Of a DNA stretch of 64,000 nucleotides, positions 1 through 64,000 are shown piece by piece. The DNA is taken from NCBI GenBank assembly GCA_023954855.1, contig JAGSGY010000005.1, forward strand, positions 62,001 to 126,000, in the 5' to 3' direction. Source of the DNA: Pseudomonadota bacterium (lineage in GTDB: Bacteria; Myxococcota_A; UBA796; GCA-2862545). Position numbers and translations under genes: made by a program. Under the pieces are notes generated by a model that worked only from the letters and a program-made list of their open reading frames with translations, was not told the DNA's origin and searched no databases. The number at the start of each line of letters is the position of its first letter. Within the stretch, counting starts at the first letter, position 1.

Positions 1-103
1 CGGTCTGCGGTGTGAAGGCTTCGCCCTCTTTGACGCGCCATTCGACCAGCGTGCCCATCTCCATGGTGGGTGAGATAGCGGGCATTTCGTAGAACTCGGC
101 CAT
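1..103 (-). CDS. pdhC: Pyruvate dehydrogenase E2 (dihydrolipoamide acetyltransferase), N-terminal fragment
   Basis: Only the first 34 codons are inside the window; the gene runs off the left edge. The translation starts MAEFYEMPAISPTMEMG and continues with the 'GTLVEW..KEGE' pattern of a lipoyl (biotinyl-lipoyl) domain, the usual N-terminus of E2 subunits that carry acetyl groups from E1 on a swinging lipoyl-lysine. The lipoylated lysine would lie just outside the window. A GGAGGA ribosome site (108-113) touches the stop codon of the E1 beta gene, so E2 is translated from the same message as the two E1 genes. The substrate is assigned from the E1 neighbours; the 2-oxoglutarate or branched-chain complex is less likely. 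Confidence 0.85.
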   Translation of the reverse strand, partial: MAEFYEMPAISPTMEMGTLVEWRVKEGEAFTPQT

Positions 104-112
104 CGGGTCCTC

Positions 113-1090
113 CTAGCGTCCGCAGACGGTGTGAGCGGCAGCGACGATGCGGTCGATGCTCGGCAGCACCATCTTCTCGAGCTCGGGTGCGTAGGGCTGG
201 TTGAGGTCGCGGTTGGTGATGCGCAGGATGGGCGCGTCGAGGGCATCGAAGCAGGCTTCCTGCACGCGGCTCACCACCTCGGAGGCGACGCCGGCGAAGG
301 GGAAGCCCTCTTGAACGACCACCATGCGATGGGTCTTGTTGATGCAGTCGAACAGCGCCTGCTCGTCGAGGGGGCGAATCGTGCGCAGGTCGAGGACCTG
401 GGCGCTGATGCCTTCCTTGGCGAGCTGGTCGGCGGCGCTCAGGCAGTTGTAGACCTGCTTGTTCCAGCTGACCAGCGTCACGTCGGTGCCGTCGCGCTTC
501 AGGTCGGCCTTGCCGATCGGGATCAGATATTCCTCGTCGGGAACCTCACCCTTGGTGCCGTAGGCGAGCTCGGACTCCATGAAGATCACGGGGCTCGGGT
601 CGCGAATCGCGCTCTTGAGCAGCCCGTACGCATCCTTCGGCGTCGCGGTCGAGATGACCTTGAGTCCGGGGAAGTGGGCGAAGATCGACTCGAGCGCTTG
701 GCTGTGCTGGGACCCAAGCCCCTCGGCGGCGCCGTTGGCTCCGCGAATGACCATCGGGACCTGGTACTGGCCAGCGGTCATCTGCACGATCTTGGCGGCG
801 GAGTTGATGATCTGGTCGTAGGCCACGAGGGCGAAGTTCCAGGTCATGACCTCGACGATGGGACGAAGTCCGGCCATCGCCGCACCAATCGCGATGCCCG
901 TGAAGCCGTTCTCGGCAATCGGCGTGTCGATGATGCGCTTCTCACCGAACTCGGCGAGCATGCCCTGGCTGACCTTGTAGGCGCCGTCGTAGTAGGCGAC
1001 TTCCTCGCCCATGAGAAACACGCGCTCGTCGCGGCGCATCTCTTCCTGCATCGCCCGGCGAAGGGCCTCTCGAAGCTGAAGCTGTGCCAT
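113..1090 (-). CDS. pdhB: Pyruvate dehydrogenase E1 component, beta subunit
   Basis: 325 residues, the normal length for the beta subunit of a heterotetrameric (alpha2beta2) 2-oxo acid dehydrogenase E1. With the alpha subunit it decarboxylates pyruvate and reductively acetylates the E2 lipoyl group. Visible family marks are the N-terminal 'ALRRAMQEEMRRDERVF' helix, 'GEEVAYYDGAYKVSQG', the 'DTPIAENGFTGIAIGAAM' segment with the Glu that contacts ThDP, and a C-terminal transketolase domain ending in the 'ITNRDLNQPYAP' region. It begins 2 bases after the pdhA stop and is followed by pdhC, giving an alpha-beta-E2 operon. The motifs favour pyruvate over branched-chain substrates, but that is family-level inference. 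Confidence 0.93.
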   Translation of the reverse strand: MAQLQLREALRRAMQEEMRRDERVFLMGEEVAYYDGAYKVSQGMLAEFGEKRIIDTPIAENGFTGIAIGAAMAGLRPIVEVMTWNFALVAYDQIINSAAKIVQMTAGQYQVPMVIRGANGAAEGLGSQHSQALESIFAHFPGLKVISTATPKDAYGLLKSAIRDPSPVIFMESELAYGTKGEVPDEEYLIPIGKADLKRDGTDVTLVSWNKQVYNCLSAADQLAKEGISAQVLDLRTIRPLDEQALFDCINKTHRMVVVQEGFPFAGVASEVVSRVQEACFDALDAPILRITNRDLNQPYAPELEKMVLPSIDRIVAAAHTVCGR

Positions 1091-1092
1091 GT

Positions 1093-2070
1093 CTACTGCG
1101 CCTCGGTGGCGTAGGTGAAGTCGTAGAGCTTGCTCGGATCGGCGTCCGGAGCAGCCAGTGCAGCGTCGTAGGCGGCCTGTGCCTGCACATCGACGTCAGC
1201 CTTTATGGCCTCGAGCTCGGCGTCGGACACGCCGTGCTCGCTCTTGAGCCGGTCGATGGCGAGGTCGATGCCGTCGCGCTTCTTCTTCTCTTCGAGCTCG
1301 CCGTCCTTGCGGTACTTGGCGGGGTCGCTCATCGAGTGGCCACGGTAGCGGTAGGTGACCGCCTCGACGATCACCGGGCCCTTGCCCGAGCGGCAGTGCT
1401 CGGCGGCCTTGGCGATGTTGTTGTGCACCTCGACGGCATCGAAGCCCTCGAACTGCCAGCGGGTCATGCCCACACCGTCGCCGCGACGCGACATGTCGGT
1501 CAGGTAGGACTGACGCTCGAGGCTGGTGCCCATCGCGTAGAAGTTGTTCTCGCAGAGGAAGATGCACGGCAGCTTCCAGAGCTGCGCCATCTCGAGGGCC
1601 TCGTAGAACACGCCCTGCTGGGCGGCACCATCGCCGAAGTAGACGAGCGCGATGCTGTCATCGCCCTTGTACTTGGCAGCGAAGGCCGCCCCGGCTGCGA
1701 GCGGAATGTGCCCGCCGACGATGCCGTAGCCGCCCCAGAAGTTGTGCTCGCGCGATGCCATGTGCATCGAGCCGCCAACTCCTTGGGTGGTGCCGGTTCG
1801 CTTGCCGAACAGCTCGCCGAACACGAGCTCGGGATCGACGCCGCGAGCGAGGATCTGGCCGTGCTCTCGGTATGCGGCCACGACGACATCTTCTGGCCGA
1901 AGCGCAGAGGAGGTGCCGACTGCGACGGCCTCCATACCGATGTAGAGGTGGCAGAAACCGATGATTTTACGCTGGGTATAGGCTTTGGCAGCAAGCTCTT
2001 CGACGCGACGGATGAGACACATCATCCGGTACATCTCGAGGAGCTGCTCCTTGGTCACGGACTCGGCCAT
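1093..2070 (-). CDS. pdhA: Pyruvate dehydrogenase E1 component, alpha subunit
   Basis: 325 residues. The ThDP-binding motif is intact: GDGAAQQGVFYEALEMAQLW followed by 'CIFLCENN' (GDG...NN). The N-terminal region 'KIIGFCHLYIGMEAVAVG' and the loop 'YRYRGHSMSDPAKYR' are typical of pyruvate dehydrogenase E1 alpha rather than branched-chain E1. It catalyses the ThDP-dependent decarboxylation of pyruvate together with PdhB in the cytoplasm. It is the first gene of the pdhA-pdhB-pdhC cluster: 2 bases separate it from pdhB, and GGGAG lies about 8 bases before its ATG. The 106-base gap upstream (2071-2176) separates it from an unrelated membrane protein and shows no convincing sigma-70 promoter. Confidence 0.94.
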   Translation of the reverse strand: MAESVTKEQLLEMYRMMCLIRRVEELAAKAYTQRKIIGFCHLYIGMEAVAVGTSSALRPEDVVVAAYREHGQILARGVDPELVFGELFGKRTGTTQGVGGSMHMASREHNFWGGYGIVGGHIPLAAGAAFAAKYKGDDSIALVYFGDGAAQQGVFYEALEMAQLWKLPCIFLCENNFYAMGTSLERQSYLTDMSRRGDGVGMTRWQFEGFDAVEVHNNIAKAAEHCRSGKGPVIVEAVTYRYRGHSMSDPAKYRKDGELEEKKKRDGIDLAIDRLKSEHGVSDAELEAIKADVDVQAQAAYDAALAAPDADPSKLYDFTYATEAQ

Positions 2071-2176
2071 GCGAGGGGCTCCCTGAAAAGGACCCTGTCC
2101 CTACCAGACGCAGGATGGGGGTGCAATGTGAGGCGGCATTCAGTGCGGGGTCGTGGCGGCGTCGTGGCGGCTCGGT

Positions 2177-2698
2177 CTACGCGCCAAACCACGCTGCTAG
2201 CGAGATTCCGCCGGCTACACCGATCGCTACGGCCACCCAGATAATTGCGGCCAGTTGCCCGGGCGGGCTCGCTTCGCGGGCCATGGCGGGTCGCAGGGTG
2301 CCGTCGAGATCGCCGTACAGCAGGTCTTGATCGGGGCGCCGTGGAGCCCAGCTGTAGTTGCCAACGCCCTTCACATCGAAGTCGGGCTCGGTCTTACCGA
2401 AGGTAAATGCCTGGCGCACGCTATGCGCTGTCACCGCCACCGGCGGACCGTTGAGAGTGGAGAGTGGCTGTGCGACCGGGGTCTCGACCGTGGGGGTCAC
2501 GCTACGAAAGCGGACGGGTGGCGGCGTCTGAAGGGCGCCTCGTACGGCGGCGTTCGGATAGCGCTTCGGAGGAAGCTCGCCGTCGGCTGCGATGATCTCG
2601 CCTTGGCGTCGCCAGGTTTCGCGCACGAGCGTCTTCGGGCTCGGGGCCTCGAGAGGGCTCGTGCCGGGGGGAGATGCGAGGAGGGACGGGTCGATCAT
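2177..2698 (-). CDS. Hypothetical protein with C-terminal membrane anchor
   Basis: 173 residues, not recognised. The first ~145 residues are polar and proline-rich and contain no motif I know. The last ~25 residues (about 147-173) form one hydrophobic helix with no charged residue, ending close to the stop codon, so the protein would be a tail-anchored membrane protein with its bulk in the cytoplasm. The ATG lacks a strong ribosome site. It is encoded on the same strand as the pdh genes but is separated from pdhA by 106 bases, so co-transcription is uncertain. A plus-strand reading frame across the same DNA is Arg/Gly/Ala-rich and looks like a compositional artefact. Confidence 0.55.
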   Translation of the reverse strand: MIDPSLLASPPGTSPLEAPSPKTLVRETWRRQGEIIAADGELPPKRYPNAAVRGALQTPPPVRFRSVTPTVETPVAQPLSTLNGPPVAVTAHSVRQAFTFGKTEPDFDVKGVGNYSWAPRRPDQDLLYGDLDGTLRPAMAREASPPGQLAAIIWVAVAIGVAGGISLAAWFGA

Positions 2699-2778
2699 GC
2701 CGATTCTCGTGAAGTCGGCGAACGTACGGCATCCTCAGGGCCGATCGAGTCAACTGTGGGTCAACACGGGTGCTTCGA

Positions 2779-3762
2779 TCAGCGGTCGGCATCCGCGCAC
2801 GCCTTGGCCAGCTCAAAGGGGTCGGTCCGGACCGGCACTCTCGGCGCGTCGGCGTAGCTTGGTACGCCGGCGAAGCGCTCGGCGAGCATCGCGTCATAGG
2901 CCTCACCGCCGAGCACGTCGACGTAGACTTGGCAGTAGTGATCGCGATCTTTGGCGATGCGCAGCCGGATCTTCTCGCCCACCGGGCCGCTGTAGACGCT
3001 GGGGTTGAGGGCCTCGTCCCAGTCTGCTGTCACCCACTCGCGCCAGTCGAACGGCGCATCGGTCTGCTCGATGCAGCCATCGACATAGGCGACTGGGCCC
3101 CCGTCTTCGAAGAGCGACGCGTAGAAGCGCGTTCCGGCCTCATTCGCAGCGAGGTCGGCGAAGCTGAACGCCTTGCTGGTGTACAGGCCAAAGAAGGTAC
3201 GCTCGGTGTGCACGCCCCAGCGCTTGCCGCGGGCGGGGTCGGCGCCTTGCTTCGACTTCTGCCACTGCAAGTACCCAAAGTGGATGAAGTGGTCGATCTT
3301 GTCGGTGCCGATCCGGTGTCCGGACAGCTCGATGGTCGAAGCGATGCCCGCGACCGAGAGTACGGCACTCTGTCCGAACGTGACGTCGCCGTAGACACTC
3401 TCGCCGGCGCCAAAGGCGATGGTGTCGGCCTCGTGCTCCAAGAAGGCCGAGATGGCCTCGAAGCCGAGGGCGCGAAGTCCGCCGCGCTCGGGAACGGTCG
3501 CTTCGCTCGCAGCGAGTCGGTAGAAGGTCTGGATGAACTGCCGCTTTGCCTTTGCCGGCGAGGCCTTGCAGCGGGTTCGCTGGTTCGTGTCCCGAACCGC
3601 GAGCTCGATGGCGGCTCGCATACGCGCGTTGCCGGCGGGGATGGCATCGGCCAGCTCGGTGTCTCGGCCTGTGAGCTGGTCGGACTCGTAGCCAGATGCC
3701 GTTTGCGTGAACAGTGCTGCGCAGGTGGCGAGCAGTGCGATTCGTGCGTAGGATTTGAACAA
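2779..3762 (-). CDS. Exported protein of unknown function
   Basis: 327 residues with a Sec-type signal peptide (residues 1 to about 24: Lys/Arg, hydrophobic core, small residues before TASG), so the mature protein is periplasmic or secreted. A conspicuous motif in the middle is 'GTDKIDHFIHFGY', followed by aromatic-rich segments; these may form a metal-binding or active site, but I cannot assign a family. The start is TTG, with an AGGAAG-like ribosome site about 10 bases upstream. That start shares one base with the start codon of the divergent nuclease gene, so any promoter and the ribosome site lie within the neighbour's coding sequence. No nearby ATG gives a better start without removing the signal peptide. 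Confidence 0.7.
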   Translation of the reverse strand: MFKSYARIALLATCAALFTQTASGYESDQLTGRDTELADAIPAGNARMRAAIELAVRDTNQRTRCKASPAKAKRQFIQTFYRLAASEATVPERGGLRALGFEAISAFLEHEADTIAFGAGESVYGDVTFGQSAVLSVAGIASTIELSGHRIGTDKIDHFIHFGYLQWQKSKQGADPARGKRWGVHTERTFFGLYTSKAFSFADLAANEAGTRFYASLFEDGGPVAYVDGCIEQTDAPFDWREWVTADWDEALNPSVYSGPVGEKIRLRIAKDRDHYCQVYVDVLGGEAYDAMLAERFAGVPSYADAPRVPVRTDPFELAKACADADR

Positions 3763-4538
3763 TGCCTCGCTACTTCCTTTCGCTGGTCCTAACCCTGTCG
3801 GCCTCTTCGGCCTACGCCAAGCCCTGTGCGGGTGGCGAGTCGGTGCGCGTCGCGACCTTCAATACTTGGGGCCTTCCGGCTCCTGTGGCGCCCAACCGTC
3901 GGGGCAGACTCGGAGCGCTCGCGGGCTTCGCAGATGCGCTTGGGGCCGACATGATGGGCTTGCAAGAGGTCTGGAAGGGAGCTCGACCGCTGGTCGACTT
4001 GCCGGGTCTTCTGCTCGCACCGCTTACCCGCGGTGACTCGGGGCTCGGCTTCGCTTCGCAGCTACCGGCCGAAGAGTCCAAGCTTCACCACTTTGCGTCG
4101 GGCTCAGGCTTCGATCGGCTCAAGGCCAAGGGGGTGCTGACCACGAACGTCAGCGTCTCTGGGACTGAGCTTCCGGTTCACGTCACCCACATGCAGGCGG
4201 GCGACTCCAAGCGCGCAGCCCGTGTGCGCCTGTCCCAGCTCGACGAGATCTTGGAACTCAGCGGCGATGGACCCGCCGTGGTGATGGGGGACCTCAACCT
4301 CTACGAAGACCGCGACGGCGAGAGTCTGAAGCGCCTACGCGATGCGGGCTTTGTGGATGCAGCCGCAGGCGTGGGCGAGCTCTCACCCACCTACCCAGGA
4401 GGCACCGAGCGCCTCGACCGGGTCTGGGTGCGCTCGGGCACGGAGCTGTGCATGGCTGCTCGCTCGGCCGAGGTGGTGCAGTCGGACCTCTCGGATCACC
4501 ACGCGGTCGTCGTGGACCTGGTGATCGAGCCGTCCTGA
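3762..4538 (+). CDS. Secreted endonuclease/exonuclease/phosphatase (EEP) family protein
   Basis: 258 residues with an N-terminal signal peptide (cleavage likely after AYA near residue 19). The EEP fold is recognisable from ordered motifs: 'ATFNTWGLP' (metal-site Asn), 'MGLQEVW' (metal-binding Glu), 'HVTHMQ' (catalytic His region), 'VMGDLN' (Asp/Asn pair), 'DRVWVR' and C-terminal 'SDHHAVVVD' (catalytic Asp-His). These proteins hydrolyse phosphodiesters with Mg2+; the family includes DNases, sphingomyelinases and inositol-phosphate phosphatases. The exact substrate cannot be read from the sequence; export favours an extracellular nucleic-acid or phospholipid target. AGGA 8 bases before the ATG supports the start. 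The stop is one base away from the stop of the convergent pentapeptide-repeat gene. Confidence 0.85.
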   Translation: MPRYFLSLVLTLSASSAYAKPCAGGESVRVATFNTWGLPAPVAPNRRGRLGALAGFADALGADMMGLQEVWKGARPLVDLPGLLLAPLTRGDSGLGFASQLPAEESKLHHFASGSGFDRLKAKGVLTTNVSVSGTELPVHVTHMQAGDSKRAARVRLSQLDEILELSGDGPAVVMGDLNLYEDRDGESLKRLRDAGFVDAAAGVGELSPTYPGGTERLDRVWVRSGTELCMAARSAEVVQSDLSDHHAVVVDLVIEPS

Positions 4539-4539
4539 C

Positions 4540-6444
4540 CTACTCGCGGTCGCTCGACAAGAGCTTGGCCTTGGCGGCGTCGACCACGAGCACGGCTTGC
4601 TCGGGAGTGGTGACGATCACGATGGGCGAGCCATCGGCGCTGACGGCGAAACGCACCTTCTCGGGGGCCTCTTCGCCGAGGTCCACTTCCTTGACGTCAC
4701 CGTCGGGCAGCGCGGCGATGCAGAGCTTCTCGCCCTGCAAGAACGCGATCTCGACCCAGGCGACGAGGATGCTCTCGCCGTGGCCGATGGCATCGATCGA
4801 GACCACGCCGGGCTTGACGGAGAGGCGGTCGACTTCGGGGTTTCCGCGGCGGACCAGCCAGGAGTAGCGGATGCCACCCGGGTCGCGCTCGGGGATGGGT
4901 GCAGCGGCCCAGACGACCATGGTCTCGTCGCCACGGCGGGCAGCCGTCGCCCGGCGTCCGGGGAAGCCTTCGGGGGCGCGCAGCGGGTTCTCGGCGCGAC
5001 GTGGGCCGAGGGGAGTGAGCACGCCGCCCTTGTTCGACACGATCGGGTCGTGATTTCCGATCATGCCGGTGGCGGTGGGCATGCGGCTCGACCCCACAGC
5101 CTGCAGGCCTTCGGCGGTCATGCGGTGGGTGATGGCGGTCGGTCCGCGGGCAGCCAGGCCATAGATCGAGACGGTGTTGCCCTCGTTCCGCAGGATGGGT
5201 GGGACGGCAGGCGGGTAGCCAAGCGGCCAGGACTCGCGCTTTCCGACGGTTCCGTCCTTCGACAGCGGGTAGCGGAACGCCTGCACACCATCGGGGCGAG
5301 CGACGACGGCCCAGAGATCAAAGCCGTCTTCGCGGGTGAGCACGGCCTGTCCGAGCACGCCGTCAGCCTGCAGGGCGAGCACGCCGCTCGTGACCTTCTT
5401 TCGGTCGGTGAGCAGGGTCCAGCGCAGACTCTTCGGGGTCTTCGGAATGTCGGCGGCATCGACGCCTTCCATGCCTTCCGGCAGCTCCATCTCTTCGCCA
5501 TCGACGTTGACCCAGAACAAGCAGGTCAGCTTGCCGATGCGTGCGCCGACTGGGTCCTCGTAGCGCCGGGGGGCATCGGCGTGGGCGGACACGCCCATCG
5601 CCGAGACCTGGCCCTTCTGGGCGTCGGTGAGCGTGATCGTCGCGGGGTCAACACCGGTGAGGTCGACGTCGGTGAGGTCGAGCTCGGTGAGGTCCACCTC
5701 GTCGAGGGTGGCGTTCGACAGGTTCGCGCCGCGGAGCGTGGCGCCGGTCAGGGTGGCGCCGGTGAGGTTGCAGTTCTGCAGGTCGGCGCCGGTGAGGTTC
5801 GCGTTCGTCAGATTCGCGGTGGCGAGGTTTGCGCCGTCGAGGCGGGCGCCCACGAGTGACGCGCCGGAGAAGTCAGCGCCCGGGGCCTTCAGGCGGGTCG
5901 CGAGCACGGCATCGAGCCGGGTGTTCACGAACTTGGTCTCGCTCGCCGAAGCATCGGTGAGGTCGCTGCGCGACACGTCGGCACCTGTGAAGTCCGCGCC
6001 TGCCAGCGAGGCCTCGGTGAGAAAGCAGCCCGACCAAGCGGCGTCTTGGATGTCCGCACCTACGAAGCGCGCGTTCGCCCCGCAGAAGCCCGAGCCCTTC
6101 GTGCGTACGAGCGTGGCTTCTTTGAGGTCGCCCTTGGTGAAGTCGGCGTCGCTGAGGTCCGCATCCTCGAGCCAGGCGTCGCGGAGTTTTACGCGTGGTC
6201 CGAGTGCCCCGGCGAGGGACATCTCACCGCCGTCGATCCCCGAGAGGTTTGCCCGAAGCAGGCCCGCGTCATCGAGCTTTGTGCCGGTCAGGTCGGACTT
6301 CTCGAGGTTCACGCCTTCGAGGTCGACACCGGTCAGGTCAAGACCCGGCAGATCGGCTGCAAACAGGTCGATCTTGCGGCGCGATCCGCGCTGGTCGTTG
6401 AACTCGGTCACGCGACCCGAGGTCAGGAGTTCGAGGAGGTCCAT
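4540..6444 (-). CDS. Pentapeptide-repeat protein with unknown C-terminal domain
   Basis: 634 residues. From about residue 28 to 270 the sequence follows the A(D/N)LXX five-residue rhythm ('LDLTGVDLEGVNLEKSDL', 'ANLTNANLTGADLQNCNL'), which folds into a right-handed quadrilateral beta-helix. The remaining ~350 residues have short beta-like segments rich in Gly, Val and Trp, reminiscent of a beta-propeller or sensor domain, but no family is recognisable. There is no signal peptide or membrane helix, so a cytoplasmic scaffold role is likely. Pentapeptide proteins include DNA-mimic gyrase protectors, but this one is much larger than the Qnr type and lacks a matching context. It is transcribed alone, away from the upstream lipoprotein pair. 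Confidence 0.85.
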   Translation of the reverse strand: MDLLELLTSGRVTEFNDQRGSRRKIDLFAADLPGLDLTGVDLEGVNLEKSDLTGTKLDDAGLLRANLSGIDGGEMSLAGALGPRVKLRDAWLEDADLSDADFTKGDLKEATLVRTKGSGFCGANARFVGADIQDAAWSGCFLTEASLAGADFTGADVSRSDLTDASASETKFVNTRLDAVLATRLKAPGADFSGASLVGARLDGANLATANLTNANLTGADLQNCNLTGATLTGATLRGANLSNATLDEVDLTELDLTDVDLTGVDPATITLTDAQKGQVSAMGVSAHADAPRRYEDPVGARIGKLTCLFWVNVDGEEMELPEGMEGVDAADIPKTPKSLRWTLLTDRKKVTSGVLALQADGVLGQAVLTREDGFDLWAVVARPDGVQAFRYPLSKDGTVGKRESWPLGYPPAVPPILRNEGNTVSIYGLAARGPTAITHRMTAEGLQAVGSSRMPTATGMIGNHDPIVSNKGGVLTPLGPRRAENPLRAPEGFPGRRATAARRGDETMVVWAAAPIPERDPGGIRYSWLVRRGNPEVDRLSVKPGVVSIDAIGHGESILVAWVEIAFLQGEKLCIAALPDGDVKEVDLGEEAPEKVRFAVSADGSPIVIVTTPEQAVLVVDAAKAKLLSSDRE

Positions 6445-6658
6445 GCTTGTGCTCCGTTCGGTCCGCAGGCTGGGACCGGGGGCGGTGTCTAACCTAGATG
6501 GGCGGCCTGCAAATCAGGTAGTGCGGCGAGTGAGCGACGTGCGGGGTTTGGGCGTCGGTTTGCTGCCCTGAATGCAACGCGACGGATCTGGCCCTGGCGA
6601 CCAGAGTTCGGGTTGCGCGTGGTCGCTTGGGGTGCCAAGGTCCTGGGTGGAGGTCTCT

Positions 6659-7522
6659 ATGCGCGTGGTCGCAATCGTCGCTCTGGGCGCACTGGTCGTC
6701 GGGTGCAAGCAGCCCGAACCCGAGCCCGAGCCGGGCACCGGACTCTACGACAGCGGGGAAGACCCGCTTCCCGGCTACCCGTCGTCCTTTGAGTACGGCA
6801 AGTTCAAGGCCTCCAGCCTCGTCCTGCTGCCCGAGGGAGAGGGCCTGGACTTCACCGGGGATGGTGAACCGGACAACAACCTCCCGAACGCGCTGATCCC
6901 CGTCGATTTCGTGATGACCAACGTCGACATGTCCCGCGACGGCTTCAATGAGACGCTCGCTTCGGCGATTGCCAGCAACCTGCTGAACATTCTCATGCTC
7001 GCGCGTCACGAAGACCTGATTCTCGAGATCGACCTGCTCGGTGGCACGACCGAGAATGGGTACTTGCAGGTCGACGACATCTCGCTCGACACCGACGGAA
7101 CACCGGCTTCGACCTTCCGCGGGCACTTCGACAGCGAGCGCAAGTTCACCGGCGGGCCCGACAATGTGTACGTGCCCATGACCTTCTTCGAGAGCTCGGG
7201 CTCGGTGCTCGCGCAGGTCAAGCAGGCCCACGTCTGGGGCAACCTCGATGACAACGCCATCGACGGCTACATCGCCGGCGTGGTCCCGGCGCGCGCGCTG
7301 ATCGACGAGGTCATTGAGCCCACGATTCCCGAAGAGGGCTTCGACACCGACGGAGACGGCATCGCTGATATCACCAAGGCGACCATCATGGAGACAGTCG
7401 AGAACCTCGCAGACAACGAGAACATCGCCGATGTCGAGCTGGCCAATGGCGAGCGCGGTGTGTCGGCCGCATTTCAGTTTGTGGCGTTCCAGACCGACTT
7501 CCCGACGCCCTGGAAAGAGTGA
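6659..7522 (+). CDS. Lipoprotein of unknown function
   Basis: 287 residues from the ATG at 6659, chosen because GGAGG (6649-6653) precedes it by 5 bases and because it gives a clean lipoprotein signal: MRVVAIVALGALVVGC, lipobox LVVGC with Cys16. After the lipidated Cys comes an acidic Pro/Glu linker ('KQPEPEPEPG') and then a globular domain without recognised family motifs. Near the C-terminus is an Asp-rich 'DTDGDGIADITKA' loop of the calcium-binding thrombospondin-3/EF-hand type. The upstream 214 bases (6445-6658) are the divergent control region shared with the pentapeptide gene; I see no strong promoter there. The stop lies 2 bases before the ATG of the downstream hydrolase lipoprotein, so the two are probably co-transcribed. 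Confidence 0.8.
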   Translation: MRVVAIVALGALVVGCKQPEPEPEPGTGLYDSGEDPLPGYPSSFEYGKFKASSLVLLPEGEGLDFTGDGEPDNNLPNALIPVDFVMTNVDMSRDGFNETLASAIASNLLNILMLARHEDLILEIDLLGGTTENGYLQVDDISLDTDGTPASTFRGHFDSERKFTGGPDNVYVPMTFFESSGSVLAQVKQAHVWGNLDDNAIDGYIAGVVPARALIDEVIEPTIPEEGFDTDGDGIADITKATIMETVENLADNENIADVELANGERGVSAAFQFVAFQTDFPTPWKE

Positions 7523-7524
7523 GC

Positions 7525-9252
7525 ATGCGGCTGTTCTGGGTGCTGGCGCTGCTCGTCGGCTGTTCGAACCACCACATGCCCGAGCCGAGTGCCAAGGCGG
7601 GCAAGCGCTTTGCCGAGTCGATGGCGCTCTCAGATGGCACCGAGCTGCACACCCGCGTCTTTCTGCCCAAGGGTGAGGGCCCGTGGCCCGTCATCTTCAT
7701 GCGCGTGCCCTACCCGATGGGCCCAGTGCTGAACGGCCGCTGCCGCATCTTCAACCGCCATGGTTACGCCTGTGCGTTTCAGGACGAGCGCGGTCGAGGC
7801 AAGTCCGAGGGCGAGTGGCTGCCGTTCGAGAACGAAGGTCCCGACGGGCTCGAGGCGCTCGCATGGGTCGAGAAGCAGCCTTGGTGCGATGGCAACATCG
7901 GCATGATGGGCGAGTCCTACCTGGGTGCGAGTGCCTGGGCGGTCGCGCACACACCACCAGAGTCGCTCAAGACCATCGTCCCCATCGTCATCGGCACCGA
8001 GCTGTACGACATGGCCTATGAGGGCGGTCTGTTCCGGCATGACCTGCTCACGGCGTGGATGGGCTTGATGCCCTCCGACCACGACTTCCGCTACCTCTCC
8101 GGTAGTCGTCGCTACCACCGGGCTCTGCGGCACCGTCCGCGCTTGAGCATGGACGAGGCAAGCGCTGGCGAGTCGATTGAGTGGTTCAAGCCCTGGCTGC
8201 ACGCCACCGATCCGGCCGACCCGTTCTGGAACCGTCCCATCGTGCTCGCCGCGACCGAGATTCCCGAGGTCACGCCGCTGCCGATCCTGTCGATGGGCGG
8301 GTGGAGCGATGCGTTCACGGGGCCCCAGCTCGACACCTGGCAGGCGCTGGGCACAAAGTCGGAGTCCCACTGGGTCATCGGTCCGTGGAACCACCTCACG
8401 CAGGTGGCGGCAGATGTACGGCAACACGGCCTTCGCGATGATGTGGGCCTGGCCGCGACCTACCAGCAGTGGCCGAGGTTGCTCGACTGGATGGACCACC
8501 ACCTCAAGGGCGAGCCACTGCAGTACCCGACCGGAGGCGTCACCACCTACGTCGTGAACGGCGGGGGATGGGTGCATCGCGATGCCTGGCCGCCACCGAC
8601 CGAGGACCTCGTGCTTCGGCCGGTCGACGGCGTCGACGCCCAGCGCTGCGAGGGCGTGCTCTCGCAGATCGGCGGTGCCGGCGAGGCCGGCTTTGTCTAT
8701 GACCCCGCGAAGCCGACGCCCTCTCATGGCGGTGCCGGCGTGCTCGCGGGGTCGTTTCCGCTCTGGAGGGGCTCAGAGCCCGGCTTCTTGAGCCAGGGAA
8801 AGCTCTGCGAGCGCCGGGATGACCTGATCGGTTTTCGGTCCGAGCCGCTCGTCGAGCCGCTGCATGTCGCGGGACGTCTGCAGGCGACGGTGGCCTTTGC
8901 GTCGGAGGCCCCCGACACGGCCATCAACGTGCGCTTCCTCGAGGAGCGGGCGAACGGGCGGCGCATCCATGTCCGCGAAAGCATCCTCGCGCTCTCCCAC
9001 CGCGATGGGCATGGAAACGCGACCTACACGCCGGGTGATGTGCTCGCCCTCGAGCTCGAGACCTGGCCCGTGGAGTACGTCTTCGAGGCGGGCAGTCGGG
9101 TGCTGGTCGAGTTCGGTTCTGCGAGCTTCCCGAAGTACGAGGCGCACAGCAACACCACCGTGCCATGGGCACAGGCGGTCGAGACGGTGCCCGCGTCGCA
9201 GCGGGTGATCTTCGAGGGGACCGAGGTTCGGCTCCCGGTGCTCAGCGAGTGA
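7525..9252 (+). CDS. CocE/NonD-family hydrolase, lipoprotein (X-Pro dipeptidyl-peptidase-like)
   Basis: 575 residues from ATG 7525, preceded by GGAAAG about 8 bases upstream; a GTG at 7519 overlaps the previous stop but is too close to the ribosome site. The N-terminus is a lipoprotein signal (lipobox LLVGC). The alpha/beta-hydrolase triad is visible: nucleophile Ser in 'MMGESYLGAS', Asp in 'MGGWSDAF' and His in 'GPWNHLTQV', in the order and spacing of CocE cocaine esterase and X-Pro peptidases. The C-terminal ~200 residues match the jelly-roll domain of that family. It probably hydrolyses an ester or amide bond outside the cytoplasm; the substrate is unknown. Its 3' end overlaps the convergent GMC oxidoreductase gene by 11 bases. 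Confidence 0.88.
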   Translation: MRLFWVLALLVGCSNHHMPEPSAKAGKRFAESMALSDGTELHTRVFLPKGEGPWPVIFMRVPYPMGPVLNGRCRIFNRHGYACAFQDERGRGKSEGEWLPFENEGPDGLEALAWVEKQPWCDGNIGMMGESYLGASAWAVAHTPPESLKTIVPIVIGTELYDMAYEGGLFRHDLLTAWMGLMPSDHDFRYLSGSRRYHRALRHRPRLSMDEASAGESIEWFKPWLHATDPADPFWNRPIVLAATEIPEVTPLPILSMGGWSDAFTGPQLDTWQALGTKSESHWVIGPWNHLTQVAADVRQHGLRDDVGLAATYQQWPRLLDWMDHHLKGEPLQYPTGGVTTYVVNGGGWVHRDAWPPPTEDLVLRPVDGVDAQRCEGVLSQIGGAGEAGFVYDPAKPTPSHGGAGVLAGSFPLWRGSEPGFLSQGKLCERRDDLIGFRSEPLVEPLHVAGRLQATVAFASEAPDTAINVRFLEERANGRRIHVRESILALSHRDGHGNATYTPGDVLALELETWPVEYVFEAGSRVLVEFGSASFPKYEAHSNTTVPWAQAVETVPASQRVIFEGTEVRLPVLSE

Positions 9253-10756
9253 GCAGCGCCTCGGCGAGCCAACGACTCGTCGCGAGGATGGGGGCCATCG
9301 TGTGGCTCGAGCTGCTGGACGGGTACAGGCCCGAGTCGAAGCAGTAGACGCTGCGGGTGCCGTAGACGAGTCCCTCCGGGTTTGCTGCCCCGTCGGAGGC
9401 GTTCGGTGCCGCCCGCACCCCGCCCTGCTGGTGTGCCGAGATCAGCGGGGCGGATGCTGGGCGGAACGGGTAGGCATCGACCTTCGCGAGGTCGGCTTCG
9501 CTCTCGATAACGATGGGGGGCAGGGTGGGAACGGCGACCCGGGTGGCCCCGGCGGCCAAGTAGCTGCGCGCAGCCATCTTGATGGCGTCGCGGTAGCGGT
9601 CGATCACGTCCTTGGATGGCGTGTAGTCGACGAGGATGCGGCCGGACTGGGTGACGTCGATGCTGCCGGATGGCGTGTCGGGCGTGAGCAGCAGCGCGGC
9701 GGCGAGATGGGGGTAGCGGGTCATCTCGTTCTTCGCGCGCACCCCGGCGTAGGGCAGGAGCGAGGCGACAATGCCCGGCGTGCCCATGATCGACTCGATG
9801 CGGAAGCCCCACAGTCCTCGCTCGTCGTCGAAGTACTCGGCTTCGTCCACCGCGTAGGCTTGCGGAATGCCGCGGAACCCGTGGATGGGGTCGGGAAAGT
9901 CGGCGAGGACGGGAAGCTGCGGCTGGAGCGAGAGGTGCCTTCCGACGTGCGCGTTTCCAATTCCGGAACGAACGAGAAGCGCGGCAGAGCCCACGGCGTT
10001 CGCGGCCAAGACGACCGTCGAGGCGAGTACCTCGACTTCACCGGTCTCGTGGTAGCCCTTGGCGTCCAGGGTTCGCACGACCAGTCGCTTGGTGTCCTGG
10101 TCCGCGTCTTCGATGCGCACGACCCTCGCACGGGTCCACACAGTGGCGCCGGCCTCGACTGCGGCGGGAATCGCGACCATGCGCGGGTTCTTCTTGGCAT
10201 CGATCGGGCAGCCGATCAGGCAGGTGCCCATGCCCGCGCATCCCACGCGGTTGTGCCGCATCACGTGGCCCGCGTAGCCCAGCTTCGTGGAGCCTTCGCG
10301 AAGCACCTGGTTGTTGCGAGTCACCTGGTCTTCGCGAATCGGGTTGGCGGAGAGATCGACGAGCGCCCGCGCCCGTGCGGCCCTCAGCGCCTCGGCCGTC
10401 CAGTCGACAAGGCCGAACCGACGTCCCCACAGGTCGAGCACCGGGTCTTCGAGAGGAACCACGTCGCTCGCGTTGATGACCCCGCCGCCGCCGAGTACGC
10501 GGCCCTGCAGGATGCCAACGGACAGGTCGGTGGTCATCCGGCCGCCGCGGTCCATGTAGAGCTGGTCGTACATCTCGCCGTCGCGCTGGGTCAGCTGAGC
10601 ACCGGTCTTGTCCGGACCTTCCTCGATGATCAGGACCTCGCGTCCTGCTTCGGCGAGTACCCAGGCGGTCGTTCCCCCAGCGCAGCCCGAGCCGATGATC
10701 ACCGTGTCCACGCGAGTGGAAGTGGCGGGGGCGGTGGTGGCGCAGTCGCGAATCAC
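9242..10756 (-). CDS. GMC-family FAD-dependent oxidoreductase
   Basis: 504 residues starting at a GTG (10754-10756) whose last two bases begin the TGA of the upstream gene (GTGA overlap). The FAD-binding Rossmann motif is near the N-terminus ('TVIIGSGCAGGTTAW', then acidic 'LIIEEG'), followed by 'GRVLGGGGVINA', typical of GMC proteins. Late His-containing segments 'SAHQQGG' and 'SSSSSHTM' probably hold the active-site pair. A Cys-rich stretch 'GCAGMGTCLIGCP' resembles that of gluconate dehydrogenase-like flavoproteins. It likely oxidises an alcohol or sugar. It has no signal peptide of its own; the upstream Tat-signal small subunit would carry it to the periplasm. No cytochrome c subunit gene lies next to it. 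Confidence 0.88.
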   Translation of the reverse strand: MIRDCATTAPATSTRVDTVIIGSGCAGGTTAWVLAEAGREVLIIEEGPDKTGAQLTQRDGEMYDQLYMDRGGRMTTDLSVGILQGRVLGGGGVINASDVVPLEDPVLDLWGRRFGLVDWTAEALRAARARALVDLSANPIREDQVTRNNQVLREGSTKLGYAGHVMRHNRVGCAGMGTCLIGCPIDAKKNPRMVAIPAAVEAGATVWTRARVVRIEDADQDTKRLVVRTLDAKGYHETGEVEVLASTVVLAANAVGSAALLVRSGIGNAHVGRHLSLQPQLPVLADFPDPIHGFRGIPQAYAVDEAEYFDDERGLWGFRIESIMGTPGIVASLLPYAGVRAKNEMTRYPHLAAALLLTPDTPSGSIDVTQSGRILVDYTPSKDVIDRYRDAIKMAARSYLAAGATRVAVPTLPPIVIESEADLAKVDAYPFRPASAPLISAHQQGGVRAAPNASDGAANPEGLVYGTRSVYCFDSGLYPSSSSSHTMAPILATSRWLAEALLTR

Positions 10757-11286
10757 TTCGGCATCCCGTGAAAGGACGGCCCGCCGTAGCCGATGGCTGC
10801 CCACACCTCGGGTCGGTCGAAGAAGACGAGGGCGAGGAACTTCTTGAAGGCGACGGCGACCTGACGGCGGGTGTCGTTCTCGGCGTAGAGCCAGCCCTCC
10901 CAGTGCTTCAGCTGGGCATCGGGTGCGAGATTGCTGAACGTCGCCGCCTGACCGTCGAAGAGCATCGGCCCGAACTCGACCAGGTGCAGGGCCATCGACA
11001 GGTCGCGGATGACCTCGGGTGGCTCATCGGCCAACCATCCATCGAAGGCACGGGCGAGACCCGCGTCGTCGGCGCCGGAGGGAACTGCGCCTCCAGGGGG
11101 GAGGTGGGTTCGCGCGACGGCCGCGATGGTGCGGTAGCCCTGGGCACTGAGCTGGCGGAGGCCGTCAACTCCTGGTGCGGACCCGCGAAGAAGCATCACC
11201 CCGCCGGTGGCACCTGCCCCCACCGCGACCGTTCCACCGGCAAGAGCCAGGAAGCGCCGTCGTGTGAGAAAGGCGAAGCGGCTCAC
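10753..11286 (-). CDS. Tat-exported small subunit, gluconate 2-dehydrogenase subunit 3-like
   Basis: 177 residues starting with GTG (11284-11286). The N-terminus is a twin-arginine signal: 'LTRRRFLALAGG' followed by a hydrophobic stretch, so the folded protein is exported by Tat. The mature part ('SAQGYRTIAAVARTHLPPGG', '...HWEGWLYAENDTRRQVAVAFKKFLALVFF...') matches the small subunit that accompanies GMC flavoproteins in gluconate 2-dehydrogenase-like complexes. It overlaps the flavoprotein gene by GTGA and the small upstream gene also by GTGA, showing tight translational coupling. Its job is probably to chaperone and co-export the leaderless flavoprotein. A cytochrome subunit is missing nearby. 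Confidence 0.82.
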   Translation of the reverse strand: MSRFAFLTRRRFLALAGGTVAVGAGATGGVMLLRGSAPGVDGLRQLSAQGYRTIAAVARTHLPPGGAVPSGADDAGLARAFDGWLADEPPEVIRDLSMALHLVEFGPMLFDGQAATFSNLAPDAQLKHWEGWLYAENDTRRQVAVAFKKFLALVFFDRPEVWAAIGYGGPSFHGMPK

Positions 11287-11513
11287 GGCGTACGCTGAAC
11301 CGGCCGCTCAGCGATGACGGCAATCAACACGGCGCGTACGCCCGCCTCGTCCAAGCCGCGGAGGTGGGCGAGGTCATCACCGAGGCGAAGGACGCCGTTC
11401 ACCGCGAGGCCGATCTGGGTGATGGGGCACTCGAGCTCGCCGCGATGCACGAGACCCAGGACCAGCTTCAGGTCCTTGGTCTTCACGCTCTTGAGTCCCA
11501 TCTTGTTGAGCAA
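11283..11513 (-). CDS. Small hypothetical protein
   Basis: 76 residues. The TTG start at 11513 is supported by a strong AGGAGA ribosome site about 4 bases upstream, and the stop overlaps the start of the Tat subunit gene (GTGA), so this is very likely a real member of the operon. The sequence is short, mostly helical and contains a single Cys in 'GELECPIT'. It has no signal peptide or membrane helix and I recognise no family. 'LKLVLGLVHRGELECPIT...GLDEAGVRAVLIAVIAER' could form a small helical DNA- or protein-binding domain. It sits between protoporphyrinogen oxidase (34 bases upstream) and the GMC system. Confidence 0.6.
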   Translation of the reverse strand: MLNKMGLKSVKTKDLKLVLGLVHRGELECPITQIGLAVNGVLRLGDDLAHLRGLDEAGVRAVLIAVIAERPVQRTP

Positions 11514-11547
11514 GTTCTCTCCTGGAACGCCATCGTAGCGGGCGCGG

Positions 11548-12828
11548 TCAGTCGCGATGCATCGCGGCTTGCACGCAGTGGCTGACGCCCACGCCCGTGT
11601 AGCCCCAGCCCAAGAAACGAAGGCCTGGATGGGCGCGCTTCAGGCGAGCCATGCGCGCGAGGTGTCCCCGAACGTACTGCGGAATGCCGATGCGCGAGCG
11701 TGCGACATGGGCGAACACGGGTGGGGCTTGAATGCCTTCGACCTCGCGAAGCACCCGACGGGCCCGCTCAATCAGCTGGGCATCGTCGAGTGCCACGGCG
11801 CTGGGGTCGCGGGTGCCGCCCAGCATGACCCGCTTCATCACATGACCGGGCGCGTGCCCAGGAAAGCCGGCGGTGACCCACAAGGTGCCGAGGACGTCCT
11901 TGCGCTCCTCGGGGGCGGCAAGCCACCCGAAGCCGGCCTGCTCTTGGACGGTGCCGGCCGGCCAAGCCAGGTGCACTCCGGCGATGGGGGCGCTGGGAAT
12001 CGCCGCGAGGTCCGCCAGGTCCGGAAGGAGGCGTGACGCGGGCAGCGGTGGAACGGTGATCACCACCTTCTTCGCCTTCAAGGGTTGCGCCCCATGCACG
12101 ACGAAATGGTTGCCCTGGTGCTCGATGCGCTCGACGGGGCTGTTGAGCGCCAGCGTGTCGTGGACCGATGCCGTGAGGGCGTCGGTGAGGCGAACCATGC
12201 CGCCCTTCAGGGTGAACAGGTTCCGGGGCGCGTGGGCAGGGTGGGGCGCCTTGTTCATCATGCCGCGCACGAGGCTTCCGTGGCGGCGCTCAGCGCTGAC
12301 CCAGTCCTCGAATGCAGCGCCGACCTCGAGCTCGCGCGCATCTCCGCCGTAAACGCCGGCGACAAAGGCGGTCGCGAAGCGCTCGGCGACGGCCGGCCCG
12401 AAGCGACGGGCGATGAAGTCGTAGACCGTCTCACCGGGGTCGGGGGCTCTACGCACCAGCGGTTCGCTCATCGCTCGGCCCATCGCGCGCATGCCGAGCA
12501 GGGGCGACTTGGCGACGTCCTTGAACTTCTGTGGAAGGGGCTCGAGGCGGCGGTCGTGGAGCAAGAACCGCTTTCGCGCGGCCTCTTGGGCGACGACCAC
12601 CTGCTCCGCCGCGCCCAGGGCGCTGATCAGGTCATAGACGGCAATCGCGGTGGTGGGGCAGGCCTGAGGACCGCGCTCGATGGTCATGCCATCGACTTGG
12701 TCCGTCGCGATGGACCCACCCGTGCGCGCCGAGGCTTCGAGCACCCGAACCTCTTGGCCTTCCGACTTGAGTCGATGGGCGAGGGTGAGTCCCGCGAGGC
12801 CTGCGCCGACGATGACGGTCTCGATCAA
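11548..12828 (-). CDS. hemY: Protoporphyrinogen oxidase (HemY/PPO type)
   Basis: 426 residues. The FAD Rossmann motif is at the N-terminus ('VIVGAGLAGLTLAHRL', 'LEASARTGG'), followed by 'ERGPQACPT' and a C-terminal FAD-contact segment 'LRFLGWGYTGVGVSHCVQAA'; together these match the oxygen-dependent protoporphyrinogen IX oxidase family, penultimate step of classical heme synthesis. It is slightly shorter than the ~460-residue norm. The start is TTG, overlapping the stop of the iron-transporter ATPase gene (TTGA). That overlap places heme synthesis in the same transcription unit as Fe(III) uptake. A generic amine oxidase is the alternative, but the length and the C-terminal motif favour PPO. 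Confidence 0.85.
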   Translation of the reverse strand: MIETVIVGAGLAGLTLAHRLKSEGQEVRVLEASARTGGSIATDQVDGMTIERGPQACPTTAIAVYDLISALGAAEQVVVAQEAARKRFLLHDRRLEPLPQKFKDVAKSPLLGMRAMGRAMSEPLVRRAPDPGETVYDFIARRFGPAVAERFATAFVAGVYGGDARELEVGAAFEDWVSAERRHGSLVRGMMNKAPHPAHAPRNLFTLKGGMVRLTDALTASVHDTLALNSPVERIEHQGNHFVVHGAQPLKAKKVVITVPPLPASRLLPDLADLAAIPSAPIAGVHLAWPAGTVQEQAGFGWLAAPEERKDVLGTLWVTAGFPGHAPGHVMKRVMLGGTRDPSAVALDDAQLIERARRVLREVEGIQAPPVFAHVARSRIGIPQYVRGHLARMARLKRAHPGLRFLGWGYTGVGVSHCVQAAMHRD

Positions 12829-13850
12829 TCGATCCCCAGCACGAGAGCGTCGGCGATGGCGATGTGGACCTCGTCACCCATCTCGAGCTCGCGGGGACCA
12901 TCGACCAGAACGGCTGAGCCTGCGATCTGCACGCGGTATCGCACCGTGTGGCCGAGGTAGCTCCTGGCGGTGATCACGCCCGGAATGCCGGTCTCGGAGA
13001 GGGTTGCTGCTTCGGGGCGAAAGCCGAGGATGCACGGACCCGAGCTCGGGCTCTCACTGGTTGCGCGCGCGGCGACCTCGACGCCATCGAGGGACACACC
13101 CGTCGCCGTGCGCTCGCCTTTGATCTCGTTGAGGGTGCCGACGAAGCGTGCGACCAGCCCGTTTGCAGGCGTCTCATACAGGCCTGCGGGGGTATCGACC
13201 TGCTGGATGACGCCCTTTTCCATGACGGCCACGCGGTCGGAGAGGCCGAGCGCTTCTTCCTGGTCGTGGGTCACGAAGATAACGGTCACGCCGATGCGCT
13301 TCACCAACGCGCGAATCTCGTCGCGCATCTCTTCGCGCAAGCGGGCGTCGAGGTTGGAGAGGGGCTCGTCGAGCAGCAAGACTCTCGGCTCGGCGACCAG
13401 CGCTCGTGCCAGGGCTACGCGCTGCTGTTGGCCTCCGGAGAGCTCGTGCGGATAGCGTCCGTCGAGTCCGTCGAGCTGCACGGCCGAGAGGGCCTTCTTC
13501 GCGAGGGCATCGGCGTCGGCGGCGCGCCCGGCGACCTTGAGGGGGAAGGTGACGTTGCCGAGCACTGTCATGTGGGGCCACACGGCGTAGGACTGAAAGA
13601 CCATGCCGAGCTGACGCTGCTCCGGGGGCACGAAGAGGCCGGGTGCGCTGACCTTCTGCTCACCGATGTGAATCACGCCAGCGGTTGGGGTCTCGAGACC
13701 GGCAACCATGCGCAAGGTGGTGGTCTTGCCGCAGCCCGAGGGGCCGAGCAGGCAGACGATCTCGCCGTCTTTGATGTGCAGATCCAGTCCGCGGACGACC
13801 TCGTTGTCGCCGTAGCGCTTGACCAGTCCTTCGATGCGTACGTCTGCCAT
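12825..13850 (-). CDS. fbpC: Fe(III) ABC transporter ATP-binding protein (FbpC type)
   Basis: 341 residues. Walker A 'GPSGCGKTT', Q-loop 'FQSYAVWPHMTV', signature 'LSGGQQQRVALARALV', Walker B 'VLLLDEPLSNLD' and switch His in 'FVTHDQEEAL' are all intact. The C-terminal ~100 residues form a TOBE-like regulatory domain ('ILGFRPEAATL'). 'SYAVWPHMTV' with a Trp-Pro-His is common in the Fbp/AfuC iron group, as opposed to the 'LFPHMTV' of the spermidine PotA group. It powers the fused permease encoded immediately upstream (stop and start directly abut: TAGATG). Substrate is inferred from the whole operon; thiamine or polyamine import is the main alternative. Confidence 0.85.
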   Translation of the reverse strand: MADVRIEGLVKRYGDNEVVRGLDLHIKDGEIVCLLGPSGCGKTTTLRMVAGLETPTAGVIHIGEQKVSAPGLFVPPEQRQLGMVFQSYAVWPHMTVLGNVTFPLKVAGRAADADALAKKALSAVQLDGLDGRYPHELSGGQQQRVALARALVAEPRVLLLDEPLSNLDARLREEMRDEIRALVKRIGVTVIFVTHDQEEALGLSDRVAVMEKGVIQQVDTPAGLYETPANGLVARFVGTLNEIKGERTATGVSLDGVEVAARATSESPSSGPCILGFRPEAATLSETGIPGVITARSYLGHTVRYRVQIAGSAVLVDGPRELEMGDEVHIAIADALVLGID

Positions 13851-15536
13851 CTACAGGCCCACCTTTCCGCGCGAGAGAAGTCTTAGCCCGGCGTTCCCAC
13901 CGAGCACCAGCACGGTGACGACCATCGCGAGAACCGCGGCGCTTGGCGGGTCTCCGTAGGTCTGCAGGTCAAAGAGTAGGGTGCCAACGACACGGGTGTC
14001 GGGCCCGGAGAGCAAGATGCTCATGGTGACCTCCGAGAAGGCCGGCATGAAGACGAGGAACCAGGCTGCGACCAGGTTTGGAGCGAGGAGCGGTCCCGTG
14101 ATCTTCGCCATCGTGGTGCCCCAGCCCGCGCCGCTGATGCGGGCCTGCTCTTCGAGGCTGGCGTCCGTCGCTTCGAGACCGGCCTCGGCGTTGCCGACGG
14201 GAAACGCGAGGAACTTCACCATGTAGGCGAGCCCAAGCATCCACACCGTGTCGGCGAGCGCGATGCCCACGGTCAGGCGCTCGAAGACGATGATGCGCAT
14301 CTCTTGCGAGAAGGTGAGGATCAGGGCCAGCGCGAGGACCGTGCCGGGGATGGCGTACGGCAGCCTTGCGAGCCACGACACCAGCTTCCGCCCGCGGGTC
14401 TGGGTGCGCTTCGCGAGCCATCCCAGCAATCCGCCTAGCAAGACGGCCCCTGTGGCCGCCGCCGATGCGAGGAAGAGGCTTCGCAGCAGGGCGTCGAGGG
14501 TATCGGAGCGCTCGAACAGCACCGCCGAGTAGTTCGAGAGGGTCAGGTTATCGGCGCCGAGGCCACGACCGAAGTTGCCCATCAGCGACGTGATGGCGAT
14601 GGTGCTGAGCGGCAGGAAGACCGCGACACCCGCATAGATCGAGGTGAACGCCAGGGCGACGGGCTTTGCGCGTCCGAGGGCGAACGGCGCTCCTCGTGTG
14701 GCTTTGCCGGTGACCGTCGTGAAGCGCCGGCGGCCTTGAAGCAATCGGCCAAGCGCGGGAAGACCAATGCCGATGGCCAGCAAGACGATGGACAGCGCCA
14801 CAGCTGCAGGGCGTCCCGTCGACGGGTCGAGGTCAAGGGCCTGGTAGATGCGGGTGGTGAGTACGAAGTCCGGATGCACTGCGCCGGAGGCCAGCAGATA
14901 GGGCACACCGAAGGATGCCGCCGAGGCTGCGAGCACGAAGCCGGCCCCCGTCCAGATGCCAGGAGCCGCCATCGGCAGTGTGATCTGCAGCAACGTGCGT
15001 AGCGGAGACGCCCCTGCAATGCGCGCTTGCTCCTCGAGGGAGGCATCCATGCGCGAGAGCGAGTCGGCGGTGGCGAGCATGACGAACGGGGTGTACGCCA
15101 GACCCATGACCCAGGTCATGCCCGCGAGGGTGTAGATGTCCAGTGGGGCCGCGATGCCATCGAGTGCGCGGTTGAGCAGGCCGTTGGTGGGGTTGAGCAG
15201 GGTGATCCACGCAATCGCGGTGATGTACGGCGGCACGACGTATGGCGTGGTGCAGATCGCCCGCCACATCGAGCGGCCGGGCAGGTCGGTTCGACCCACG
15301 AGCCAGCCGAGGGGCACGCCGACCACCAGCGTGAACAGCAACACCGAGACCGAGAGCAGCAACGTGTGCCAGGCAGCCCGCACATTCAGGGGGTGCTGCA
15401 GAGCGTCGAGCCCGGCCATTGGGTCTTGCAGCAGTCGCAGACCGAGTCCGCCGAGGGGCAGTACGACGAGCGCTGTCAGCAGCAGGAGGGCCCCGCCGAG
15501 GACGAGCGGGCGACTGAGCGCTGCGAGCCGGTTCAC
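13851..15536 (-). CDS. fbpB: Fe(III) ABC transporter permease, fused two-domain (FbpB type)
   Basis: 561 residues with about 12 membrane helices. It is an internal duplication: two BPD_transp_1 permease domains, each carrying the cytoplasmic EAA coupling loop ('DASLEEQARIAGASPLRTLL' in the first half, 'DASLEEQARISGAG' in the second). This fused architecture is characteristic of FbpB/SfuB/AfuB-type ferric-iron permeases. It starts with GTG overlapping the stop of the binding-protein gene (GTGA) and abuts fbpC. It forms the channel in the inner membrane that accepts the ligand from the lipoprotein upstream. Confidence 0.9.
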   Translation of the reverse strand: MNRLAALSRPLVLGGALLLLTALVVLPLGGLGLRLLQDPMAGLDALQHPLNVRAAWHTLLLSVSVLLFTLVVGVPLGWLVGRTDLPGRSMWRAICTTPYVVPPYITAIAWITLLNPTNGLLNRALDGIAAPLDIYTLAGMTWVMGLAYTPFVMLATADSLSRMDASLEEQARIAGASPLRTLLQITLPMAAPGIWTGAGFVLAASAASFGVPYLLASGAVHPDFVLTTRIYQALDLDPSTGRPAAVALSIVLLAIGIGLPALGRLLQGRRRFTTVTGKATRGAPFALGRAKPVALAFTSIYAGVAVFLPLSTIAITSLMGNFGRGLGADNLTLSNYSAVLFERSDTLDALLRSLFLASAAATGAVLLGGLLGWLAKRTQTRGRKLVSWLARLPYAIPGTVLALALILTFSQEMRIIVFERLTVGIALADTVWMLGLAYMVKFLAFPVGNAEAGLEATDASLEEQARISGAGWGTTMAKITGPLLAPNLVAAWFLVFMPAFSEVTMSILLSGPDTRVVGTLLFDLQTYGDPPSAAVLAMVVTVLVLGGNAGLRLLSRGKVGL

Positions 15537-16582
15537 TTTCCGCCCGACACGAGCTCGGCGAAGCGCTCCTTGATGTCGCCCTTGCGTCTGGCCACGTCTT
15601 CACGGAACGCCGTGGACCAAGGGCGAAGCGCAATCTCGGAGAGGGGCTTGGCGCCGGTCGGGGGAGGCAAGTGCGGCAGTCCGGCGTACATGTTGCCGTC
15701 CACCATCGCCTGCTGACCGGGGTCGGAGAGAAGGAAGTCGTACACCGCGCGGGCTGCGTTGGGGTTGGGGCAGTCGGTGGTCAACGCGATGGGCCCGGGC
15801 ACCGCGATGGCCCCGTCGGTCGGGTAGATCGGCTTCGCGGGCGTGTCCTTCTCGGCCGCCTTGAGCAGGTTTTCGAGCAGCAACACGCCAATCTCGCGTT
15901 CACGGGTCTCGATGCGGGTGAGCACGCTCGAGTTGCCGCCGGCGCTCACCAGACCTTGTTCGCGGAGTTGTTCGACAAAGGGCCAGCCCTGGTCGGTCGT
16001 GAGGAAGGACAGCAATGTGAACATCGTCCCCGACGAGAGCGGATCCCCGATGCTGACGCGTCCATCAAAGCGGTGGTCGGTCAGGTCTGTAAGGGCCTGT
16101 GGTCGCTGGTCCTCGGCCACATCTTCGTGCGCGCCGAGTACGAGCAGGCTCACCCGAGCGGTGGCCCAGTGACCGTCCGGGTCCACCATGCCCCGGTCAA
16201 TCTGCAGGACGTTGGGTGCGAAGTGGGGCTGAAGCTGCCCCTTCTCGGTAATCGCCGCGTACCAGAACGGGTCCGAGGTCATCAGCAGGCAGGCCTTCGA
16301 GCCTCCCGCGTCCCACTCGGCTTCGACACGCTGCGCCACCTTCTCGGAGCCAGCCTGGTACCAGCGCGGCTCGACGCCTGGAAACGCTTCGCGGATCTGC
16401 GGGTCGACCTGGTCGATGACCGACTGGTACATCGAGGTGTAGATCCACACTTCGCCGGTGGGTTCAGCACCCGCGTCGACCGCGACCGGAGCACCGCCGC
16501 CGGGCGGGCCAAACTCGACGCGACACGCGGTGAGAGCAAGCAGCAGGAAGGGGAGGTTTCGCACGGTCGGAGGGTAACGCAT
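15533..16582 (-). CDS. fbpA: Extracellular solute-binding lipoprotein, iron(III)-type (FbpA-like)
   Basis: 349 residues. The N-terminus is a lipoprotein signal peptide with lipobox LTAC (Cys20), so the receptor is membrane-tethered rather than free. After the linker the mature protein begins 'GEVWIYTSMYQSVIDQVDPQ', the typical first strand of the FbpA/SfuA class, and continues with 'DPFWYAA', 'GDPLSSGTMFTLLSF' and 'TDCPNPNAARAVYDFLLS'. It is the first gene of the fbpABC-hemY chain. The 40 bases upstream contain an inverted repeat (see the 16579-16622 entry) and the stop of the tyrosine phosphatase gene. I see no convincing Fur box. Phosphonate or sulfate binding is less likely. Confidence 0.87.
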   Translation of the reverse strand: MRYPPTVRNLPFLLLALTACRVEFGPPGGGAPVAVDAGAEPTGEVWIYTSMYQSVIDQVDPQIREAFPGVEPRWYQAGSEKVAQRVEAEWDAGGSKACLLMTSDPFWYAAITEKGQLQPHFAPNVLQIDRGMVDPDGHWATARVSLLVLGAHEDVAEDQRPQALTDLTDHRFDGRVSIGDPLSSGTMFTLLSFLTTDQGWPFVEQLREQGLVSAGGNSSVLTRIETREREIGVLLLENLLKAAEKDTPAKPIYPTDGAIAVPGPIALTTDCPNPNAARAVYDFLLSDPGQQAMVDGNMYAGLPHLPPPTGAKPLSEIALRPWSTAFREDVARRKGDIKERFAELVSGGK

Positions 16583-16622
16583 CTATCGATCATCGAGGGT
16601 GTGCATCGCATCGTAGATGCAC
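16579..16622. promoter_or_regulatory. Inverted repeats between phosphatase and fbpA genes
   Basis: Two overlapping perfect 7-base inverted repeats fill this gap: GTGCATC (16601-16607) with GATGCAC (16616-16622), loop 8, and GCATCTA (16579-16585) with TAGATGC (16614-16620). The first begins at the base next to the phosphatase stop codon; the second reaches into the fbpA start codon. They are mutually exclusive foldings. There is no T-run, so a simple intrinsic terminator is unlikely; an operator or attenuator in front of the iron operon is possible. Confidence 0.4.
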
Positions 16623-17123
16623 TCAGCGTCCCCAACGCTCCCGTAGGTAGGTATCGAGGTCAAAGGCCTCGAAGTGCTGCTCGTCGGGGCCGCCGTACCA
16701 AGTGCGAAGGCGGGTCTCGAACAGGCCATTGCAGAGCACCATCGGGCTGCGCTTGTCTCGCAGGCCGACGATGGCGTCGCTGATGGACTGCTTGCGGTAC
16801 AGATGCAAGTACGCGGCGAGGGCCAGACCGCTGCGGTTCAGGCCGGCGTGGCAGTGCCAGTAGGTCGGGCCGCGCTCGACGTAGGGGTGCACACTCTCGA
16901 GGAACTGCTCGAGCTCCACTTTCGTCGGAGCGAGCGTATCGTCCATGCTGTCGAGGAGTGGGAACCCGAGCGTGATGCGGACGGGTGGCTCTGGATGCGC
17001 GTAGACGCCGCAGAAGTTGACCACGACGGGTGCGGGGACGGAGCCGTAGTCCTTCGGAAGCTCTCCCATAAAGATGGGAGTGGGACTCTCGTGCACCAAG
17101 TTGTGGTCGAGGCGTTTGCGCAT
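16623..17123 (-). CDS. Protein-tyrosine/dual-specificity phosphatase-like protein
   Basis: 166 residues, the size of a single dual-specificity phosphatase domain. The CX5R active-site loop is present as 'HCHAGLNRSG' (Cys91, Arg97), and an upstream 'LLDSMDD' supplies a candidate general-acid Asp at 59. The mechanism forms a cysteinyl-phosphate intermediate; substrates may be phosphotyrosine/phosphothreonine proteins or phosphoinositide-like molecules. It has no signal peptide. It lies 9 bases after a small membrane-protein gene and 40 bases before fbpA, so it heads or joins the iron/heme run. Its partner kinase is not evident next to it, although a Ser/Thr kinase and two pseudokinases occur elsewhere in the window. 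Confidence 0.82.
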   Translation of the reverse strand: MRKRLDHNLVHESPTPIFMGELPKDYGSVPAPVVVNFCGVYAHPEPPVRITLGFPLLDSMDDTLAPTKVELEQFLESVHPYVERGPTYWHCHAGLNRSGLALAAYLHLYRKQSISDAIVGLRDKRSPMVLCNGLFETRLRTWYGGPDEQHFEAFDLDTYLRERWGR

Positions 17124-17132
17124 CGAGGTTCT

Positions 17133-17300
17133 CTATCGCGCGGACGTGGCCTCGGACGGAGCCGGAACTTCGCCGGTAGCCGAGGGAGCGCCGAGCAGGG
17201 CAGATAGCATCAGGACTGCGGCCGCAAGGATCAGAAAGCCCGTCAGGAGCGGGTTCGTCGAGGGGTTTTCCTCGTGCGTAACGGTAAGCGAGCGAGCCAT
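17133..17300 (-). CDS. Small single-pass membrane protein
   Basis: 55 residues from the ATG at 17300, selected because GGAG sits 6 bases upstream; an in-frame extension further upstream is Pro/Ser-rich and lacks a ribosome site. The protein has a short polar N-terminus, one membrane helix (roughly residues 18-38, 'LLTGFLILAAAVLMLSALLG') and a Pro/Glu/Ser tail. No family recognised. It ends 9 bases before the phosphatase gene and is probably co-transcribed with it. It may be a membrane tether for the phosphatase, but nothing in the sequence proves this. Confidence 0.55.
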   Translation of the reverse strand: MARSLTVTHEENPSTNPLLTGFLILAAAVLMLSALLGAPSATGEVPAPSEATSAR

Positions 17301-17393
17301 GGGGGACTCCGAATAGGGGAGGGAAGAGGGGGAGGGAGGGCGTAGGCCCACACCACCATACCGCACTGGGCTGTGCAGCCTGCGTGCCAGCGG

Positions 17394-18710
17394 TCAGCGC
17401 GCCGAGACGATGGCCGCGGCAGCGTCTGTGGCGGTGAGCTTTTCTTGGGTTCCGGAGGCGAGGTCCTTGAGCATGACGACGCCCTGTTCGGCCTCGTCCG
17501 GTCCTACAACGACGAGCCAGCGATAACCGCGCGCGTTTGCGTGCTTGAACTGGTTCTTGAAGCGCCCGTCACCGCTGTACAGCTCGGTGCGAACACCGGC
17601 AGCGCGGAGTGCGGATGCGGTCTTGAGCGAGGCCGGGGTCTGTTCGGCGGCGAACACGGTCACCAGGGCCTCTGCGACGGGTGCCGGCTCGGGAAGCATG
17701 CCGAGCTCCTTCATCACGGTGATGATCCGCTCGAGTCCGAGGGAAACGCCAACCGCCGGAATGTCGCGCTTCGAGAACACGCCGACAAGGCCGTCATAGC
17801 GGCCGCCGCCGGCGATGCTGCCCACGTTGGGCTCCTGGACGACGGCTTCGAAGACGGGGCCGGTGTAGTAGTCGAGACCGCGAGCGAGGGTGGGGTCGAC
17901 CGTCAGCCGCGCGCTGTCGACACCGAGGGCCAACGCTGCGTCGCGCACCTGCCGGAGGAAGGACACGCCCTCCTGGCCGCGCTCACCGAGCTGTGAGGCC
18001 AGGTAGTCGAGAGTGGCGTCGTCGTTCTCTTGCGGGGCGAGGACCTTCCACGCCTTCTCGATGGCGTCGGCCTCGAAGCCACGTCCAATCAGCTCCTTGT
18101 CCACGCCGGCACGACCGACTTTGTCGAGCTTGTCGAGGGCGATCAGGAACGAGGTCTCGCTCTTCGAATCCTCGGCGCCGGCGGCGGCCGCCAGGTCGGT
18201 GAGGATGCGCCGGTCGTTGAGACGGATGGTGAATTCGGCAAAGCCGAGCTCGCTCAGGGCCGTGTACAGCACCGCCAAGCACTCGGCATCGGCGAGGGGT
18301 GAAGTGGTGCCGGCGACGTCGACGTCGCACTGGAAGAACTCGCGGAATCGGCCCTTCTGGGGACGGTCCGCGCGCCAAACCTTGGCGATCTGGTAGCGCT
18401 TGAAGGGCATGCGCAGCTGGGCGTTCATGGCCAACACGCGCGCGAGCGGCACGGTGAGGTCGTAGCGGAGCGCCTGGTCACACGCGCCGGTCTCGCCGCC
18501 CTTTCCGCGCCGCAGAATCTTGAAGATGAGCTTCTCACCTTCTTCTCCGTACTTTCCGGTCAGCGTCTCGATGCGCTCGAAGACGGGCGTGTCGAGGGGC
18601 TCGAAGCCGAAGCGCTCGAAGACGTCACGCACCACGTCCACGACCTGCCTGCGAGCGAGCATATCGGCGGGAAGGAAGTCGCGGGTTCCCTTTGCGAGGT
18701 GGACGGACAT
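17394..18710 (-). CDS. hisS: Histidyl-tRNA synthetase
   Basis: 438 residues from the ATG at 18710, which has AGGAG 8 bases upstream and begins 'SVHLAKGTRDFLP', the conserved start of HisRS; the longer in-frame extension is not homologous in character. Class II motifs are visible: motif 2 'GRFREFFQCDVDVAG', the HisRS signature 'GLDYYTGPVFEA', and motif 3 'GVSLGLERII'. The C-terminal ~90 residues are the alpha/beta anticodon-binding domain. It charges tRNA-His with histidine in the cytoplasm. It is transcribed divergently from the pseudokinase operon and is followed by a 93-base gap before the small membrane-protein gene. Confidence 0.96.
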   Translation of the reverse strand: MSVHLAKGTRDFLPADMLARRQVVDVVRDVFERFGFEPLDTPVFERIETLTGKYGEEGEKLIFKILRRGKGGETGACDQALRYDLTVPLARVLAMNAQLRMPFKRYQIAKVWRADRPQKGRFREFFQCDVDVAGTTSPLADAECLAVLYTALSELGFAEFTIRLNDRRILTDLAAAAGAEDSKSETSFLIALDKLDKVGRAGVDKELIGRGFEADAIEKAWKVLAPQENDDATLDYLASQLGERGQEGVSFLRQVRDAALALGVDSARLTVDPTLARGLDYYTGPVFEAVVQEPNVGSIAGGGRYDGLVGVFSKRDIPAVGVSLGLERIITVMKELGMLPEPAPVAEALVTVFAAEQTPASLKTASALRAAGVRTELYSGDGRFKNQFKHANARGYRWLVVVGPDEAEQGVVMLKDLASGTQEKLTATDAAAAIVSAR

Positions 18711-18810
18711 GCACAGTCTCCTGCCCGGGTGGGCGTGTGAGCGGAGCGAGTAGCCGGTCGACGCAGTGGGATCCACGTGGCCTGGCGTCGCGCGGATCGC
18801 GCCCATGCCT

Positions 18811-18844
18811 TATGATGCGGGCCACACGGGTCATCTCTCGGAGG
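18811..18844 (+). promoter_or_regulatory. Candidate -10 element and ribosome site that set the pseudokinase start
   Basis: TATGAT (18811-18816) is close to the -10 consensus, though no good -35 lies 16-18 bases upstream. GGAGG (18840-18844) lies 5 bases before a TTG at 18850. If transcription begins near 18822, the in-frame GTG (18766) and ATG (18805) upstream would be outside the message, which is why the TTG is chosen as start. Confidence 0.4.
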
Positions 18845-18849
18845 ATCGC

Positions 18850-20616
18850 TTGAGCGACTGGCACTATTGCCGCACCATCGGAGCCGACGGCGGCGTCGAT
18901 GCGGTCGAAGGTCGTGCGTACGGACTTGACTTCGCGTCGATTCTGAATGACGGACTGCCCCCTTTCAAAATCGCACTCGAGGTCATTGCAGGACTCTGCG
19001 AGATCTTGGATATCGCCGAGCAAGACGACGAAGGCCACGGCGACATGCTCCCGTCCGATGTCTTCCTCGACGAGACCGGGGCGATCAGCATCGAGGGCTT
19101 CGGCGGCGAGCGTGGTCAGACCACCGCCCCCGAAGGACGTCCCGGCTACGCCTCCGATCTCTGGGGCCTCGGCTACGTGGCCTTCCGCCTGTTCTCGCCC
19201 ACGGACCTCGGCGATCTGCCGTCTGACCCCGACGAGTACGACGACGCCATCATCGATGCCGTCCTCGCGATCAACTTCGACGCTCTGCCCGAAGAGTGGG
19301 TCGGCGACGTGCAGTGGTACCTGGCAAAGCTCATGTCGTGGGAACCCGACGATCGGCCGCAGGCGGTCGACGTGTGGCGCACCTTCGTCGCGTTCGCCGA
19401 CGAAATGGACGGTGTGAACCTCGCCGACTGGGGAGGGGATGCACTCGACGGTGGTGGTGTCCGCCGCGACGCCGACGGCGCCATCCGCGATCCAGCAGAG
19501 CTCGCACCCCCGTCCGAAGATCTCGGCGGCGCGATCAGCGCGCAGGGCCCGCTCGCCCGCGGTGGCGGCATCGACTTCTCGGGTGGTCAGAAGCAGGGCC
19601 AGGCCACGGCCTTCTGGTCGCGCGATGCGATGAAGGCCGCGCTCGCTAACGAGCCGGACGAAGAAGAGGTCAGCCGAGACCCACACCTCGCCGAGAATCA
19701 GCCCTACCGCCCACAGGCCGGTGGCGGCTCCTCGACGTCGTTCTGGAGCCTCGATCAGATGAAGGCCATGGCCGACGGCGGTGATGGTGCTCCGCGTCCG
19801 AAGCGGCGAGGCAAAGCCGGCGAGCGCTCGTCGGCACGGCAGGCACCTGCGGCTGCACCTCCGCCAGGGCCGAGTGGTCCTGTGGCTGGCGGCCCCGTTG
19901 CTGGAGGACCCGTCGCTGGCGGTCCTGTTGCCGGAGGACCTGTGGCTGGCGGTCCCATCGCCGGTGGCCCCATTGCGGGTGGTCCGGTGGCCGGTGGACC
20001 TATCGCCGGAGGCCCGGTCGCTGCTCCGCCTGTCGCAGTGCCCGCGGATAGCGGTGGTGGCAAGGGTGGTCTGATCGCTGGCGGCGTTGTCGCAGTGTTC
20101 TCGCTCCTTTGTCTTCTCGGTGCCCTCGCGGGCGGCGGGTATTGGTACTCGCAGCAGGGTGCGACGGAAGGACCCACGGGCCCGGCGCCCGCCCCTGTTC
20201 CGACGACTCCCAAGGACACGGGCGGAGCGGAACCCGAGCCCGAGCCGGAGCCGGAGCCCGCACCAGCGCCCGCGCCGAGACCGAAGCCGAAGCCGAAGCC
20301 GCGGCCCTCCCCGTCGCCTTCTCCATCGCCGAAGCCGACGCCCCGTCCCGCCCCGGCTCCAGCACCTGCGCCCGCTCCGACGGGCATCTTGACCGTCAAC
20401 GTGCGGACCCCAGGCCTCGCCTTCATCAGCTGTGGTGATGGTCAGAAGGCCGAGATCGATGGTTCGCTCGCCATGGAGTTCGACGGCCACCAGGCTCCAA
20501 TCTCCTGCATGATCATCGACGATGCGTCGAACTCGAAGTGGTCGGGTCAGTTCAACCGGTCCGGCACCGCACGCTGCAGCATCGCCGGTGGCTCGCTGAG
20601 CTGTAAGGCCCCCTGA
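18850..20616 (+). CDS. Membrane-anchored pseudokinase-like protein with VAGGP repeats
   Basis: 588 residues from TTG 18850 (GGAGG 5 bases upstream). Residues ~35-190 read as the C-lobe of a Ser/Thr kinase: '[12 protein letters not shown]' (63-74) in place of HRDLKPxN, 'IEGFGGE' in place of DFG, 'APE' at 93, 'ASDLWGLG' for SDVWSLG and '[10 protein letters not shown]'. The glycine loop and catalytic Lys are absent because almost no N-lobe precedes it, so it should be inactive. Two copies of an FWSxDxMKA motif follow (about 255-262 and 298-305), then ten GP[VI]AG repeats (343-390), one membrane helix (~406-430), a Pro/Glu/Lys linker and a C-terminal extracytoplasmic domain with four Cys. It heads an operon; dtd starts in its stop codon (TGATG). 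Confidence 0.8.
19876..20019 (+). repeat. 15-base coding tandem repeat (GP[VI]AG)
   Basis: About ten consecutive units encode Gly-Pro-Val/Ile-Ala-Gly. Codons vary between units (ggt/ggc/gga, cct/ccc, gtt/gtg/gtc), so the array is held by selection on protein sequence or is an old expansion, not a recent slippage product. It forms a flexible linker before the membrane helix of the pseudokinase. Confidence 0.85.
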
Positions 20617-21059
20617 TGCGAGCGGTCGTGCAGCGGGTTCGCAGCGCGTCCGTGACTGTCGAGGACGAGGTGACGGGCTCGGTCGATGCCGGCGTGCTCG
20701 TGTTGCTCGGCGTCACCCACGAAGACGGCGAAGCCGACGCCCTCTGGCTCGCGCGAAAGATTGCGGGGCTGCGCATCTTCCCCGACGACGGGGGAAAGAT
20801 GAACCTCGGCCTCGCCGAGATGGGTGGCGGCGCCCTCGTGGTCTCCCAGTTCACGCTGTACGCGAACACGCGAAAGGGGCGGCGACCCAGCTTTGTACCG
20901 GCTGCCCATCCCACACTTGCGGAGCCGCTGTATGAACGTTTCTGCGAGCTGCTGCGTGATCAGGGCATCGCACGTGTCGAACAGGGCGTGTTCGGTGCGC
21001 ACATGGATGTACGCCTGCTCAACGACGGTCCTGTGACCCTGATTTTGGACTCTCCGTGA
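20616..21059 (+). CDS. dtd: D-aminoacyl-tRNA deacylase
   Basis: 147 residues, the standard DTD length. It begins '[16 protein letters not shown]' and carries the two active-site signatures '[19 protein letters not shown]' (SQFTL) and '[19 protein letters not shown]' (cross-subunit Gly-cisPro-like and NDGPVT motifs). The homodimer removes D-amino acids and glycine mischarged on tRNA, a proofreading role. Its ATG overlaps the stop of the pseudokinase gene (TGATG), and its stop overlaps the suhB start (GTGA), so the three are translated from one message. Confidence 0.96.
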
Positions 21060-21829
21060 CCGAGCTCGACGTCGCTCTCGAGGCGGCACGCGCTGCGGGC
21101 AAACTGCTCCATGCGCGTCCCCAGAGGGTGGACCACAAGGGGGTCGTCGACCTGGTGACCGAGATTGATCGGGCCTGTGAGGACGTCATTCGCGGCATCT
21201 TGGCGAAGCACACGCCAGACATTCCCGTACTTGGCGAGGAGGAGGGTGGCGCCGTCGATGCGCTCACCCGCTGGGTCGTGGACCCCCTGGATGGCACCAC
21301 CAACTTCGTGCACGGCTTTCCCTCCTACGCGGTCTCGATTGCGCTCGAGGTCGACGGATCGGCTGTGGCGGGCGTAGTTCTCGACGCGGCTCGGGGGGTC
21401 GAGTACGCCGCGGCTACCGGGCGGGGGGCCACCGCCGCGGGAGTCCCCATCACCGTGAGCGACTGCCGTTCCCTCGATGCCGCGTTGCTGGGTACGGGCT
21501 TTGGGTACGACCGACGGGAGCGTGCCGCGTTCTACCTACGCTTCGTGCAGCGTGCCCTCGAGCAGTCTCAGGGGCTGCGTCGTGCGGGGGCGGCAGCTGT
21601 CGATCTAGCCCTGTTGGCCGACGGGCGACTCGATGGCTTCTGGGAGTTCACGTTGTCGCCGTGGGATGTCGCAGCGGGCGTGCTCATCATCCGCGAGGCC
21701 GGCGGCGTCGTCACGGCGCATGACGGCGGACCGCTCGAGAGACAGCGGCCATCCCCGCTTGCGAGCAACGGCTGGCTCCACGAGCCGCTCATGGCGATGT
21801 TGGGCGAGGTGGGTGAAGCGTGCCCGTAG
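21056..21829 (+). CDS. suhB: Inositol monophosphatase family protein
   Basis: 257 residues. Metal-binding motifs are intact: 'LGEEEGG' (Glu ligands), '[25 protein letters not shown]' (DPLDGTTN) and C-terminal '[20 protein letters not shown]' (WDxAAG). This family dephosphorylates inositol-1-phosphate and related sugar phosphates with Mg2+; SuhB also acts in rRNA antitermination in some bacteria. The GTG start overlaps the dtd stop. Whether the true substrate is inositol phosphate, a nucleotide (CysQ-like) or another sugar phosphate cannot be read from the sequence. Confidence 0.92.
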
Positions 21830-22596
21830 TTCGGACGGCGCTCGCAGAGGCGGCTCTGGGTGTCCTCACGGCCGAGGGTCTTGCAGGGCCTGGTGCTCGT
21901 GCGGGCCTCGAACGTCTGGTCGCGGCCGTTCCCACGTCGCTGGGCGTGCTCTTCGAGTTGGTGCTGGGGGCCGAGCATCCTGCAGAAGTAGACTTGGCGA
22001 TCAGGCTTGCGCCTGAAGACATGCACGCTGCCCTGAAGGCGCTCGGCTCAACAGCCGTGTCGGATTGGTCGGAGCTGATGCTGCTCGAACCCTATCGAGC
22101 GTGGATCGAGCTGGACTGCGCTCGTCCACTGGGTCCGGTCAGTGTCTTCGCGCAGCTTGAACCGGGTGTTCACCCATCGACGTTGCGTCGCGTGTTGGCT
22201 CGACTTGGAGTGGACGGCGTACCTCAAGGGTCGGTGCGTCACCTCGGCGTGCTTCATGGGCGAACCGAGCGTGAAGTGCGGGTGGTCGTTCAAGGTGGAG
22301 ACGTCTTCGAGCTCGCCGCCGACCTCGGCCTCGACAGTCCAGAACCCGGTGCTGTGGCCGAGGTGGGGGAGCTGAACTTGGCCTTCGGGTATGGGCCGCA
22401 GCTCCTCGAGCGCTTCGGCATCGAGGCGTCAGCGCGGCGTGGCGGTCAATGGACGGACGTGCCGATGACGGCTGTTCAGCGCGGTGTCATCGACCAGTGG
22501 GACACACACGTTGGACCGCGCGCTCGCGGTCAGGTGAGCCACTTCAAGTGGGTCGGCCCCGAGGGGCAACGCAAGGTCTACTTGGCTGTGCTCTAG
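21820..22596 (+). CDS. Hypothetical protein in dtd-suhB operon
   Basis: 258 residues, starting with GTG inside the suhB gene (10-base overlap). I recognise no family. The sequence is mixed alpha/beta without membrane helices or signal peptide. A hydrophobic N-terminal half is followed by acidic loops ('ADLGLDSPEPG') and an aromatic C-terminal part ('HFKWVGPEGQRKVYLAVL'). The translational overlap argues that its product is made with SuhB. Its stop TAG overlaps the TAG of the convergent SUKH/HEAT gene as CTAG. Confidence 0.75.
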   Translation: MPVVRTALAEAALGVLTAEGLAGPGARAGLERLVAAVPTSLGVLFELVLGAEHPAEVDLAIRLAPEDMHAALKALGSTAVSDWSELMLLEPYRAWIELDCARPLGPVSVFAQLEPGVHPSTLRRVLARLGVDGVPQGSVRHLGVLHGRTEREVRVVVQGGDVFELAADLGLDSPEPGAVAEVGELNLAFGYGPQLLERFGIEASARRGGQWTDVPMTAVQRGVIDQWDTHVGPRARGQVSHFKWVGPEGQRKVYLAVL

Positions 22597-25517
22597 CCGA
22601 TCTCGCGACCGTGCAGGGTCCACTTGCCAGGAGCGAAGTGGCTGCGAGCTCCGACCCACCACTGGCGCCAAGCGCGAAGGTGCGCTTGTTGGATGCGCCA
22701 GGGGCCGTCTGCGTCGAAGGGACGGGCCATGCCGGAGAGGATGACGAGCTCGTCGTAGGCGGTACGGCGGGTCCAGGCGTCGGGGTGCTCCATGCGCTTG
22801 ATGAGCATGCCGAGGTCGAAGACGTCACCATCGCGGTGACGCACGCCCTCGGTCATGGCTCCGCCCTCTTTGGCGTACCAGGTGTGCCAGCGGTTCTTGA
22901 AGCCGGGGACGTTCGGGTCCTCGTCGATGCCCGTGAGGATCTGCAGCGCACCTGAAGCCACTTCGATGACCTGGCGGTTGCGCGAGGACAGTGACTTGAG
23001 AAGGACCGGGATTCCGCGCGGGTCGCCAAGCAAGCCCAGGCCCTGGATGGCGCCGAGAGCGCGCTCGTCGTCGCCGTCAGCAGCGGCAAGCAGCAGAGGC
23101 AGGTGGGACGGGCCACCATAGCGGCCAACGATCTCGCCGGGTGAGCCCGAGAGGTCGCGACGACCCTCGGCCATCGCGCGGCCATGGAAGTCAACGCCAC
23201 GCCGGTCGCCGAGAAGCAGCAGGGCGAGGGCGCTCACCTCGGCGAGTGCGGGCTCGTCGAGGCAGGGCAGGATGTGGTCCACCACGCTCCGGTCACCAAT
23301 GCGGCCGAGTGCGGTGACAGCGGCCTTGCGGGCGATGGGGTTCGTACTCGGGTGCACGAGCTTCACCAGGGCAGGCACCGAGACCTTCTCGCGTCGTAGA
23401 CCGAGGAGCTCAGCGGCTTCTGCCACCGCGGGGGCGGGGTGACGGCTCGGGTGCTCGACGGTGGAGAGCAAGCCGTCGACCAGTGCTGCGTTCGGGCTGC
23501 GGGCAATGGCCCCCTGGAGGGCGCGGCGGGCCGGGCCGTCGACCGAGCGCTGCAACAGCTGCTCGAGCAGGGTGCGAGCGGCGGTGTACGAACGGTGGGC
23601 CGAGATCAGGTCAGCCGCAGCGATGTACTTGACCACGGCCGGGTCGAGCGCGCGGCCGGAGCCGACGGTGATGGCGCGGGAGCACTTCTCGAGTTCGACA
23701 CGGAGGGCATCGACAATGCCGTCGCCACAGGCCGCGACTGCGAGGCGGTGTGCCCCAAGTCGGCGCTCGGGGCGGTCGGCGTCTGCCCTCTCCCACGGCG
23801 GCCGGGACCGCTGCGCATCATGGCGGGAGCGCGCGTGTGCGCTGGAGCGGACCAGGTGCCACTCGAGGTCGGTACCGGGACGCCCGCGGACGGTGTCCAC
23901 GGCAGCCACTCCAGCGGCGAGGTCGGCAGCCTTGAACAGTCCTACTGACGCGTCGAGCAGGCGCGCGCGCTGCGGCTCTGCGGTGACTTGGGCGAGGCGG
24001 AGCAGGGCCCAGGCCTCGCGGACGGGGAGCTCTGCATCCGAGAAGCCGCGGGCGGCCTCGGTGTACAGGCGATGGGCGTCTTCGGCGCGACGCTCGTCGA
24101 GGGCGAGGTCTCCGAGGCGCAGAGCCAGCCGGTATCGAATGTCGGGAAGGACGTGCTCCCCGAGACAGCCTAGGCCTCGGCGGTACGACTCTTGCGCGAC
24201 GCGGGCGTCACCCTTGACCCGGGCGAGGTCACCTTCCAGCAGCGCGACGAGGGCGGGCAGCCGGATGTCCTGGGTCTTCGGCAACGCGCGCCTGGCGCTT
24301 CCAAGCCAGTCGGCGACGCCTTCGGTGATGCGGAGTCGCAGGGCACGCTCGGCACGCACGCAGAGCAGCTGTGCCTTGCCATCCGCGTCGAGGCGGCATG
24401 TGGACGCGGTCTCGCAGATTTCCTCGGCCCAGGGCTCTTGGCGAGCCACCGCGATGCGCGCCAGGTTGAGCAGGCCCCGGCCCTGCAGATGGTCTGGTCC
24501 CTCGCGACGGAGGCGGCGGAGCAGCTTCTCGGCGTCGTCGTGGAATCCGAGGTCCGTCTCGATCGAGGCAAGCTCTACCAGCGCGGTCCAGGGCGTGCCA
24601 TTCCAGGTGAACACGCCGCATCGGCCGAGCAGGGAGGTGAGGACCTCGCGAGACTCGGAGCGGCGACCGCGCTCTTTCAGGGAGTGGGCAAGGGCTCGGG
24701 TGGCGGCGGTGACGACCGCGGCCTCACGCTCGGAGCCGACGTCGGTGACGCGCTCATCGAGGAACTTCGCCAGCTCCTTCTCGAAGGCTTCTGCACTGCT
24801 GAACGCGGGGCGCACCTTTGAGAGGAGCGCCGGCTCCACGCACGGGGCGCCCGGCCAGGCGAGGGGGAGTCGCTGGTTGCGAAGGGCCTGCAGCCATGCT
24901 TGGCGGGCGGCTGCGCGGTCGGAGGCCACGAGGGCATCACCCAGCAGCGACCAAGCACCAACGTGATGTGGGGCCTGGCGAATGGCCTGGCGCAGGTGGG
25001 ACTCGGCTTCCTCGCTGCGGCCTGCGGCAAGGGCTCGCTCGCCGGCACAGACCAGCTGAACGACGTCGCTCGGGTTGGCCTCGAGTCGAAGGGCCTCGAT
25101 GTCACGCTGGGTGCGAACGCGGGTGTCGAGCAGGGCAATCGATGACGAGAGCCAGCCCTGGAAGGACTCGTGGACCGGCTTGAGATCTTCGCCGCTCCAG
25201 GTGCCGAAGACGAAGCCTTCTCCGTCGCGAGCCCAGGCCCAGCGCTCGCCTTCGTTGCCGTCGGCGAAGAGCACGACCTGCGGGGCGCCCTCGTCGGCGA
25301 GCGCCACGTCGGAACTCGAGCGGATGCGAAGGGCGCCGCGGAACAGCTGTGCGCCGTTGTGACGGGTCAAGAAGGTGCGAAGGCCCGGCGGAAGCGACCT
25401 GCCGAGGTGGCCTTCGAGCGCCACGAGGGCCTCTTTGGGTGCGCCGTTGGTAAGGCGGTGCACATCGCTCCGATACTTCGAGACAGCCCTGTCGAGGGGC
25501 GTGAACAGGTCACTCAT
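22593..25517 (-). CDS. SUKH (SMI1/KNR4)-like, TPR and HEAT-repeat protein
   Basis: 974 residues. The N-terminal ~130 residues resemble the SMI1/KNR4 (SUKH) fold: 'LEGHLGRSLPPGLRTFLTRHNGAQLFRGALRI', with acidic and Trp-rich loops. SUKH domains occur widely as immunity proteins against contact-dependent toxins, and also in regulators. Residues ~150-600 are TPR-like helical hairpins ('AEESHLRQAIRQAPHHVGAWSLLGDALV'); residues ~680-870 are HEAT/PBS-lyase-like repeats ('PIARKAAVTALGRIGDRSVVDHILPCL', 'ALGAIQGLGLLGDPRGIPVLL'). No enzymatic motif is visible. No toxin gene lies next to it, so a protein-interaction scaffold role is as likely as immunity. A TATACT -10 candidate lies 62 bases upstream of the start. 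Confidence 0.8.
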   Translation of the reverse strand: MSDLFTPLDRAVSKYRSDVHRLTNGAPKEALVALEGHLGRSLPPGLRTFLTRHNGAQLFRGALRIRSSSDVALADEGAPQVVLFADGNEGERWAWARDGEGFVFGTWSGEDLKPVHESFQGWLSSSIALLDTRVRTQRDIEALRLEANPSDVVQLVCAGERALAAGRSEEAESHLRQAIRQAPHHVGAWSLLGDALVASDRAAARQAWLQALRNQRLPLAWPGAPCVEPALLSKVRPAFSSAEAFEKELAKFLDERVTDVGSEREAAVVTAATRALAHSLKERGRRSESREVLTSLLGRCGVFTWNGTPWTALVELASIETDLGFHDDAEKLLRRLRREGPDHLQGRGLLNLARIAVARQEPWAEEICETASTCRLDADGKAQLLCVRAERALRLRITEGVADWLGSARRALPKTQDIRLPALVALLEGDLARVKGDARVAQESYRRGLGCLGEHVLPDIRYRLALRLGDLALDERRAEDAHRLYTEAARGFSDAELPVREAWALLRLAQVTAEPQRARLLDASVGLFKAADLAAGVAAVDTVRGRPGTDLEWHLVRSSAHARSRHDAQRSRPPWERADADRPERRLGAHRLAVAACGDGIVDALRVELEKCSRAITVGSGRALDPAVVKYIAAADLISAHRSYTAARTLLEQLLQRSVDGPARRALQGAIARSPNAALVDGLLSTVEHPSRHPAPAVAEAAELLGLRREKVSVPALVKLVHPSTNPIARKAAVTALGRIGDRSVVDHILPCLDEPALAEVSALALLLLGDRRGVDFHGRAMAEGRRDLSGSPGEIVGRYGGPSHLPLLLAAADGDDERALGAIQGLGLLGDPRGIPVLLKSLSSRNRQVIEVASGALQILTGIDEDPNVPGFKNRWHTWYAKEGGAMTEGVRHRDGDVFDLGMLIKRMEHPDAWTRRTAYDELVILSGMARPFDADGPWRIQQAHLRAWRQWWVGARSHFAPGKWTLHGREIG

Positions 25518-25578
25518 GGCGGGTCCGCGGGGAGGGGAGGGGCGGGGGGTGGCCGTGGGCCGGAGGGGGGGACCCCGA

Positions 25579-25607
25579 GTATAGCGGATCTCGACGTGCG
25601 CGACTAG
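25579..25607 (-). promoter_or_regulatory. Candidate sigma-70 promoter for the SUKH/HEAT gene
   Basis: On the minus strand TATACT (25579-25584) matches five of six bases of the -10 consensus; TAGTCG lies 17 bases upstream as a weak -35. The predicted start of transcription is about 55 bases before the gene's ATG. The rest of this 132-base gap (25518-25649) is G/C-rich, with long G-runs on the plus strand and no other feature. Confidence 0.4.
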
Positions 25608-25649
25608 GGTTTCGGCGGATCGGGACTCTTCAGCGAGTCGCCATGCGGC

Positions 25650-26582
25650 TCAAGGCGTTGGCGTGTCGAAGTGCTGGGTCCACGCCCATTCGTGCATACG
25701 TCGGATCAGGCTGTGGCCGGCATTGGCGAGAGACTCCTCCCGGCTCACCCGAGGGAAGACCAGGCGCTGCCTCCAGAGAATCAGCTGGACCTCGCGTCGA
25801 ATCAGTTCGATGGGGGGCTCACCGGCCATCACGAAGGGCATGGGGCAGACCCAACCGGTCGCTGTGGGTACCAGCCGGCCAACCAAGGTGGCTCCATGCT
25901 GTGCGGCAGTGTCGGTGACGCTCACTGGGTCCCAGAGTTCCACAGGGCCGATGGGCACACGCCGTGCGGTGAAACCCACTCGGTCTGCGAGCCGCCAGCC
26001 TCCGGTGACCTTGGAGGTCATGGTCCAGACTCCGACCGACGCGTGGGCCACCGGTCGCACCCGCGAACGGTCTGCCACGGGGGGGAAGGGCTTCCGGCGC
26101 CGAAAGCGCATCCAGCTGGAGTTCTCTCCGCGGACACGCTCGATGAAGGTCGCCTCAGCCAGCGCCGCTCGGAGCAGCGCGGCGTGTTTGGTGCGCTCGA
26201 GCGTGTCTTCCCAGGGGCCGAGAATGCGGCCGGGAGCTTCCGACCCGAGGTCGGGATGGCCGTTAGACCCCACGCGGCAGAGCTCGGCAGCGTCGGCGAG
26301 CTCCTCGGGTCGTTCGACCCCCCGAGGGTCCACGTCAGCGGGGCCGTCGAGCAGCATCGCCTCAGCGTGTGGCGCCAGAGCCGAGAATGGCCCGTCCCCA
26401 CCAAGGTATTCGCGGGTCGCTCCCTCGAAGGCCTGTAGGTGCGTCCGAAACACGTCCTTGGACAGGCCGCCCTTTGGCTCCCGACGGCGGTGAATACGCC
26501 AGGCCTCGCGAAACAGCACGCCATCGTCGTCCCACGGGTCGCGGGGGTCGAAGTCGGTGGGCCAGATCGAGACGTCGGTCAT
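25650..26582 (-). CDS. Hypothetical protein coupled to the WYL regulator
   Basis: 310 residues, no recognised family. It is cytoplasmic by sequence (no signal or membrane helix), rich in Trp, Arg and Pro, with notable segments 'WPTDFDPRDPWDDDGVLF' at the N-terminus and 'SWMRFRRRKPFPP' in the middle. The ATG overlaps the stop of the WYL regulator gene (ATGA), so it is translated right after it. It may be an effector or partner of the regulator. Its C-terminus ends in a helical, aromatic-rich stretch. Confidence 0.75.
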   Translation of the reverse strand: MTDVSIWPTDFDPRDPWDDDGVLFREAWRIHRRREPKGGLSKDVFRTHLQAFEGATREYLGGDGPFSALAPHAEAMLLDGPADVDPRGVERPEELADAAELCRVGSNGHPDLGSEAPGRILGPWEDTLERTKHAALLRAALAEATFIERVRGENSSWMRFRRRKPFPPVADRSRVRPVAHASVGVWTMTSKVTGGWRLADRVGFTARRVPIGPVELWDPVSVTDTAAQHGATLVGRLVPTATGWVCPMPFVMAGEPPIELIRREVQLILWRQRLVFPRVSREESLANAGHSLIRRMHEWAWTQHFDTPTP

Positions 26583-27556
26583 GTGTACTGCGCCGCGCTT
26601 GCGGTGAGCTCGTCGCGGATGTGCTGCACGAGGCTAGGGGGCGAGAGTACCTCGACATCCGACCCGTGACCGAGAATCCAGGTGGTCAGCTCGATGGTGA
26701 CGGCGACCGAGAGCCGAAGCTTGAGCCGGCCGTCGCGCAGCGTCGAGAACTGCTGCGTCGGATGCCAGGTCCGCTCGCGGATGTACCCAGAGACCCGCTC
26801 CGAAAAGGCGAGAATGACGTCCTGGGAGGGGCCATCGATGATCCCGAAGGCATTCTTGAGGTGCGCGCGGGGCTCCCAAGTGGTGGGGTACTCGAACTTC
26901 TCGTTTCGCTGACGCGTGAGCTCGAGGAAGCGCTCCACGGCGAAGGTCTTCACCAGGTTTGCGTCGGTGTCGAGCCCGAACACGTACAGTCCTTGGCGGA
27001 ACGTCGCGAGACTGAACAGGTGCAGCCGGTACGCCTTGGTAATGCCGGTGGCCTTGCGGTAGCGCACGACCACGGGGTTGTTGTAGACCAACGCGCTGAT
27101 GATCTCGTCGATGACGTCCGAGCGCTCGCCGCGGTAGTCCTTCGCGTGTTCGGCGACGGCGATGAACTTCTTGTCGAGCTGCTTTGCGAGCAGCGCATCG
27201 GCCCTCGAGATTGCGGGCTGAAGGCGCTCGATGGCGTCGTTCAGGTCCCCAGCAAAGGACGTGCCGTCCAAGAAGTTGAACAGCGTGCGACCGAAGTGGA
27301 GGCTCAGCACCTCGGTGAGGGTGAGCTGCACACCCGAGCGTCGCCAGCGGGGGTCGATCTCGATCATGCGGTCGTCGCCGCGGCCTTCGTCTTGGATGGG
27401 AAGGTTGAGCTCGCGCAGATCCGAGAGATAGCGACGAAGGGAGCGGGGATCGAGGTCGAACTTCTCCATCAGCTGTGACGCCGGCATGCCCCCGCGACGG
27501 CTCACAAGCGAGAGAATCATCACCATCTTCTGGGACTTGTTCAGTGACGAGTTCAT
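26579..27556 (-). CDS. WYL-domain transcriptional regulator
   Basis: 325 residues from the ATG at 27556 (weak ribosome site; a longer in-frame start at 27646 is possible). The N-terminal ~70 residues are a winged helix-turn-helix ('PASQLMEKFDLDPRSLRRYL', 'SDLRELNLPIQD'). The middle is a WYL-type ligand domain ('YRKATGITKAYRLHLFSLAT', 'GLYVFGLDTD'), with a WCX-like C-terminal extension ('VILAFSERVSGYIRERTWHP'). WYL proteins bind nucleic-acid or nucleotide-like ligands and often control defence and DNA-damage genes. The recognition helix probably targets the CTGAAC repeats in the divergent region upstream. Confidence 0.85.
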   Translation of the reverse strand: MNSSLNKSQKMVMILSLVSRRGGMPASQLMEKFDLDPRSLRRYLSDLRELNLPIQDEGRGDDRMIEIDPRWRRSGVQLTLTEVLSLHFGRTLFNFLDGTSFAGDLNDAIERLQPAISRADALLAKQLDKKFIAVAEHAKDYRGERSDVIDEIISALVYNNPVVVRYRKATGITKAYRLHLFSLATFRQGLYVFGLDTDANLVKTFAVERFLELTRQRNEKFEYPTTWEPRAHLKNAFGIIDGPSQDVILAFSERVSGYIRERTWHPTQQFSTLRDGRLKLRLSVAVTIELTTWILGHGSDVEVLSPPSLVQHIRDELTASAAQYT

Positions 27557-27903
27557 GCGCGGTCCAATAGCGTCAGAATTTGGCCGTTTGACCAGAACGA
27601 GGTCAGTAGGCGCATCGGGAATACTGAACGCGCGCACAGGTGTCAAGTGGGTCTTCCGGCGATGCTGAACGAATTTTCGCCAGCGTTCAGTGCGAGTGAC
27701 CGCCCCCCGTTTCGGTGATCAGGTCAGAAAACGTCACGCGATGAAATGCCTGGGGGGCGGCTTTCGTCAATGCGGACAGAAATTGGCACAGTGCCGTGTG
27801 ACTCTTCTTTCGAACCCAGGAGGCAATCGGAACCGTTCGTGACACTGAACACTTGACTAGTGAACACGTGTGCAGTACAAAATGAACGTCCGATGGAGGA
27901 CCC
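27557..27903. promoter_or_regulatory. Divergent control region with repeated CTGAAC sites
   Basis: This is the only stretch over 300 bases without a gene. CTGAAC or its complement GTTCAG occurs at 27624-27629, 27665-27670, 27685-27690 and 27845-27850, plus once just inside the WYL gene (27539-27544). The two middle sites form a perfect inverted repeat CTGAACG-N12-CGTTCAG (27665-27690). Near the plus-strand promoter TGAACACTTG (27846-27855) and TGAACACGTG (27861-27870) are near-identical direct repeats 15 bases apart. A 9-base inverted repeat (27700-27708 with 27752-27760) has a 43-base loop. The region is visibly less G/C-rich than its surroundings. Confidence 0.55.
27853..27881 (+). promoter_or_regulatory. 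Candidate sigma-70 promoter of the small membrane-protein gene
   Basis: TTGACT (27853-27858), a 17-base spacer, then TACAAA (27876-27881): an almost consensus -35 with an acceptable -10. It lies between two TGAACAC repeats and contains the palindrome ACACGTGT (27864-27871) in the spacer. Transcription would start near 27888, about 16 bases before the ATG at 27904, so the leader holds little more than the GGAGGA ribosome site (27895-27900). Confidence 0.55.
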
Positions 27904-28164
27904 ATGCAGACCCTGAACCTCACCCACATCGATTCGCCTCTCCTCGCCGCCTTCGCGATCGGCATCGCCGTTCTTGGCGTAGCTGTCCTGCCTTGGAGCG
28001 ATGCTGAAGTGCGTGGGTCGCTCGGTGCGTTTCGGGCGCTGGCGGCGCTTCCGGGTCAGCTCTGGCGTGGGCTACGCGCAGCTCCCGGTCCTCGTGTGGT
28101 GGCTGTGAGTCGTCGCCGGGCGCTCGCTCTTCATCGCTCCGTGCGCTTCGAGCGCAGCCTGTAG
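27904..28164 (+). CDS. Small membrane protein of unknown function
   Basis: 86 residues with GGAGGA 3 bases before the ATG and a good promoter upstream, so it is probably expressed. One hydrophobic helix (about residues 12-31, 'SPLLAAFAIGIAVLGVAVLPW') is followed by a basic tail with many Arg. No family recognised. It is divergent from the WYL regulator and shares its control region, which suggests it is a regulated target. The 140 bases after its stop hold the tetR operators. Confidence 0.6.
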   Translation: MQTLNLTHIDSPLLAAFAIGIAVLGVAVLPWSDAEVRGSLGAFRALAALPGQLWRGLRAAPGPRVVAVSRRRALALHRSVRFERSL

Positions 28165-28253
28165 GTCGTTCCGCGTCCAGATGTGGGTCGCTAACGAACA
28201 GCGTGTTTAGAGAATTTTGATTTTTGGACTGGACACTCCGCGAACGGTCGTTA

Positions 28254-28290
28254 CCTACCGTTCGGTATAGGCGTCCTACCGGTCGGTAGG
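28254..28290. promoter_or_regulatory. Two tandem TetR-type operator palindromes
   Basis: CCTACCG-TT-CGGTATAG (28254-28270) and CCTACCG-GT-CGGTAGG (28275-28290) share the core TACCG-NN-CGGTA. The second is a perfect 7-base-arm palindrome. The two sites start exactly 21 bases apart, two helical turns, so dimers would bind on the same DNA face. They end 14 bases before the tetR ATG and would block its transcription and that of the downstream efflux genes. Confidence 0.7.
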
Positions 28291-28304
28291 ATGGTGGAGT
28301 TTCC

Positions 28305-28892
28305 ATGGCTGAGTCCGACCTGCGAGAGGTCATCGTTCGTGAGGCCACGCGCTTGTTTGCGCAGCGTGGCTACGGTTCGACGTCCATGCGAGAGCTGGCG
28401 GCCGCCGCCGGCGTCACGAAGCCGACGCTTTACTACCACTTCGGGAACAAAGAAAGTTTGTTCCTCGATGTGGTGCATTTCCACATCAGCCAGATCGACG
28501 ACCTGGTTCGCGATGCACTCGCCGTCGATGGTGGGGTGCGTGATCGACTGCGCCGTTTTGCTGTGAGCTACATCCAAGAGGGTGCTGCGAACCAAGATGC
28601 GCTTCGTCTTCTGGTCACGGTGCAGCACCCGGTCGACAAGGGTCAGCCCATGGTCGATGTGATGAGCCTTCACTTGCGCAAGATCGACGTCCTGCGCGTG
28701 GTGTTCCAGAAGGGCCTGGATCAGGACGAACTTCGTGCTGATCTCGACCTTGGTGCTGCGGTCATGGCCTTCATTGGCATGGTCAATCTCGCTTGTATGG
28801 CGGCTGTCTTCAGCCCCTGCGCCGGCCCCTTCGACGTTGAAGGTCAGGCCGATCAGATTCTCGACATCTTTTTCCGAGGAGTGGGGGCGTGA
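28305..28892 (+). CDS. TetR/AcrR-family transcriptional repressor
   Basis: 195 residues with GGAG 5 bases before the ATG. The N-terminal ~60 residues are a canonical TetR helix-turn-helix: 'IVREATRLFAQRGYGSTSMR' then 'ELAAAAGVTKPTLYYHFGNK'. The C-terminal ligand/dimerisation domain is helical and variable, as usual. It is the first gene of a three-gene operon with an RND adaptor and pump (GTGA overlap with the adaptor). By family precedent it should bind the palindromes at 28254-28290 and be released by a compound the pump exports. Confidence 0.92.
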   Translation: MAESDLREVIVREATRLFAQRGYGSTSMRELAAAAGVTKPTLYYHFGNKESLFLDVVHFHISQIDDLVRDALAVDGGVRDRLRRFAVSYIQEGAANQDALRLLVTVQHPVDKGQPMVDVMSLHLRKIDVLRVVFQKGLDQDELRADLDLGAAVMAFIGMVNLACMAAVFSPCAGPFDVEGQADQILDIFFRGVGA

Positions 28893-29962
28893 GCCGCTAC
28901 CTTTTGGTCTTGACCGCGGCGCTAGCCGTTGGGTCGTTGGTGGGATGTTCGGCCGACGCGGAGCAAGTCTCCACGAACGCCGCCGTTCCGAGTGGTCGCG
29001 CCACGCGCGTCGAAGTGGTGGCTCTCGAGCCGTCAGTAGCGAGGGTTGATCTCAACCTGCCGGGTGAAGTGCAGGGGTCCCGTGATGCGGACCTCGCGGC
29101 TGCGCTCGGAGGCTACGTCGAGTCGGTGAAGGTCGCGCCTGGCCAGGTCGTCAAGAAGGGGCAGCACCTCTTCTCGATTGATGCCGAGCTGTACGGGGCG
29201 TCCGTCGCCCAGACCGAAGCTCAGCTCGAGCTTGCTCAGTCCGAGCTCAGGCGTACCGAGGCGCTGGGCGACCTGGCAAGCGAGGCTCAGCTCGAAGGGG
29301 CACGGACCAACGTCCGCGTGCTCGAGGCGGGTCTACGGCAGGTGCGCGCCCAGTACCGTCGCGCCCGGATTACTGCGCCCTTTGCGGGCACCATGGCCCA
29401 GGTCGAGATCGAGGTCGGCGAGGTCGCTGGCCCCGGTCGCGCCATCGCCCGGCTCGTTCAGCTCGACCCAGTGCGGGTGACCCTGTCGGTGCCGGACCGC
29501 GACGTCGTCGCGCTGTCACCCGGCATGGACGTAGAGGTGACCTCCCCGGCTCGACCGGGTCAGTACACGGGCCGCATCGCCCACGTCCCCGCGGCGGCGT
29601 CAATGAAGACACGCACCTTCGAGGTCGAGGTCGAGGTCGACAACCCAGAGGGCGACTTGCTTCCCGGCATGATCGCTCGCGTTCGCGTCGCTCAGGAGCT
29701 CGGCGGTGACGCGGTCGTCATCCCCCAGGACTGGGTCGTTACCGGTCTCAACGGTTCTGGCGTCTACATCGAACAAGACGGCGTCGCGCACTGGCGACCC
29801 GTCGAGCTCGGCCGGGTCACCTACGACCAGGTCGTCGTGACCAGTGGCGTCAACTTCGCCGACCGCATCGTCATCAACGGGCACCGCAGCCTGATGGACG
29901 GCGACTCGGTCTTGGTTTCCCGCGAAGGCACGTGCTGTGCCACCGGCCGTCCGGTCTTTTAG
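28889..29962 (+). CDS. RND efflux periplasmic adaptor (membrane fusion protein), lipoprotein
   Basis: 357 residues. Lipoprotein signal peptide with lipobox LVGC (Cys20), so it is inner-membrane anchored like AcrA. Domain order follows the family: barrel-sandwich half motif ('GGYVESVKVAPGQVVKKGQHLFSID'), a short alpha-hairpin (~100-150, 'AQTEAQLELAQSELRRTEAL'), the second lipoyl half ('ARITAPFAGTMAQVEIEVGE'), then the beta-barrel and membrane-proximal domains. The start GTG overlaps the tetR stop. It bridges the pump to the outer-membrane channel, which here is fused to the pump encoded 9 bases downstream. Confidence 0.92.
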   Translation: MSRYLLVLTAALAVGSLVGCSADAEQVSTNAAVPSGRATRVEVVALEPSVARVDLNLPGEVQGSRDADLAAALGGYVESVKVAPGQVVKKGQHLFSIDAELYGASVAQTEAQLELAQSELRRTEALGDLASEAQLEGARTNVRVLEAGLRQVRAQYRRARITAPFAGTMAQVEIEVGEVAGPGRAIARLVQLDPVRVTLSVPDRDVVALSPGMDVEVTSPARPGQYTGRIAHVPAAASMKTRTFEVEVEVDNPEGDLLPGMIARVRVAQELGGDAVVIPQDWVVTGLNGSGVYIEQDGVAHWRPVELGRVTYDQVVVTSGVNFADRIVINGHRSLMDGDSVLVSREGTCCATGRPVF

Positions 29963-29971
29963 GAGCCAAGA

Positions 29972-32900
29972 ATGGTCCGTTGGCTCGTCCATCACTCCAC
30001 CACCGTGCTGATCGCCGTGATCTGCGTCGTGATCTTCGGCACGCTCAGCTACGTGACGCTTCCCCGTGAGGCGAATCCAGACATCAGCATTCCCCTCGTG
30101 CTGGTGACAACACCGTACGTGGGTGTGTCCCCAGAAGATGTCGAGGGTCTCGTCACGGTCCCCCTCGAGCGTGAGCTCTCGTCCCTTCAAGACGTGAAGA
30201 AGCTCAGCTCAACCTCGGCCGAGGGCGTGAGCATCGTCGCGATCGAGTTCGAGCCCGACGTCATCATCGCCGATGCCGTGCAGAAGGTTCGGGACCGCGT
30301 GTCGCGCGCGAAGTCGACGCTGCCGACCGACGCTGAAGAGCCGTCGATTCGAGAGATCAACTTCTCGGACATGCCGATCATGATGGTGACCATCGCTGGT
30401 CCCGTCGACGAAGAGAAGCTCAAGGAGCTTGCGGAGGACCTTCAAGACAAGGTGATCCGTGTTCCCGGTGTGCTCGAGGCCAAGATTGCCGGTGGGCTGG
30501 ACCGCGAGATCCAGGTCCATGTCGATCCGATTCGTTTGGCCCACTACGGGCTGGCGCTGCACGATGTGACGGGCGCGATTGGCGATGCCAACAGCAACAT
30601 CCCCGGTGGTGAAGTCGTCACCGGCCAAGGCAGTGTGTTGGTGCGGACGCCTTCGGAGCTCACTCTCGGTGAGGAGATTGCTGAGGTTCCGATCAAGCGG
30701 GTGGGGGACCGGCCGGTCTTTGTCCGAGACATCGCGCGTGTGGTCGATGGCTTCTCGACCCGTGCCTCCTACGCTCGCATGAACGGACAGCCCTCGGTGT
30801 CCTTGTCGATCAGCAAGCGGCCTGGTGCTAACATCATCGCGGTCGCGGATGAGGTCAAGGGACTGGTTGCCGGGCAGTCCGAGCGCTGGCCGGAGGGCGT
30901 CGAGTTCAAGATTCTCGCCGACCAGTCCGAGCAGATTCAGGCCTCCGTCGACGAACTTCAGAACAACATCATTACCGCCCTGATCCTCGTTGTGGCCGTC
31001 ATTCTCGGCTTCATGGGACTTCGCAGCTCTGGCTTTGTGGCTGCCGCCATTCCGCTGTCCATGCTCGCCGGCTTCATCGCGCTCGATGCAGTGGGCTTCA
31101 CGCTCAACATGATCGTGTTGTTCAGCCTGATCTTGGCGCTCGGTATGTTGGTCGACAACGCCATCGTGGTGGTCGAAAACATCTATCGCCACATGGAGAT
31201 GGGCAAGGACCGCGTAGAGGCGGCCATCGATGGCACCAATGAGGTCGCCGTCGCCGTCGCGGCCTCGACGGCCACGACCGTGGCAGCGTTTCTGCCCCTC
31301 GTGTTCTGGGGCGGCATCATGGGCGAGTTCATGGGCTTCCTGCCGAAGACCCTGATCATCGTGCTGCTGTCGTCGCTGATCGTGGCGGTGTGTGTGCTGC
31401 CGGTCTTCACATCGACATTCATGAGCGCGAAGAAGACGGGCCGGGACGAAGAGGCCCTCGATGTGGTCGACTTGAGCGCCGTGGGGCCAGTGATGGGCGC
31501 GTACGTGAAGACGCTTGGTGCGGCCATCAGCTTCCGCTATGCGACCGCCGCACTCGGCGTGGCCACCCTGCTGATCACGTTTGTGATCTACGGCTTCTTC
31601 AATCATGGCCTCGAGTTCTTCCCCGACACCGAGCCCAACCGCGCCATCGTGAGTCTTCGCGCTGCCGACGGGACCGACCTCGAGACTACGGACCGCGTCG
31701 TGCGGGAGATCGAAGGTGTGCTGAGCCGAGAGGAGAACATCGATCTCTGGGTGGCCGAGACCGGCGTGTCCGGTGCCTCCGATCCCTTCTCGGGCCGCCA
31801 GACCTCGACCAACGAGGCCAAGATCACCATCGACTTCCTGCCCGACGGGAACAGCGCCGACCCGGGTGAGAAGGTCCGCATCGAGCCGACAACACAGACG
31901 ATCTCCCGCCTACGTGCGAGCCTCGGGGAGTTCCCTGGAGTCACCGTCACCGTCGAGCCTGAAGCCATGGGACCGCCGGTCGGCGAGCCCATCGCCGTCG
32001 AGGTCTCCGGAGATGATTTCCACGAAGTGGGCGCGCTCGCCCAGCTCGTCCGTCGTGAGATGAGCGCCATTCCCGGCGTGACCGACCTCTCCGACAACTA
32101 CCGCGTGGGCCGTCCGGAGCTTCAGCTCCGCATCGATCGTGGTGCTGCAGAGCGGGTGGGTGTGAAGGCCAATCTCATCGGCAACACCGTTCGCACCGCC
32201 GTGGCCGGTGCCAAAGCCAGTGAGATTCGCGATGGAGAGGACCGCTACGACATCGTCGTTCAGCTCGATCCCGTCTACCGTTCCGACATCCAGTCGGTGC
32301 TCGACATTCGCCTTCCAGGTCGCGAGGACACCAGTCCAAGCACGTTCCCCGTGCCGATTTCTGCCGTGGCTTCCTACGAGCTGGCCGCCGGCACTGGAGC
32401 CCTGCAGCACATCGACCAGGACCTGGTCGTGACGATCAAGGGTGACGTGCTCAAGGGCTTCAACGAGAACGAGGTCCGGGCCCAGGTGAGCAAGATGCTC
32501 AAGACCATGGACACGCCTGATGGCTTCCACATGCGGCTCGGCGGTGCCCAAGACGAACAGGCGGAGTCGATGGCCTTCCTAGGGCGCGCCTTCTTCATCG
32601 CCATCGCGCTCATCTTGATGGTGCTCGTCACCCAGTTCGACAGCCTGTGGATGCCCGCCATCATCCTCGCGAGCGTGGTGCTGTCGCTGACCGGGGTGCT
32701 CTGGGGGCTGCTGCTTACGGGTATGCCCTTCGGCGTCATCATGACCGGAATCGGCGTGATCAGCCTGGCGGGTGTGGTCGTCAACAACGCGATTGTGCTG
32801 CTCGACTATGTCCAACAACTCGAAGGGCGAGGTCTCTCTCCACGCGATGCACTGGTTCAGGCCGGACTCGTTCGCTTCCGTCCCGTGATGCTGACTGCCG

Positions 32901-34483
32901 TGACGACTGTCCTCGGGCTCATTCCGATGGCCCTCGGTCTGTCCGTCAACTTCTCGGCGATGGGTCGCCTGGAGTTCCACCGGGTCATTCAGATTGGCGG
33001 TACGAGTGCGCAGATGTGGGGTCCCATGGCGGTGGCCGTGATCTTCGGTCTGTCCTTCGCGACCGTGCTCACCCTCATCATGGTTCCGACGCTGTACGGC
33101 ATCTACGCCGATGTGCGGAAGCTCACCTCGGGCAAGTCCGTGACGCCAGCCGTGGCGGCGACCGTGGCCAAGCTCGCGCCGATTGCCCTGCTTGGATTGG
33201 CGCTCGCGCCCAGCGCGCAGGCCGAAGAGTTCGAGCAGACGGTGACCCTCGAGCAGGCCTGGACTTCGGCCGCGGACAAGCACTACGACCTGGCGATGGT
33301 GCACGAACAGACGATTCAGGCCGAGTCGCTTCGAGGGCAGGCTTGGGCGGCGCTGTCGCCGAAGGTAGTGGCGGGTGCCGCGTACACGGTGAACGAGCTC
33401 GAGATTGCCTTCGACACGGCTGACATGATCCCCGAGCAGTTTCAGGACATGATCGAGCCTTCGGACCCGATGATCATCCAGCCCAAGACAGCGTGGTCTG
33501 GAAACTTGACGGTGGTTCAGCCCCTGTTCTCGGGCAGCGCGTTGCCGGGTCTCAAGGGAGCCTACGGAACCGCAGAGGCCGCTCGCTCTGACGAGGAGCG
33601 GGCGACGCAGCAGATCCGCGCGGGCGTTGCACGCACCTACTATGGGCTGCACACGGCCCGGGCGCGGGTGGACATGGTTCGTGCTTCCCAAGAGCGCGCA
33701 GCCCACCAGCTCGAGCTGGCGACGCGACTTGAAGGGGCCGGCTCCGTTGGCGAGCTGTCGTTGCTGCAGGCCCAGGTCGGCCTCTCGCAGGCCAGCCGTC
33801 AGCTTCGAGATGCGGAAGAAGGTGAGCTGCAGGCGAGGCTCGCATTCGAGCTTGCGACCGGGCTCTCTGGCGATGTGGGCCTCGAGACTCCCGCGGTTGT
33901 GGCGGTGCCAGCCTCGGTGGATGAAGCGGTGGCGATGGCTGCTCAGGAGCGCCCCGACGTGGCCGCGGCTGAGTCGCGGGTACGCGTGGCACGGTTGCAG
34001 CGTGACGGCACCTGGCTCCAGTGGGCCCCGAAAGTCGATGCGTCGTTTTCGTACGTCTACAACGAGGCGACGGGCTTCGCAGACCAGAAGCTGTTCTGGG
34101 TCGCGAAGGTCGAGGGCAACTGGACCCTCTGGGATGGCGGAGCCATCAAGGCCCGAGCGAAGTCTGCGGCATCGCAGGCCCGCGCCGCCGAGTACGCGCG
34201 TCTAAAGGCCGAGCTCGAGGCCGAGCACGATGTGCGGCGCTCGTGGGTTCGCTTCGAGGCTGCGGACCGAGCGCTCGAAGACGTCGCGCGAGAGGTGGCG
34301 CTGGCGGAGAGGTCCCTCGCGTTTGCCGAGCGTAGCCTCACGGCTGGCAGCGCGACTTGGCTCGACGTCGAGCAGGCGCGCACCCAGTTAGATGGCGCTC
34401 TTGTGGCCGAGATGGCGGAGCGCATGGCTCGTGACCTCGCGGCCATCGACTTGCTCGTCGCAACCGGAACCTACGGAAGCTAG
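29972..34483 (+). CDS. RND efflux pump fused to a TolC-like outer-membrane channel
   Basis: 1503 residues in one uninterrupted frame. Residues 1 to ~1050 are a complete RND (ACR_tran) transporter: N-terminal helix 'STTVLIAVICVVIFGTLSYV', porter domains, and the TM4 proton-relay motif 'LGMLVDNAIVVVENIYRHME'. A segment at ~1065-1084 looks exactly like a signal peptide (Lys, hydrophobic core, cleavage site AQA). Residues ~1085-1503 match the outer-membrane efflux family ('TVTLEQAW', 'LSPKVVAGAAYTV', 'ALVAEMAERMARDLAAIDLL') at the full mature size of TolC. Either the polyprotein is cut by signal peptidase after export, or the channel is restarted internally; no ribosome site supports a restart at the GTG codons 33140, 33152 or 33164. 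The stop overlaps the convergent KASIII gene (CTAG). Confidence 0.88.
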   Translation: MVRWLVHHSTTVLIAVICVVIFGTLSYVTLPREANPDISIPLVLVTTPYVGVSPEDVEGLVTVPLERELSSLQDVKKLSSTSAEGVSIVAIEFEPDVIIADAVQKVRDRVSRAKSTLPTDAEEPSIREINFSDMPIMMVTIAGPVDEEKLKELAEDLQDKVIRVPGVLEAKIAGGLDREIQVHVDPIRLAHYGLALHDVTGAIGDANSNIPGGEVVTGQGSVLVRTPSELTLGEEIAEVPIKRVGDRPVFVRDIARVVDGFSTRASYARMNGQPSVSLSISKRPGANIIAVADEVKGLVAGQSERWPEGVEFKILADQSEQIQASVDELQNNIITALILVVAVILGFMGLRSSGFVAAAIPLSMLAGFIALDAVGFTLNMIVLFSLILALGMLVDNAIVVVENIYRHMEMGKDRVEAAIDGTNEVAVAVAASTATTVAAFLPLVFWGGIMGEFMGFLPKTLIIVLLSSLIVAVCVLPVFTSTFMSAKKTGRDEEALDVVDLSAVGPVMGAYVKTLGAAISFRYATAALGVATLLITFVIYGFFNHGLEFFPDTEPNRAIVSLRAADGTDLETTDRVVREIEGVLSREENIDLWVAETGVSGASDPFSGRQTSTNEAKITIDFLPDGNSADPGEKVRIEPTTQTISRLRASLGEFPGVTVTVEPEAMGPPVGEPIAVEVSGDDFHEVGALAQLVRREMSAIPGVTDLSDNYRVGRPELQLRIDRGAAERVGVKANLIGNTVRTAVAGAKASEIRDGEDRYDIVVQLDPVYRSDIQSVLDIRLPGREDTSPSTFPVPISAVASYELAAGTGALQHIDQDLVVTIKGDVLKGFNENEVRAQVSKMLKTMDTPDGFHMRLGGAQDEQAESMAFLGRAFFIAIALILMVLVTQFDSLWMPAIILASVVLSLTGVLWGLLLTGMPFGVIMTGIGVISLAGVVVNNAIVLLDYVQQLEGRGLSPRDALVQAGLVRFRPVMLTAVTTVLGLIPMALGLSVNFSAMGRLEFHRVIQIGGTSAQMWGPMAVAVIFGLSFATVLTLIMVPTLYGIYADVRKLTSGKSVTPAVAATVAKLAPIALLGLALAPSAQAEEFEQTVTLEQAWTSAADKHYDLAMVHEQTIQAESLRGQAWAALSPKVVAGAAYTVNELEIAFDTADMIPEQFQDMIEPSDPMIIQPKTAWSGNLTVVQPLFSGSALPGLKGAYGTAEAARSDEERATQQIRAGVARTYYGLHTARARVDMVRASQERAAHQLELATRLEGAGSVGELSLLQAQVGLSQASRQLRDAEEGELQARLAFELATGLSGDVGLETPAVVAVPASVDEAVAMAAQERPDVAAAESRVRVARLQRDGTWLQWAPKVDASFSYVYNEATGFADQKLFWVAKVEGNWTLWDGGAIKARAKSAASQARAAEYARLKAELEAEHDVRRSWVRFEAADRALEDVAREVALAERSLAFAERSLTAGSATWLDVEQARTQLDGALVAEMAERMARDLAAIDLLVATGTYGS

Positions 34484-35547
34484 GGCCAGCGGATCAGCAT
34501 GGCGGCCTGGGTAAAGCCTGCGCCTGGGGAGTAGACCAGCACCCAGTCGCCAGACTTCACCCGGCCACTGATCACGCCGAGGTGGAGGTTCAAGCCGACG
34601 CTGGCGGCCATCAGGTGGCCGTACTTCGCGAACTGCTCTTCATGCGGGAGGACCCGCTCGCCCGGAATGGCGAGCGCGTCCGCAAACGCGCTCCCGAACC
34701 AGGCTGTAGTGTGGGGAACGGCCAGAAATCCGATGTCTACGCCATCGAGTCCGTGGCGTGCCAGCAGAGGCTCGCAGACCTCGCGACACCGGGTCACGGC
34801 TTGAGCGGCCATCGTGTGCGTGGCCTCGTGGTCGTGATGCCGAGCGAGCAGCGGCTGTTGGTGACGGTCTCCGCGGTACCAAGGCGTAGAGACAGGGTCC
34901 GGAGCCAGCACGATGCCGCCGTGCAGCTCGCCACGTGTGAGCACTTCCGTGTCGACGAGCCCGCGATGTGGGGGCGTCGGGCCGACCAGGGCGGCTACGG
35001 CGCCGTCACCGAGGAAAGGGGCGGACGGCGCGCCCTCGTCGAGGATGCGGGACATTGCCGAGCTCGCGACGACGATGGCGTTTCGGTACGCGCCGCTCTG
35101 AATCAGCCGGGATGCGGTGGCCGCCCCGGTCACAAAGCTTGCGCAGCCCGTGTCGAGGGTCATGGCCGTGACGGTCGGCGGGAGGCCAAGCTTGTGCGCG
35201 ACCAGGCCGTGGTTGAGTGGCGACGGAAAGTCGGGCACCTGGGATGACACGATGAGCAGATCGACCGGCTCGTCGCCGAGGACCTGCCGCGCGGCGAGCG
35301 CCTCCATGTCCGAGGAGGCGTGGTGCTCCGCCATCACCCGGCGCTCGCGAGCTCCACGAAACAAGTCGCTGGTGAATCGGGCGCTGTGCCGGGCGACTTC
35401 GATGTCGACGGTCGACGTCACATCGAGCTGCGTGATGACGTCGTCGTGCACGCGCCCCGCATGCGCCTTTGCCCACTCAGCGCCCCAGAAGTCGTTGGTA
35501 CGAACCTGGGAGGGCAGATGGGCGCCGAGTCGGAGAATGCCGGTCAC
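34480..35547 (-). CDS. 3-oxoacyl-ACP synthase III (KASIII/FabH)-like protein, atypical active site
   Basis: 355 residues of thiolase fold. The nucleophile Cys is in 'MTLDTGCASFVTGAA' and the first catalytic His in 'AVPHTTAWFGSAF' (HQAN position). At the usual Asn of 'YGNTSAAS' the sequence reads 'KYGHLMAASVG', so Asn is replaced by His. That change, and the lower overall similarity to FabH, argue for a secondary-metabolism condensing enzyme or acyltransferase rather than housekeeping FabH. The GTG start overlaps the stop of the ThDP enzyme gene (GTGA), implying the two act on the same substrate line. Confidence 0.82.
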   Translation of the reverse strand: MTGILRLGAHLPSQVRTNDFWGAEWAKAHAGRVHDDVITQLDVTSTVDIEVARHSARFTSDLFRGARERRVMAEHHASSDMEALAARQVLGDEPVDLLIVSSQVPDFPSPLNHGLVAHKLGLPPTVTAMTLDTGCASFVTGAATASRLIQSGAYRNAIVVASSAMSRILDEGAPSAPFLGDGAVAALVGPTPPHRGLVDTEVLTRGELHGGIVLAPDPVSTPWYRGDRHQQPLLARHHDHEATHTMAAQAVTRCREVCEPLLARHGLDGVDIGFLAVPHTTAWFGSAFADALAIPGERVLPHEEQFAKYGHLMAASVGLNLHLGVISGRVKSGDWVLVYSPGAGFTQAAMLIRWP

Positions 35548-37226
35548 GAAGCCCGCATCGACTGAATCTGCTGAATGCGAGGGCTCGCCACGGTCTCCCG
35601 CGACACGGGGAACGCGAGCAGGAGCGGACCGTCCTGTCCGTCTCGTAGGACCCGGGCGAGGTGGCGGGCATCGCTGACGCGGTGCGCGCGCACACCGAGG
35701 GCTCGAGCCATGGCGACCAGGTCGACCTTGGGGAGCTCGGCGACCTCACAACGGCCGAACAGCGCGTTCATGCCGTCATCGACCATGCCGAGATGGCCAT
35801 CCTCGAACACGGCGAAGGTGACGGCGAGGCCTTCGCGAGCACACGTTGCGAGCTCGGTGCCGCACATCATCATGCCGCCGTCGCCGCAGATACTGACGAC
35901 TCGTCTTCCCGGCTGGCTCATGGCAATGCCCATGGCCGAGCCGATTCCCGAGGTCATCCCGGCGAGTCCGTGCGAGACAAAGAACTGGTCGGGGCCATCG
36001 ACCACGAGGTGTTGTGCGGCGGCAAGCAGGTGGTTTCCGATGTCGGAGGTGAAGGCAGCGTCGCGGCAGTGGCGCTGGAGGGCCTGCACAACCGCGCCGG
36101 GCTCGTGTGGGGCCAGGTCGAGAGGCTGTGGAAGGCCACGGGCCGGAAGCGACCGATTGGCCAGGTCGCGCTGGATGAGAAGGTGGGCTGCCGGCGAGCC
36201 CGCCGCGCGAGAGAGCTCGTCCAGGACGGCACCCAAGTCGCTGGAGAGAAGCTGGACGCCGGGGTGGCGGCTCAAGCGCGCCAGTGAGTGATCGATGTGG
36301 GCCGTGTACGCCCGCGCCCCGCGAAGCTGCTTGACCGAGCCCGCGGTGGTGGGGTCGAGGCGCGCTCCGACGGTCAAGATCAGATCCGCCTGGTCGAGGG
36401 CTGCGTTGGCGCGTCCGTCTGAGCCAGGGCCGACGAGACCGGCCGAGAGGGGGTGCCGTTCGGGGAAGAGACCCTTGGCTTCGACGTCAGTGATGACGGT
36501 CGCGCGATGGAGCTCGGCGAAGGCCAGCACGGGCATGGAACAGGCGGCTGCGCGTGCGCCGACGCCCAACCAGAGTACGGGGCGCTGGCTTCTGGACAGC
36601 GCGTCGGCGACCTCGTTCAGCTGCAGAGGGACGGTCGTCGGCGTCGCGATGCTGGCGGGTGCCGGCGTCGCGGCCGGACGCTCGAGAAGGTCCACGGGGA
36701 GGGCGAGCAGCACTGCGCCGCGGGGGTGGGATTCGGCGGCGTTCAGAGCCTCTTCGAGCATCTGGGGCACGTCATCTGCCGTCTCGGCGCGCGCGACGTG
36801 CTTGCACAGCGATCCGAACACACCGAGAACGTTGAGCCCTTCTTCACGGCCATCCTGGAGGACGCCCATGCCTTGGTGGTCGGTAGCGACCTCACCGGCG
36901 AGAATGAGCAGCGGCACTTCGTCCTCGGTTGCTGCCGCCGCCGCCGTCGTCAAGTTGAGCAGTCCAGGTCCCGAGGTCACGGCGACGGCTCCGGTCACGC
37001 CGCGTGCGTGCGCGTAGCCGAGGGCTTGGTAGCCGGCCATGCCTTCGTGCAGGCTGGTGACGACGCGGATGGCGTGGTCCTGGGCGCCGTCAAACACGGG
37101 CGAGATGGTGCCGCCGGGAATGCCGAAGAGCGTGTCCACTCCGGCCGTTGCGAGGCGCGCCAGGAGTCGATCTGTGGAACGAGTGAGAGCCGCGGCAGAG
37201 GCCGCCGGAAGAGCTGTGTGCGACAT
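35544..37226 (-). CDS. ThDP-dependent enzyme of the acetolactate synthase superfamily
   Basis: 560 residues. The Pyr domain has the catalytic Glu in 'TSLHEGMAGYQALGYAHA', and the PP domain has the ThDP/Mg motif 'CGDGGMMMCGTELATCAREG' followed by 'FAVFED'. The central domain ('RPVLWLGVGARAAACSMPVL') is of the transhydrogenase-like kind common to AHAS, pyruvate oxidase and 2-hydroxyacyl-CoA lyases. Expected chemistry is decarboxylation of a 2-oxo acid or carboligation giving an acyloin. It is not the ilvB of branched-chain synthesis by context: no ilvH or ilvC follows, but a KASIII-like enzyme does. There is no strong ribosome site before its ATG. Confidence 0.85.
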   Translation of the reverse strand: MSHTALPAASAAALTRSTDRLLARLATAGVDTLFGIPGGTISPVFDGAQDHAIRVVTSLHEGMAGYQALGYAHARGVTGAVAVTSGPGLLNLTTAAAAATEDEVPLLILAGEVATDHQGMGVLQDGREEGLNVLGVFGSLCKHVARAETADDVPQMLEEALNAAESHPRGAVLLALPVDLLERPAATPAPASIATPTTVPLQLNEVADALSRSQRPVLWLGVGARAAACSMPVLAFAELHRATVITDVEAKGLFPERHPLSAGLVGPGSDGRANAALDQADLILTVGARLDPTTAGSVKQLRGARAYTAHIDHSLARLSRHPGVQLLSSDLGAVLDELSRAAGSPAAHLLIQRDLANRSLPARGLPQPLDLAPHEPGAVVQALQRHCRDAAFTSDIGNHLLAAAQHLVVDGPDQFFVSHGLAGMTSGIGSAMGIAMSQPGRRVVSICGDGGMMMCGTELATCAREGLAVTFAVFEDGHLGMVDDGMNALFGRCEVAELPKVDLVAMARALGVRAHRVSDARHLARVLRDGQDGPLLLAFPVSRETVASPRIQQIQSMRAS

Positions 37227-37293
37227 AATCTTGACGTCCGAGTGGAGGAGGCGCGTTCCATAACGGCACGTCCCCTACACGACCACGTCATTG

Positions 37294-40200
37294 CTATGCG
37301 CTGTCTTCCCGCGAAGTGGCTACAGGCGGGCCCACGCGCTCTTGAAGGAGCTTTGCGAGCTCTCCGAGCCCGAAGGGGAAAGCGAGATTGCCCTGCTCGA
37401 GTGGCGAGCCGCGTGGCACGACCAAAGCGACGTTTCCACCAACGGGAAGTCCCGGCTCCGCCACGGTGAGCACCGGGTCGAGGTTTCCGACCGCATAGCC
37501 GAGCCCGCGAATGGCGCGCTCGAGGGCTTCGGTGACGAGCGGGTTCGAGTGGCGCACGCCAACACGTGGAACCTCGGCCTGGACCCGTGCAGGAGGGAGC
37601 TCGATGACGAAGCGCCGCGTACCAAGGGAGGGTCCGATGGCCAGCTCACCGTTGAGTGCCTCGACGGCTTGACGCACTCCAGTGAGTCCGAGGGGGGTGC
37701 TCTGGCTCGCGCCGCCGGCGGCAATGTCGATGACGGTGCGGGTCGCGTCCCCCACACGGCGCGTCGCCATCCGGAGCCTGACCTCGCCCGTGGTCTGATC
37801 ACGGACTGCCATCGCAGCGAGCAGCACCACGCTGGTGGCCGCATCGTCGAGTCGAGTGAGCTCGGACACGTCGATGGTGATGGCACGGGGGGCCATCAGT
37901 TCCCGGAGGGAGCTCAAGATCGGGTGCAGCGCTTCGGTGTCGCTCAGGCGCGTCTTCGAGGGCACGCCTCGTAGGGCGATGACGCGACTCTCACCCTGCT
38001 CGATAAGGTGGGGCTCGTCGGTAAGGGTGCCCAGCCTGAGCTCGGCGGCGGCGAGCAGGTGCGTCTCTCCGTAGGCCTGCTGGTCAACGAGGTCGGCGAG
38101 AACGGCCCTCGCCGTTGCCGCGTCTCCGGCGCAGGTGGCCCGCTCGGCTTCGAGAAGCCGAGACGCCGCGAGGGCACGCGGACTCTTGCCTCCCACCTTT
38201 GCCAGGCTTTGGATGCAGGTGCGCGCCAACGCCAGGTCGGGTGGAGTCGCCGCAAGGGCGACGCGCCCCAAGGCGAGGTGCACGACCTGCGCGATCTCAA
38301 GTCCGGAGCCCAGGGACGGGAGCGAGTCTTGAATCGTCTCGAGAGCCAGAGCCGCGTCGCTCGGCGAGCCCGCTTCGAGCAGAGCGAGTGCCAAGTAGCC
38401 TCTGCCAAGCACGGCATCGAGGGTGCTCGCGTCGAGGCCGTCCAGGCGTCGCCGAATGGAGGCGCTGCGGTCGGTGATGTCGTGACCGGCGCGCGCGTCG
38501 ATCAGGAGCTCGAGAGCGGCAATACTTGGGCGGACGAGCTGGTTGCCCTGGGTCCTTGCGGCGTCGTCGGCGAGGACGAGCCAACGCCGAAGCGTGGGGT
38601 CAGGCTCCCTGTGAAGTCCGTAGTCCGCCTTTAGCAGCAGCGAGATGGTCCCGTGGGTCATGTCGCCGGCCTGGCCGAACGCATCGACGGCCGCACTCAG
38701 GGTCCGCTGGCCTGCCTCGTACTCTCCGTAGGCGAGCTCGATCTGTCCGCGGATGTGGGCCACCGTCCCGAGGGTGAGGGGAGAGCCGCACTGCTCCGCT
38801 GCTTCGTCGGCCTTGGCGAGCGAAGCATCCGCACGCTCCCGAAACGACAAGGTGGAGAGGAACATCGCGGTAAACGCATTTGCCGAGGCCCCTGCGTGGG
38901 TAGGCAGGTCCCATGCCAGGCGACGCGCCCGCCAGATCGAGAGGGCGAGCAGGCTTGGCTGGGAGGCCGCGGCCAACGGGATCATGAGCGCGTAAACCGC
39001 GGCGATGCCGTCTCGGACTGCGGGCAGCTCCTTGCGGCGGCGAACAAGCGTGAAGAGCAGGGCGAAGAGCTGAACCGCACTCGACGTCGGAATCCACTCG
39101 CCGGCTCTGCTGAGGGCTCGTCGACCGAGCTGAAGAGCCGCGTCCGAGGCATTCCGGCGGTAGAAGCCGTACATGGCCTCGCGTGCAATGGTCAACGCCT
39201 GGTCGGGAGACGCCTCGTCGACCAGCTGAAGGTACGCCGCCTTCGCATCGGACAGCTGGCCGGTGAGAAGGTCGACGTGAGCCAGGTGGCGGCGCGCTCG
39301 GCTCGACTGCGCCTGTCCGGGCGCCCGCTCGAGCGCACACTCGAGATGCCAGCGTGCCACGTCGAGATCGTAGGTGGAGAGGGCCTGGCGCGCAGCGTCG
39401 AGGTGCTCTTCAGCGAGGGGAGCCGACACGCCGCTCGGAGTGCCGAACTCACGGTGGCGGACCACCTGGCAGAGGGTGGTTCCTCCCGTGCGTGCCAACC
39501 AGCGGGCGATGGCTTGGTGGAGGTCGCGGCCTTCGGCGCGGTCCATGCTGTGGACGACGCTCTCTGCGGCGGTGGCATGTGCAATCTGAAGCGTGCGGCC
39601 ACCATCCGAGCGAGCGAGGCCCGTGGCAGCCAACGTGGCGATCAAATCGAGCGTGGCGGGGGTGGTCTCGCCGAGCACTAGCGCGAGATCTGTGGCATCC
39701 CATGGCTCGGGGTGGATGGCCGCCACGTAGAGTGCCGACCGCGCCGTGGGGCCCAGCGCGCTGATACGCCGGGCTTGCAGGTCGACAAGAGCCGAGGCGG
39801 AGGCGGCTTCTGGGCTCCAGATCTCGCCGGTGTCGGTGAGGTGGCGGAGCCAGGTCCACAAGTGAAGCGGTCGCCCGCCCACCTGGTCGATGAGGCGCTG
39901 GGCGAGGTGGGGAAGACACGCGGCTTCGGGCACGCTCGCTTCGATCAACTCGGCCACAGCGTCGGCATCGAGTCCCGGAATCGCCATGTGCGAGAGCGCG
40001 ATGGTGGAGTCCACTGCGTCGGCGTCTCGTGCGGTCGCCACCATCACGAGGCGTCGGTCCTTCAAGTCAAGGGCGCGGATCTCTGCGAGTACGGCTTGCG
40101 TGCCGGGGCCGAGCTGGTCGGCATCGTCGATGCAGAGAACGCCGGTGCCGCGGGCGGTGAGGAGCTCGAGGACAGACTCGGCGAGCACCCTGCAGTAGCG

Positions 40201-41187
40201 ACGGTGACGCCCATCGACGTCAAGATCAATGGCTTCGGGCGGGCCCGGTGCGGTCGGGTCCTCGAGCCAGTCCGGAGACATGCCGGGCATTGCGGAGAGC
40301 CTGGCGCGTACTTGCTTGAGTACGGCGTCGTCGTCGGGGCCGACGGTCGAAGCGGCTGCCCAGAGCAGCACGGGACCGTCTGCGCGTGTGTCGGCCCGCA
40401 TGAAGGCGACCCGCATGCCGCGGTGAGACAGCCGCTTGGCGAGCTCGCGTAACGTGCGCGTCTTGCCGATTCCCGCGGGGCCGGACAGCACGACCGACGA
40501 GGCAGCGGCCGTCGTGAGCCGGGTCTCGAGTCGACCTACCAAGCTCGCTATGCCGACCAAGGGTGGCGACTCCGGCCACCGGGCACGCTGGTGGATGCCG
40601 GCGTGGGCGCGAGCCATGTCGCGCACGTCGTCGTGGGCATCGCAGAGCGGACTGAAACGCTCGCGGTCGAGGGCTCGCAGCTGGCGCTTGAGGGCATCGA
40701 TGCCGAGTGGCTCTTCGAGCAGTGCCTTTAGGGAGACCAAGCGGGGTCGGCCGCGATCCAGGACGATCTCGGAAGAGTGCAGCCCCGTTCCAAGGCCAAG
40801 CCGCTGTGCGGCAGCGGTCGCGTGAAGGAGTGCGGTTCCAAGGCGCATCGGGTCACGCGGAGTCTGTGCTCCCGTAAACGGCCGCCGAACGACCAGAAGG
40901 CGGTGCTCGTCGACGAGAACCTCGAGAGGTGCGCCGTCGAGGGGAACCTCTTTGCGGAGGGCCTCGGCGCTCGCTGCGGCCGCGCCGCTGACGATGAGCT
41001 CGGCAAACACGCTGCGTCGGGTCAACAGGTCGGTGGCGCGAAAGCCGCATGCGCCAACTCCAGTGCTGACGGGCGTCCCCGATACCAAATAGCGGCGCGC
41101 AATCTCGGCACCCAAGATCACGCCGCTCGGCAACGGGAGCGTGAGCTGCCCCTGCCGTCCAGACGATGACTTCGAGAGCCGGTTCAT
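37294..41187 (-). CDS. Degenerate multi-module signalling protein (pseudokinase-AAA-TPR-pseudo histidine kinase-pseudo receiver)
   Basis: 1297 residues; AAGGA precedes the ATG. Residues ~31-165 follow the Ser/Thr kinase pattern but the catalytic residues are lost: 'STGVGACGFRATDLLTRRS' for the glycine loop, Glu63 where the ATP Lys should be, 'LHSSEIVLDRG' for HRDLKPxN and 'SLKA' for DFG. An intact AAA-type ATPase follows: P-loop 'GPAGIGKT' (236-243), Walker B 'LCIDDAD' (351-357). Residues ~600-1030 are TPR-like. Residues 1081-1207 resemble an HATPase ('TSVVLLAAMAVRDQ', 'GLTGVRQAVEALNGELAIG') without the N-box Asn. The last 90 residues look like a receiver ('RVGVRHSNPLVTEALERAI') lacking the acidic pair and phospho-Asp. 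It probably works as an ATP-switchable scaffold. Confidence 0.8.
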   Translation of the reverse strand: MNRLSKSSSGRQGQLTLPLPSGVILGAEIARRYLVSGTPVSTGVGACGFRATDLLTRRSVFAELIVSGAAAASAEALRKEVPLDGAPLEVLVDEHRLLVVRRPFTGAQTPRDPMRLGTALLHATAAAQRLGLGTGLHSSEIVLDRGRPRLVSLKALLEEPLGIDALKRQLRALDRERFSPLCDAHDDVRDMARAHAGIHQRARWPESPPLVGIASLVGRLETRLTTAAASSVVLSGPAGIGKTRTLRELAKRLSHRGMRVAFMRADTRADGPVLLWAAASTVGPDDDAVLKQVRARLSAMPGMSPDWLEDPTAPGPPEAIDLDVDGRHRRYCRVLAESVLELLTARGTGVLCIDDADQLGPGTQAVLAEIRALDLKDRRLVMVATARDADAVDSTIALSHMAIPGLDADAVAELIEASVPEAACLPHLAQRLIDQVGGRPLHLWTWLRHLTDTGEIWSPEAASASALVDLQARRISALGPTARSALYVAAIHPEPWDATDLALVLGETTPATLDLIATLAATGLARSDGGRTLQIAHATAAESVVHSMDRAEGRDLHQAIARWLARTGGTTLCQVVRHREFGTPSGVSAPLAEEHLDAARQALSTYDLDVARWHLECALERAPGQAQSSRARRHLAHVDLLTGQLSDAKAAYLQLVDEASPDQALTIAREAMYGFYRRNASDAALQLGRRALSRAGEWIPTSSAVQLFALLFTLVRRRKELPAVRDGIAAVYALMIPLAAASQPSLLALSIWRARRLAWDLPTHAGASANAFTAMFLSTLSFRERADASLAKADEAAEQCGSPLTLGTVAHIRGQIELAYGEYEAGQRTLSAAVDAFGQAGDMTHGTISLLLKADYGLHREPDPTLRRWLVLADDAARTQGNQLVRPSIAALELLIDARAGHDITDRSASIRRRLDGLDASTLDAVLGRGYLALALLEAGSPSDAALALETIQDSLPSLGSGLEIAQVVHLALGRVALAATPPDLALARTCIQSLAKVGGKSPRALAASRLLEAERATCAGDAATARAVLADLVDQQAYGETHLLAAAELRLGTLTDEPHLIEQGESRVIALRGVPSKTRLSDTEALHPILSSLRELMAPRAITIDVSELTRLDDAATSVVLLAAMAVRDQTTGEVRLRMATRRVGDATRTVIDIAAGGASQSTPLGLTGVRQAVEALNGELAIGPSLGTRRFVIELPPARVQAEVPRVGVRHSNPLVTEALERAIRGLGYAVGNLDPVLTVAEPGLPVGGNVALVVPRGSPLEQGNLAFPFGLGELAKLLQERVGPPVATSREDSA

Positions 41188-41378
41188 TGCAATCCTTCGA
41201 AAACATGGAGCGCTTCGAACAGGCGCGCTCTAGATCTCCAGTCTAGCCCGTCAAAGGGCTGGCTGTCTGGGTTTGCAGCCCAAGTGTCTAGAGTCTGGCT
41301 GTCCCGCGGTGGTGCTCAACGCCTTGTCTCGCCGTTGGCACGCTCAACGACGGGCTTTTCGGGGACTGGGCTTTGCCA

Positions 41379-43013
41379 CTATGCCAAAATCGCGGTGATT
41401 CGATCCGACAAGCTCCGGTCTTCCAAACGATCGTAGCCAGGAGCGGCTTCGGTGCGGAGATGCGAAATGACGGCCTGCAGTGCGGGGTCGGCGTTGGGGT
41501 GTGCAGCCTCTGCCATCAACACCTGGGTCTGGACGAGTACGCGGATCTCCTCGGCCACGTCTCGCATGTGGACGGCCTGCAGCTGCGGGTCGAGCGAGAG
41601 CAGCTGGCTCCAGCGCTTGCGCACCCGCCGCATCTCATCACTCTGGCCGCCGAGCTCCTCGAGCAGGTCGAAGGTGGCTTCGTGGGTGCCGAGCTTGAGG
41701 CTGTCCTTCAGTACTTGGGCACAGAGCACATTGTGGCCACCCTCCCAGGCCTCGCAGACGATGTCGTCCCGCAACAGGCGGGGCAAGACGCTGAACTCCT
41801 CGATGGCTCCGTTGCCGCCGAGCACCTCAATCGCGTCGCGGACCGCGGTGGTGGCCGCGTGGGCGGTCCAGAACTTGTTGAGGTTGACGAGCATCCGGTA
41901 CGCGGCGGCCTCACGCGGGCCAGCCTGACCCGTTCGCAGCTGATCCGAGAGCCTGGCCAGCAGGAAGGTGACGCTTCGCGCGGCGTAGGCCTCAACCTTC
42001 AGGCACGCCACAATGCGGGCGACGGTTGGATACGCGAGAATCGGCTTACCGAATGCTATTCGAGTGCGCGCATACGCATTGGCCTCCCGGTATGCGCGCT
42101 GGATACTCGCGGCGCTGCACATCGCGTTGAATAGGCGGGAGGTGTTCAGCACGATCTCGACGGTCCGGCGGAAGTCTCCGACGGGCAGGCCTACCGCACC
42201 GTCGAAGTCGACCTCCGCGGAGGCCATGGAGCGGGTGCCGAGCTTATACTTCAGGCGCCGCACGCTGAATCCGTTCACCTGTCCATCGTGTGTGCGGGGG
42301 ACGGCGAAGGCCTGCAGGCCGCGGGTTCCGGGGCCGTTGCCTTCGGGCCGGGCGGTCACCAGGAACATGTGCGCGTCGATGACGCTGCAGAACCACTTCT
42401 CGCCGTACAAGCGCCACTGACCGTCCTCGTCTTGGCGGGCCTGAACGCCGTTTGCGCCCACATCGCTTCCGCCCTGGACCTCGGTGAGGAACTGAGCGCC
42501 GTGGAAGTGGCTGTCATAGTTGGGGTCGAGGAGGCGCTCCATCCAGTCAGAGGGCGGCGCGTCGAGCTCCTGAAGGATCTTGATCAGCCCGGCGGTGCAT
42601 GCGACGGGACAGGCATGGCCCGCTTCGCCGTTTTGAGCGGTCAGGTACAGCAGTGAGCAGGTGGCGAGTTCGTGTCCTGGTGTTCCGTACTTGGACATGA
42701 TTCCGGTGGCGTACACGTGCCGTCCGAGGGCGTGGTAGTCCGGATGAAAGGCCACGGACTCGATGCGGTTTCCTTGGCCGTCAAAGCGCTTGAGCCGAGG
42801 CAGATTCTCGTCGCGATTGGTGATCTTCGCGAGCTCATCGAGCTCGGTCGACACCAGAGCCCCGTAGCTTCGGAGTTCGTCGGCGAGTTCCTCACGCCCG
42901 TGAAAGGCGATCAGGGAACGCAGGTGCGGGTCTGCCTCGTACGCGTTCTCTCGAAGGCGCTCGCGCCACTGGTCGAATCCTTCACGGGCGCTAACGGTTG
43001 CGGGATGGGCCAT
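41379..43013 (-). CDS. Acyl-CoA dehydrogenase-family flavoprotein, AidB-like
   Basis: 544 residues from the ATG at 43013 (GGAGAG just upstream); an in-frame extension further upstream is Arg-rich and overlaps tatD, so it is rejected. Acyl-CoA dehydrogenase marks: 'GAQFLTEVQGGSDVGANGV' (FAD-contact), 'GEKWFCSVIDAHMFLVTARP', and 'RTRIAFGKPI' with the long C-terminal helical part 'IEVLGGNGAIEEFSVLPRLLRDDIVCEAWEGGHNV'. Total length and the extra C-terminal domain match AidB, the alkylation-response flavoprotein (541 residues in E. coli), rather than ordinary ~380-residue dehydrogenases. It lies 23 bases after tatD on the same strand. The 191 bases downstream (41188-41378) contain a direct repeat CTGGCTGTC (41259, 41295) and short hairpins. 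Confidence 0.8.
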   Translation of the reverse strand: MAHPATVSAREGFDQWRERLRENAYEADPHLRSLIAFHGREELADELRSYGALVSTELDELAKITNRDENLPRLKRFDGQGNRIESVAFHPDYHALGRHVYATGIMSKYGTPGHELATCSLLYLTAQNGEAGHACPVACTAGLIKILQELDAPPSDWMERLLDPNYDSHFHGAQFLTEVQGGSDVGANGVQARQDEDGQWRLYGEKWFCSVIDAHMFLVTARPEGNGPGTRGLQAFAVPRTHDGQVNGFSVRRLKYKLGTRSMASAEVDFDGAVGLPVGDFRRTVEIVLNTSRLFNAMCSAASIQRAYREANAYARTRIAFGKPILAYPTVARIVACLKVEAYAARSVTFLLARLSDQLRTGQAGPREAAAYRMLVNLNKFWTAHAATTAVRDAIEVLGGNGAIEEFSVLPRLLRDDIVCEAWEGGHNVLCAQVLKDSLKLGTHEATFDLLEELGGQSDEMRRVRKRWSQLLSLDPQLQAVHMRDVAEEIRVLVQTQVLMAEAAHPNADPALQAVISHLRTEAAPGYDRLEDRSLSDRITAILA

Positions 43014-43036
43014 GGTCTCTCCGGCAGGGGAGCATC

Positions 43037-43795
43037 CTACTCGGGGCACCGGAACAAGCGTCGAGCGTTTCTGGCGCTCTGTTCGAGAAGGTCGTGAGGG
43101 TCGTCGTCGCGGAGGTCGGCGATGAAGCAGGCCACGTCGACTAGACTGTCCAGCGGACCCTGGTCTGGCGCGTCTGTCTCGAACAACAGCTGGTCCGCGG
43201 GCACGCGAAGGGCCGCGCGTTGGGTTCGCTCGCTGCGAAGCACAGCGGGACCGAAGGAGATGTGCAGCCCCAGACCGACTGCTCGATCCGCGAGCTCGGG
43301 GGACCCGGTAAAGGCGTGGAGTACGCCAGCCATGCCGGTGGGCAGGGCGTCGAGCACCGTTCCCCACGCCCGCACACCATGGAGAATGAGCGGCACGCCG
43401 TGCTTCTGGGCCATCTCAATCTGAGCGTGAAAGGCGCGCAGCTGGAGTCGCCTCGAGCGTGGGGCCTTCGCACGCGCCCAGTCCAGGCCGGTCTCGCCGA
43501 GTCCGTGTGGTGTCAAGGTCTCGGTGAGCTGTGCGAGTAGAGCGTCTTGGGCCTCCTCGTCGAGCTCTCCAGCCCACCATGGGTGCAGGCCGAGCTGGGG
43601 AAGCGCCCCGACGCGACGGCAGACTGAGAGGACTCTCTGCCAGTGTGCGGGGTCGGATGCCGAGACTGCCCATCCAAAGATGCCCCGCGATCGCGCCTGC
43701 TCCAGCGCGTCGGCCAACGCGGCGGGGTCGAGGTGGTCGAGGTGTGAGTGGGCGTCGAAGGCCCCCGTCGCTCCGGTTGTGTATTCTCCGGCCAT
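43037..43795 (-). CDS. TatD-family metal-dependent hydrolase/nuclease
   Basis: 252 residues. TIM-barrel metal ligands are present in order: 'FDAHSHLDHL' (His16, His18), 'LGETGLDW' (Glu), 'ILHGVRAW' (His), 'VLHAFTGSPE' (His) and 'FETDAPDQG' (Asp). TatD proteins are Mg-dependent 3'-5' exonucleases involved in DNA repair; the family also includes deacylases. The start ATG is formed by the reverse complement of CAT at 43793-43795 and shares two bases with the start codon of the divergent FHA gene, so there is no intergenic promoter. AidB-like flavoprotein gene downstream suggests a DNA-damage-linked pair, by inference. Confidence 0.9.
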   Translation of the reverse strand: MAGEYTTGATGAFDAHSHLDHLDPAALADALEQARSRGIFGWAVSASDPAHWQRVLSVCRRVGALPQLGLHPWWAGELDEEAQDALLAQLTETLTPHGLGETGLDWARAKAPRSRRLQLRAFHAQIEMAQKHGVPLILHGVRAWGTVLDALPTGMAGVLHAFTGSPELADRAVGLGLHISFGPAVLRSERTQRAALRVPADQLLFETDAPDQGPLDSLVDVACFIADLRDDDPHDLLEQSARNARRLFRCPE

Positions 43796-44699
43796 GGCCA
43801 CTCTGAAGAACCTTCTGTCGGGCGAGGTTCGCCCCATTCCTGCTCGTCTTGTCGTCGGCCGCGCGCCTGGCAGCTCGCTGCGACTCGATGATCACCGCGT
43901 CTCGGGCCAGCATGCCACGATCGTATGGACGGGCGGTGCCTGGGAGGTTCGCGACCTCGGAAGTCGCAACGGCACCTTCGTGAACGGAAAGCGTCTCGAT
44001 CCGGGCAAGTCGCTCGCCTTGGCGGCGGGCCACAAGCTGGCGTTCGGGGTGGCCGATGAGGGGTGGGAGCTGGTCGAGCTTGGACCGCCAAGTGCGCTCG
44101 CGGAGCACGTCGAGTCAGGCAAGGTGCGCACGGCACGCGACGGTATCCTCGCATTGCCCGATGAAGCTGAGCCTGTGGCCGAGGTGTTTGCCCGTGGCCG
44201 GGAGTGGCGCCTAGAGATGAACGGCGAAGCACGAATCGTGCGAGATGGCGAGGTGTTGACCCTCAACGGTGAGGCCTGGCGCGTACGGGTGCCCGAGGCC
44301 GTCGAGGGCACAGTCGCCGTCGATTCGGGCCCTTCGCTGCAGACCGTGCGCATGCGCTTTGCTGTGTCCCGGGACGAGGAGCACGTTCAAGTGACGCTGC
44401 TACATCGCGGTCAGGAGATTGCGCTGGAGCCCCGAGAGCACGGCTACACGCTTCTCACGCTTGCTCGCGCCCGCGTCGAGGACAAGGAGCTCGCGACGGC
44501 GGAACAGGGCTGGATCGACCGAGACCGCCTGCTCAAGATGCTCGGCGTAGATGCCAACTCTCTGAACGTGTCGATTTACCGGGCCAGGGGCCAGCTTGCC
44601 GCCGGAGGACTCGACGGTGCAGCGGGAATCGTGGAGGTCCGGCGAGGGGCTCGACGCATCGGAATGGAGCCAGAACGCATCGAGATCGTGCCGCTCTAG
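43794..44699 (+). CDS. FHA-domain protein with C-terminal winged-helix-like region
   Basis: 301 residues. The N-terminal FHA domain is clear: 'LVVGRAPGSSLRLDDHRVSG' (GR...S..H) with 'DLGSRNGTFVNGKRL', the phosphothreonine-binding fold. Residues ~100-200 are beta-rich and unassigned. The last ~90 residues ('LTLARARVEDKELATAEQGW', 'LGVDANSLNVSIYRARGQLA') resemble the winged helix of response-regulator effector domains, so it may bind DNA when phospho-recruited. It would read Thr phosphorylation made by a kinase such as the one encoded at 56826-60386. The start overlaps the tatD start by two bases (CCATGG). Confidence 0.85.
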   Translation: MATLKNLLSGEVRPIPARLVVGRAPGSSLRLDDHRVSGQHATIVWTGGAWEVRDLGSRNGTFVNGKRLDPGKSLALAAGHKLAFGVADEGWELVELGPPSALAEHVESGKVRTARDGILALPDEAEPVAEVFARGREWRLEMNGEARIVRDGEVLTLNGEAWRVRVPEAVEGTVAVDSGPSLQTVRMRFAVSRDEEHVQVTLLHRGQEIALEPREHGYTLLTLARARVEDKELATAEQGWIDRDRLLKMLGVDANSLNVSIYRARGQLAAGGLDGAAGIVEVRRGARRIGMEPERIEIVPL

Positions 44700-44817
44700 G
44701 CGATCGTTGCGCCGCGGCGCGCCACCGGGGGGTGCTGTGGCCTACCCTTGCGCAGAATGGTGCACCGAGGGGCTGCACCGAAGGAGGGCGGCTGGCCGAT
44801 GTTCGCGGTCTGTCGCA

Positions 44818-44896
44818 TAGAATCGCGTAGATGCGGCGATCGGCGATCTTCGATCAGGAGGGTTCTATGCCGATCTTCGGGGGCAGGGAATCTTGA
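44818..44896 (+). promoter_or_regulatory. Leader with -10 candidate and 9-codon upstream reading frame
   Basis: TAGAAT (44818-44823) is a five-of-six -10 match. Downstream, GGAGGG precedes by about 5 bases an ATG at 44867 that opens a nine-residue frame (MPIFGGRES, stop ending 44896). That stop overlaps the -35 of the next promoter. GGTGCA/TGCACC (44759-44779) forms a hairpin upstream. The rest of the 259-base gap 44700-44958 holds the palindrome GCGCCGCGGCGC (44709-44720) just after the FHA gene. Confidence 0.35.
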
Positions 44897-44922
44897 CCTG
44901 TCCAGAGGCGTTGCACTATACG
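44893..44922 (+). promoter_or_regulatory. Candidate promoter of the Ala/Glu-rich protein gene
   Basis: TTGACC (44893-44898), 18-base spacer, TATACG (44917-44922). Transcription would begin near 44929, about 30 bases before the ATG at 44959, with GGAGGA (44950-44955) as ribosome site. The strong ribosome site suits an abundant protein. Confidence 0.5.
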
Positions 44923-44958
44923 TTCGCTTGGCCCGTACGGGTCCGAACTGGAGGACAT

Positions 44959-45315
44959 ATGCGCAAGTTCGCAATCGCCATGGCCGCGACGCTTCTGTCG
45001 ACGGCTGCATTCGCTGAGGATCCGGCTCCCGCCGCCGAAGAGGCCGCCGAAGAGGCTGCCGAGGCCGTCGAGGAGACTGCCGAAGAGGCTGCCGACGAGG
45101 CCGCCGAGGCGACCGAGGAAGCTGCTGAGGGCGCCGAAGAGGGTGCCGAGGCCACTGAGGAAGCCGCCGAAGAGGCTGCTGAGGAAGTTGCCGAGGCCGC
45201 CGAGGAAGCCGAAGAGGCCACGGACGCTGTTGCTGAGGAGGCGACCAACGCCGCCGAGCAGGCCTCCGACATGGGCAAGAAGAAGGGCAAGAAGAAGAAG
45301 AAGAAGAACAAGTAG
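44959..45315 (+). CDS. Secreted Ala/Glu-rich protein with poly-lysine tail
   Basis: 118 residues from ATG 44959 (GGAGGA 3 bases upstream). A signal peptide (cleavage after AFA, residue 19) precedes ~85 residues made almost entirely of Ala, Glu, Asp, Val and Thr in an AAEEAAEE rhythm, which would be one long acidic helix. It ends with a Lys cluster (KKKGKKKKKKNK) of opposite charge. No family recognised. The mature protein would be periplasmic or extracellular. Strong promoter and ribosome site plus a downstream terminator indicate a highly expressed single-gene unit. Low-complexity coding can hide in GC-rich DNA, but the signal peptide and ribosome site argue for a real gene. Confidence 0.8.
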   Translation: MRKFAIAMAATLLSTAAFAEDPAPAAEEAAEEAAEAVEETAEEAADEAAEATEEAAEGAEEGAEATEEAAEEAAEEVAEAAEEAEEATDAVAEEATNAAEQASDMGKKKGKKKKKKNK

Positions 45316-45335
45316 TTCGACTTTTTCGACTGTGA

Positions 45336-45377
45336 CGGCTCGCCGCGCCCTTGGGTTCGGCGGGCCGTTCTGCTTTC
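45336..45377 (+). terminator. Intrinsic terminator after the Ala/Glu-rich gene
   Basis: CGGCTCGCCG (45336-45345) pairs with CGGCGGGCCG (45358-45367) in a 10-base stem with one G-T wobble and a 12-base loop, followed by TTCTGCTTTC. It begins 20 bases after the stop codon. The T-run is imperfect. Confidence 0.65.
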
Positions 45378-45386
45378 GGGGCTATG

Positions 45387-45450
45387 CTCTTCGAAAGAGA
45401 GGGGTCTCGCACTTCGATGCAAAAGTGCGTTAAGTGATCTCTCTGGAGAG
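45387..45450 (+). promoter_or_regulatory. Hairpin-rich leader of nadE
   Basis: Three consecutive short hairpins precede the gene: CTCTT/AAGAG (45387-45399), CGCACTT-N8-AAGTGCG (45408-45429, perfect 7-base arms) and CTCT/AGAG (45439-45450), the last covering the ribosome site GGAGAG (45445-45450). The middle inverted repeat could be an operator or an attenuator; I do not recognise it as a known NAD riboswitch or NrtR/NiaR site. Confidence 0.4.
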
Positions 45451-45455
45451 TTCCC

Positions 45456-47510
45456 ATGGCTATCACTCCCCGTTCCGCCCACGTCGCCGCCGCGTCCATC
45501 AACCAGACTGTCGGCGACTGGCGTGGCAACTACGCCCGCATCGTCGAGGTCATCGATGCCGCCCGAGCCCGCGGCGTGCGCCTACTGACGCTGCCCGAGA
45601 TGTGCATTCCCGGGTACTCGCTGGGTGACCGACTGCTGATGCGCGGCACGTTGGAGCGCAGTTGGTCGACGCTCGAGCGCATCGCCGAGAAGACCGAGGG
45701 CATGGTGGTCGTCGTCGGCCTACCCATTCGTCTGCGGGGGGTTCTGCACAACTGCGCCGCGGTGCTCGCTGACGGTCGCGTCGCGGGGCTCGTCCCCAAG
45801 CACAACCTCGCAACCGGTGATGTCCAGTACGAGAACCGGTGGTACGCGGGGTGGCCCATGGGCCGCAGCGACCTCTACACCGCTCCGGATGGGCAGAAGA
45901 TCCCGATTGGCTCGTTGGTCTTCGATGCGGTTGGGCTCGGTCGGTTCGCGATTGAGATCTGCGAGGACGGCTGGATGGGGTTGCGCCCCGGCAGTGTCTA
46001 CGCGCTCGCCGGGGCCCTCGTGCTGCTCAATCCAAGCGCCAGCTGGTTCACCATCGGCAAGCACCGCATTCGCAGGGGCATGGTCGAGCAGATTAGCCGT
46101 GAGGACCACTGCGCCTATCTCTACACTTCGTTGCTCGGGTGCGATGCGACGCGGCTGATCTTCGATGGCAGCGTGTTCATCGCAAGTGACGGCGTCGTCA
46201 CTGCCGAAGGTCGGCGCTTCCTGTTCTCGGAGACCTACGAGATCGTGGACCAGATTGTCGATCTCGAGTCCCTCGCCCACGTTCGCATGGAGGCCGGCTC
46301 TTGGCGTGAGCAGGTGCAGTCCCTGGAGCGCGGCGATGCGGGACCGCTGCCGACGATTGTGACACTGAAGGGCGACTTCTCAAGCCGGAAGGCGCCGGGT
46401 GCCGGAACCCCGTACTGGCTCGAGGGGACCGAGACCGCCTCGCCCGACCCGAGCCTCGACTGGCTCTCCGGCGCGGGCCTGATTCCTCGGGCCCCCCGTG
46501 CGACCGACCTGCCGCATCTAGAGCTGGAACTGGCGCTAGCGCTGGGGCTTCGCGAGTATCTCGAGAAGACCGGCATCCCGGGGGTCGCGCTGGCTCTCTC
46601 GGGGGGACGGGACTCGGCCATGTGCGCCGTGCTTCTGCATCGCGCGTACCGATACCACTATGCGGACAAGTCTCCCGAAGAGCTGAAGGCCATCGTTCGC
46701 AAGCGCTTCGTCACCGCCTACATGTCCACGGCGAACTCGGGCGGGGCCACCGAGCTCGCGGCGAGCGAACTGGCGGAAGAGATCGGTGCGGAACACTTGC
46801 TCGGTCGCATTCAGGATGCAGTCGACACGCACCACGACCTGATTGGCAAGATGATGGGCGTCGAACTGTCCTGGGACGAGCCCTCCCACGACATCGCCAT
46901 GCAGAACGTGCAGGCGAGACTCCGTGGCTCGCTGATCTGGATGGTCGCGAACCTGCGCAACTTCCTGCTGATGTCGACCTCGAACAAGTCCGAGGCCGCC
47001 GTCGGCTACACCACCATGGACGGTGACACCTCGGGTGGCCTGTCGCCGATTGCCGATGTGCCGAAGTCGCTGGTGAGCCTCTGGCTGTCGTGGGCGCACA
47101 CGTTCCATGGCTACGAGAGCTTGTCCCACGTGGTTGCTGCGCCGCCCACCGCCGAGCTTCGGCCGCCGGACCGGGCACAGACCGACGAAGGCGACCTGAT
47201 GCCGTTCTTCGTCCTCGACCAGCTGATGTTCCACTTCGTCCAGAAGGGGCAGGGCCCGCTCGAGATGTTCCATGCCCTCTGGCCCTCGCTCACTGAGCGC
47301 TACCGAGGCGACGCGAAGGCCTTTGCCGCAGACATCCGCAACTTCGTGCGCAAGGTCTGTTTTGCGCAGTGGAAGCGCGAGCGCTTTGCGATCAGCTTTC
47401 GGGTCACGGCCTTCGACCTCGACCCCAAGACCGGCTTTCGCTTCCCCCCGGTTCAGGCGCCGTTTCACGAAGAGCTGGCCGAGCTCGAGGCCTACGTGCG
47501 TAGCATCTAG
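45456..47510 (+). CDS. nadE: Glutamine-dependent NAD+ synthetase
   Basis: 684 residues, the two-domain form. The N-terminal nitrilase domain provides the glutaminase triad: Glu48 ('LPEMCIPGYS'), Lys115 ('LVPKHNL') and Cys169 ('AIEICEDGW'). The C-terminal synthetase has the ATP-pyrophosphatase P-loop SGGRDS at 382-387, plus 'STSNKSEAAVGYTTMDGDTS', the NAD-synthetase hallmark. It amidates deamido-NAD using glutamine in the last step of NAD synthesis, in the cytoplasm. GGAGAG lies 5 bases before the ATG. It appears as a single gene; the glycosyltransferase 12 bases downstream may be co-transcribed. Confidence 0.95.
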   Translation: MAITPRSAHVAAASINQTVGDWRGNYARIVEVIDAARARGVRLLTLPEMCIPGYSLGDRLLMRGTLERSWSTLERIAEKTEGMVVVVGLPIRLRGVLHNCAAVLADGRVAGLVPKHNLATGDVQYENRWYAGWPMGRSDLYTAPDGQKIPIGSLVFDAVGLGRFAIEICEDGWMGLRPGSVYALAGALVLLNPSASWFTIGKHRIRRGMVEQISREDHCAYLYTSLLGCDATRLIFDGSVFIASDGVVTAEGRRFLFSETYEIVDQIVDLESLAHVRMEAGSWREQVQSLERGDAGPLPTIVTLKGDFSSRKAPGAGTPYWLEGTETASPDPSLDWLSGAGLIPRAPRATDLPHLELELALALGLREYLEKTGIPGVALALSGGRDSAMCAVLLHRAYRYHYADKSPEELKAIVRKRFVTAYMSTANSGGATELAASELAEEIGAEHLLGRIQDAVDTHHDLIGKMMGVELSWDEPSHDIAMQNVQARLRGSLIWMVANLRNFLLMSTSNKSEAAVGYTTMDGDTSGGLSPIADVPKSLVSLWLSWAHTFHGYESLSHVVAAPPTAELRPPDRAQTDEGDLMPFFVLDQLMFHFVQKGQGPLEMFHALWPSLTERYRGDAKAFAADIRNFVRKVCFAQWKRERFAISFRVTAFDLDPKTGFRFPPVQAPFHEELAELEAYVRSI

Positions 47511-47522
47511 GACGCGCGGCGT

Positions 47523-48812
47523 ATGCTGCGGACGAGAGGGGGCTGTATCGAGCGAGTGGCGCGCCTGCTGGGACCAGACCGGATCGGGGTCTATCCGTGG
47601 ATGGCCACGATCGGCTTGCTCATCGGCTGGGTCGTCAGTCAGCTGCTCGGACCGGGCCTGACCGACTCCCAGGGCAACGTCATCGGCAATGACTTTATCG
47701 CCTTCTTTGCCGGTGCGAAGCTGGTCGCCGACGGACTCAATCCATACGACCTGGCGGTGATGGGGCGGGAACAGCACACGCTGGTTCCGGAATATGTCGA
47801 GGGTGCGGTCACCCCGTACCTGAACCCCCCGGTGGCGTTGCTTTGGTATCGGCCGCTTGTACCGCTCGGCCTTCCTATGGCGCTGGTCGTTTGGTGGCTG
47901 TCGTCGGCCGGAGCTTGGGTACTCGGGCACGCCGTGCTGCGCGACGCACTCGACCTCGAGGGCCGGTGGAGTCTGCGGCAGATGCTCGTCGTCGCTCTGC
48001 TCTTTCCGCCGACACTGTTCTGGTTCATGTACGGGCAGGCGACAGCGTTCGCCTTCGCGCTCCTCGCGGGCTCCCTGGCGTTGCTGTTACGCGAGAAGGA
48101 CTTCGCCGCCGGCTTTGTGCTCGGGCTGCTCGCGTTCAAGCCGAATCTTGCGCTTGGTCTCGCGCTTCCGCTGATGGTGCGCATGCGCCTTCGCGCGCTC
48201 GCAGGTGGAGTCACTTCGGTCGCGCTCCAGGTCGCGGCAGCACACACCCTCTGGCCAGAGCAGTTCCCGCTGTTCTGGGCTGCTCGCGACCAGATCGTCG
48301 GGACGGTCGTGGACCCTAATTACCTGGTGTGGGGCGTTCAGTCCGTCTACGGATTCTGGCATCTGCTGCTCGGCCCGTTTCCGAACGTGGCCAACGCGCT
48401 CACAACGCTCACAGGTGTCTCGGTCCTGGGTGTCCTCGTGTTGGGTTGGGTGCGGGTACCGTGGCAGCCGAGCTCTCAGCGTTGGCAGCTCGCCGTCGCG
48501 GCCACCCTGCTCGCGTGCCTGCCGCTTGGCCTGCAGCTCTACAGCTACGATGTGGCGCTATTCCTGCTGCCCTTCTGGCTCGTCGCCTCCCAGCTCGACA
48601 CGCGGTCTGGGGTGCATCCGGCCCTCGATGGCGGCCCGGTGCTCGTGCTCGCCGCGATGACCTGGGTGCTGGCGCTGTGCGGCCACTACCTCTCGATGGT
48701 TCAGTTGACGGCACTTGGGTTTGCGGTCCAGATCATGGTGCCGTTCGCGCTGTTTCTGGCGTGGTGGTTGTGGGGGCGCTCGATGGGCACTGGCTCGGGC
48801 AATTCCGGGTGA
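47523..48812 (+). CDS. GT87-family membrane glycosyltransferase
   Basis: 429 residues with about ten membrane helices. The first loop carries 'NDFIAFFAGAKLVADGLNPYD', the typical GT87/DUF2029 segment with the catalytic Asp after the first helix, as in polyprenol-phosphate-mannose-dependent alpha-mannosyltransferases (PimE/MptC-like). It would add a hexose from a lipid carrier on the periplasmic face. The acceptor is unknown. The first ~20 residues before helix 1 are basic; the ATG has no strong ribosome site. It follows nadE by 12 bases. Confidence 0.8.
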   Translation: MLRTRGGCIERVARLLGPDRIGVYPWMATIGLLIGWVVSQLLGPGLTDSQGNVIGNDFIAFFAGAKLVADGLNPYDLAVMGREQHTLVPEYVEGAVTPYLNPPVALLWYRPLVPLGLPMALVVWWLSSAGAWVLGHAVLRDALDLEGRWSLRQMLVVALLFPPTLFWFMYGQATAFAFALLAGSLALLLREKDFAAGFVLGLLAFKPNLALGLALPLMVRMRLRALAGGVTSVALQVAAAHTLWPEQFPLFWAARDQIVGTVVDPNYLVWGVQSVYGFWHLLLGPFPNVANALTTLTGVSVLGVLVLGWVRVPWQPSSQRWQLAVAATLLACLPLGLQLYSYDVALFLLPFWLVASQLDTRSGVHPALDGGPVLVLAAMTWVLALCGHYLSMVQLTALGFAVQIMVPFALFLAWWLWGRSMGTGSGNSG

Positions 48813-48844
48813 CGGTATCTCTGATCGACCGCTGCGCGTAGACT

Positions 48845-49576
48845 GTGCCCGTGTCCGCACTCATCTCCGCACAAGCCCTCGGCCGCAGCTTCGGCAAGCG
48901 ACAGGTCCTCCAGGACGTGAACCTGGATGTGCAGGCGGGCGAGCTGGTCGCGCTGATCGGGCCGAATGGAGGAGGCAAGTCCACGCTTCTGCTCCTGATG
49001 GCAGGCCTCATCGCGCCAACCGCCGGCAAGCTGCTTGTCGATGGCCGCGATGCCGAGCAACTCGCGCTCGAGACCACCGGTACCGTGGGGCTCATCACCG
49101 CGCGGCCGGGCTTCTACCCGCTGCTCTCGGGTGCCGAGAACCTTGCATTCTTCGGGGGCCTCTACGGGCTCTCTGCGGCCGAAGTGACGGCCAAAGCCGC
49201 ACCGCTCGCTGAGGAGCTGGGAATCGGCGGAAGCCTCGACGTCGCGGTTGGCAGCTATTCCTCGGGCATGCAGCAGAAGCTGGCCTTGGTCCGGGCGCTG
49301 CTGATGTCTCCAAAGGTGCTGTTGCTCGACGAGCCCACAGCGAACCTCGATCCGGTGAGTGCGGACGCGCTGTACCGGACGGCCCGAGACCGGGCGAACT
49401 CTGGCTTGGCGGTGGTGGTCGTGAGCCACGATCTGCACGCCGTCGAGCAGGTCTGCGACCGAGTGGCTGTGGTGCAGGGCACGGTGGTCCACAGCCAGGC
49501 GCTGCCTGGAGAGAAGGTCGTACCCGAGGCCTCAGGCCTTCTCGCTCTCTACCAGCAGCACGTGAGCGAAGAATGA
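48845..49576 (+). CDS. ABC transporter ATP-binding protein (exporter type)
   Basis: 243 residues. Walker A 'GPNGGGKST', signature 'YSSGMQQKLALVRALL', Walker B 'VLLLDEPTANLDP' and switch His 'VVVSHDLHAVE' are all intact. 'YSSGMQQK' is typical of the ABC-2 exporter group (CcmA/NatA-like). Start is the GTG at 48845 (or GTG 48851); no strong ribosome site. Its stop overlaps the start of the permease gene (ATGA), giving a two-gene ABC-2 transporter. Substrate unknown; drug, polysaccharide or heme-type export are all possible. Confidence 0.9.
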   Translation: MPVSALISAQALGRSFGKRQVLQDVNLDVQAGELVALIGPNGGGKSTLLLLMAGLIAPTAGKLLVDGRDAEQLALETTGTVGLITARPGFYPLLSGAENLAFFGGLYGLSAAEVTAKAAPLAEELGIGGSLDVAVGSYSSGMQQKLALVRALLMSPKVLLLDEPTANLDPVSADALYRTARDRANSGLAVVVVSHDLHAVEQVCDRVAVVQGTVVHSQALPGEKVVPEASGLLALYQQHVSEE

Positions 49577-50355
49577 GCCGAATTCTTCTCATCGCTCGAC
49601 GCGAGTGGCTGGAACAGCGGCGCCAACCCGCCATGCTGGGCGTGATCGCGTTCCTCGACGCGGTCATCGCGGGGCTCGCGCTGTCGGCGATGGTCGTGCT
49701 GATGCTTCTCGACCGCGACCCGGTGGCGGCTCAGCAGTTCCAAGATGCGCTCCCGGGCTTTGGCGCCGAGCCGGGGCAGTTGATCGGCGAGCTGGTCTCG
49801 ACGGTCATCCCCCTCACGAACTGGCTGATCTTCACGCAGTTTCTGGGCATGTCGGCGGTTCTCGCCGGCCACAGCGTGCTTCATGACCGGCAAGAGAACA
49901 CCCTGCCGTTCTTGCTGCTGGCACCTTTGCGTCGGTTTGAGCTGCTCGCGGGCAAGGTCGTCGGCTCGATTGGCATGCCCTTCGTGTTCTACGTCATCTT
50001 CTCGGGGGGCGCCTGCGCCTTGATTGCGGCGATGCCGGTGGCCGCTCCGCACGCCGCGACCCTCCCGCCATCTCCGGCGTGGATGGTCGCATTCTTCTTG
50101 GGGGGGCCGGCTTGGGCGGGGGCGATTGGTGCTGTCTGCGCCATCGTCTCCACCATGTCCCGCGACGTGCGCACGGCTCAGCAGGCCGTGTGGCTCGTGG
50201 TGCTGTTTGCGCAGTTCAGCTGTGGCCTGATGCTGACGGCACTGCTTCCAAGTGGCGTGCTCGTACAGATCGGCGTGGCTCTCGCGGGACTCGGCACCGC
50301 CGCGCTGACCCTCTGGCTCGGAAGCCAGGTGATCAGCCGGGACCTGTCGCGCTAG
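49573..50355 (+). CDS. ABC-2 type transporter permease
   Basis: 260 residues, six membrane helices, beginning 'MSRILLIARREWLEQRRQPAML', the amphipathic start typical of ABC-2 permeases. A 'RQENTLPFLLLAPLRRFELLAGKVV' loop after helix 2 is the usual coupling region. It forms the membrane half of the exporter with the ATPase encoded just upstream (ATGA overlap). The stop overlaps that of the convergent phosphofructokinase gene as CTAG (50352-50355). Confidence 0.88.
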   Translation: MSRILLIARREWLEQRRQPAMLGVIAFLDAVIAGLALSAMVVLMLLDRDPVAAQQFQDALPGFGAEPGQLIGELVSTVIPLTNWLIFTQFLGMSAVLAGHSVLHDRQENTLPFLLLAPLRRFELLAGKVVGSIGMPFVFYVIFSGGACALIAAMPVAAPHAATLPPSPAWMVAFFLGGPAWAGAIGAVCAIVSTMSRDVRTAQQAVWLVVLFAQFSCGLMLTALLPSGVLVQIGVALAGLGTAALTLWLGSQVISRDLSR

Positions 50356-51617
50356 GGCTCGTGGCGGCGGCCTGGAGTCCAGGTGTTCCGCTCGACGCGC
50401 GTCTCGAGGAAGCGGGCCAGGCGGTGGAAGTCACTGCCGGGCTGGATGAAGCGCACCTCCGTGACCAGGGTCTTCGGGTCGACGAGGTTGGAGAACGGCA
50501 CGTAGACGAGATCGAGCTGGCCGGTGACACTCACCATGTGTCCGTCGAGCTTCTCTTCCATCAGCGCGCGGTATGCGCCAATGCCGAGCTGGCTTCCGAG
50601 CATGACGTCGAAGGCGTGCGGCGGGGCGCAGCGTGACTCGTAGCCGAGCTGCACGGGCTTGATGCCCTTCTTCTGGCCCGTCTTCCGCTCGTACTCGGCC
50701 TTCACACGCTCGGTGAGCATGCGCGCCAGGTCGACCTTGCCGAGGCTGATGTGGCCGTGGTCGTCGCGGGTCACGCTGCCAAGCTGCTCGGGCGGCAGAT
50801 GCTCGGCGATGCCTTCGGCGATGACGACGGTGCCGTAGTGCTTGTCCTGGCTCTCGCGCTTCTCGATCAGGCTGACGATGCGGCTGACGAGCCGGTCCAC
50901 GTCGACCCAGCCATCCTCGCGCTTGAGGCCATCGTCGAGATCCTCGACCGCGATGACGAGATCGGCCTCGCCAGCGATGGCCACTCCGTAGGACAGCCAG
51001 CCGGCCTTGCGACCCATCGTCTCGACGATGAAGTACGCGCTGGTGGCGATGGCGTCGGCGCGCAGGTTCTCGACTTCCTTCGCCATGAAGTCGACGGCCG
51101 TAAAGAAGCCGAAGGTGAAGTCGATGCCGGCGTAGTCGTTGTCGATCGTCTTCGGAAGGTGCACCACGCTCACACGGGGCGCTGACGCGGGCAGCGTCTT
51201 CTGCCAGAGGTGCAGCAGGTTGGCGGTCTTGAGCGTGTCGTCGCCGCCGATGCTGATCAGCGCATCGATCTCGAGGTCGACGAGGGCCGTATAGACCGAC
51301 CGAAGACCAGCGGTACGGGTGTCGTCAGCCAAGTCTTCGGGTCCGCGAATGCCCTTTCCGGGGTTGGTTCGCGCCGTTCCGAGCAAGATGCCCCGGCTGT
51401 TGCGTGTGCCGCGGAGGTCGGCGTCGGTGAGGATGCGGTAGTGCTTGTCGGGCAACAGGCGATGGGTGACCGGGTGGTAGTCGACGAGGTTGCTGTACCC
51501 GTGAAAGAAGCCGACAACATCGTGCCCTGCTTCGAGAAACGAGATTGCGGCGGCTGAGATGACGGCGTTGGCGGCGGGCGCTGGGCCACCGGAAAAGACG
51601 ATGCCTACACGGCTCAT
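50352..51617 (-). CDS. 6-phosphofructokinase, pyrophosphate-dependent type
   Basis: 421 residues, AGGAG 5 bases before the ATG. PFK marks: N-terminal 'VGIVFSGGPAPAANAVISAA', 'ISIGGDDTLKTA' (Asp126 second in GGDD, where ATP enzymes have Gly) and 'HLPKTIDNDYAG' (Lys156, where ATP enzymes have Gly). These two substitutions are the accepted discriminators of PPi-dependent PFK (PFP). It converts fructose-6-phosphate to fructose-1,6-bisphosphate reversibly using pyrophosphate. Long C-terminal insertion ('RKTGQKKGIKPVQLGYESRC') is also typical of the PFP group. Confidence 0.9.
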   Translation of the reverse strand: MSRVGIVFSGGPAPAANAVISAAAISFLEAGHDVVGFFHGYSNLVDYHPVTHRLLPDKHYRILTDADLRGTRNSRGILLGTARTNPGKGIRGPEDLADDTRTAGLRSVYTALVDLEIDALISIGGDDTLKTANLLHLWQKTLPASAPRVSVVHLPKTIDNDYAGIDFTFGFFTAVDFMAKEVENLRADAIATSAYFIVETMGRKAGWLSYGVAIAGEADLVIAVEDLDDGLKREDGWVDVDRLVSRIVSLIEKRESQDKHYGTVVIAEGIAEHLPPEQLGSVTRDDHGHISLGKVDLARMLTERVKAEYERKTGQKKGIKPVQLGYESRCAPPHAFDVMLGSQLGIGAYRALMEEKLDGHMVSVTGQLDLVYVPFSNLVDPKTLVTEVRFIQPGSDFHRLARFLETRVERNTWTPGRRHEP

Positions 51618-51720
51618 GAATGCTCCTGGGGCTGCTGCCTATCCCGAAGCACGGACTTGTGGCAGGCCAGATGCGACTTGGGTGTTGGGAGCCTGTACAC
51701 TGCGCCCGCCGGAGGACTCG

Positions 51721-53676
51721 ATGCTCGCTTTGCTTGCGCTTCTCGCCACGAGCGCACACGCCCAGGATGACCTCTCTCGTCGGGAGTGTCGGGACCGCCT
51801 CGACGCGTTCTACGCAGAGCCCGCTCGGCGCTGCTCGCCCTCGGCCGATGCGGCCCAGACGGCGAAAGTGAAGGCCACCCAAGGGCAGGCCGAGCCGTGG
51901 AAGTCGTTCTTCGAGGGGTGCGACCAGGCCAACATGGAGTTCGCGACGGTGGACCGGGGCTGCGAAGCGAAGTTCAAGGATGGCTATCCGAACGACGACT
52001 GGCGCAAGCGCTGGGCCACGCTCGAGGCGCTCGACGAGGCGGTTGACCAGCGACTCAAGGTGTTTGGGTGTGCGCGCGATCGCGAGCCGCACCTCCAGAC
52101 GCTCACCGAGTGCCAGGGCATGTCTTGCGATGCCGCGGTCGGCGAGGCTGCGGCCTGGGCAGAGCGATGCAATCCCGAGAGCATGGACGAGCAAGCCGCC
52201 GGCATCGGCTATCGCAAGAGCTTCGAGCTGGTGGGCATGCTCTCCGAGGAGGCCGAGGCCCGCGCTCTCTACACCCAGACGGTGGCCCGTGTCGGCGAGG
52301 CGGTGAAGGGCGGCACGGCGGACGGTCTCCAGCTCGCCCTCGCATCGCCTTGGTGTGCGGCCGACCAGAGCTGGACCTGTGGTCTGGATGCGTCGTGGAA
52401 GGGCGGGTCGGCCGGAATCATTGCGGCACTCCGACAGGGACGGGTCGGCGACCTCGAGCGTACGCGTCTGGGACGGTCGCGCCTGCAGGGCATCCGAGAC
52501 CCACGGCAGCGCATTCTCAGGACCCGTGAGCTCAGGCCCAAGGTCCTCGATGCGGTGATTGAGTCGGCAGCGGCCGGCATGGAACGCGTGGCCTTTCCGT
52601 CGCGTTCTCCCGCCGCGGGACGGTTCTCAGAGGCACCGGGGGTGCGCGCTGTGTGGGCCTCGAATGATCGACTTCGCGCGCTTGCCTGGCAGGGCCGAGG
52701 GCCCGAGGGGGCGGCGCTGAGCCTCGACCTCGAGCCCGATGGTCAGCAGGTCGCGTCGGTGGTGCACGAGGACGGCGTGGCGGTGCGCTTCGAGATCTCT
52801 CGCCAGTCGTCGGACCTCGAGTCCGCCATTCGCGGCGTGCGCGAGCAGGTCGGGGAGGAGGGACTGGTCGCCCTTCGAAAGACGGTGGATTCGGTCGAGC
52901 TGGTGTACGAAGTCAGCCGCGACACGCGCATCACCTACGTGGCGTTTCTCGCGGGACGGGAGGCGGTCGTGCATAAGGTCGTCGAGCATGTCCCGAAGAC
53001 AGAGCGCAGTGCCACCGATCGCGCTCGCACGGCCATCGATACGCGCCTTGCCGAAGGCGAACTCGCCGAGGCCGAGGCCTTCTCCGAGAGGGTGGCGTCG
53101 TTTGGCGAGGAACTCGATGATGTCGCCCTCGCGGACGCGATCGACCTGCACGTCGGGCTTCTTCTCGCGACGGGCGAACAGGCGGGGTGGGAGCAACGGC
53201 TCGGCGAGCTCGCGGCTCAGCTTGACCTCTGGCAAGCCCGTTGGCGAGCGGCTGAGCCCGTCGAGGAGCCCGAGGACCCGGAGCTCGTCGACCCGGATGC
53301 GCCAACGGGTCCGCCGACACCGCGTACCCGTACCCTCGGCACGATGGAGGTCGCGTTCGGTGGCTGTGCCGAAGCCGTTTGGGCAGAAGCCGCTGAGGCT
53401 GCGCAGGCAGACGCGAGGGCCTGGCACCGCGAGGCCGTTTGGGCGGAGCTCGAGCTGGCACGGAAGAGCCTGCGCAACGAGGACACCGTCGACGTCAGCA
53501 GGCGCTACCAGTTCGCGATGCGCTCACTCGCTGAGGCCCTGCGCCTCAGGAAAGAGGCCGGCCGGCTCGCCGGCGAGCGCGATGGCTACCGGCTTAAAAG
53601 TGGCATGGCCCGGGCTGAATCGGACTGGCCGGCCTTCCGGCACGCCGTCGAGAAGACCGCCGACCAGTGTAAGTAG
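51721..53676 (+). CDS. Large exported protein of unknown function
   Basis: 651 residues from ATG 51721, with GGAGG 5 bases upstream; a longer in-frame start at 51559 would hide the signal peptide. The first 14 residues (MLALLALLATSAHA) are a short signal peptide with cleavage before Gln15. The mature protein is mostly helical, with several Cys in the first 200 residues ('CRDRLDAFY', 'CDQANMEF', 'CARDREPHLQTLTECQGMSCD') that could form disulfides, and Glu/Ala-rich helices in the C-terminal half. No enzyme motif or family recognised. It ends 6 bases from the convergent lyase gene; GTAGCG-AA-CGCTAC (53673-53686) contains both stop codons symmetrically. Confidence 0.75.
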   Translation: MLALLALLATSAHAQDDLSRRECRDRLDAFYAEPARRCSPSADAAQTAKVKATQGQAEPWKSFFEGCDQANMEFATVDRGCEAKFKDGYPNDDWRKRWATLEALDEAVDQRLKVFGCARDREPHLQTLTECQGMSCDAAVGEAAAWAERCNPESMDEQAAGIGYRKSFELVGMLSEEAEARALYTQTVARVGEAVKGGTADGLQLALASPWCAADQSWTCGLDASWKGGSAGIIAALRQGRVGDLERTRLGRSRLQGIRDPRQRILRTRELRPKVLDAVIESAAAGMERVAFPSRSPAAGRFSEAPGVRAVWASNDRLRALAWQGRGPEGAALSLDLEPDGQQVASVVHEDGVAVRFEISRQSSDLESAIRGVREQVGEEGLVALRKTVDSVELVYEVSRDTRITYVAFLAGREAVVHKVVEHVPKTERSATDRARTAIDTRLAEGELAEAEAFSERVASFGEELDDVALADAIDLHVGLLLATGEQAGWEQRLGELAAQLDLWQARWRAAEPVEEPEDPELVDPDAPTGPPTPRTRTLGTMEVAFGGCAEAVWAEAAEAAQADARAWHREAVWAELELARKSLRNEDTVDVSRRYQFAMRSLAEALRLRKEAGRLAGERDGYRLKSGMARAESDWPAFRHAVEKTADQCK

Positions 53677-53682
53677 CGAACG

Positions 53683-55410
53683 CTACATCGACATCGAGCC
53701 GTCGCGGAACGAGGTGTGGCCGATCAAGGCGTTGATCAGCACCGGTTCGCCCTCGCGAGACGCTGCAAGCGCCTCGTCGAAGCCGGCGTCGATCTTGTCG
53801 TCCTCGGTCATGTGCACGCCGCGGGCTCCGAAGCCTTCTGCGACCACGTGGTAGTCGGTGTGGCGCAGCTTCACTGCGACGTCCGAACCGAGAATGGTGA
53901 CCTGGTCACGGGCGATCTGGGTCCAGCCTGCGTCGTTTCCGACGAGTGCGTTCACCGCGACGCCATGGCGCACGAAGGTGTCGAACTCGGGGATGGTGAA
54001 GCCGGCGGAGCCGTCGCCGTAGACGAGCCAGACATCCGCTTCCGGCCGCACAAGCTTGGCGCCGAGCGCGAAGCCTGCGCCCACGCCGAGAGTACCGAAG
54101 ACCCCGGGGTCGAGCCAGGACAGCGCCTTGCGGGGCTGGCAGATGTACGCCGCGGTCGCGACAAAGTCGCCGCCATCGACGACGAGGATGCTGTCGTCCG
54201 AGAGGTGCCGCTCTAGGCTCTGGCAGACCTTCATTGGGTTGAGATGCGCGTCGGTGGGCTGGTCCGCCATCGCGTCAATCTCAGCACAGCGCGCGTCGTG
54301 GCGGGCCTTGAGCGTCTCGTACCACTCGGGTCGCGTCGGCTGCTGTGCGACGCGAGCGAGGTCGACGAGGAAGTGATGGGGGTCGGCGAGAATGGCGAGC
54401 TCGGGACGACGGTTCTTGGTCAGATCCGTCTTGCACCGGTTGACGCCGATGAGCTTCGCGTTGCCGATGTGTCCGCCGTAGTCGAGGCGGAAGTCCATCG
54501 GGTTGCCCGACAGCACCACCAGGTCGCTCTCTTTCAGCGCGGCGGTGCGCTTGTGGCGCATCTGAAGCGGGTGGTCCTTGCCGAGCAGACCGCGGGCCAT
54601 GCCGGAGAGGAACACGGGGATGTTCAGGGCCTCGACCGCCTCGGTCAGCTCGTGGACCTTTCTCGGCTCGAGCATGGTCTGGGAGCCGATGAGCATCACC
54701 GGACGCTCGGCCTTGCGAAGCATGTCGGCGGCTTTCTGGATCTGCTTCGAGGTGTGCGTCGGGATGTTGGCCGGCTCGGGCGGGTTCGCAGACCGAAAGT
54801 CCTTGAGCGCGAACTGGTTCTTCAGGTGGACCTTGAGGTAGTTCTTGACCGCGGCCTCGCCGAGGTTCCGGGCAGGGCGGTCGGTCTTCTTGACGTACCA
54901 CTCGCGAACGAGTTCCTCCTCGTAGAGAAGGTCGACGGCCAGCTCGACGAAGACCGGACCCGGCACGCCGCTGACGGCCTCGTGGAAGGCGCGTTCGAGT
55001 GCGGGCACGATCTCGCGCACGGTGTTCGGCCGCCCGACGTACTTGACGTGTGGCTTGATCAGCGCGACCTGGTCGATGTCCTGAAGGCTTCCTCGTCCAC
55101 GGAGCACCGTCGCGGCAGCACCTCCGAGCAGGACGAGCGGCGATTGAGCCATCTGCGCGTTCTTGATCGCCGTGATGGTGTTGGTGACGCCAGGGCCGGC
55201 GGTGACGGCGGCGACACCGGGAACGCCGGTGAGACGCGAGACGGCGTCGGCTGCGAAGACGGTGTTGGCCTCGTGGCGCACGTCGATGACCCGAATGCCG
55301 CGGTCCTCGCAGCCAACGAGGATGGGCGAGATGTGCCCTCCGCATAGGGTGAACACAAAACGGACTCCGTGTGCCTGAAGCACCTCGGCGACGCGGTTAC
55401 CACCGTGCAT
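53683..55410 (-). CDS. ThDP-dependent 2-hydroxyacyl-CoA lyase, HACL2/ILVBL-like
   Basis: 575 residues with GGGGAGG 4 bases before the ATG. Catalytic Glu in '[17 protein letters not shown]', central domain '[20 protein letters not shown]', ThDP/Mg motif '[19 protein letters not shown]', then '[13 protein letters not shown]'. The 'EFDTFVRHG...VGNDAGW' run and the C-terminal 'FRDGSMSM' resemble eukaryotic ILVBL/HACL2, which cleaves 2-hydroxyacyl-CoA into formyl-CoA and an aldehyde. It is not a biosynthetic acetolactate synthase by context (no ilvN/ilvC). Downstream of an FAD enzyme and a kinase, but separated by 132 bases, so probably its own unit. Confidence 0.85.
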
Positions 55411-55542
55411 CGAACCTCCCCACCGTCCCCGTCAGGGGCATTGTCGGTGTCCAGCACTAACGCATCCGTGGGCCGTCTGTGGCCTTCTGGCATGCAGCGA
55501 AAAGTCCCGGTCCCAGCTTCTTTGCGCGTCGGTTCGTTGGGT

Positions 55543-56823
55543 CTAGAAGTGGGTCTCGACGAGCCCCTCGGAGTAGCGCACCACAAGCTCGACGAGCGGG
55601 AACGAAAGCACCTCCCCGACGTAGTAGGTGTGCTGGCTTCCCTGCAGGCCCTCGAGTTCGTCAAAGAAGCCGGCCGCCATGGTCTCGGCCCCGACGTGGG
55701 GGAAGTAGCGCCAGTGCTGCGTGTGCAGCGTTTCGACGAGCGTGCCCTGGAAGGTGTCTGACTCGACGACCGCGGTGAGCTTCGCGCGGACCTCGTCGAC
55801 GGTCGTCGTGGCATCGCCGTAGCTGTAGAAGACGAAGACGTCGTGTGGGGAGCCGAGCACGGGTGGGTAGAAGACCATCGGCTGCCCCGGCGTGACCCGA
55901 GTGGAGTAGGGGAACACGAAGGTGGAGATGTCGGGGACGCCGTGGAGCACTGCGGCGGTGACGTAGTAGTCGTAGGTCCGAATCTGCCCGAACAGCCGCG
56001 ACTCGGTGTCGCTGAGGTCGAGGAACGCAGGGGTGTCCTGAAGAGGGCAGGCGAGCACGAGCTTGTCGAAGCGCTCCTCGAAGCTGTCTCCGTCAGACTC
56101 CGACCAGGTGACGCGCACTCCGGCCGCATCGCGCTGGATGGAGTGCACTGTGGCCGAACGCTGCACGTCCAACGGTTCGGCGATGCGCTCCCAGAGTTCC
56201 TGAAAGCCCTCGTCGAAGACCAGGGTGGTGTCGACGTCCTTGCCGAGCACGGTGTCGATGGCCGCGGTGAAGTGCACCTGATCGAAGAACTTCAGCGCGT
56301 AGGCGGCGGGCAACGCGTCCATGACCCCGTACCCATAGGCGATGAACAGGTTGGCGAAGAGATCTCTGAACCGGCCCAGGCCATACGACTTCAGCCACTC
56401 GCCGAACGGCCGCTTCACGCGGTCACCGAGTCCGGCGTAGCCATCGCGGTCGATGTGAGTCCCGGCGCGCACGGCAATGTAGAACAGGGCGAGTGAGCGC
56501 AGCAGGGTGCGGGCCACCGGTCCGGCATCGCGCAGGCTGGGGACCTGCTCGTCGGTGATCGAGACGACGCGTCGCTCGTGCATGGGGCGCAGGGTCATGC
56601 CGACCTGCTCTCCAAGCGTGCGAACCCGCTCGTAGCGCGGTGTCGTAAGGTTCGCTCCGAGGTCGTAGGCATGGCCTTCGTACATCAGACTGTGGCACTT
56701 GCCGCCGACCGTGGGCTGCTTCTCATACACACGGACGGTGTGGCCTCGAGCGACGAGTGCACGCGCTGCTGAGAGCCCGGCCGGTCCGGCTCCGATGACC
56801 GCGATTCGCAGGGATTGGGACAC
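55543..56823 (-). CDS. FAD-dependent amine-oxidase-like oxidoreductase
   Basis: 426 residues from the GTG at 56823. FAD Rossmann motif 'IAVIGAGPAGLSAARALVAR', then 'YEKQPTVGGKCHS', typical of the flavin amine oxidase clan. The C-terminal 'YYVGEVLSFPLVELVVRYSE' closes the FAD site. It lacks membrane or signal segments. Within the clan the sequence recalls polyunsaturated fatty acid isomerase-like enzymes more than monoamine oxidases or phytoene desaturases, but that is only a resemblance. It starts 2 bases after the stop of the Ser/Thr kinase gene, so it is co-expressed with the kinase and may be its target. Confidence 0.82.
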   Translation of the reverse strand: MSQSLRIAVIGAGPAGLSAARALVARGHTVRVYEKQPTVGGKCHSLMYEGHAYDLGANLTTPRYERVRTLGEQVGMTLRPMHERRVVSITDEQVPSLRDAGPVARTLLRSLALFYIAVRAGTHIDRDGYAGLGDRVKRPFGEWLKSYGLGRFRDLFANLFIAYGYGVMDALPAAYALKFFDQVHFTAAIDTVLGKDVDTTLVFDEGFQELWERIAEPLDVQRSATVHSIQRDAAGVRVTWSESDGDSFEERFDKLVLACPLQDTPAFLDLSDTESRLFGQIRTYDYYVTAAVLHGVPDISTFVFPYSTRVTPGQPMVFYPPVLGSPHDVFVFYSYGDATTTVDEVRAKLTAVVESDTFQGTLVETLHTQHWRYFPHVGAETMAAGFFDELEGLQGSQHTYYVGEVLSFPLVELVVRYSEGLVETHF

Positions 56824-56825
56824 GA

Positions 56826-59800
56826 CTAGGCCTCGGGTTCGGGTTCGCCGAGAAGGAGCCAGGCCCGCTTCGCTGCGGCCGCTACGGGTCGGCGTTCCGT
56901 GGTGGGGTCTTGGGTGGCGGCGGCGAGAGCGGCGGCAGAGAGCAGCCATGCGACGACCAAATCCCCCTGTGGCCGTAGCAGGCCGCGCTCCTGGGCGATG
57001 AGGTCGAAGCGCTCCCAGGATTTCGCGTGACTCGCGTGCAGCAGTTGGATGGTGAGGGTCGCTCCGATTCGCGCATCGTGCTCTAGACCGGCGAGGGCTC
57101 CGCGAAGCTGGCGCGCGACCTGGCAGGCAGCGGCGAGATCTCCGTGGGCGACCAGGCACCAGACGAGCATCGCCCGAGCTTCACCCGCGGCAGGGTCTCC
57201 GAGCGACTCGAGCCTGGAGACGGCGTCGGTAAGGTGGAGTACCGCGCCTTCCGGTTCGCCGATGCGTGCGCCGATACGTCCGAGCGCGAAGCGGCACATC
57301 GCGACACCCTGGGAGAGCCCGAGGCGGTCGTTGTAGGCGAGGGCTTGTTCGTACAGCCCCGCGGCGAAGGCCATGGCTCCTCGAGCTTCCTCGTGTGCCC
57401 CCATCCGTCTCCAGACCCGCGCGGCTTCTTGGGGGTCTCCGGCAGCCTCGAGAAGTTCAACGGCCTGTCGAAGTCCCTTGGCAGCGGCGTCTGCCCGTCC
57501 GAGGCGGCGGTCGACCTCTGCAAGGCCAGCCGTGGCGAGGCCCACGTGGCGTGGTGCAGCAGAGGCGAGCGCGAGCTGCTTGAGGGTCTCGAAGTGCACG
57601 CGCGCGGTCTCGACCTGGCCGAGGTCGAGGTTGAGCAGACCCTGCTGGTGCAGGGCGTAGCGCTCAGACCCGCGCCACCCGTGTGTTTTGGCGCGGGAGC
57701 CGGCCTCTTGGGCGAACTCGAGGGCCCGAGCGAATTCGCCGAGCTCGCGGTGAATGCGCGACCGATACACCAGCACCGGTCCCCAGCGCTTGTCGTTGCC
57801 GGGCACGCCCGCACCGGCCAGCGCGGTCTCGATCTTGTCGACCAGCGCGAGGGCGGGCTTGGGACCCGAGCTCATCAGTCTAATCTCGACTGCTCCAAGC
57901 AGCGGCTCGACGGCCTGGTCGATCTGCCCGGCCTCGAGCAGGTGGGTGCCGAGTCGTTCGGCCGGGCTCAGCTGCTTGGAGGGGGCTCTGGCCCAGAGCA
58001 TCATCGCGCATGCGAGGTTCTGGGCCTGCCATCGTTGGCCCTGCCGGCTCGACTGCCACAGCGCCTCGCGAAGCATGCTGTGGGCGAAGGACCAGTGCTC
58101 GACGGTGCCGGTGGCCAGCGATTCTGCGAACAGCCGCTCGACGAGGGCGCTCCGCAGCGCGCTGTCGCCGGGAAAGCGCGCGCCGAAGAAGCCCTGTGGG
58201 TCATCACAGGCTTGGCGCCACTCGTCGCGATGCACCTCGGGACCGAGAATGCTGGCGACCTCGAGATAGGCGCGTGCCTCGTCCTTGAACTCGGCGAGCA
58301 CCCGGTCGATGCGGTTGGCCCACACCTCGCTGAGCGAGGAGGGAAGGGCGGCGCTCGCTCCGGCCTGCAGCCGGTAGCCGTGGGGTCCGGGCTCGAGAAT
58401 GCCGCGACGAACCCAGTCGCCGACAAGGTTCACTGCGAAGAGGGGGTTGCCGGCGGTGCGCTCTTCGACCTGTGCGGCCAGCGCGTCGTCCAAGCCGAGC
58501 AGGCCGCGGACGAGGTCGCGCCGCTCAGCGCTGTCGAGGGGCTTGAGCGCGATCTGGCGCACAGGGCTCATCGACTGGAGCCGGGCGAGGCCGTCGGTCT
58601 CCTCGGCGCGGCCGGCCAGTCCCTCATCGCGAAGGGTGAGCAAGATCAGCACAGGGAAAGGGGACTCGGCCTGCGTGCGCAGGATGTGGCGTGCGAGAGA
58701 GAGTCCGTGCGCGCCCCAGTGCACATCGTCGAGCCAGAGAATCATCGGGCGCTGGGTCGCCATCCAGGCGGTCGTGCTTCGCGTCACCGAGTAGAAGTGG
58801 CTAGGCCGGGTGAGGCGGCGGGGTCGGGCGCCGCGCTCGAGGTCGCCCTTGGTGGCGGGCTGCAGGATCTCGGTGAGGACCTGGACCTCTTCTTCGTCGT
58901 CGTTACCGTGAGCGCTCAGGAAGGCGCGCACGCGCTTCTCGACGGACTCACGCGGCAGCCGGGCACTGCGGAGTTGTTCGACCCCCATACGCCGGATCGA
59001 CTCGCCGCCGTCGATGTTGGGGGAGAAGCGAGCGGTGGCAAAGCGGGCGGCTCCGGTCTCGTGGGCACGCTGGCAGGCCCACTCGACAAGGCGTGACTTG
59101 CCGGCTCCGGCGGGTCCGCGAATGACGATGGCCTCGGCGCGACGGCCTTGCTCGACGCGCTGCAGCGCTTCCCAGATCTGGTCGCGCTCTTCGTGGCGGC
59201 CGACCAGCGGCACGGCACGAAGACCGTACAGGGACCTACCGGCTCCAATCAGCTTCGGTGGAGGTGCGGCCGGCATCGGACGCCGCCACACGGGTGGCAC
59301 CCGAGGGCCTCGAGGGCGGATGAGCCGGGCCCCTTTGGACGGACTTCGCGCCTCGGCTGGCGGGGCGAACTCGGTGCTCCACGTATCGGAGATCGGGGGT
59401 GGGGTGGGGGACTCGAGCAGTGCCAATCGCCAGGACTCGCCAAAGCAGGTGCGGTCGTCGAGGGTGTTGCGCAGGGTGTCCGACACGTCGTGGTCGAGCC
59501 CCGAGAAAGGCGCGAAGTCGCCGGTGATGTCCGCGTCGAGGGCGAGCAGTTCCCTGGCGGCGTCGGCAGCGCACTGAAAGCGGGCGTTGCGGTCCTTTGC
59601 CATCAGCCGCGACAACCAGCTTCCGAAGCCCTCGGGTAGACGGTGCTTTGGCACGAAGGGCCGAGGTTCACTGTGCATCTGCGCCATCATCAGCGCGTGG
59701 CCGGGTCGCTTTTCGTAGGGGCCTTCGCCGGTGCAGAGCAGGTAGGTCATGCAGCCGAGCGAGTACAGGTCCGTCCACGGGCCGTAGTCGCGCCACTCAC

Positions 59801-60386
59801 CCATGATCTGCTCGGGCGACATGTACATCGGCGTACCGGCTACCCATGCCTCTTGCTCGCCGCTCTTGTCGCTGTCGCCGAGGGCGTGGGCAATGCCGAA
59901 GTCGGTCAGCTTCAGTCCGGGGCGCTGATCCTTGCGCGTCGAGATCAGCACGTTTCCAGGCTTTAGATCACGGTGGATGACACCGCGGGCGTGCGCGTGG
60001 GCCAAGGCATCGAGGATGGCGAGCAGTACCGGCTTGAGCTCGGTCCAGCGCAGGCGGCCAGCGAGGCTCTTGAGGGTTCCACCGCTCGCGAGCTCCATCG
60101 CGAGCCAGGGGGTTCCTGCCACCAACTCGTCCGATGCTGCGGCGGCCTCGGTGGTCACCTCGCCGTAGTCGAGCACCATGACAATGCTCGGATGGTCGAG
60201 CTTTGCGACGGCCCGGACTTCGTCCCTGAAGGACGAGAGGTACTGCGGGTCGTTCGCCACCTGGGAACCCAGGATCTTGATCGCCACAGCGACGCCCTGC
60301 TCGCGATGTTCGGCCAGCCACACGGTGCCCATGCCGCCCGAGGCGATGGGATTGTGAAGGCGAAACGGTCCGAGGTGCAAGGGCAT
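56826..60386 (-). CDS. Ser/Thr protein kinase with AAA ATPase and TPR modules
   Basis: 1186 residues. The N-terminal ~270 residues are an intact Hanks-type kinase: glycine loop 'IASGGMGTVW' (14-23), Lys37 in 'VAIKIL', Glu56, 'HRDLKPGNVL' (Asp140), DFG at 162-164, 'GTPMYMSPEQ' and 'WTDLYSLGC'. A proline-rich linker leads to an AAA/STAND-type ATPase with P-loop 'GPAGAGKS' (~427) and Walker B 'ILWLDDVHWG' (~553), then TPR-like helices to the C-terminus. No membrane helix, no sensor. It would phosphorylate targets in the cytoplasm under control of the ATPase. Operon with the FAD enzyme. The proteins at 18850-20616 and 37294-41187 appear to be catalytically dead relatives. Confidence 0.93.
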   Translation of the reverse strand: MPLHLGPFRLHNPIASGGMGTVWLAEHREQGVAVAIKILGSQVANDPQYLSSFRDEVRAVAKLDHPSIVMVLDYGEVTTEAAAASDELVAGTPWLAMELASGGTLKSLAGRLRWTELKPVLLAILDALAHAHARGVIHRDLKPGNVLISTRKDQRPGLKLTDFGIAHALGDSDKSGEQEAWVAGTPMYMSPEQIMGEWRDYGPWTDLYSLGCMTYLLCTGEGPYEKRPGHALMMAQMHSEPRPFVPKHRLPEGFGSWLSRLMAKDRNARFQCAADAARELLALDADITGDFAPFSGLDHDVSDTLRNTLDDRTCFGESWRLALLESPTPPPISDTWSTEFAPPAEARSPSKGARLIRPRGPRVPPVWRRPMPAAPPPKLIGAGRSLYGLRAVPLVGRHEERDQIWEALQRVEQGRRAEAIVIRGPAGAGKSRLVEWACQRAHETGAARFATARFSPNIDGGESIRRMGVEQLRSARLPRESVEKRVRAFLSAHGNDDEEEVQVLTEILQPATKGDLERGARPRRLTRPSHFYSVTRSTTAWMATQRPMILWLDDVHWGAHGLSLARHILRTQAESPFPVLILLTLRDEGLAGRAEETDGLARLQSMSPVRQIALKPLDSAERRDLVRGLLGLDDALAAQVEERTAGNPLFAVNLVGDWVRRGILEPGPHGYRLQAGASAALPSSLSEVWANRIDRVLAEFKDEARAYLEVASILGPEVHRDEWRQACDDPQGFFGARFPGDSALRSALVERLFAESLATGTVEHWSFAHSMLREALWQSSRQGQRWQAQNLACAMMLWARAPSKQLSPAERLGTHLLEAGQIDQAVEPLLGAVEIRLMSSGPKPALALVDKIETALAGAGVPGNDKRWGPVLVYRSRIHRELGEFARALEFAQEAGSRAKTHGWRGSERYALHQQGLLNLDLGQVETARVHFETLKQLALASAAPRHVGLATAGLAEVDRRLGRADAAAKGLRQAVELLEAAGDPQEAARVWRRMGAHEEARGAMAFAAGLYEQALAYNDRLGLSQGVAMCRFALGRIGARIGEPEGAVLHLTDAVSRLESLGDPAAGEARAMLVWCLVAHGDLAAACQVARQLRGALAGLEHDARIGATLTIQLLHASHAKSWERFDLIAQERGLLRPQGDLVVAWLLSAAALAAATQDPTTERRPVAAAAKRAWLLLGEPEPEA

Positions 60387-60457
60387 CGCCCGGAGTGTAG
60401 TGCAGGCGATTGCGGGTGCGGACCGATGCGAAAGTGCCCCGGCCCGCTGCTCTGTTC

Positions 60458-63400
60458 CTAAGCCGACTTACGGCGGCGGCGCAGCATCAGCGGAGCGAGG
60501 AAGGCGAGCATGAGCGGCGCACCGCCGGTGCCGGACTGGCAGCCACATCCCGAGGGCTCTTCGCGGTCGGGCGGTGCCACGGTGCCACCACCACCGGCGT
60601 CGAGGTAGTTCGGAATGCCGTCGCCGTCGTCGTCACCGATGCCTTCGACAATGTCGGGGACGTTGTCGGCATCGCTGTCGGAGTCGAGGTAGTCGGGCGT
60701 GCCGTCGTTGTCGGTGTCGACCGGGTCGGTCGGGTCATCGCCGGCCTCGGTGGCGTCGAGGATGTTGTCCGCGTCGCTGTCGATGTCGAGGTAGTCGGGC
60801 GTGCCGTCGTCGTCGCTGTCGCCAGTACCCTCGACAGACGTCGGAATGCCGTCGTTGTCATCGTCGCTGTCGGAGATGTCGGGCGTGCCGTCATCATCGC
60901 TGTCGGTGGGATCGTTGATGTCACCCACTTCGTCGCCGTCGGAGATGCCGTCGCCGTCGGAGTCGGCGCTGTCGGGGTTGGAGCCAATCGCGATCTCGTC
61001 CACATCGTCGATGCCGTCACCATCGGTGTCGGGGTCGATGTCGATGGGGAACTCGTCGACGTCGAGGTAGGCGGGAATCCCGTCGGTGTCGGTGTCGTCG
61101 TTGAGGTAGTTGCCGTCTTCGTTGAGGTCCTCGTCGAGGGTGAGGACGTCGTCGTTGTCGTCATCGTCATCGAGGTAGTCGGCGATCTCATCACCGTCGT
61201 TGTCGTCGTTGAGCGGGTTTCCATCGCCGGGACCAAAGTCGTCGACACAGCTGGTCTCGCTGCTCAAACAGTAGTCCTCTTCCTCGGTGGGGATACCGTC
61301 GTTGTCGTCGTCGGCGTCGAGGTAGTTCGGCGCGCTGTCGCTGTCGGTGTCGGGCGCGCTGGTGTGCGGCTGACCGTCGAGCTCGGTGCGCGTACTGATG
61401 CCGTCACCGTCATCGTCGCTGTCGCCACCGTTGGCGATGCCGTCATTGTCGGTGTCGAGGCCGTACTCGTCGCCGTCGGGCACGCCATCGGAGTCGGAGT
61501 CGGTCTCGCAGTCAGAGGTGTCGGTGCCTTCCTGCGTCCAGGTGAGCGAGTCGTTGTCCTCGTCGTCGTCGGGACCGCCGGCGCCATCGCAGTCGGTGTC
61601 GACGCCATCGCCGCAGAAGTCGAATCCGTCGGGGTTGATGTCGACGTTGCTGTCGTTGCAGTCGCCGCCGCGATCGGTCCAGCCTTCTTCGGTGCCACAG
61701 CCGAGACGGAAGTCGTTGTCGAGGCCATAGCCGTCGCCGTCCACGTCGCGGTGGAAGGTCTGGTCGGGCGTGGCGTTGACGTCGGTGTCGTCGCAGTCAA
61801 AGTCGTTCAGCACGTACTGACCGGCCGGCTTCGTGCAGCTGACCACCGCGGTGTCCGTGTCGCCGTAGCTGTCGCCGTCGAAGTCGAGGTACCAGATTGT
61901 GGCCGGGTGCAGGGCAGCGTTGCTGTCGTCGCAGTCCCCACCGATCGAGGCCACCGAGCCTGCCGGCGTGGTGCACTGGGTCGCCACCGAGGTGCCAGAG
62001 CTGTCGCCGTAGCCGTCGAGGTCCACATCGGGCCACCACACCGTGGCCGGGCTCAGGTTGCTGTTGGTGTCGTCGCAGTCGGTGTTGTCGATGACGTAGC
62101 CGTCGGGGGCCGCGCAGTCCTGGCGGCTGTTGTTCGGGTCGCCGTAGTTGTCGCCATCGAGGTCGGCGTACCAGGTCTGGTCGGGAACGCTGTTCGCGTC
62201 GTTGTCGTCGCAGTCGAAGTCGTTGAGCACGTAGCCGGTGGGGGGCACGCAGCCATCGAAGGACACGGCGGCGTTGCCGTAGCTGTCCTCGTCATTGTCG
62301 TCGTACCAGGTGGTGTCGGGGTTGACCGCACCGTTCGTGTCGTCGCAGTCCGTCGCGTCGAGCACGTAGCCCGCGGGCTGCGCACACTGGCTGTTGGCGT
62401 ACACACTCCCCGCATCGCCAAAGAGGTCGACGTCGGTGTCGGCGTACCAAACGGTGTTCGGGTGCAGGGCTGCGTCGTTGTCGTTGCAGTCGCCGGCGAT
62501 CAGTACATCGCTGCCGGAGGCCGGGTCACACTGGGTGTAGCCGGTGCCGACGTTGCCAAAGCCGTCGCCGTCGGTGTCCTGGTACCAGTTCGTGTTCGAG
62601 TTGCGGTCGGCGTTGGTGTCGTCGCAGTCGAGTGCGTTGTCCGCGTAACCAAAGGGGGCGGTACACGCTTGGGTATCGGACCCGGCAACGCCTTCGCCGT
62701 CACCGTCGGAGTCGAGGTAGAAGCTGTATGCCGTCAGCGTGCCATCGGCGTCGTTGCAGTCGACGTTGTTGGCGACGTAGTTGCCGGTGGGCTTGGTGCA
62801 CTGGGTGATCGGCGTGCCGTTGATGTCGCCGGAGCCGTCGGAGTCGTTGTCCTCGTACCAGTTGGTGTCGGGATTCAGGCTTCCATCGGCGTCGTTGCAG
62901 TCGGTGTTGTTGGTGACCGAGCCGTTCTGGGGGTCCTCGCAGTGCTGCGTCGCTGAGCCCGCGCCGTAGCCGTCGTTGTCGCCGTCGGCGTAGTAGGAAG
63001 TGCCGTCGGTGGGGTCCTCGTCGACACTGAGGTCGCAGTCGTTCGACTTGTCGTCGCAGACCTCGTCGTTGCCCGGGTAGTTGGCTCCGTCGGTGTCGTC
63101 GCAGTCGTCATTGCTGGCGACGTGGTTCGTCGGGGCGGAACAGGCCACGACTGGACTGTCAGGGTCGCCGTGCTGGTCTCCGTCGGTGTCGGCGAAATAG
63201 GTGACGCCGTCAATCGGGTGTTCGTCGGTGGCCGTGTCGCAGTCGTTGTTGACGTTGTCGCAGAGCTCGTCGGCCCCCGGATAGGTCGTGTTGACGCTGT
63301 CGTCGCAGTCGACGTTGTTGGCGACGTAGCGGCTCGGCTGCAGGCAGTCGAAGGACACGACGGCGTTGTTGCCGAAGAGGTCGCCATCGTCATCGAGGTA

Positions 63401-64000
63401 CCAAGGGGTCGTGCCCGTAGCGCCCTCGTCGATGTCGGGGTCGCAGTCGTTCGAGACTCCATCGCAGAGTTCGTCGGCGCCGGGGTAGCTCAACGAGTCG
63501 TTGGGCAGGCAATCGTTGCCGAGGGTCGAGAAGCTCGAGCCAGGGTCCTCGCAGTACGAGCTCGCGGTGCCCGCGCCGACGCCGTCACCGTCAGTGTCGT
63601 CGTAGTAGTCGGTGAAGGTCAGCCCATCGGTGACGCTGTTGTCGCAGTTGTTGTTGACCTGCGCACTCAGCGGTCCTGCTTCGCAGACCTCCACCGCTCC
63701 GGGATAACGGTTGATGTCGTTGTCATCGCAGTCACCGGCGGTCGGGCTGTAGTTTCCGAGCGGAGCGATACAGTAGAGGTCGCCGCTGCCTGCACCGTAG
63801 TTGTCGGTGTCGCTGTCGACGTAGTAGGTCACAAAGGTGAGGCCGTCTGCGACGTCGTTGTCGCAGTTGTCGTCGACCTGGCTGGCGTAGCCGCCGGTCT
63901 GGCAGATTTCTTCGGCACCTGGGAAGACGGCGTTGTCCGTGTCGTCGCAATCGCCGGTCGTCGTGACCCAGCCGTAGCGCTCGTGGCAGGTGGTCACTGA
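60458..64000 (-). CDS. MopE/thrombospondin type 3 repeat surface protein, C-terminal part (partial)
   Basis: At least 1180 codons; the frame is open through the right edge, so the true start and any signal peptide are outside the window. The upstream ~800 residues are MopE-type units of ~40 residues with 'DCDD...NPxT/PGAxExC' Asp/Cys signatures. About 300 residues of thrombospondin-3-type calcium-binding repeats follow ('[14 protein letters not shown]', '[16 protein letters not shown]'). The tail is a Gly-Cys-Gly-Cys motif ('SGCGCQSG'), a hydrophobic helix ('[13 protein letters not shown]') and RRRRKSA, resembling the MYXO-CTERM sorting signal. It should be an outer-surface, calcium- or copper-binding protein. 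The paired Cys in each MopE unit could form disulfides. Confidence 0.88.

Follow-up and report, generated by a model that had tools for sequence, protein, structure and literature searches.

On the minus strand of the window, by which we mean the whole 64,000-nucleotide stretch of DNA analyzed here, we found a gene for a thiamine diphosphate (ThDP)-dependent enzyme followed by a gene for a KASIII-like (KAS) protein (Table 1). Both open reading frames lie where a sequence-only reading had placed them. As that reading held, the GTG start codon of the KAS gene (35547-35545) overlaps the TGA stop codon of the ThDP gene (35546-35544). The gene upstream of the pair encodes a STAND-type protein. A TetR-MFP-RND/OEP efflux operon in the window runs convergent to the KAS gene. 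PADLOC returned no match for the KAS, ThDP, and STAND proteins of the window, and on that result we rejected a role in anti-phage defense. The STAND protein of a related locus (L034) had two weak AAA-region matches in PADLOC (E values of 5e-4 and 1e-3).

Table 1. Genes and active-site codons of the ThDP-KAS locus, in window positions
Feature	Position	Strand	Description
KASIII-like protein	34480..35547	-	355 aa; Pfam PF08545 (ACP_syn_III) and PF08541 (ACP_syn_III_C); distinct family, clade E
His311 codon	34615..34617	-	Catalytic-Asn column of FabH
Pro278 and His279 codons	34711..34716	-	Catalytic-His and Gln columns of FabH; hhalign and 61-row alignment
Cys135 codon	35143..35145	-	Acyl-accepting Cys column of FabH (61-row and profile-profile alignments)
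Overlap of ThDP gene end and KAS gene start	35544..35547	-	4 bases, seen in the sequence
ThDP-dependent enzyme, acetolactate-synthase-like	35544..37226	-	560 aa; Pfam PF02776, PF00205, and PF02775 (TPP_enzyme N, M, and C)
STAND-type AAA_16 protein	37294..41187	-	1,297 aa; Pfam AAA_16; codirectional, upstream, 67 bases from the ThDP gene

The AF2 model of the KAS protein (pLDDT, 74.4; pTM, 0.80; some segments of low confidence) predicts a thiolase-type FabH fold (Z score, 32.8; rmsd, 2.8; 295 residues aligned to 8vd9). The protein scored 116.1 bits against the NCBIfam fabH model, below its cutoff of 292.1. By the same model, the signal-making enzymes PqsD and PqsBC of the Pseudomonas quinolone signal pathway would share the FabH fold with it (Z scores, 31.4 and 30.4), at 19 to 24% identity in structural alignments. 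To our knowledge, neither has a ThDP partner.

The sequence-only reading had proposed a Cys-His-His active site, and we found that two of its three residues held. We used a profile-profile alignment (hhalign) of the KAS family with 9 Myxococcota FabH-type sequences (100% probability) and a 61-row alignment. Cys135 is in place, and this position is Cys in 49 of the 50 family rows, with Gly in L041 only. In both alignments, His311 of the motif KYGHLMAAS falls ungapped in the catalytic-Asn column of FabH, inside the active site. Seven of the eight clade E rows have His here; the eighth, L041, which likewise has no Cys, has Tyr. His279, however, lies one residue past the catalytic-His column. The hhalign register sets it opposite the Gln of FabH HQAN and sets Pro278 opposite the catalytic His, and the 61-row alignment concurs. 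A pairwise phmmer alignment did match the two His residues, but by opening a gap. Relatives that retain His-Gln (e.g., L045) show the same spacing between the preceding acidic residue and Trp283, so no indel has occurred here. Elsewhere in clade E, position 279 is Gln (Glu in L041), and no row has His at position 278 in the 61-row alignment. We rejected a literal Cys-His-His triad on register, despite the gapped phmmer pairing. The window protein thus lacks both the catalytic His and the catalytic Asn of KASIII (FabH), with Pro278 and His311 in those columns.

The ThDP enzyme is like the large subunit of acetolactate synthase in its best NCBIfam match (TIGR00118) and its best PDB match (6lpi), and it keeps the ThDP-activating Glu61 and an intact Mg-binding motif (GDG from residue 448, with Asp476). 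In contrast, it groups with the KAS-paired ThDP enzymes of clade E, which is monophyletic in the ThDP tree (SH-aLRT, 100). Its score against TIGR00118 is 281.1 bits, about half of the 538.35-bit cutoff, and it is under the cutoff for all 25 NCBIfam models listed. Because these equivalog cutoffs were missed, we rejected an ordinary acetolactate synthase, the identity that would have spoken against the sequence-only reading.

We found the KAS family in at least 45 places in 36 of 377 Myxococcota genomes, counts that are lower bounds because 5 candidates were scored per genome. Its profile scores show a gap (276 versus 246 bits and below). In a quick tree, from which clade membership was read and in which 20 of 58 forks are open, the 50 family rows split from 11 FabH-type rows (SH-aLRT, 100); two HMMER matches, L003 and L004, were left out as too distant. 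A same-strand ThDP gene adjoins the KAS gene in 38 of the 45 loci, beyond chance. KAS distances correlate with ThDP distances (Spearman, 0.73; 820 pairs), and the two trees are mostly concordant, with clade E starred in both. These data support a conserved unit of a carboligase and a condensing enzyme. L036, L039, and L040 have a KAS gene with no ThDP gene within the stretch read, and seven loci (L035, L037, L046, L049, L058, L065, and L127) end near contig ends. A profile scan of genome contigs with a 6-row alignment gave 6 loci, all in MAGs already sampled, among them L073, on another contig of such a MAG. Clade F comprises 17 loci from Myxococcota and another 5 on plasmids. Cytochrome P450-like genes (cluster c6; read by eye only) lie near some of its members.

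The sequence-only reading had also raised a signal role for the product, and the gene neighborhoods independently favor it. We detected histidine kinase and response regulator (HK/RR) genes with local HMMs. In clades A, C, and D taken together, 14 of 17 loci have an HK/RR gene no more than 300 bp away, compared with 1 of 17 in sister clade F (Fisher, 1.3e-5); the HMMs were seeded from 6 and 7 domains of family loci that overlap the tested loci, and the loci are not independent trials because the clades are related. The same HMMs applied to 20 random stretches gave a background of 86 of 780 sliding positions (11%) within 300 bp, and 14 of the 20 stretches had no match at all. Across the family, 28 of 45 loci lack an HK/RR gene at this distance, including all 3 of clade B and 16 of 17 of clade F. 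The sensor neighbors in clades A, C, and D are of several kinase architectures, and a comparison of the sensor regions of clade A and L045 gave no convincing kinship. Within clade E, an HK/RR gene adjoins the KAS gene or the pair in L041. In the window, the local HMMs found none within 3 kb of the pair.

What adjoins the pair in the window is the STAND gene, whose product belongs to a family (c3) common to L034, L038, and L039. Genes of this family adjoin the KAS gene or the pair in the window and in L034, L035, L038, and L039, all of clade E. With 2 candidates scored per genome, so that the counts are lower bounds, members of the STAND family scoring at least 741 bits occur at no fewer than 12 sites, spread over 8 of the 377 genomes, and 6 of those 8 genomes carry a clade E KAS. 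Nine of the 12 loci have a ThDP or KAS gene nearby, and in 7 of the 12 the STAND gene directly follows a histidine kinase gene. Three (L143, L145, and L146) have no ThDP or KAS gene within the stretch read, and L144 has a citrate-synthase-like gene at the expected KAS place. The C terminus of the window protein looks like a degenerate HATPase domain plus a receiver. This kinase-like reading comes from one profile comparison with kinase-receiver proteins (probability, 89.8; E value, 1.8e-6), since the AF2 model of the region is poor (pLDDT, 45). Only the STAND family connects the window to kinases.

Enzyme pairs of this general kind are known. In Xenorhabdus bovienii, the xenocyloin cluster makes indole acyloins, with XclA as the ThDP partner of the KASIII-like XclB and XclC, a combination that resembles our pair in enzyme types. 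XclB and XclC are cited as acylating ketosynthase homologs (excerpts of PMC4425429 and PMC4578411). In carbazole biosynthesis, CqsB3 (ThDP) and CqsB1 (KASIII-like), equivalent to NzsH and NzsJ, have been characterized; an α-hydroxy-β-keto acid is formed and then undergoes decarboxylative condensation with acyl-ACP (excerpts of PMC7466098). Here too the two gene types occur together, and the likeness is one of enzyme types. The claim that no characterized pathway holds such a pair was therefore wrong, and what is new is the genomic company of the pair, its sensor and STAND genes, not the ThDP/KAS pairing itself. The carbazole pathway needs the cyclase (carbazole synthase) CqsB2, whereas the immediate neighbors of the window pair are STAND and RND/OEP proteins, with no CqsB2 among them. 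A candidate carbazole cyclase beside a cyanobacterial pair (L133), a 218-aa protein without a PDB or Pfam match, was rejected.

The α-hydroxyketone quorum-sensing systems CqsA/CqsS and LqsA/LqsS set a synthase beside a sensor histidine kinase and, in Lqs, also a response regulator (excerpts of PMC3376566). The arrangement in clades A, C, and D resembles these loci; in the window, a STAND protein stands in as the regulator. CqsA and LqsA are single PLP enzymes, unlike the ThDP and KAS types here. In the open-access literature searched, acyloin, thiamine diphosphate, and quorum sensing were joined only in a paper on obafluorin. The same literature gave no paper uniting most of the themes of ThDP enzymes, ketosynthases, histidine kinases, quorum sensing, and myxobacteria.

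Our best explanation, which we hold tentatively, is that the two enzymes together synthesize a small acyloin-type or α-hydroxy-β-diketone molecule and are coupled in clade E to a dedicated upstream STAND regulator. Beyond the observed homologies, active-site columns, pair conservation, and linkage to signaling genes, we infer the substrates, the product, the order of steps, and the product as ligand of the regulator. An acyl thioester would donate its acyl group to Cys135 of the KAS-like enzyme. A β-keto acid would decarboxylate by its own chemistry and then attack the Cys135-bound acyl group. Because such an acid would lose CO2 unaided, the His/Asn pair with which FabH decarboxylates malonyl groups would be dispensable, and His311 might be left to serve as the base or oxyanion partner. 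The product would bind the regulator, a histidine kinase in relatives, directly or via the STAND protein.

The pair could instead make a secondary metabolite (an acyloin, a carbazole-like compound, or an antibiotic precursor), with the kinases and STAND proteins only regulating expression and not sensing the product. We consider this rather unlikely. It would fit clade F, with its near absence of HK/RR neighbors in Myxococcota, its P450-like genes read by eye, and its plasmid pairs beside ACP, adenylation, and acyl-CoA dehydrogenase genes, as well as the efflux operon of the window and the CqsB1/CqsB3 homologs reported in Sorangium (excerpts of PMC7466098). It is at odds with the recurrence of varied sensor genes in clades A, C, and D and with a STAND family that is rare and tracks the enzyme pair. 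Less probable still is that KAS is an O-acyltransferase, like CerJ or XclB/XclC, that esterifies the hydroxyl of a ThDP-made acyloin. Loss of the catalytic-His column with retention of the acyl-accepting Cys would suit such an enzyme, and CerJ, which acts as an acyltransferase, has lost a conserved His; yet the CerJ triad, taken from the source rather than aligned, is Cys-His-Asp, and the window protein has His, not Asp, in the Asn column (CosE/DpsC-type enzymes have Cys[Ser]-His-His) (excerpts of PMC4425429). A dead or nearly dead KAS, whose role would be to assist the ThDP enzyme or regulator structurally or in sensing, is very improbable: two of three catalytic columns are altered and L041 has neither Cys nor His, but the family otherwise retains the Cys, and the loss of both residues together, in L041 alone within clade E, suggests a joint catalytic constraint on them.

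If the pair is a synthase of the kind that we favor, its product may be a bacterial signal not yet described, since in myxobacteria and related bacteria relatives of the pair are repeatedly found next to sensor genes. We regard as possible, though doubtful, the wider proposal that Myxococcota carry an undescribed signaling class in at least four clades. In this class, a ThDP carboligase and a KASIII-like enzyme whose catalytic His has moved or been lost would together make an acyloin or acyl-diketone signal. Its receptor would be a dedicated histidine kinase or else a STAND ATPase that ends in a kinase-like tail, and the system would be a chemical analog of CqsA/CqsS assembled from unrelated enzymes. 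The KAS family also spans several natural versions of the KASIII active site (Cys-His-Asn, Cys-Asn-Asn, and Cys-x-His), which lets the role of the FabH His and Asn be probed where the nucleophile is not malonyl-ACP. If the linkage is meaningful, it supplies a large set of synthase-sensor pairs for testing, as well as a genome-mining route to acyloin-type compounds. For myxobacteria, with their social and predatory habits, a Cqs-like signal with its own synthase and receptor would, if true, add notably to what is known of their biology.

The window encodes an acetolactate-synthase-like ThDP enzyme and a KASIII-like, FabH-related condensing protein (KAS) in genes that overlap by 4 bases. The best models for the ThDP protein were acetolactate synthases, at about half of the best model's cut-off. 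The protein retains Glu61, which activates ThDP, and the Mg motif GDG...D. The sequence-only reading had proposed a carboligase-type enzyme other than ordinary acetolactate synthase, and scores below the curated cut-offs bear this out. Curated cut-offs likewise ruled out ordinary FabH for the KAS protein. Its AF2 model has the FabH fold (pLDDT 74.4, pTM 0.80) and matched 8vd9 with a Z of 32.8.

Genes at the ThDP/KAS pair and elsewhere in the window
Feature	Coordinates	Strand	Remarks
TetR regulator	28305-28892		precedes RND/OEP gene
Membrane-fusion protein	28889-29962		precedes RND/OEP gene
AcrB-type RND pump fused to TolC-type OEP protein	29972-34483	+	1503 aa; converges on KAS gene
KASIII-like protein	34480-35547	-	
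ThDP enzyme	35544-37226	-	
STAND-type protein	37294-41187	-	
AidB-like acyl-CoA dehydrogenase	41379-43367	-	upstream of STAND gene, same strand
Second ThDP enzyme	53683-55431	-	acetolactate synthase PRK05858 scores highest in NCBIfam, at 425 bits (cut-off, 587); served as outgroup of the ThDP tree, its long branch falling outside the paired enzymes

In E. coli FabH, the residues compared here are Cys112, His244, Asn274, and Arg249. The earlier claim of a Cys-His-His site held for the His in the Asn column, as KYGHLMAAS pairs without a gap with KYGNTTAAS. It failed for the second His as the catalytic one. Aligned profile to profile with nine FabH-type sequences from Myxococcota, the KAS has Pro278 opposite the FabH catalytic His and His279 opposite the following Gln, and a 61-row alignment gave the same register. 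Within clade E, the KAS subclade that includes the window, residue 278 varies among Ser, Pro, Ala, and Tyr; at 279, six other rows have Gln, the relative L041 has Glu, and the window alone has His. The FabH Arg of HQANxR occupies the column of Trp283, a residue shared by every row of the 24-row family alignment. Because the catalytic-His column holds Pro278 and the Asn column holds His, the window site is best described as Cys-x-His. A CerJ-type Cys-His-Asp enzyme was excluded at the aligned column. The Cys-x-His pattern also occurs in clade D, where L127 has His at 279, as in the window. In L041, Gly replaces the Cys and Tyr the Asn-column His, a joint loss that fits a joint role of these residues; this protein (L041:9353-10651), encoded between a ThDP gene and a histidine kinase/response regulator (HK/RR) gene, is possibly inactive.

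We searched 377 Myxococcota genomes with a profile built from 24 KAS members and found the family at 45 places in 36 genomes (at least 276 bits). Next came two matches of intermediate score (246 and 245 bits) and a truncated one (222); ordinary FabH-type proteins reached at most 219. Five more members are on named plasmids of Calothrix, Gloeothece, Pseudanabaena, Mycetohabitans, and Streptomyces. The 50 family rows form one clade against 11 FabH-type rows (SH-aLRT 100); we name its subclades A to F. Of the 45 Myxococcota loci, 38 have a ThDP gene adjoining KAS on the same strand. As for the remaining seven, L046 and L049 are truncated at contig ends, the ThDP gene is convergent in L057 and 1.5 kb upstream in L125, and none was found in the stretch read around KAS in L036, L039, and L040. 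A ThDP gene is present at two of the five plasmid loci; none was found at L134 (Mycetohabitans rhizoxinica) or L135 (Streptomyces microflavus), where genes for an ACP, an adenylation protein, and an acyl-CoA dehydrogenase follow a clade F KAS gene. The ThDP tree largely follows the KAS tree (Spearman 0.73 for 820 pairwise distances). In it, clade E is monophyletic (SH-aLRT 100); none of clades B, D, A, and F is.

Pfam neighbors of the pairs include histidine kinases, response regulators with an HTH domain, and hybrid kinases. Local HMMs placed an HK/RR gene no more than 300 bp from the pair in 6/7 clade A, 0/3 B, 3/4 C, 5/6 D, 2/8 E, and 1/17 F loci. Clades A, C, and D together (14/17) differ from clade F (Fisher 1.3e-5). 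As background, we took 20 stretches at random from the same genomes: 86 of 780 sliding positions qualified, and 14 of the stretches held no HK/RR gene. Typical layouts were RR-ThDP-KAS-HK-HK (L047, L048, L053, and L121), HK-ThDP-KAS (L045), and ThDP-KAS-HK/RR (L042, L043, L044, L059, and L067). The hybrid kinases of the first four loci share a conserved N-terminal ~370 aa (29 to 56% identity), a candidate ligand-binding domain with no Pfam match in the proteins scanned. DUF2378 proteins are encoded close to the ThDP gene in clade D (by Pfam in L058 and L059; same cluster in L052 and L067). PMC9257966 describes this family as myxobacteria-only and of unknown function, and reports that the quinolone signal HHQ induced one DUF2378 protein in two myxobacteria.

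In clade E, a STAND protein (family c3) adjoins KAS or the pair in the window, L034, L035, L038, and L039. Its C terminus matches kinase-receiver proteins (hhalign probability 89.8, E 1.8e-6); the AF2 model of this part (pLDDT 45) was too poor to help. A whole-protein profile found the family at 12 places in 8 of the 377 genomes (at least 741 bits; next match, 179), including the L035 copy cut by a contig end, and six of these genomes also have a clade E KAS. Two copies (G352:C2:71590-75966 and G024:C37:21372-25664) each show one apparent stop codon inside the matched stretch. A ThDP or KAS gene is near nine of the 12 (window, L034, L035, L038, L039, L142, L144, L147, and L148, the last through a KAS end fragment, L073, on what is taken to be the same contig), and neither was found in the stretch read at L143, L145, and L146. 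The STAND gene directly follows a same-strand histidine kinase gene in seven (L034, L039, and L142 to L146) and does not in the window, L038, and L147; contig ends cut the neighborhood in L035 and L148. In L144 (2883-7132), a clade-E-like ThDP gene overlaps a 260-aa gene that, with a citrate-synthase-like gene, occupies the KAS place; after the 260-aa gene come the citrate-synthase-like gene, whose product has the citrate-synthase C domain, and a gene for a short-chain dehydrogenase. KAS is therefore not the sole basis of the link between the STAND-kinase module and the enzymes.

With Cys kept, the His column lost, and His in the Asn column, the KAS site suits a nucleophile for which malonyl decarboxylation is unnecessary. 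For this reason we propose an acyloin-type or acyl-diketone product of the pair, which we consider fairly probable. The gene neighborhoods suggest that this product is sensed by the neighboring regulators, as in CqsA/CqsS (PMC3376566). The whole chain, synthesis plus sensing, is put forward tentatively. Its strongest rival is that the pair makes a regulated secondary metabolite, which is what the clade F loci look like. Since the chemistry of ThDP/KAS pairs is already known, what is new is that the KAS family is linked to sensors and that its active sites vary.

Follow-up and report, generated by a model that had tools for sequence, protein, structure and literature searches.

The window, a 64,000-nucleotide stretch of DNA, carries on its minus strand a gene (REG) whose 1297-residue product is, by its motifs, a STAND-type ATPase with a complete motif set and predicted activity, flanked by degenerate Ser/Thr kinase, histidine-kinase ATPase (HATPase) and receiver modules. 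To judge from its sequence and those of nine homologues, REG looks like a reused regulator maintained by selection and not like a decaying gene. The uninterrupted frame reported in a sequence-only reading, which did not give the strand, was found again, with an ATG start and zero internal stops; GC content by codon position (0.74/0.53/0.79) was like that of neighbouring genes, which indicates a real coding frame. When REG was searched with Pfam kinase, HATPase, receiver and AAA_16 models, only AAA_16 exceeded its curated cut-off. The three dead modules thus lie below Pfam detection, so that profile or structure evidence was required for each. REG has no output domain and no DNA-binding domain. 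The features are as follows.

37294..41187, minus strand: REG, complete frame for a STAND-type ATPase with degenerate kinase, HATPase and receiver modules on either side; nine homologues
40588..41130, minus strand: truncated pseudo-Ser/Thr kinase, residues ~20-200, with N-lobe, alpha-E, and catalytic-loop and DFG equivalents; C-lobe mostly gone
40990..41013, minus strand: beta-3 strand equivalent, residues 59-66, including Glu63; catalytic Lys absent
40723..40791, minus strand: catalytic-loop equivalent GTGLHSSEI (133-141) and DFG equivalent SLK (152-154); both motifs lost
39748..40575, minus strand: STAND-type nucleotide-binding module, residues ~205-480, Pfam AAA_16 (PF13191, 48.1 bits, cut-off 32.6)
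40459..40482, minus strand: Walker A, GPAGIGKT (236-243), fitting GxxxxGK[ST]
40123..40140, minus strand: Walker B, VLCIDD, a hydrophobic stretch then Asp, ending in Asp354-Asp355
39865..39879, minus strand: GxP motif GGRPL (Gly438, Pro440), characteristic of helical domains in STAND proteins; invariant (10/10)
38038..39510, minus strand: TPR-like helical middle region, residues ~560-1050, putative sensor; weak TPR matches in homologues
37588..37935, minus strand: pseudo-HATPase, residues ~1085-1200; no DHp, N-box Asn replaced by Ala, ATP lid missing
37333..37572, minus strand: shortened pseudo-receiver, residues ~1206-1285; acidic pair replaced by His-Ser, Lys of KPF lost

The nucleotide-binding core and the degenerate modules around it

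The AAA_16 match covers residues 219-373 and was also found in a whole-genome search. The P-loop and Walker B had been called perfect, which is true of REG but not of the whole family: P-loop Lys242 is kept in nine of ten members, the homologue in genome G011 having Arg. Asp354 is invariant (10/10) and is part of DD in four members and of DN in the six Nannocystaceae copies. The winged-helix (WHD-type) His537, within QIAHATAAES, is present in REG and the six Nannocystaceae copies and not in those of G013, G008 and G011. In the TPR-like region, where many of the family-invariant residues fall, TPR matches were weak and came from homologues, not from REG itself.

Before residue 150, REG has Lys only at positions 6 and 79; because there is none between residues 7 and 78, loss of the beta-3 Lys is independent of alignment, Glu63 being the best-aligned substitute. 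HRD aligned with G-T-G (133-135) and DFG with S-L-K (152-154), and the beta-3 Lys, HRD Asp and DFG Asp are all three missing. The beta-3 Lys is missing from all nine family members that possess a kinase domain, and no homologue retains both Asp residues. Pfam PF00069 did not match REG at E<=0.1 or the homologues at E<=1. Comparison by hhalign of nine family N-termini with seven live myxobacterial Ser/Thr kinases nevertheless gave 93% probability (E=3.5e-7), where an unrelated control reached 0.2%, and in a PDB profile search 34 of 37 matches to the REG N-terminus fell on kinases or on folds resembling them (best real E=7e-4). The AlphaFold (AF2) model of residues 1-212 is of low confidence (pLDDT 50) and was used as supporting evidence only; the N-lobe order of strands and helices is visible in it, and nearly all of the 50 Foldseek matches listed were kinase or kinase-like, albeit weak (TM ~0.3). 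The module ends soon after the DFG position, leaving ~50 residues before the AAA module versus >100 in a full C-lobe. On these profile comparisons, homology to protein kinases is clear from the N-lobe through DFG.

For the HATPase region, all seven PDB profile matches were histidine-kinase ATPase domains (best E=0.0096). The AlphaFold model of residues 1065-1297 had a pLDDT of 76, and its top Foldseek match was full-length ShkA (4.5e-8), followed by PhoQ, DesK and RetS; profile and structure matches thus agree on an HATPase fold. The N-box Asn is replaced by Ala in REG and by Ala, Ser, Thr or Cys across the family (10/10). REG had no HisKA match and no stretch of DHp length between the TPR and HATPase regions that could hold a phosphoacceptor His. 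A Pfam STAS_2 assignment for residues 1086-1145 (E=0.0013, below cut-off) was rejected, since no homologue shows STAS_2 and both profile and structure searches returned histidine-kinase ATPase domains.

In the receiver, V-R-H-S stands in place of the V-V-D-D acidic pair, Phe in place of the K-P-F Lys ('AFPF'), and Glu at the phosphoacceptor position. Among the family members compared, the first acidic residue is His in 9/9 and the Lys is lost in 9/9. The domain is shortened in REG and was modelled as a short alpha/beta unit; its best profile match, the KdpE receiver, was weak (E=0.48). By its residues, the C-terminal domain is a pseudo-receiver as defined in PMC12632262. The earlier description of a dead Ser/Thr kinase, a dead histidine kinase and a dead receiver is therefore upheld, with weak sequence support for the last. 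That the folds are retained, as also proposed, is borne out only in part: most of the kinase C-lobe is missing, DHp is absent and the receiver is cut down.

Family, ancestry and selection

Nine homologues, 22-26% identical to REG, were found in two separate Myxococcota families and include proteins of Plesiocystis pacifica and Enhygromyxa salina; among scans of genome contigs, one with the single protein returned none and an alignment-based one succeeded. The same degenerate design recurs in all ten proteins. In every member that could be tested, the beta-3 Lys of the kinase, the N-box Asn of the HATPase and both the acidic pair and the Lys of the receiver are gone, so that these losses go back to the family's ancestor, and the family has since been maintained. 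The idea that three activities were lost in concert in REG is thus not supported as it was put. One E. salina SWB005 copy is entirely without the kinase module. A PADLOC Mads match of one homologue (E=7e-5), which would have suggested phage defence, was restricted to the AAA region and was rejected.

The homologue alignment with dN/dS that the sequence-only reading called for could be made for the closest homologue pair, the sole pair near enough for measurement and one that does not include REG. The ratio came to 0.25 over the full length and to 0.17-0.18 for the dead domains taken separately, indicating that purifying selection acts on these modules in that pair. Two clades were distinguished: clade A, the enzyme-linked Nannocystaceae copies, and clade B, three copies without the enzyme link. 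The dead modules of clade A evolve faster than the ATPase, implying looser constraint on them there; composition bias, by limiting synonymous change, makes dN/dS of clade A pairs unusable for testing selection. Backbone support was low in the trees meant for comparing REG with the ThDP enzyme.

Could REG be a large pseudogene whose catalytic residues have drifted and whose frame is open by chance, stops being rare at 67% GC? All phosphotransfer residues are lost, REG has a branch among the longest of the tree and is shortened in its kinase, AAA and receiver regions, the same-genus genome G001 has no REG, and there is no close relative, so that dN/dS on its own branch is unmeasurable. Against this, the open frame extends for 3.9 kb with neighbour-like codon-position GC, the shared degenerate state is accompanied by invariance of Walker and GxP residues and of many positions within the TPR-like region, the closest pair is under purifying selection, and the gene neighbourhood is conserved. 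We consider non-functional decay very improbable, in line with the original view that REG is selected.

Linked enzymes, a dedicated histidine kinase and possible functions

Two features not mentioned in the sequence-only reading are the most informative of the REG family: its linkage to ThDP and KASIII-like enzymes, encoded directly downstream in the window, and a dedicated live histidine kinase accompanying the Nannocystaceae homologues. The downstream genes, probably translationally coupled given their overlap, are:

35544..37226, minus strand: ThDP (TPP)-dependent acetolactate-synthase-like enzyme (Pfam TPP_enzyme N/M/C), 67 bp downstream of REG
34480..35547, minus strand: KASIII-like enzyme, overlapping the TPP gene by 4 bp; His replaces the FabH Asn

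One REG copy adjoins a ThDP acyloin-type synthase, a KASIII-like enzyme or both in 7/7 genomes (the window genome, G008, G011, G013, P. pacifica, E. salina SWB005 and G280), in gene orders that are codirectional in some and convergent in others. ThDP orthologues at E<1e-100 were confined to genomes with REG (4/60 in the order, 3/29 in Nannocystaceae). The CybE-type enzymes BbmA and CsmA are no nearer to the window ThDP enzyme than acetolactate synthases are. For P. pacifica and E. salina, a CybE homologue has been proposed in connection with deoxyenhygrolides, and we considered whether the linked enzyme is that protein. In G279 (SWB005) and G280 (probably SWB007), the ThDP enzymes associated with REG are very close by branch length, whereas CybE of SWB005 and SWB007 are given as 57% identical (PMC8777810); these are therefore probably different genes.

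A small histidine kinase gene is directly upstream of all six Nannocystaceae REG copies, 3 to ~130 bp away, and its product has the invariant His, N-box and G-boxes, with motifs intact. Elsewhere in 15 genomes there was none except for one marginal match. Such a kinase is absent from the window genome, G008, G011 and G013 (4/7 genomes), and the clade B copies keep it despite lacking the enzyme link. The clade B copy of P. pacifica has a gene for a live-looking response regulator converging on it.

We propose that REG works as a STAND switch or hub in which the kinase, HATPase and receiver modules serve as docking or sensing domains, and that it controls the enzyme locus and, in Nannocystaceae, the kinase in trans; we hold the chances of this to be about even. 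Its ancestor would have been a myxobacterial protein of the type Ser/Thr kinase-AAA_16-TPR-hybrid histidine kinase, phosphotransfer having been lost before the family diversified and the dead modules having been kept for docking or sensing. The TPR region may bind a signal or partner, and binding would open the nucleotide-binding domain (ADP to ATP), upon which REG might oligomerise as do MalT-like STAND proteins. The dead terminal modules could then recruit or inhibit partners, which would be the cognate histidine kinase in genomes that have it and, in the others, a different kinase or the biosynthetic enzymes. In this way the supply of an acyloin-derived metabolite would be regulated. In favour of the proposal are the degenerate plan shared by ten members, the STAND hallmarks, the coupling to the enzymes and to the cognate kinase, the purifying selection in the closest pair, and the precedents of MalT, PH0952, DivL and ShkA. 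Against it stand the lack of an output or DNA-binding domain, the four genomes that have no such kinase, the three unlinked clade B copies, the P-loop Arg of G011 and the looser constraint on the clade A dead modules.

Two rival functions were also weighed. REG might be an enzyme scaffold that binds the ThDP and KASIII-like enzymes and channels or gates an unstable acyloin intermediate outside two-component pathways. Adjacency of one or both enzymes in all seven genomes with varied gene orders, the large TPR surface, the lack of a DNA-binding output and the absence of a cognate kinase in the window's own family are consistent with this. On the other hand, E. salina has REG relocated beside KASIII with the ThDP gene left at its ancestral place, KASIII of G013 is on another contig, and clade B, with its kinase and no enzyme link, points to signalling; a scaffold thus seems unlikely. 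Alternatively, the STAND oligomer might activate or inhibit the live histidine kinase, whose response regulator would switch the biosynthetic locus; docking would then fall to the surface of the dead HATPase-receiver tail, by analogy with DivL and its partners DivK and CckA. This two-component transcriptional control agrees with the exclusive placement of the motif-intact kinase beside Nannocystaceae copies and with the convergent response regulator in P. pacifica, but the kinase is missing from the window genome among others, and it is gene order alone that suggests a REG-kinase interaction. We regard such control as possible, if doubtful.

A broader version of our switch proposal, which we put forward only speculatively and think distinctly doubtful, is a metabolite-gated circuit in which a STAND switch with three dead docking arms controls a live histidine kinase in trans, a signal-making ThDP-KASIII pair, or both. 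If true, this would be a kind of circuit not described before, with synthase and sensor in a single genetic unit that would resemble synthase-receptor quorum-sensing loci in its logic though not in its parts. In bacteria, pseudokinases, pseudo-histidine kinases and pseudo-receivers are already known one by one; the REG family, itself conserved, brings the three together about a nucleotide switch. How pseudo-receivers switch is a stated open question (PMC12632262). The one-to-one live kinase partner in the culturable P. pacifica and E. salina, together with the linked small-molecule pathway, makes a compact testable system and a handle on how signalling domains get reused after loss of catalysis. 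Dead modules of this type, being invisible to Pfam, are likely under-counted.

Comparison with known systems

A ThDP acyloin-condensing enzyme with a KASIII-like partner, as encoded downstream of REG, is found in NzsH/NzsJ (CqsB3/CqsB1; carbazoles, PMC7466098) and CybE/CybF (furanolides, PMC12395478, PMC8777810); the portions of these reports available to us mention no STAND regulator. Similar to REG in overall design are live proteins of the same genome, including L078 (Pkinase-AAA_16-GAF-HisKA-HATPase) and the product of 56826-60467 in the window (Pkinase-AAA_16-TPR), and these bear out the original assignment of REG to the Ser/Thr kinase-AAA-TPR-histidine kinase-receiver hybrids. L078, L081 and the 56826-60467 protein share with REG kinase homology and the order kinase, AAA_16, TPR and histidine-kinase parts. 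Unlike REG, they have every catalytic motif intact; REG has no GAF and no phosphoacceptor domain, and ends in a pseudo-receiver.

Dead histidine kinases and receivers that act as sensors or docking sites are exemplified by DivL (PMC5361649) and Caulobacter ShkA (PMC7010744). DivL reuses a histidine-kinase fold as a non-catalytic sensor or docking module controlling CckA (PMC5361649), much as REG in Nannocystaceae has a live kinase alongside it. DivL keeps the region around its lost His (Tyr there) and has PAS sensors, whereas REG has no DHp and a STAND/TPR core (PMC5361649). The ShkA pseudo-receiver, which lacks phosphotransfer chemistry and follows an HATPase (PMC7010744), has its counterpart in the putative receiver fold of REG, and ShkA was the top structural match of the REG C-terminal half. 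Unlike REG, ShkA has a second receiver and a kinase core that is still live; it binds c-di-GMP (PMC7010744), and REG has no known ligand.

The mechanistic precedent for a STAND switch comes from MalT of E. coli and PH0952 (PMC4381067, PMC6468293). These proteins and PknK of Mycobacterium tuberculosis have in common with REG an AAA-type nucleotide-binding domain with Walker A/B, GxP and the winged-helix His, and also a helical-repeat sensor, putative in REG, with effector modules at the protein ends (PMC4381067, PMC6468293). PknK resembles REG further in having a kinase joined to the STAND core. REG differs in having a truncated, dead kinase at its N-terminus and, at its C-terminus, a dead HATPase and receiver in the place of a DNA-binding domain.

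REG, its family and its dead modules

REG (37294-41187, minus strand) opens with ATG and runs for 1297 residues without an internal stop, while the plus-strand frame tried across the same interval was not open and held several stops. GC at its three codon positions was 0.74/0.53/0.79, with similar values in all five modules and in neighbouring genes; the uninterrupted frame reported earlier thus held. The AAA_16-type ATPase was the sole domain detected with Pfam and NCBIfam, the other modules being recognised through homologues. A protein search of relatives gave full-length homologues in three genomes of the same family (G013, G008 and G011), and alignment-based searches contributed two copies each from Plesiocystis pacifica SIR-1, Enhygromyxa salina SWB005 and their congener G280. 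REG is thus a family of ten proteins, the other nine being 22-26% identical to the window protein, and it formed a supported clade in a tree with three live proteins, the window copy having a long branch. Of 63 genomes in the window's order, 4 carried a member, as did 3 of 29 in the Nannocystaceae-type family; a wider phylum sample added no genus.

When nine REG N-termini were combined into a profile, its alignment to live myxobacterial Ser/Thr kinases ran from the N-lobe up to and including DFG (hhalign 93%, E=3.5e-7), as against 0.2% for a histidine kinase control. Kinases or kinase-like proteins made up 34 of 37 PDB profile matches; RecA matches were discounted as sums of trivial repeats. 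The AF2 model was weak (pLDDT 50), but its elements followed the order kinase N-lobe, alpha-E, beta-7/8, and nearly all Foldseek matches listed were kinases or kinase-like. No Lys occurs between residues 7 and 78 of the window protein, nor at the beta-3 position of any member; the second P. pacifica copy alone keeps the HRD Asp, and G011 alone the DFG Asp. Little of the C-lobe remains, since the stretch from the DFG position to the ATPase spans only about 50 residues. One E. salina SWB005 copy lacks the kinase module.

The C-terminal profile matched histidine kinase ATPase domains in 7/7 PDB matches and live cognate histidine kinases at 63% with the G2 region aligned, compared with 0.1% for a Ser/Thr kinase control. 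Its AF2 model (pLDDT 76) gave full-length ShkA as top Foldseek match (4.5e-8), followed by PhoQ, DesK and RetS. The DHp domain is absent from the C-terminus, the ATP lid is missing, and none of the ten members keeps the N-box Asn, which is replaced by Ala, Ser, Thr or Cys. The receiver part, weakly supported from sequence alone, retains the terminal P-F and helix; in 9/9, His stands at the first acidic position and the Lys of KPF is gone. The sequence-only reading was accurate on motifs (lost beta-3 Lys, N-box Asn and receiver acidic residue; Walker A and B present), whereas its claim of retained folds is only partly borne out, with most of the kinase C-lobe gone, no DHp and a shortened receiver.

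Linked enzymes and neighbouring genes

35544-37226, minus strand: ThDP enzyme, next after REG, 67 bp gap
34480-35547, minus strand: KASIII-like enzyme, start/stop overlap with the ThDP gene

One REG copy adjoins the ThDP enzyme and/or KASIII in 7/7 genomes. All three genes are in line in the window (REG, ThDP, KASIII). Both enzyme genes converge on REG in G011 and G008 (in G008 across two contigs, the REG end being repeated at the start of the enzyme-bearing one), as does ThDP in G013, where KASIII lies elsewhere. ThDP adjoins REG or sits a few genes off in P. pacifica and G280; in E. salina SWB005 KASIII follows REG, and ThDP stays in the region syntenic with those two. ThDP matches below 1e-100 were confined to REG genomes (4/60 of the order, 3/29 of the Nannocystaceae-type family), and KASIII matches at about 1e-60 or better to five of the seven. 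By our own arithmetic, which ignores relatedness, coincidence in the same four of 60 genomes has a probability of 2e-6, or 2e-4 within the family of 20.

The pair resembles the acyloin-type ThDP/KASIII pairs NzsH/NzsJ and CybE/CybF (PMC7466098, PMC12395478), but the window ThDP enzyme is no nearer to CybE-type structures than to acetolactate synthases. KASIII-like enzymes of the window and of loci L014, L027 and L059 keep the catalytic Cys and have His for the FabH Asn (YGH for YGN), and those of G011 and E. salina additionally have Gln for the active-site His, changes that suggest acyl transfer or other non-FabH chemistry. More distant ThDP and KASIII-like pairs occur without REG in other Myxococcota (loci L097, L099, L100, L056); the pair thus has a wider distribution than the regulator. 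At three loci of the Plesiocystis/Enhygromyxa genus (L073, L077, L103) the neighbourhood of the ThDP gene includes, in conserved order, a beta-ketoacyl synthase and an alpha-oxoamine-synthase-like gene.

All six Nannocystaceae copies have, 3 to about 130 bp upstream, a small histidine kinase for which no sensor domain is listed; its His, N-box and G-boxes are intact in 6/6. Its N-terminal profile found exactly these six sites among 15 genomes, plus one marginal match (2e-4), and none in the window genome, G013, G008 or G011. A live-looking response regulator convergent with the second P. pacifica copy (L072:7908-8807, plus strand) is possibly that kinase's downstream partner. Two further neighbours lie in the window:

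43524-44699, plus strand: FHA-domain protein (phosphothreonine reader), divergent, upstream of REG; an FHA-like protein also precedes Nannocystaceae clade B copies
29972-34483, plus strand: 1503-residue single ORF, RND efflux transporter (ACR_tran, residues 2-1043) plus TolC-type outer-membrane factor (OEP), with signal-like stretch APIALLGLALAPSAQA between; either an unusual inner/outer-membrane fusion or a gene pair left unseparated

Origin, selection and likely function

56826-60467, minus strand: intact Ser/Thr kinase-AAA_16-TPR protein of about 1190-1213 residues, some 16 kb away from REG, with its kinase motifs live

This protein is a live architectural relative of REG within the window. 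It is one of the intact proteins of similar order in the window genome (Pkinase-AAA_16-GAF-HisKA-HATPase and Pkinase-AAA_16-TPR), and the best matches outside the family were Pkinase-AAA_16-GAF-SpoIIE proteins; descent from such an intact Pkinase-AAA_16 hybrid is the simplest inference.

Decay of the gene seems very improbable. Between the second copies of E. salina and G280 (80% identity), the only close pair in the family and one that does not include the window gene, NG86 dN/dS was 0.17 for the dead kinase, 0.18 for the dead HATPase and 0.25 overall, likely upper bounds because synonymous change is probably underestimated at high GC3. This favours the earlier proposal of selection, but in that genus's enzyme-linked copies divergence is faster in the dead modules than in the ATPase. 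That REG is an enzyme scaffold would suit its linkage to ThDP and KASIII; clade B copies are not so linked, and we consider this unlikely. Somewhat more credible, if still doubtful, is control of the live histidine kinase as REG's main output, a sharper form of the STAND-switch idea; the kinase beside all six Nannocystaceae copies speaks for it, and the lack of such a kinase in the window genome, G013, G008 and G011 speaks against it. On the observed anatomy, catalytic losses, conservation and linkage we favour, as roughly an even call, a STAND switch with the dead modules as docking or sensing arms. A nucleotide switch at the core would respond to a ligand and oligomerise, and the dead kinase, HATPase and receiver modules would dock partners, targets among them, or sense. 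The fossil of a single gene gives way to ten proteins with shared losses, better described as a conserved family of STAND regulators that carry several pseudoenzyme modules and are tied to a small biosynthetic locus.

The window protein has both Walker motifs (A and B), a winged-helix His and the STAND GxP motif; the Walker B Asp and the Gly and Pro of GxP do not vary across the ten members, and G011 has Arg at the Walker A Lys position. By these motifs the ATPase and middle region are predicted to be of the STAND design of MalT and PH0952, where ADP/ATP-dependent oligomerisation is governed by a repeat sensor (PMC4381067, PMC6468293); the Ser/Thr kinase PknK is also counted among STAND proteins (PMC4381067). 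Reuse of dead signalling modules does occur, as shown by DivL, a pseudo-histidine kinase controlling CckA (PMC5361649), and by the ligand-binding pseudo-receiver of ShkA (PMC7010744).
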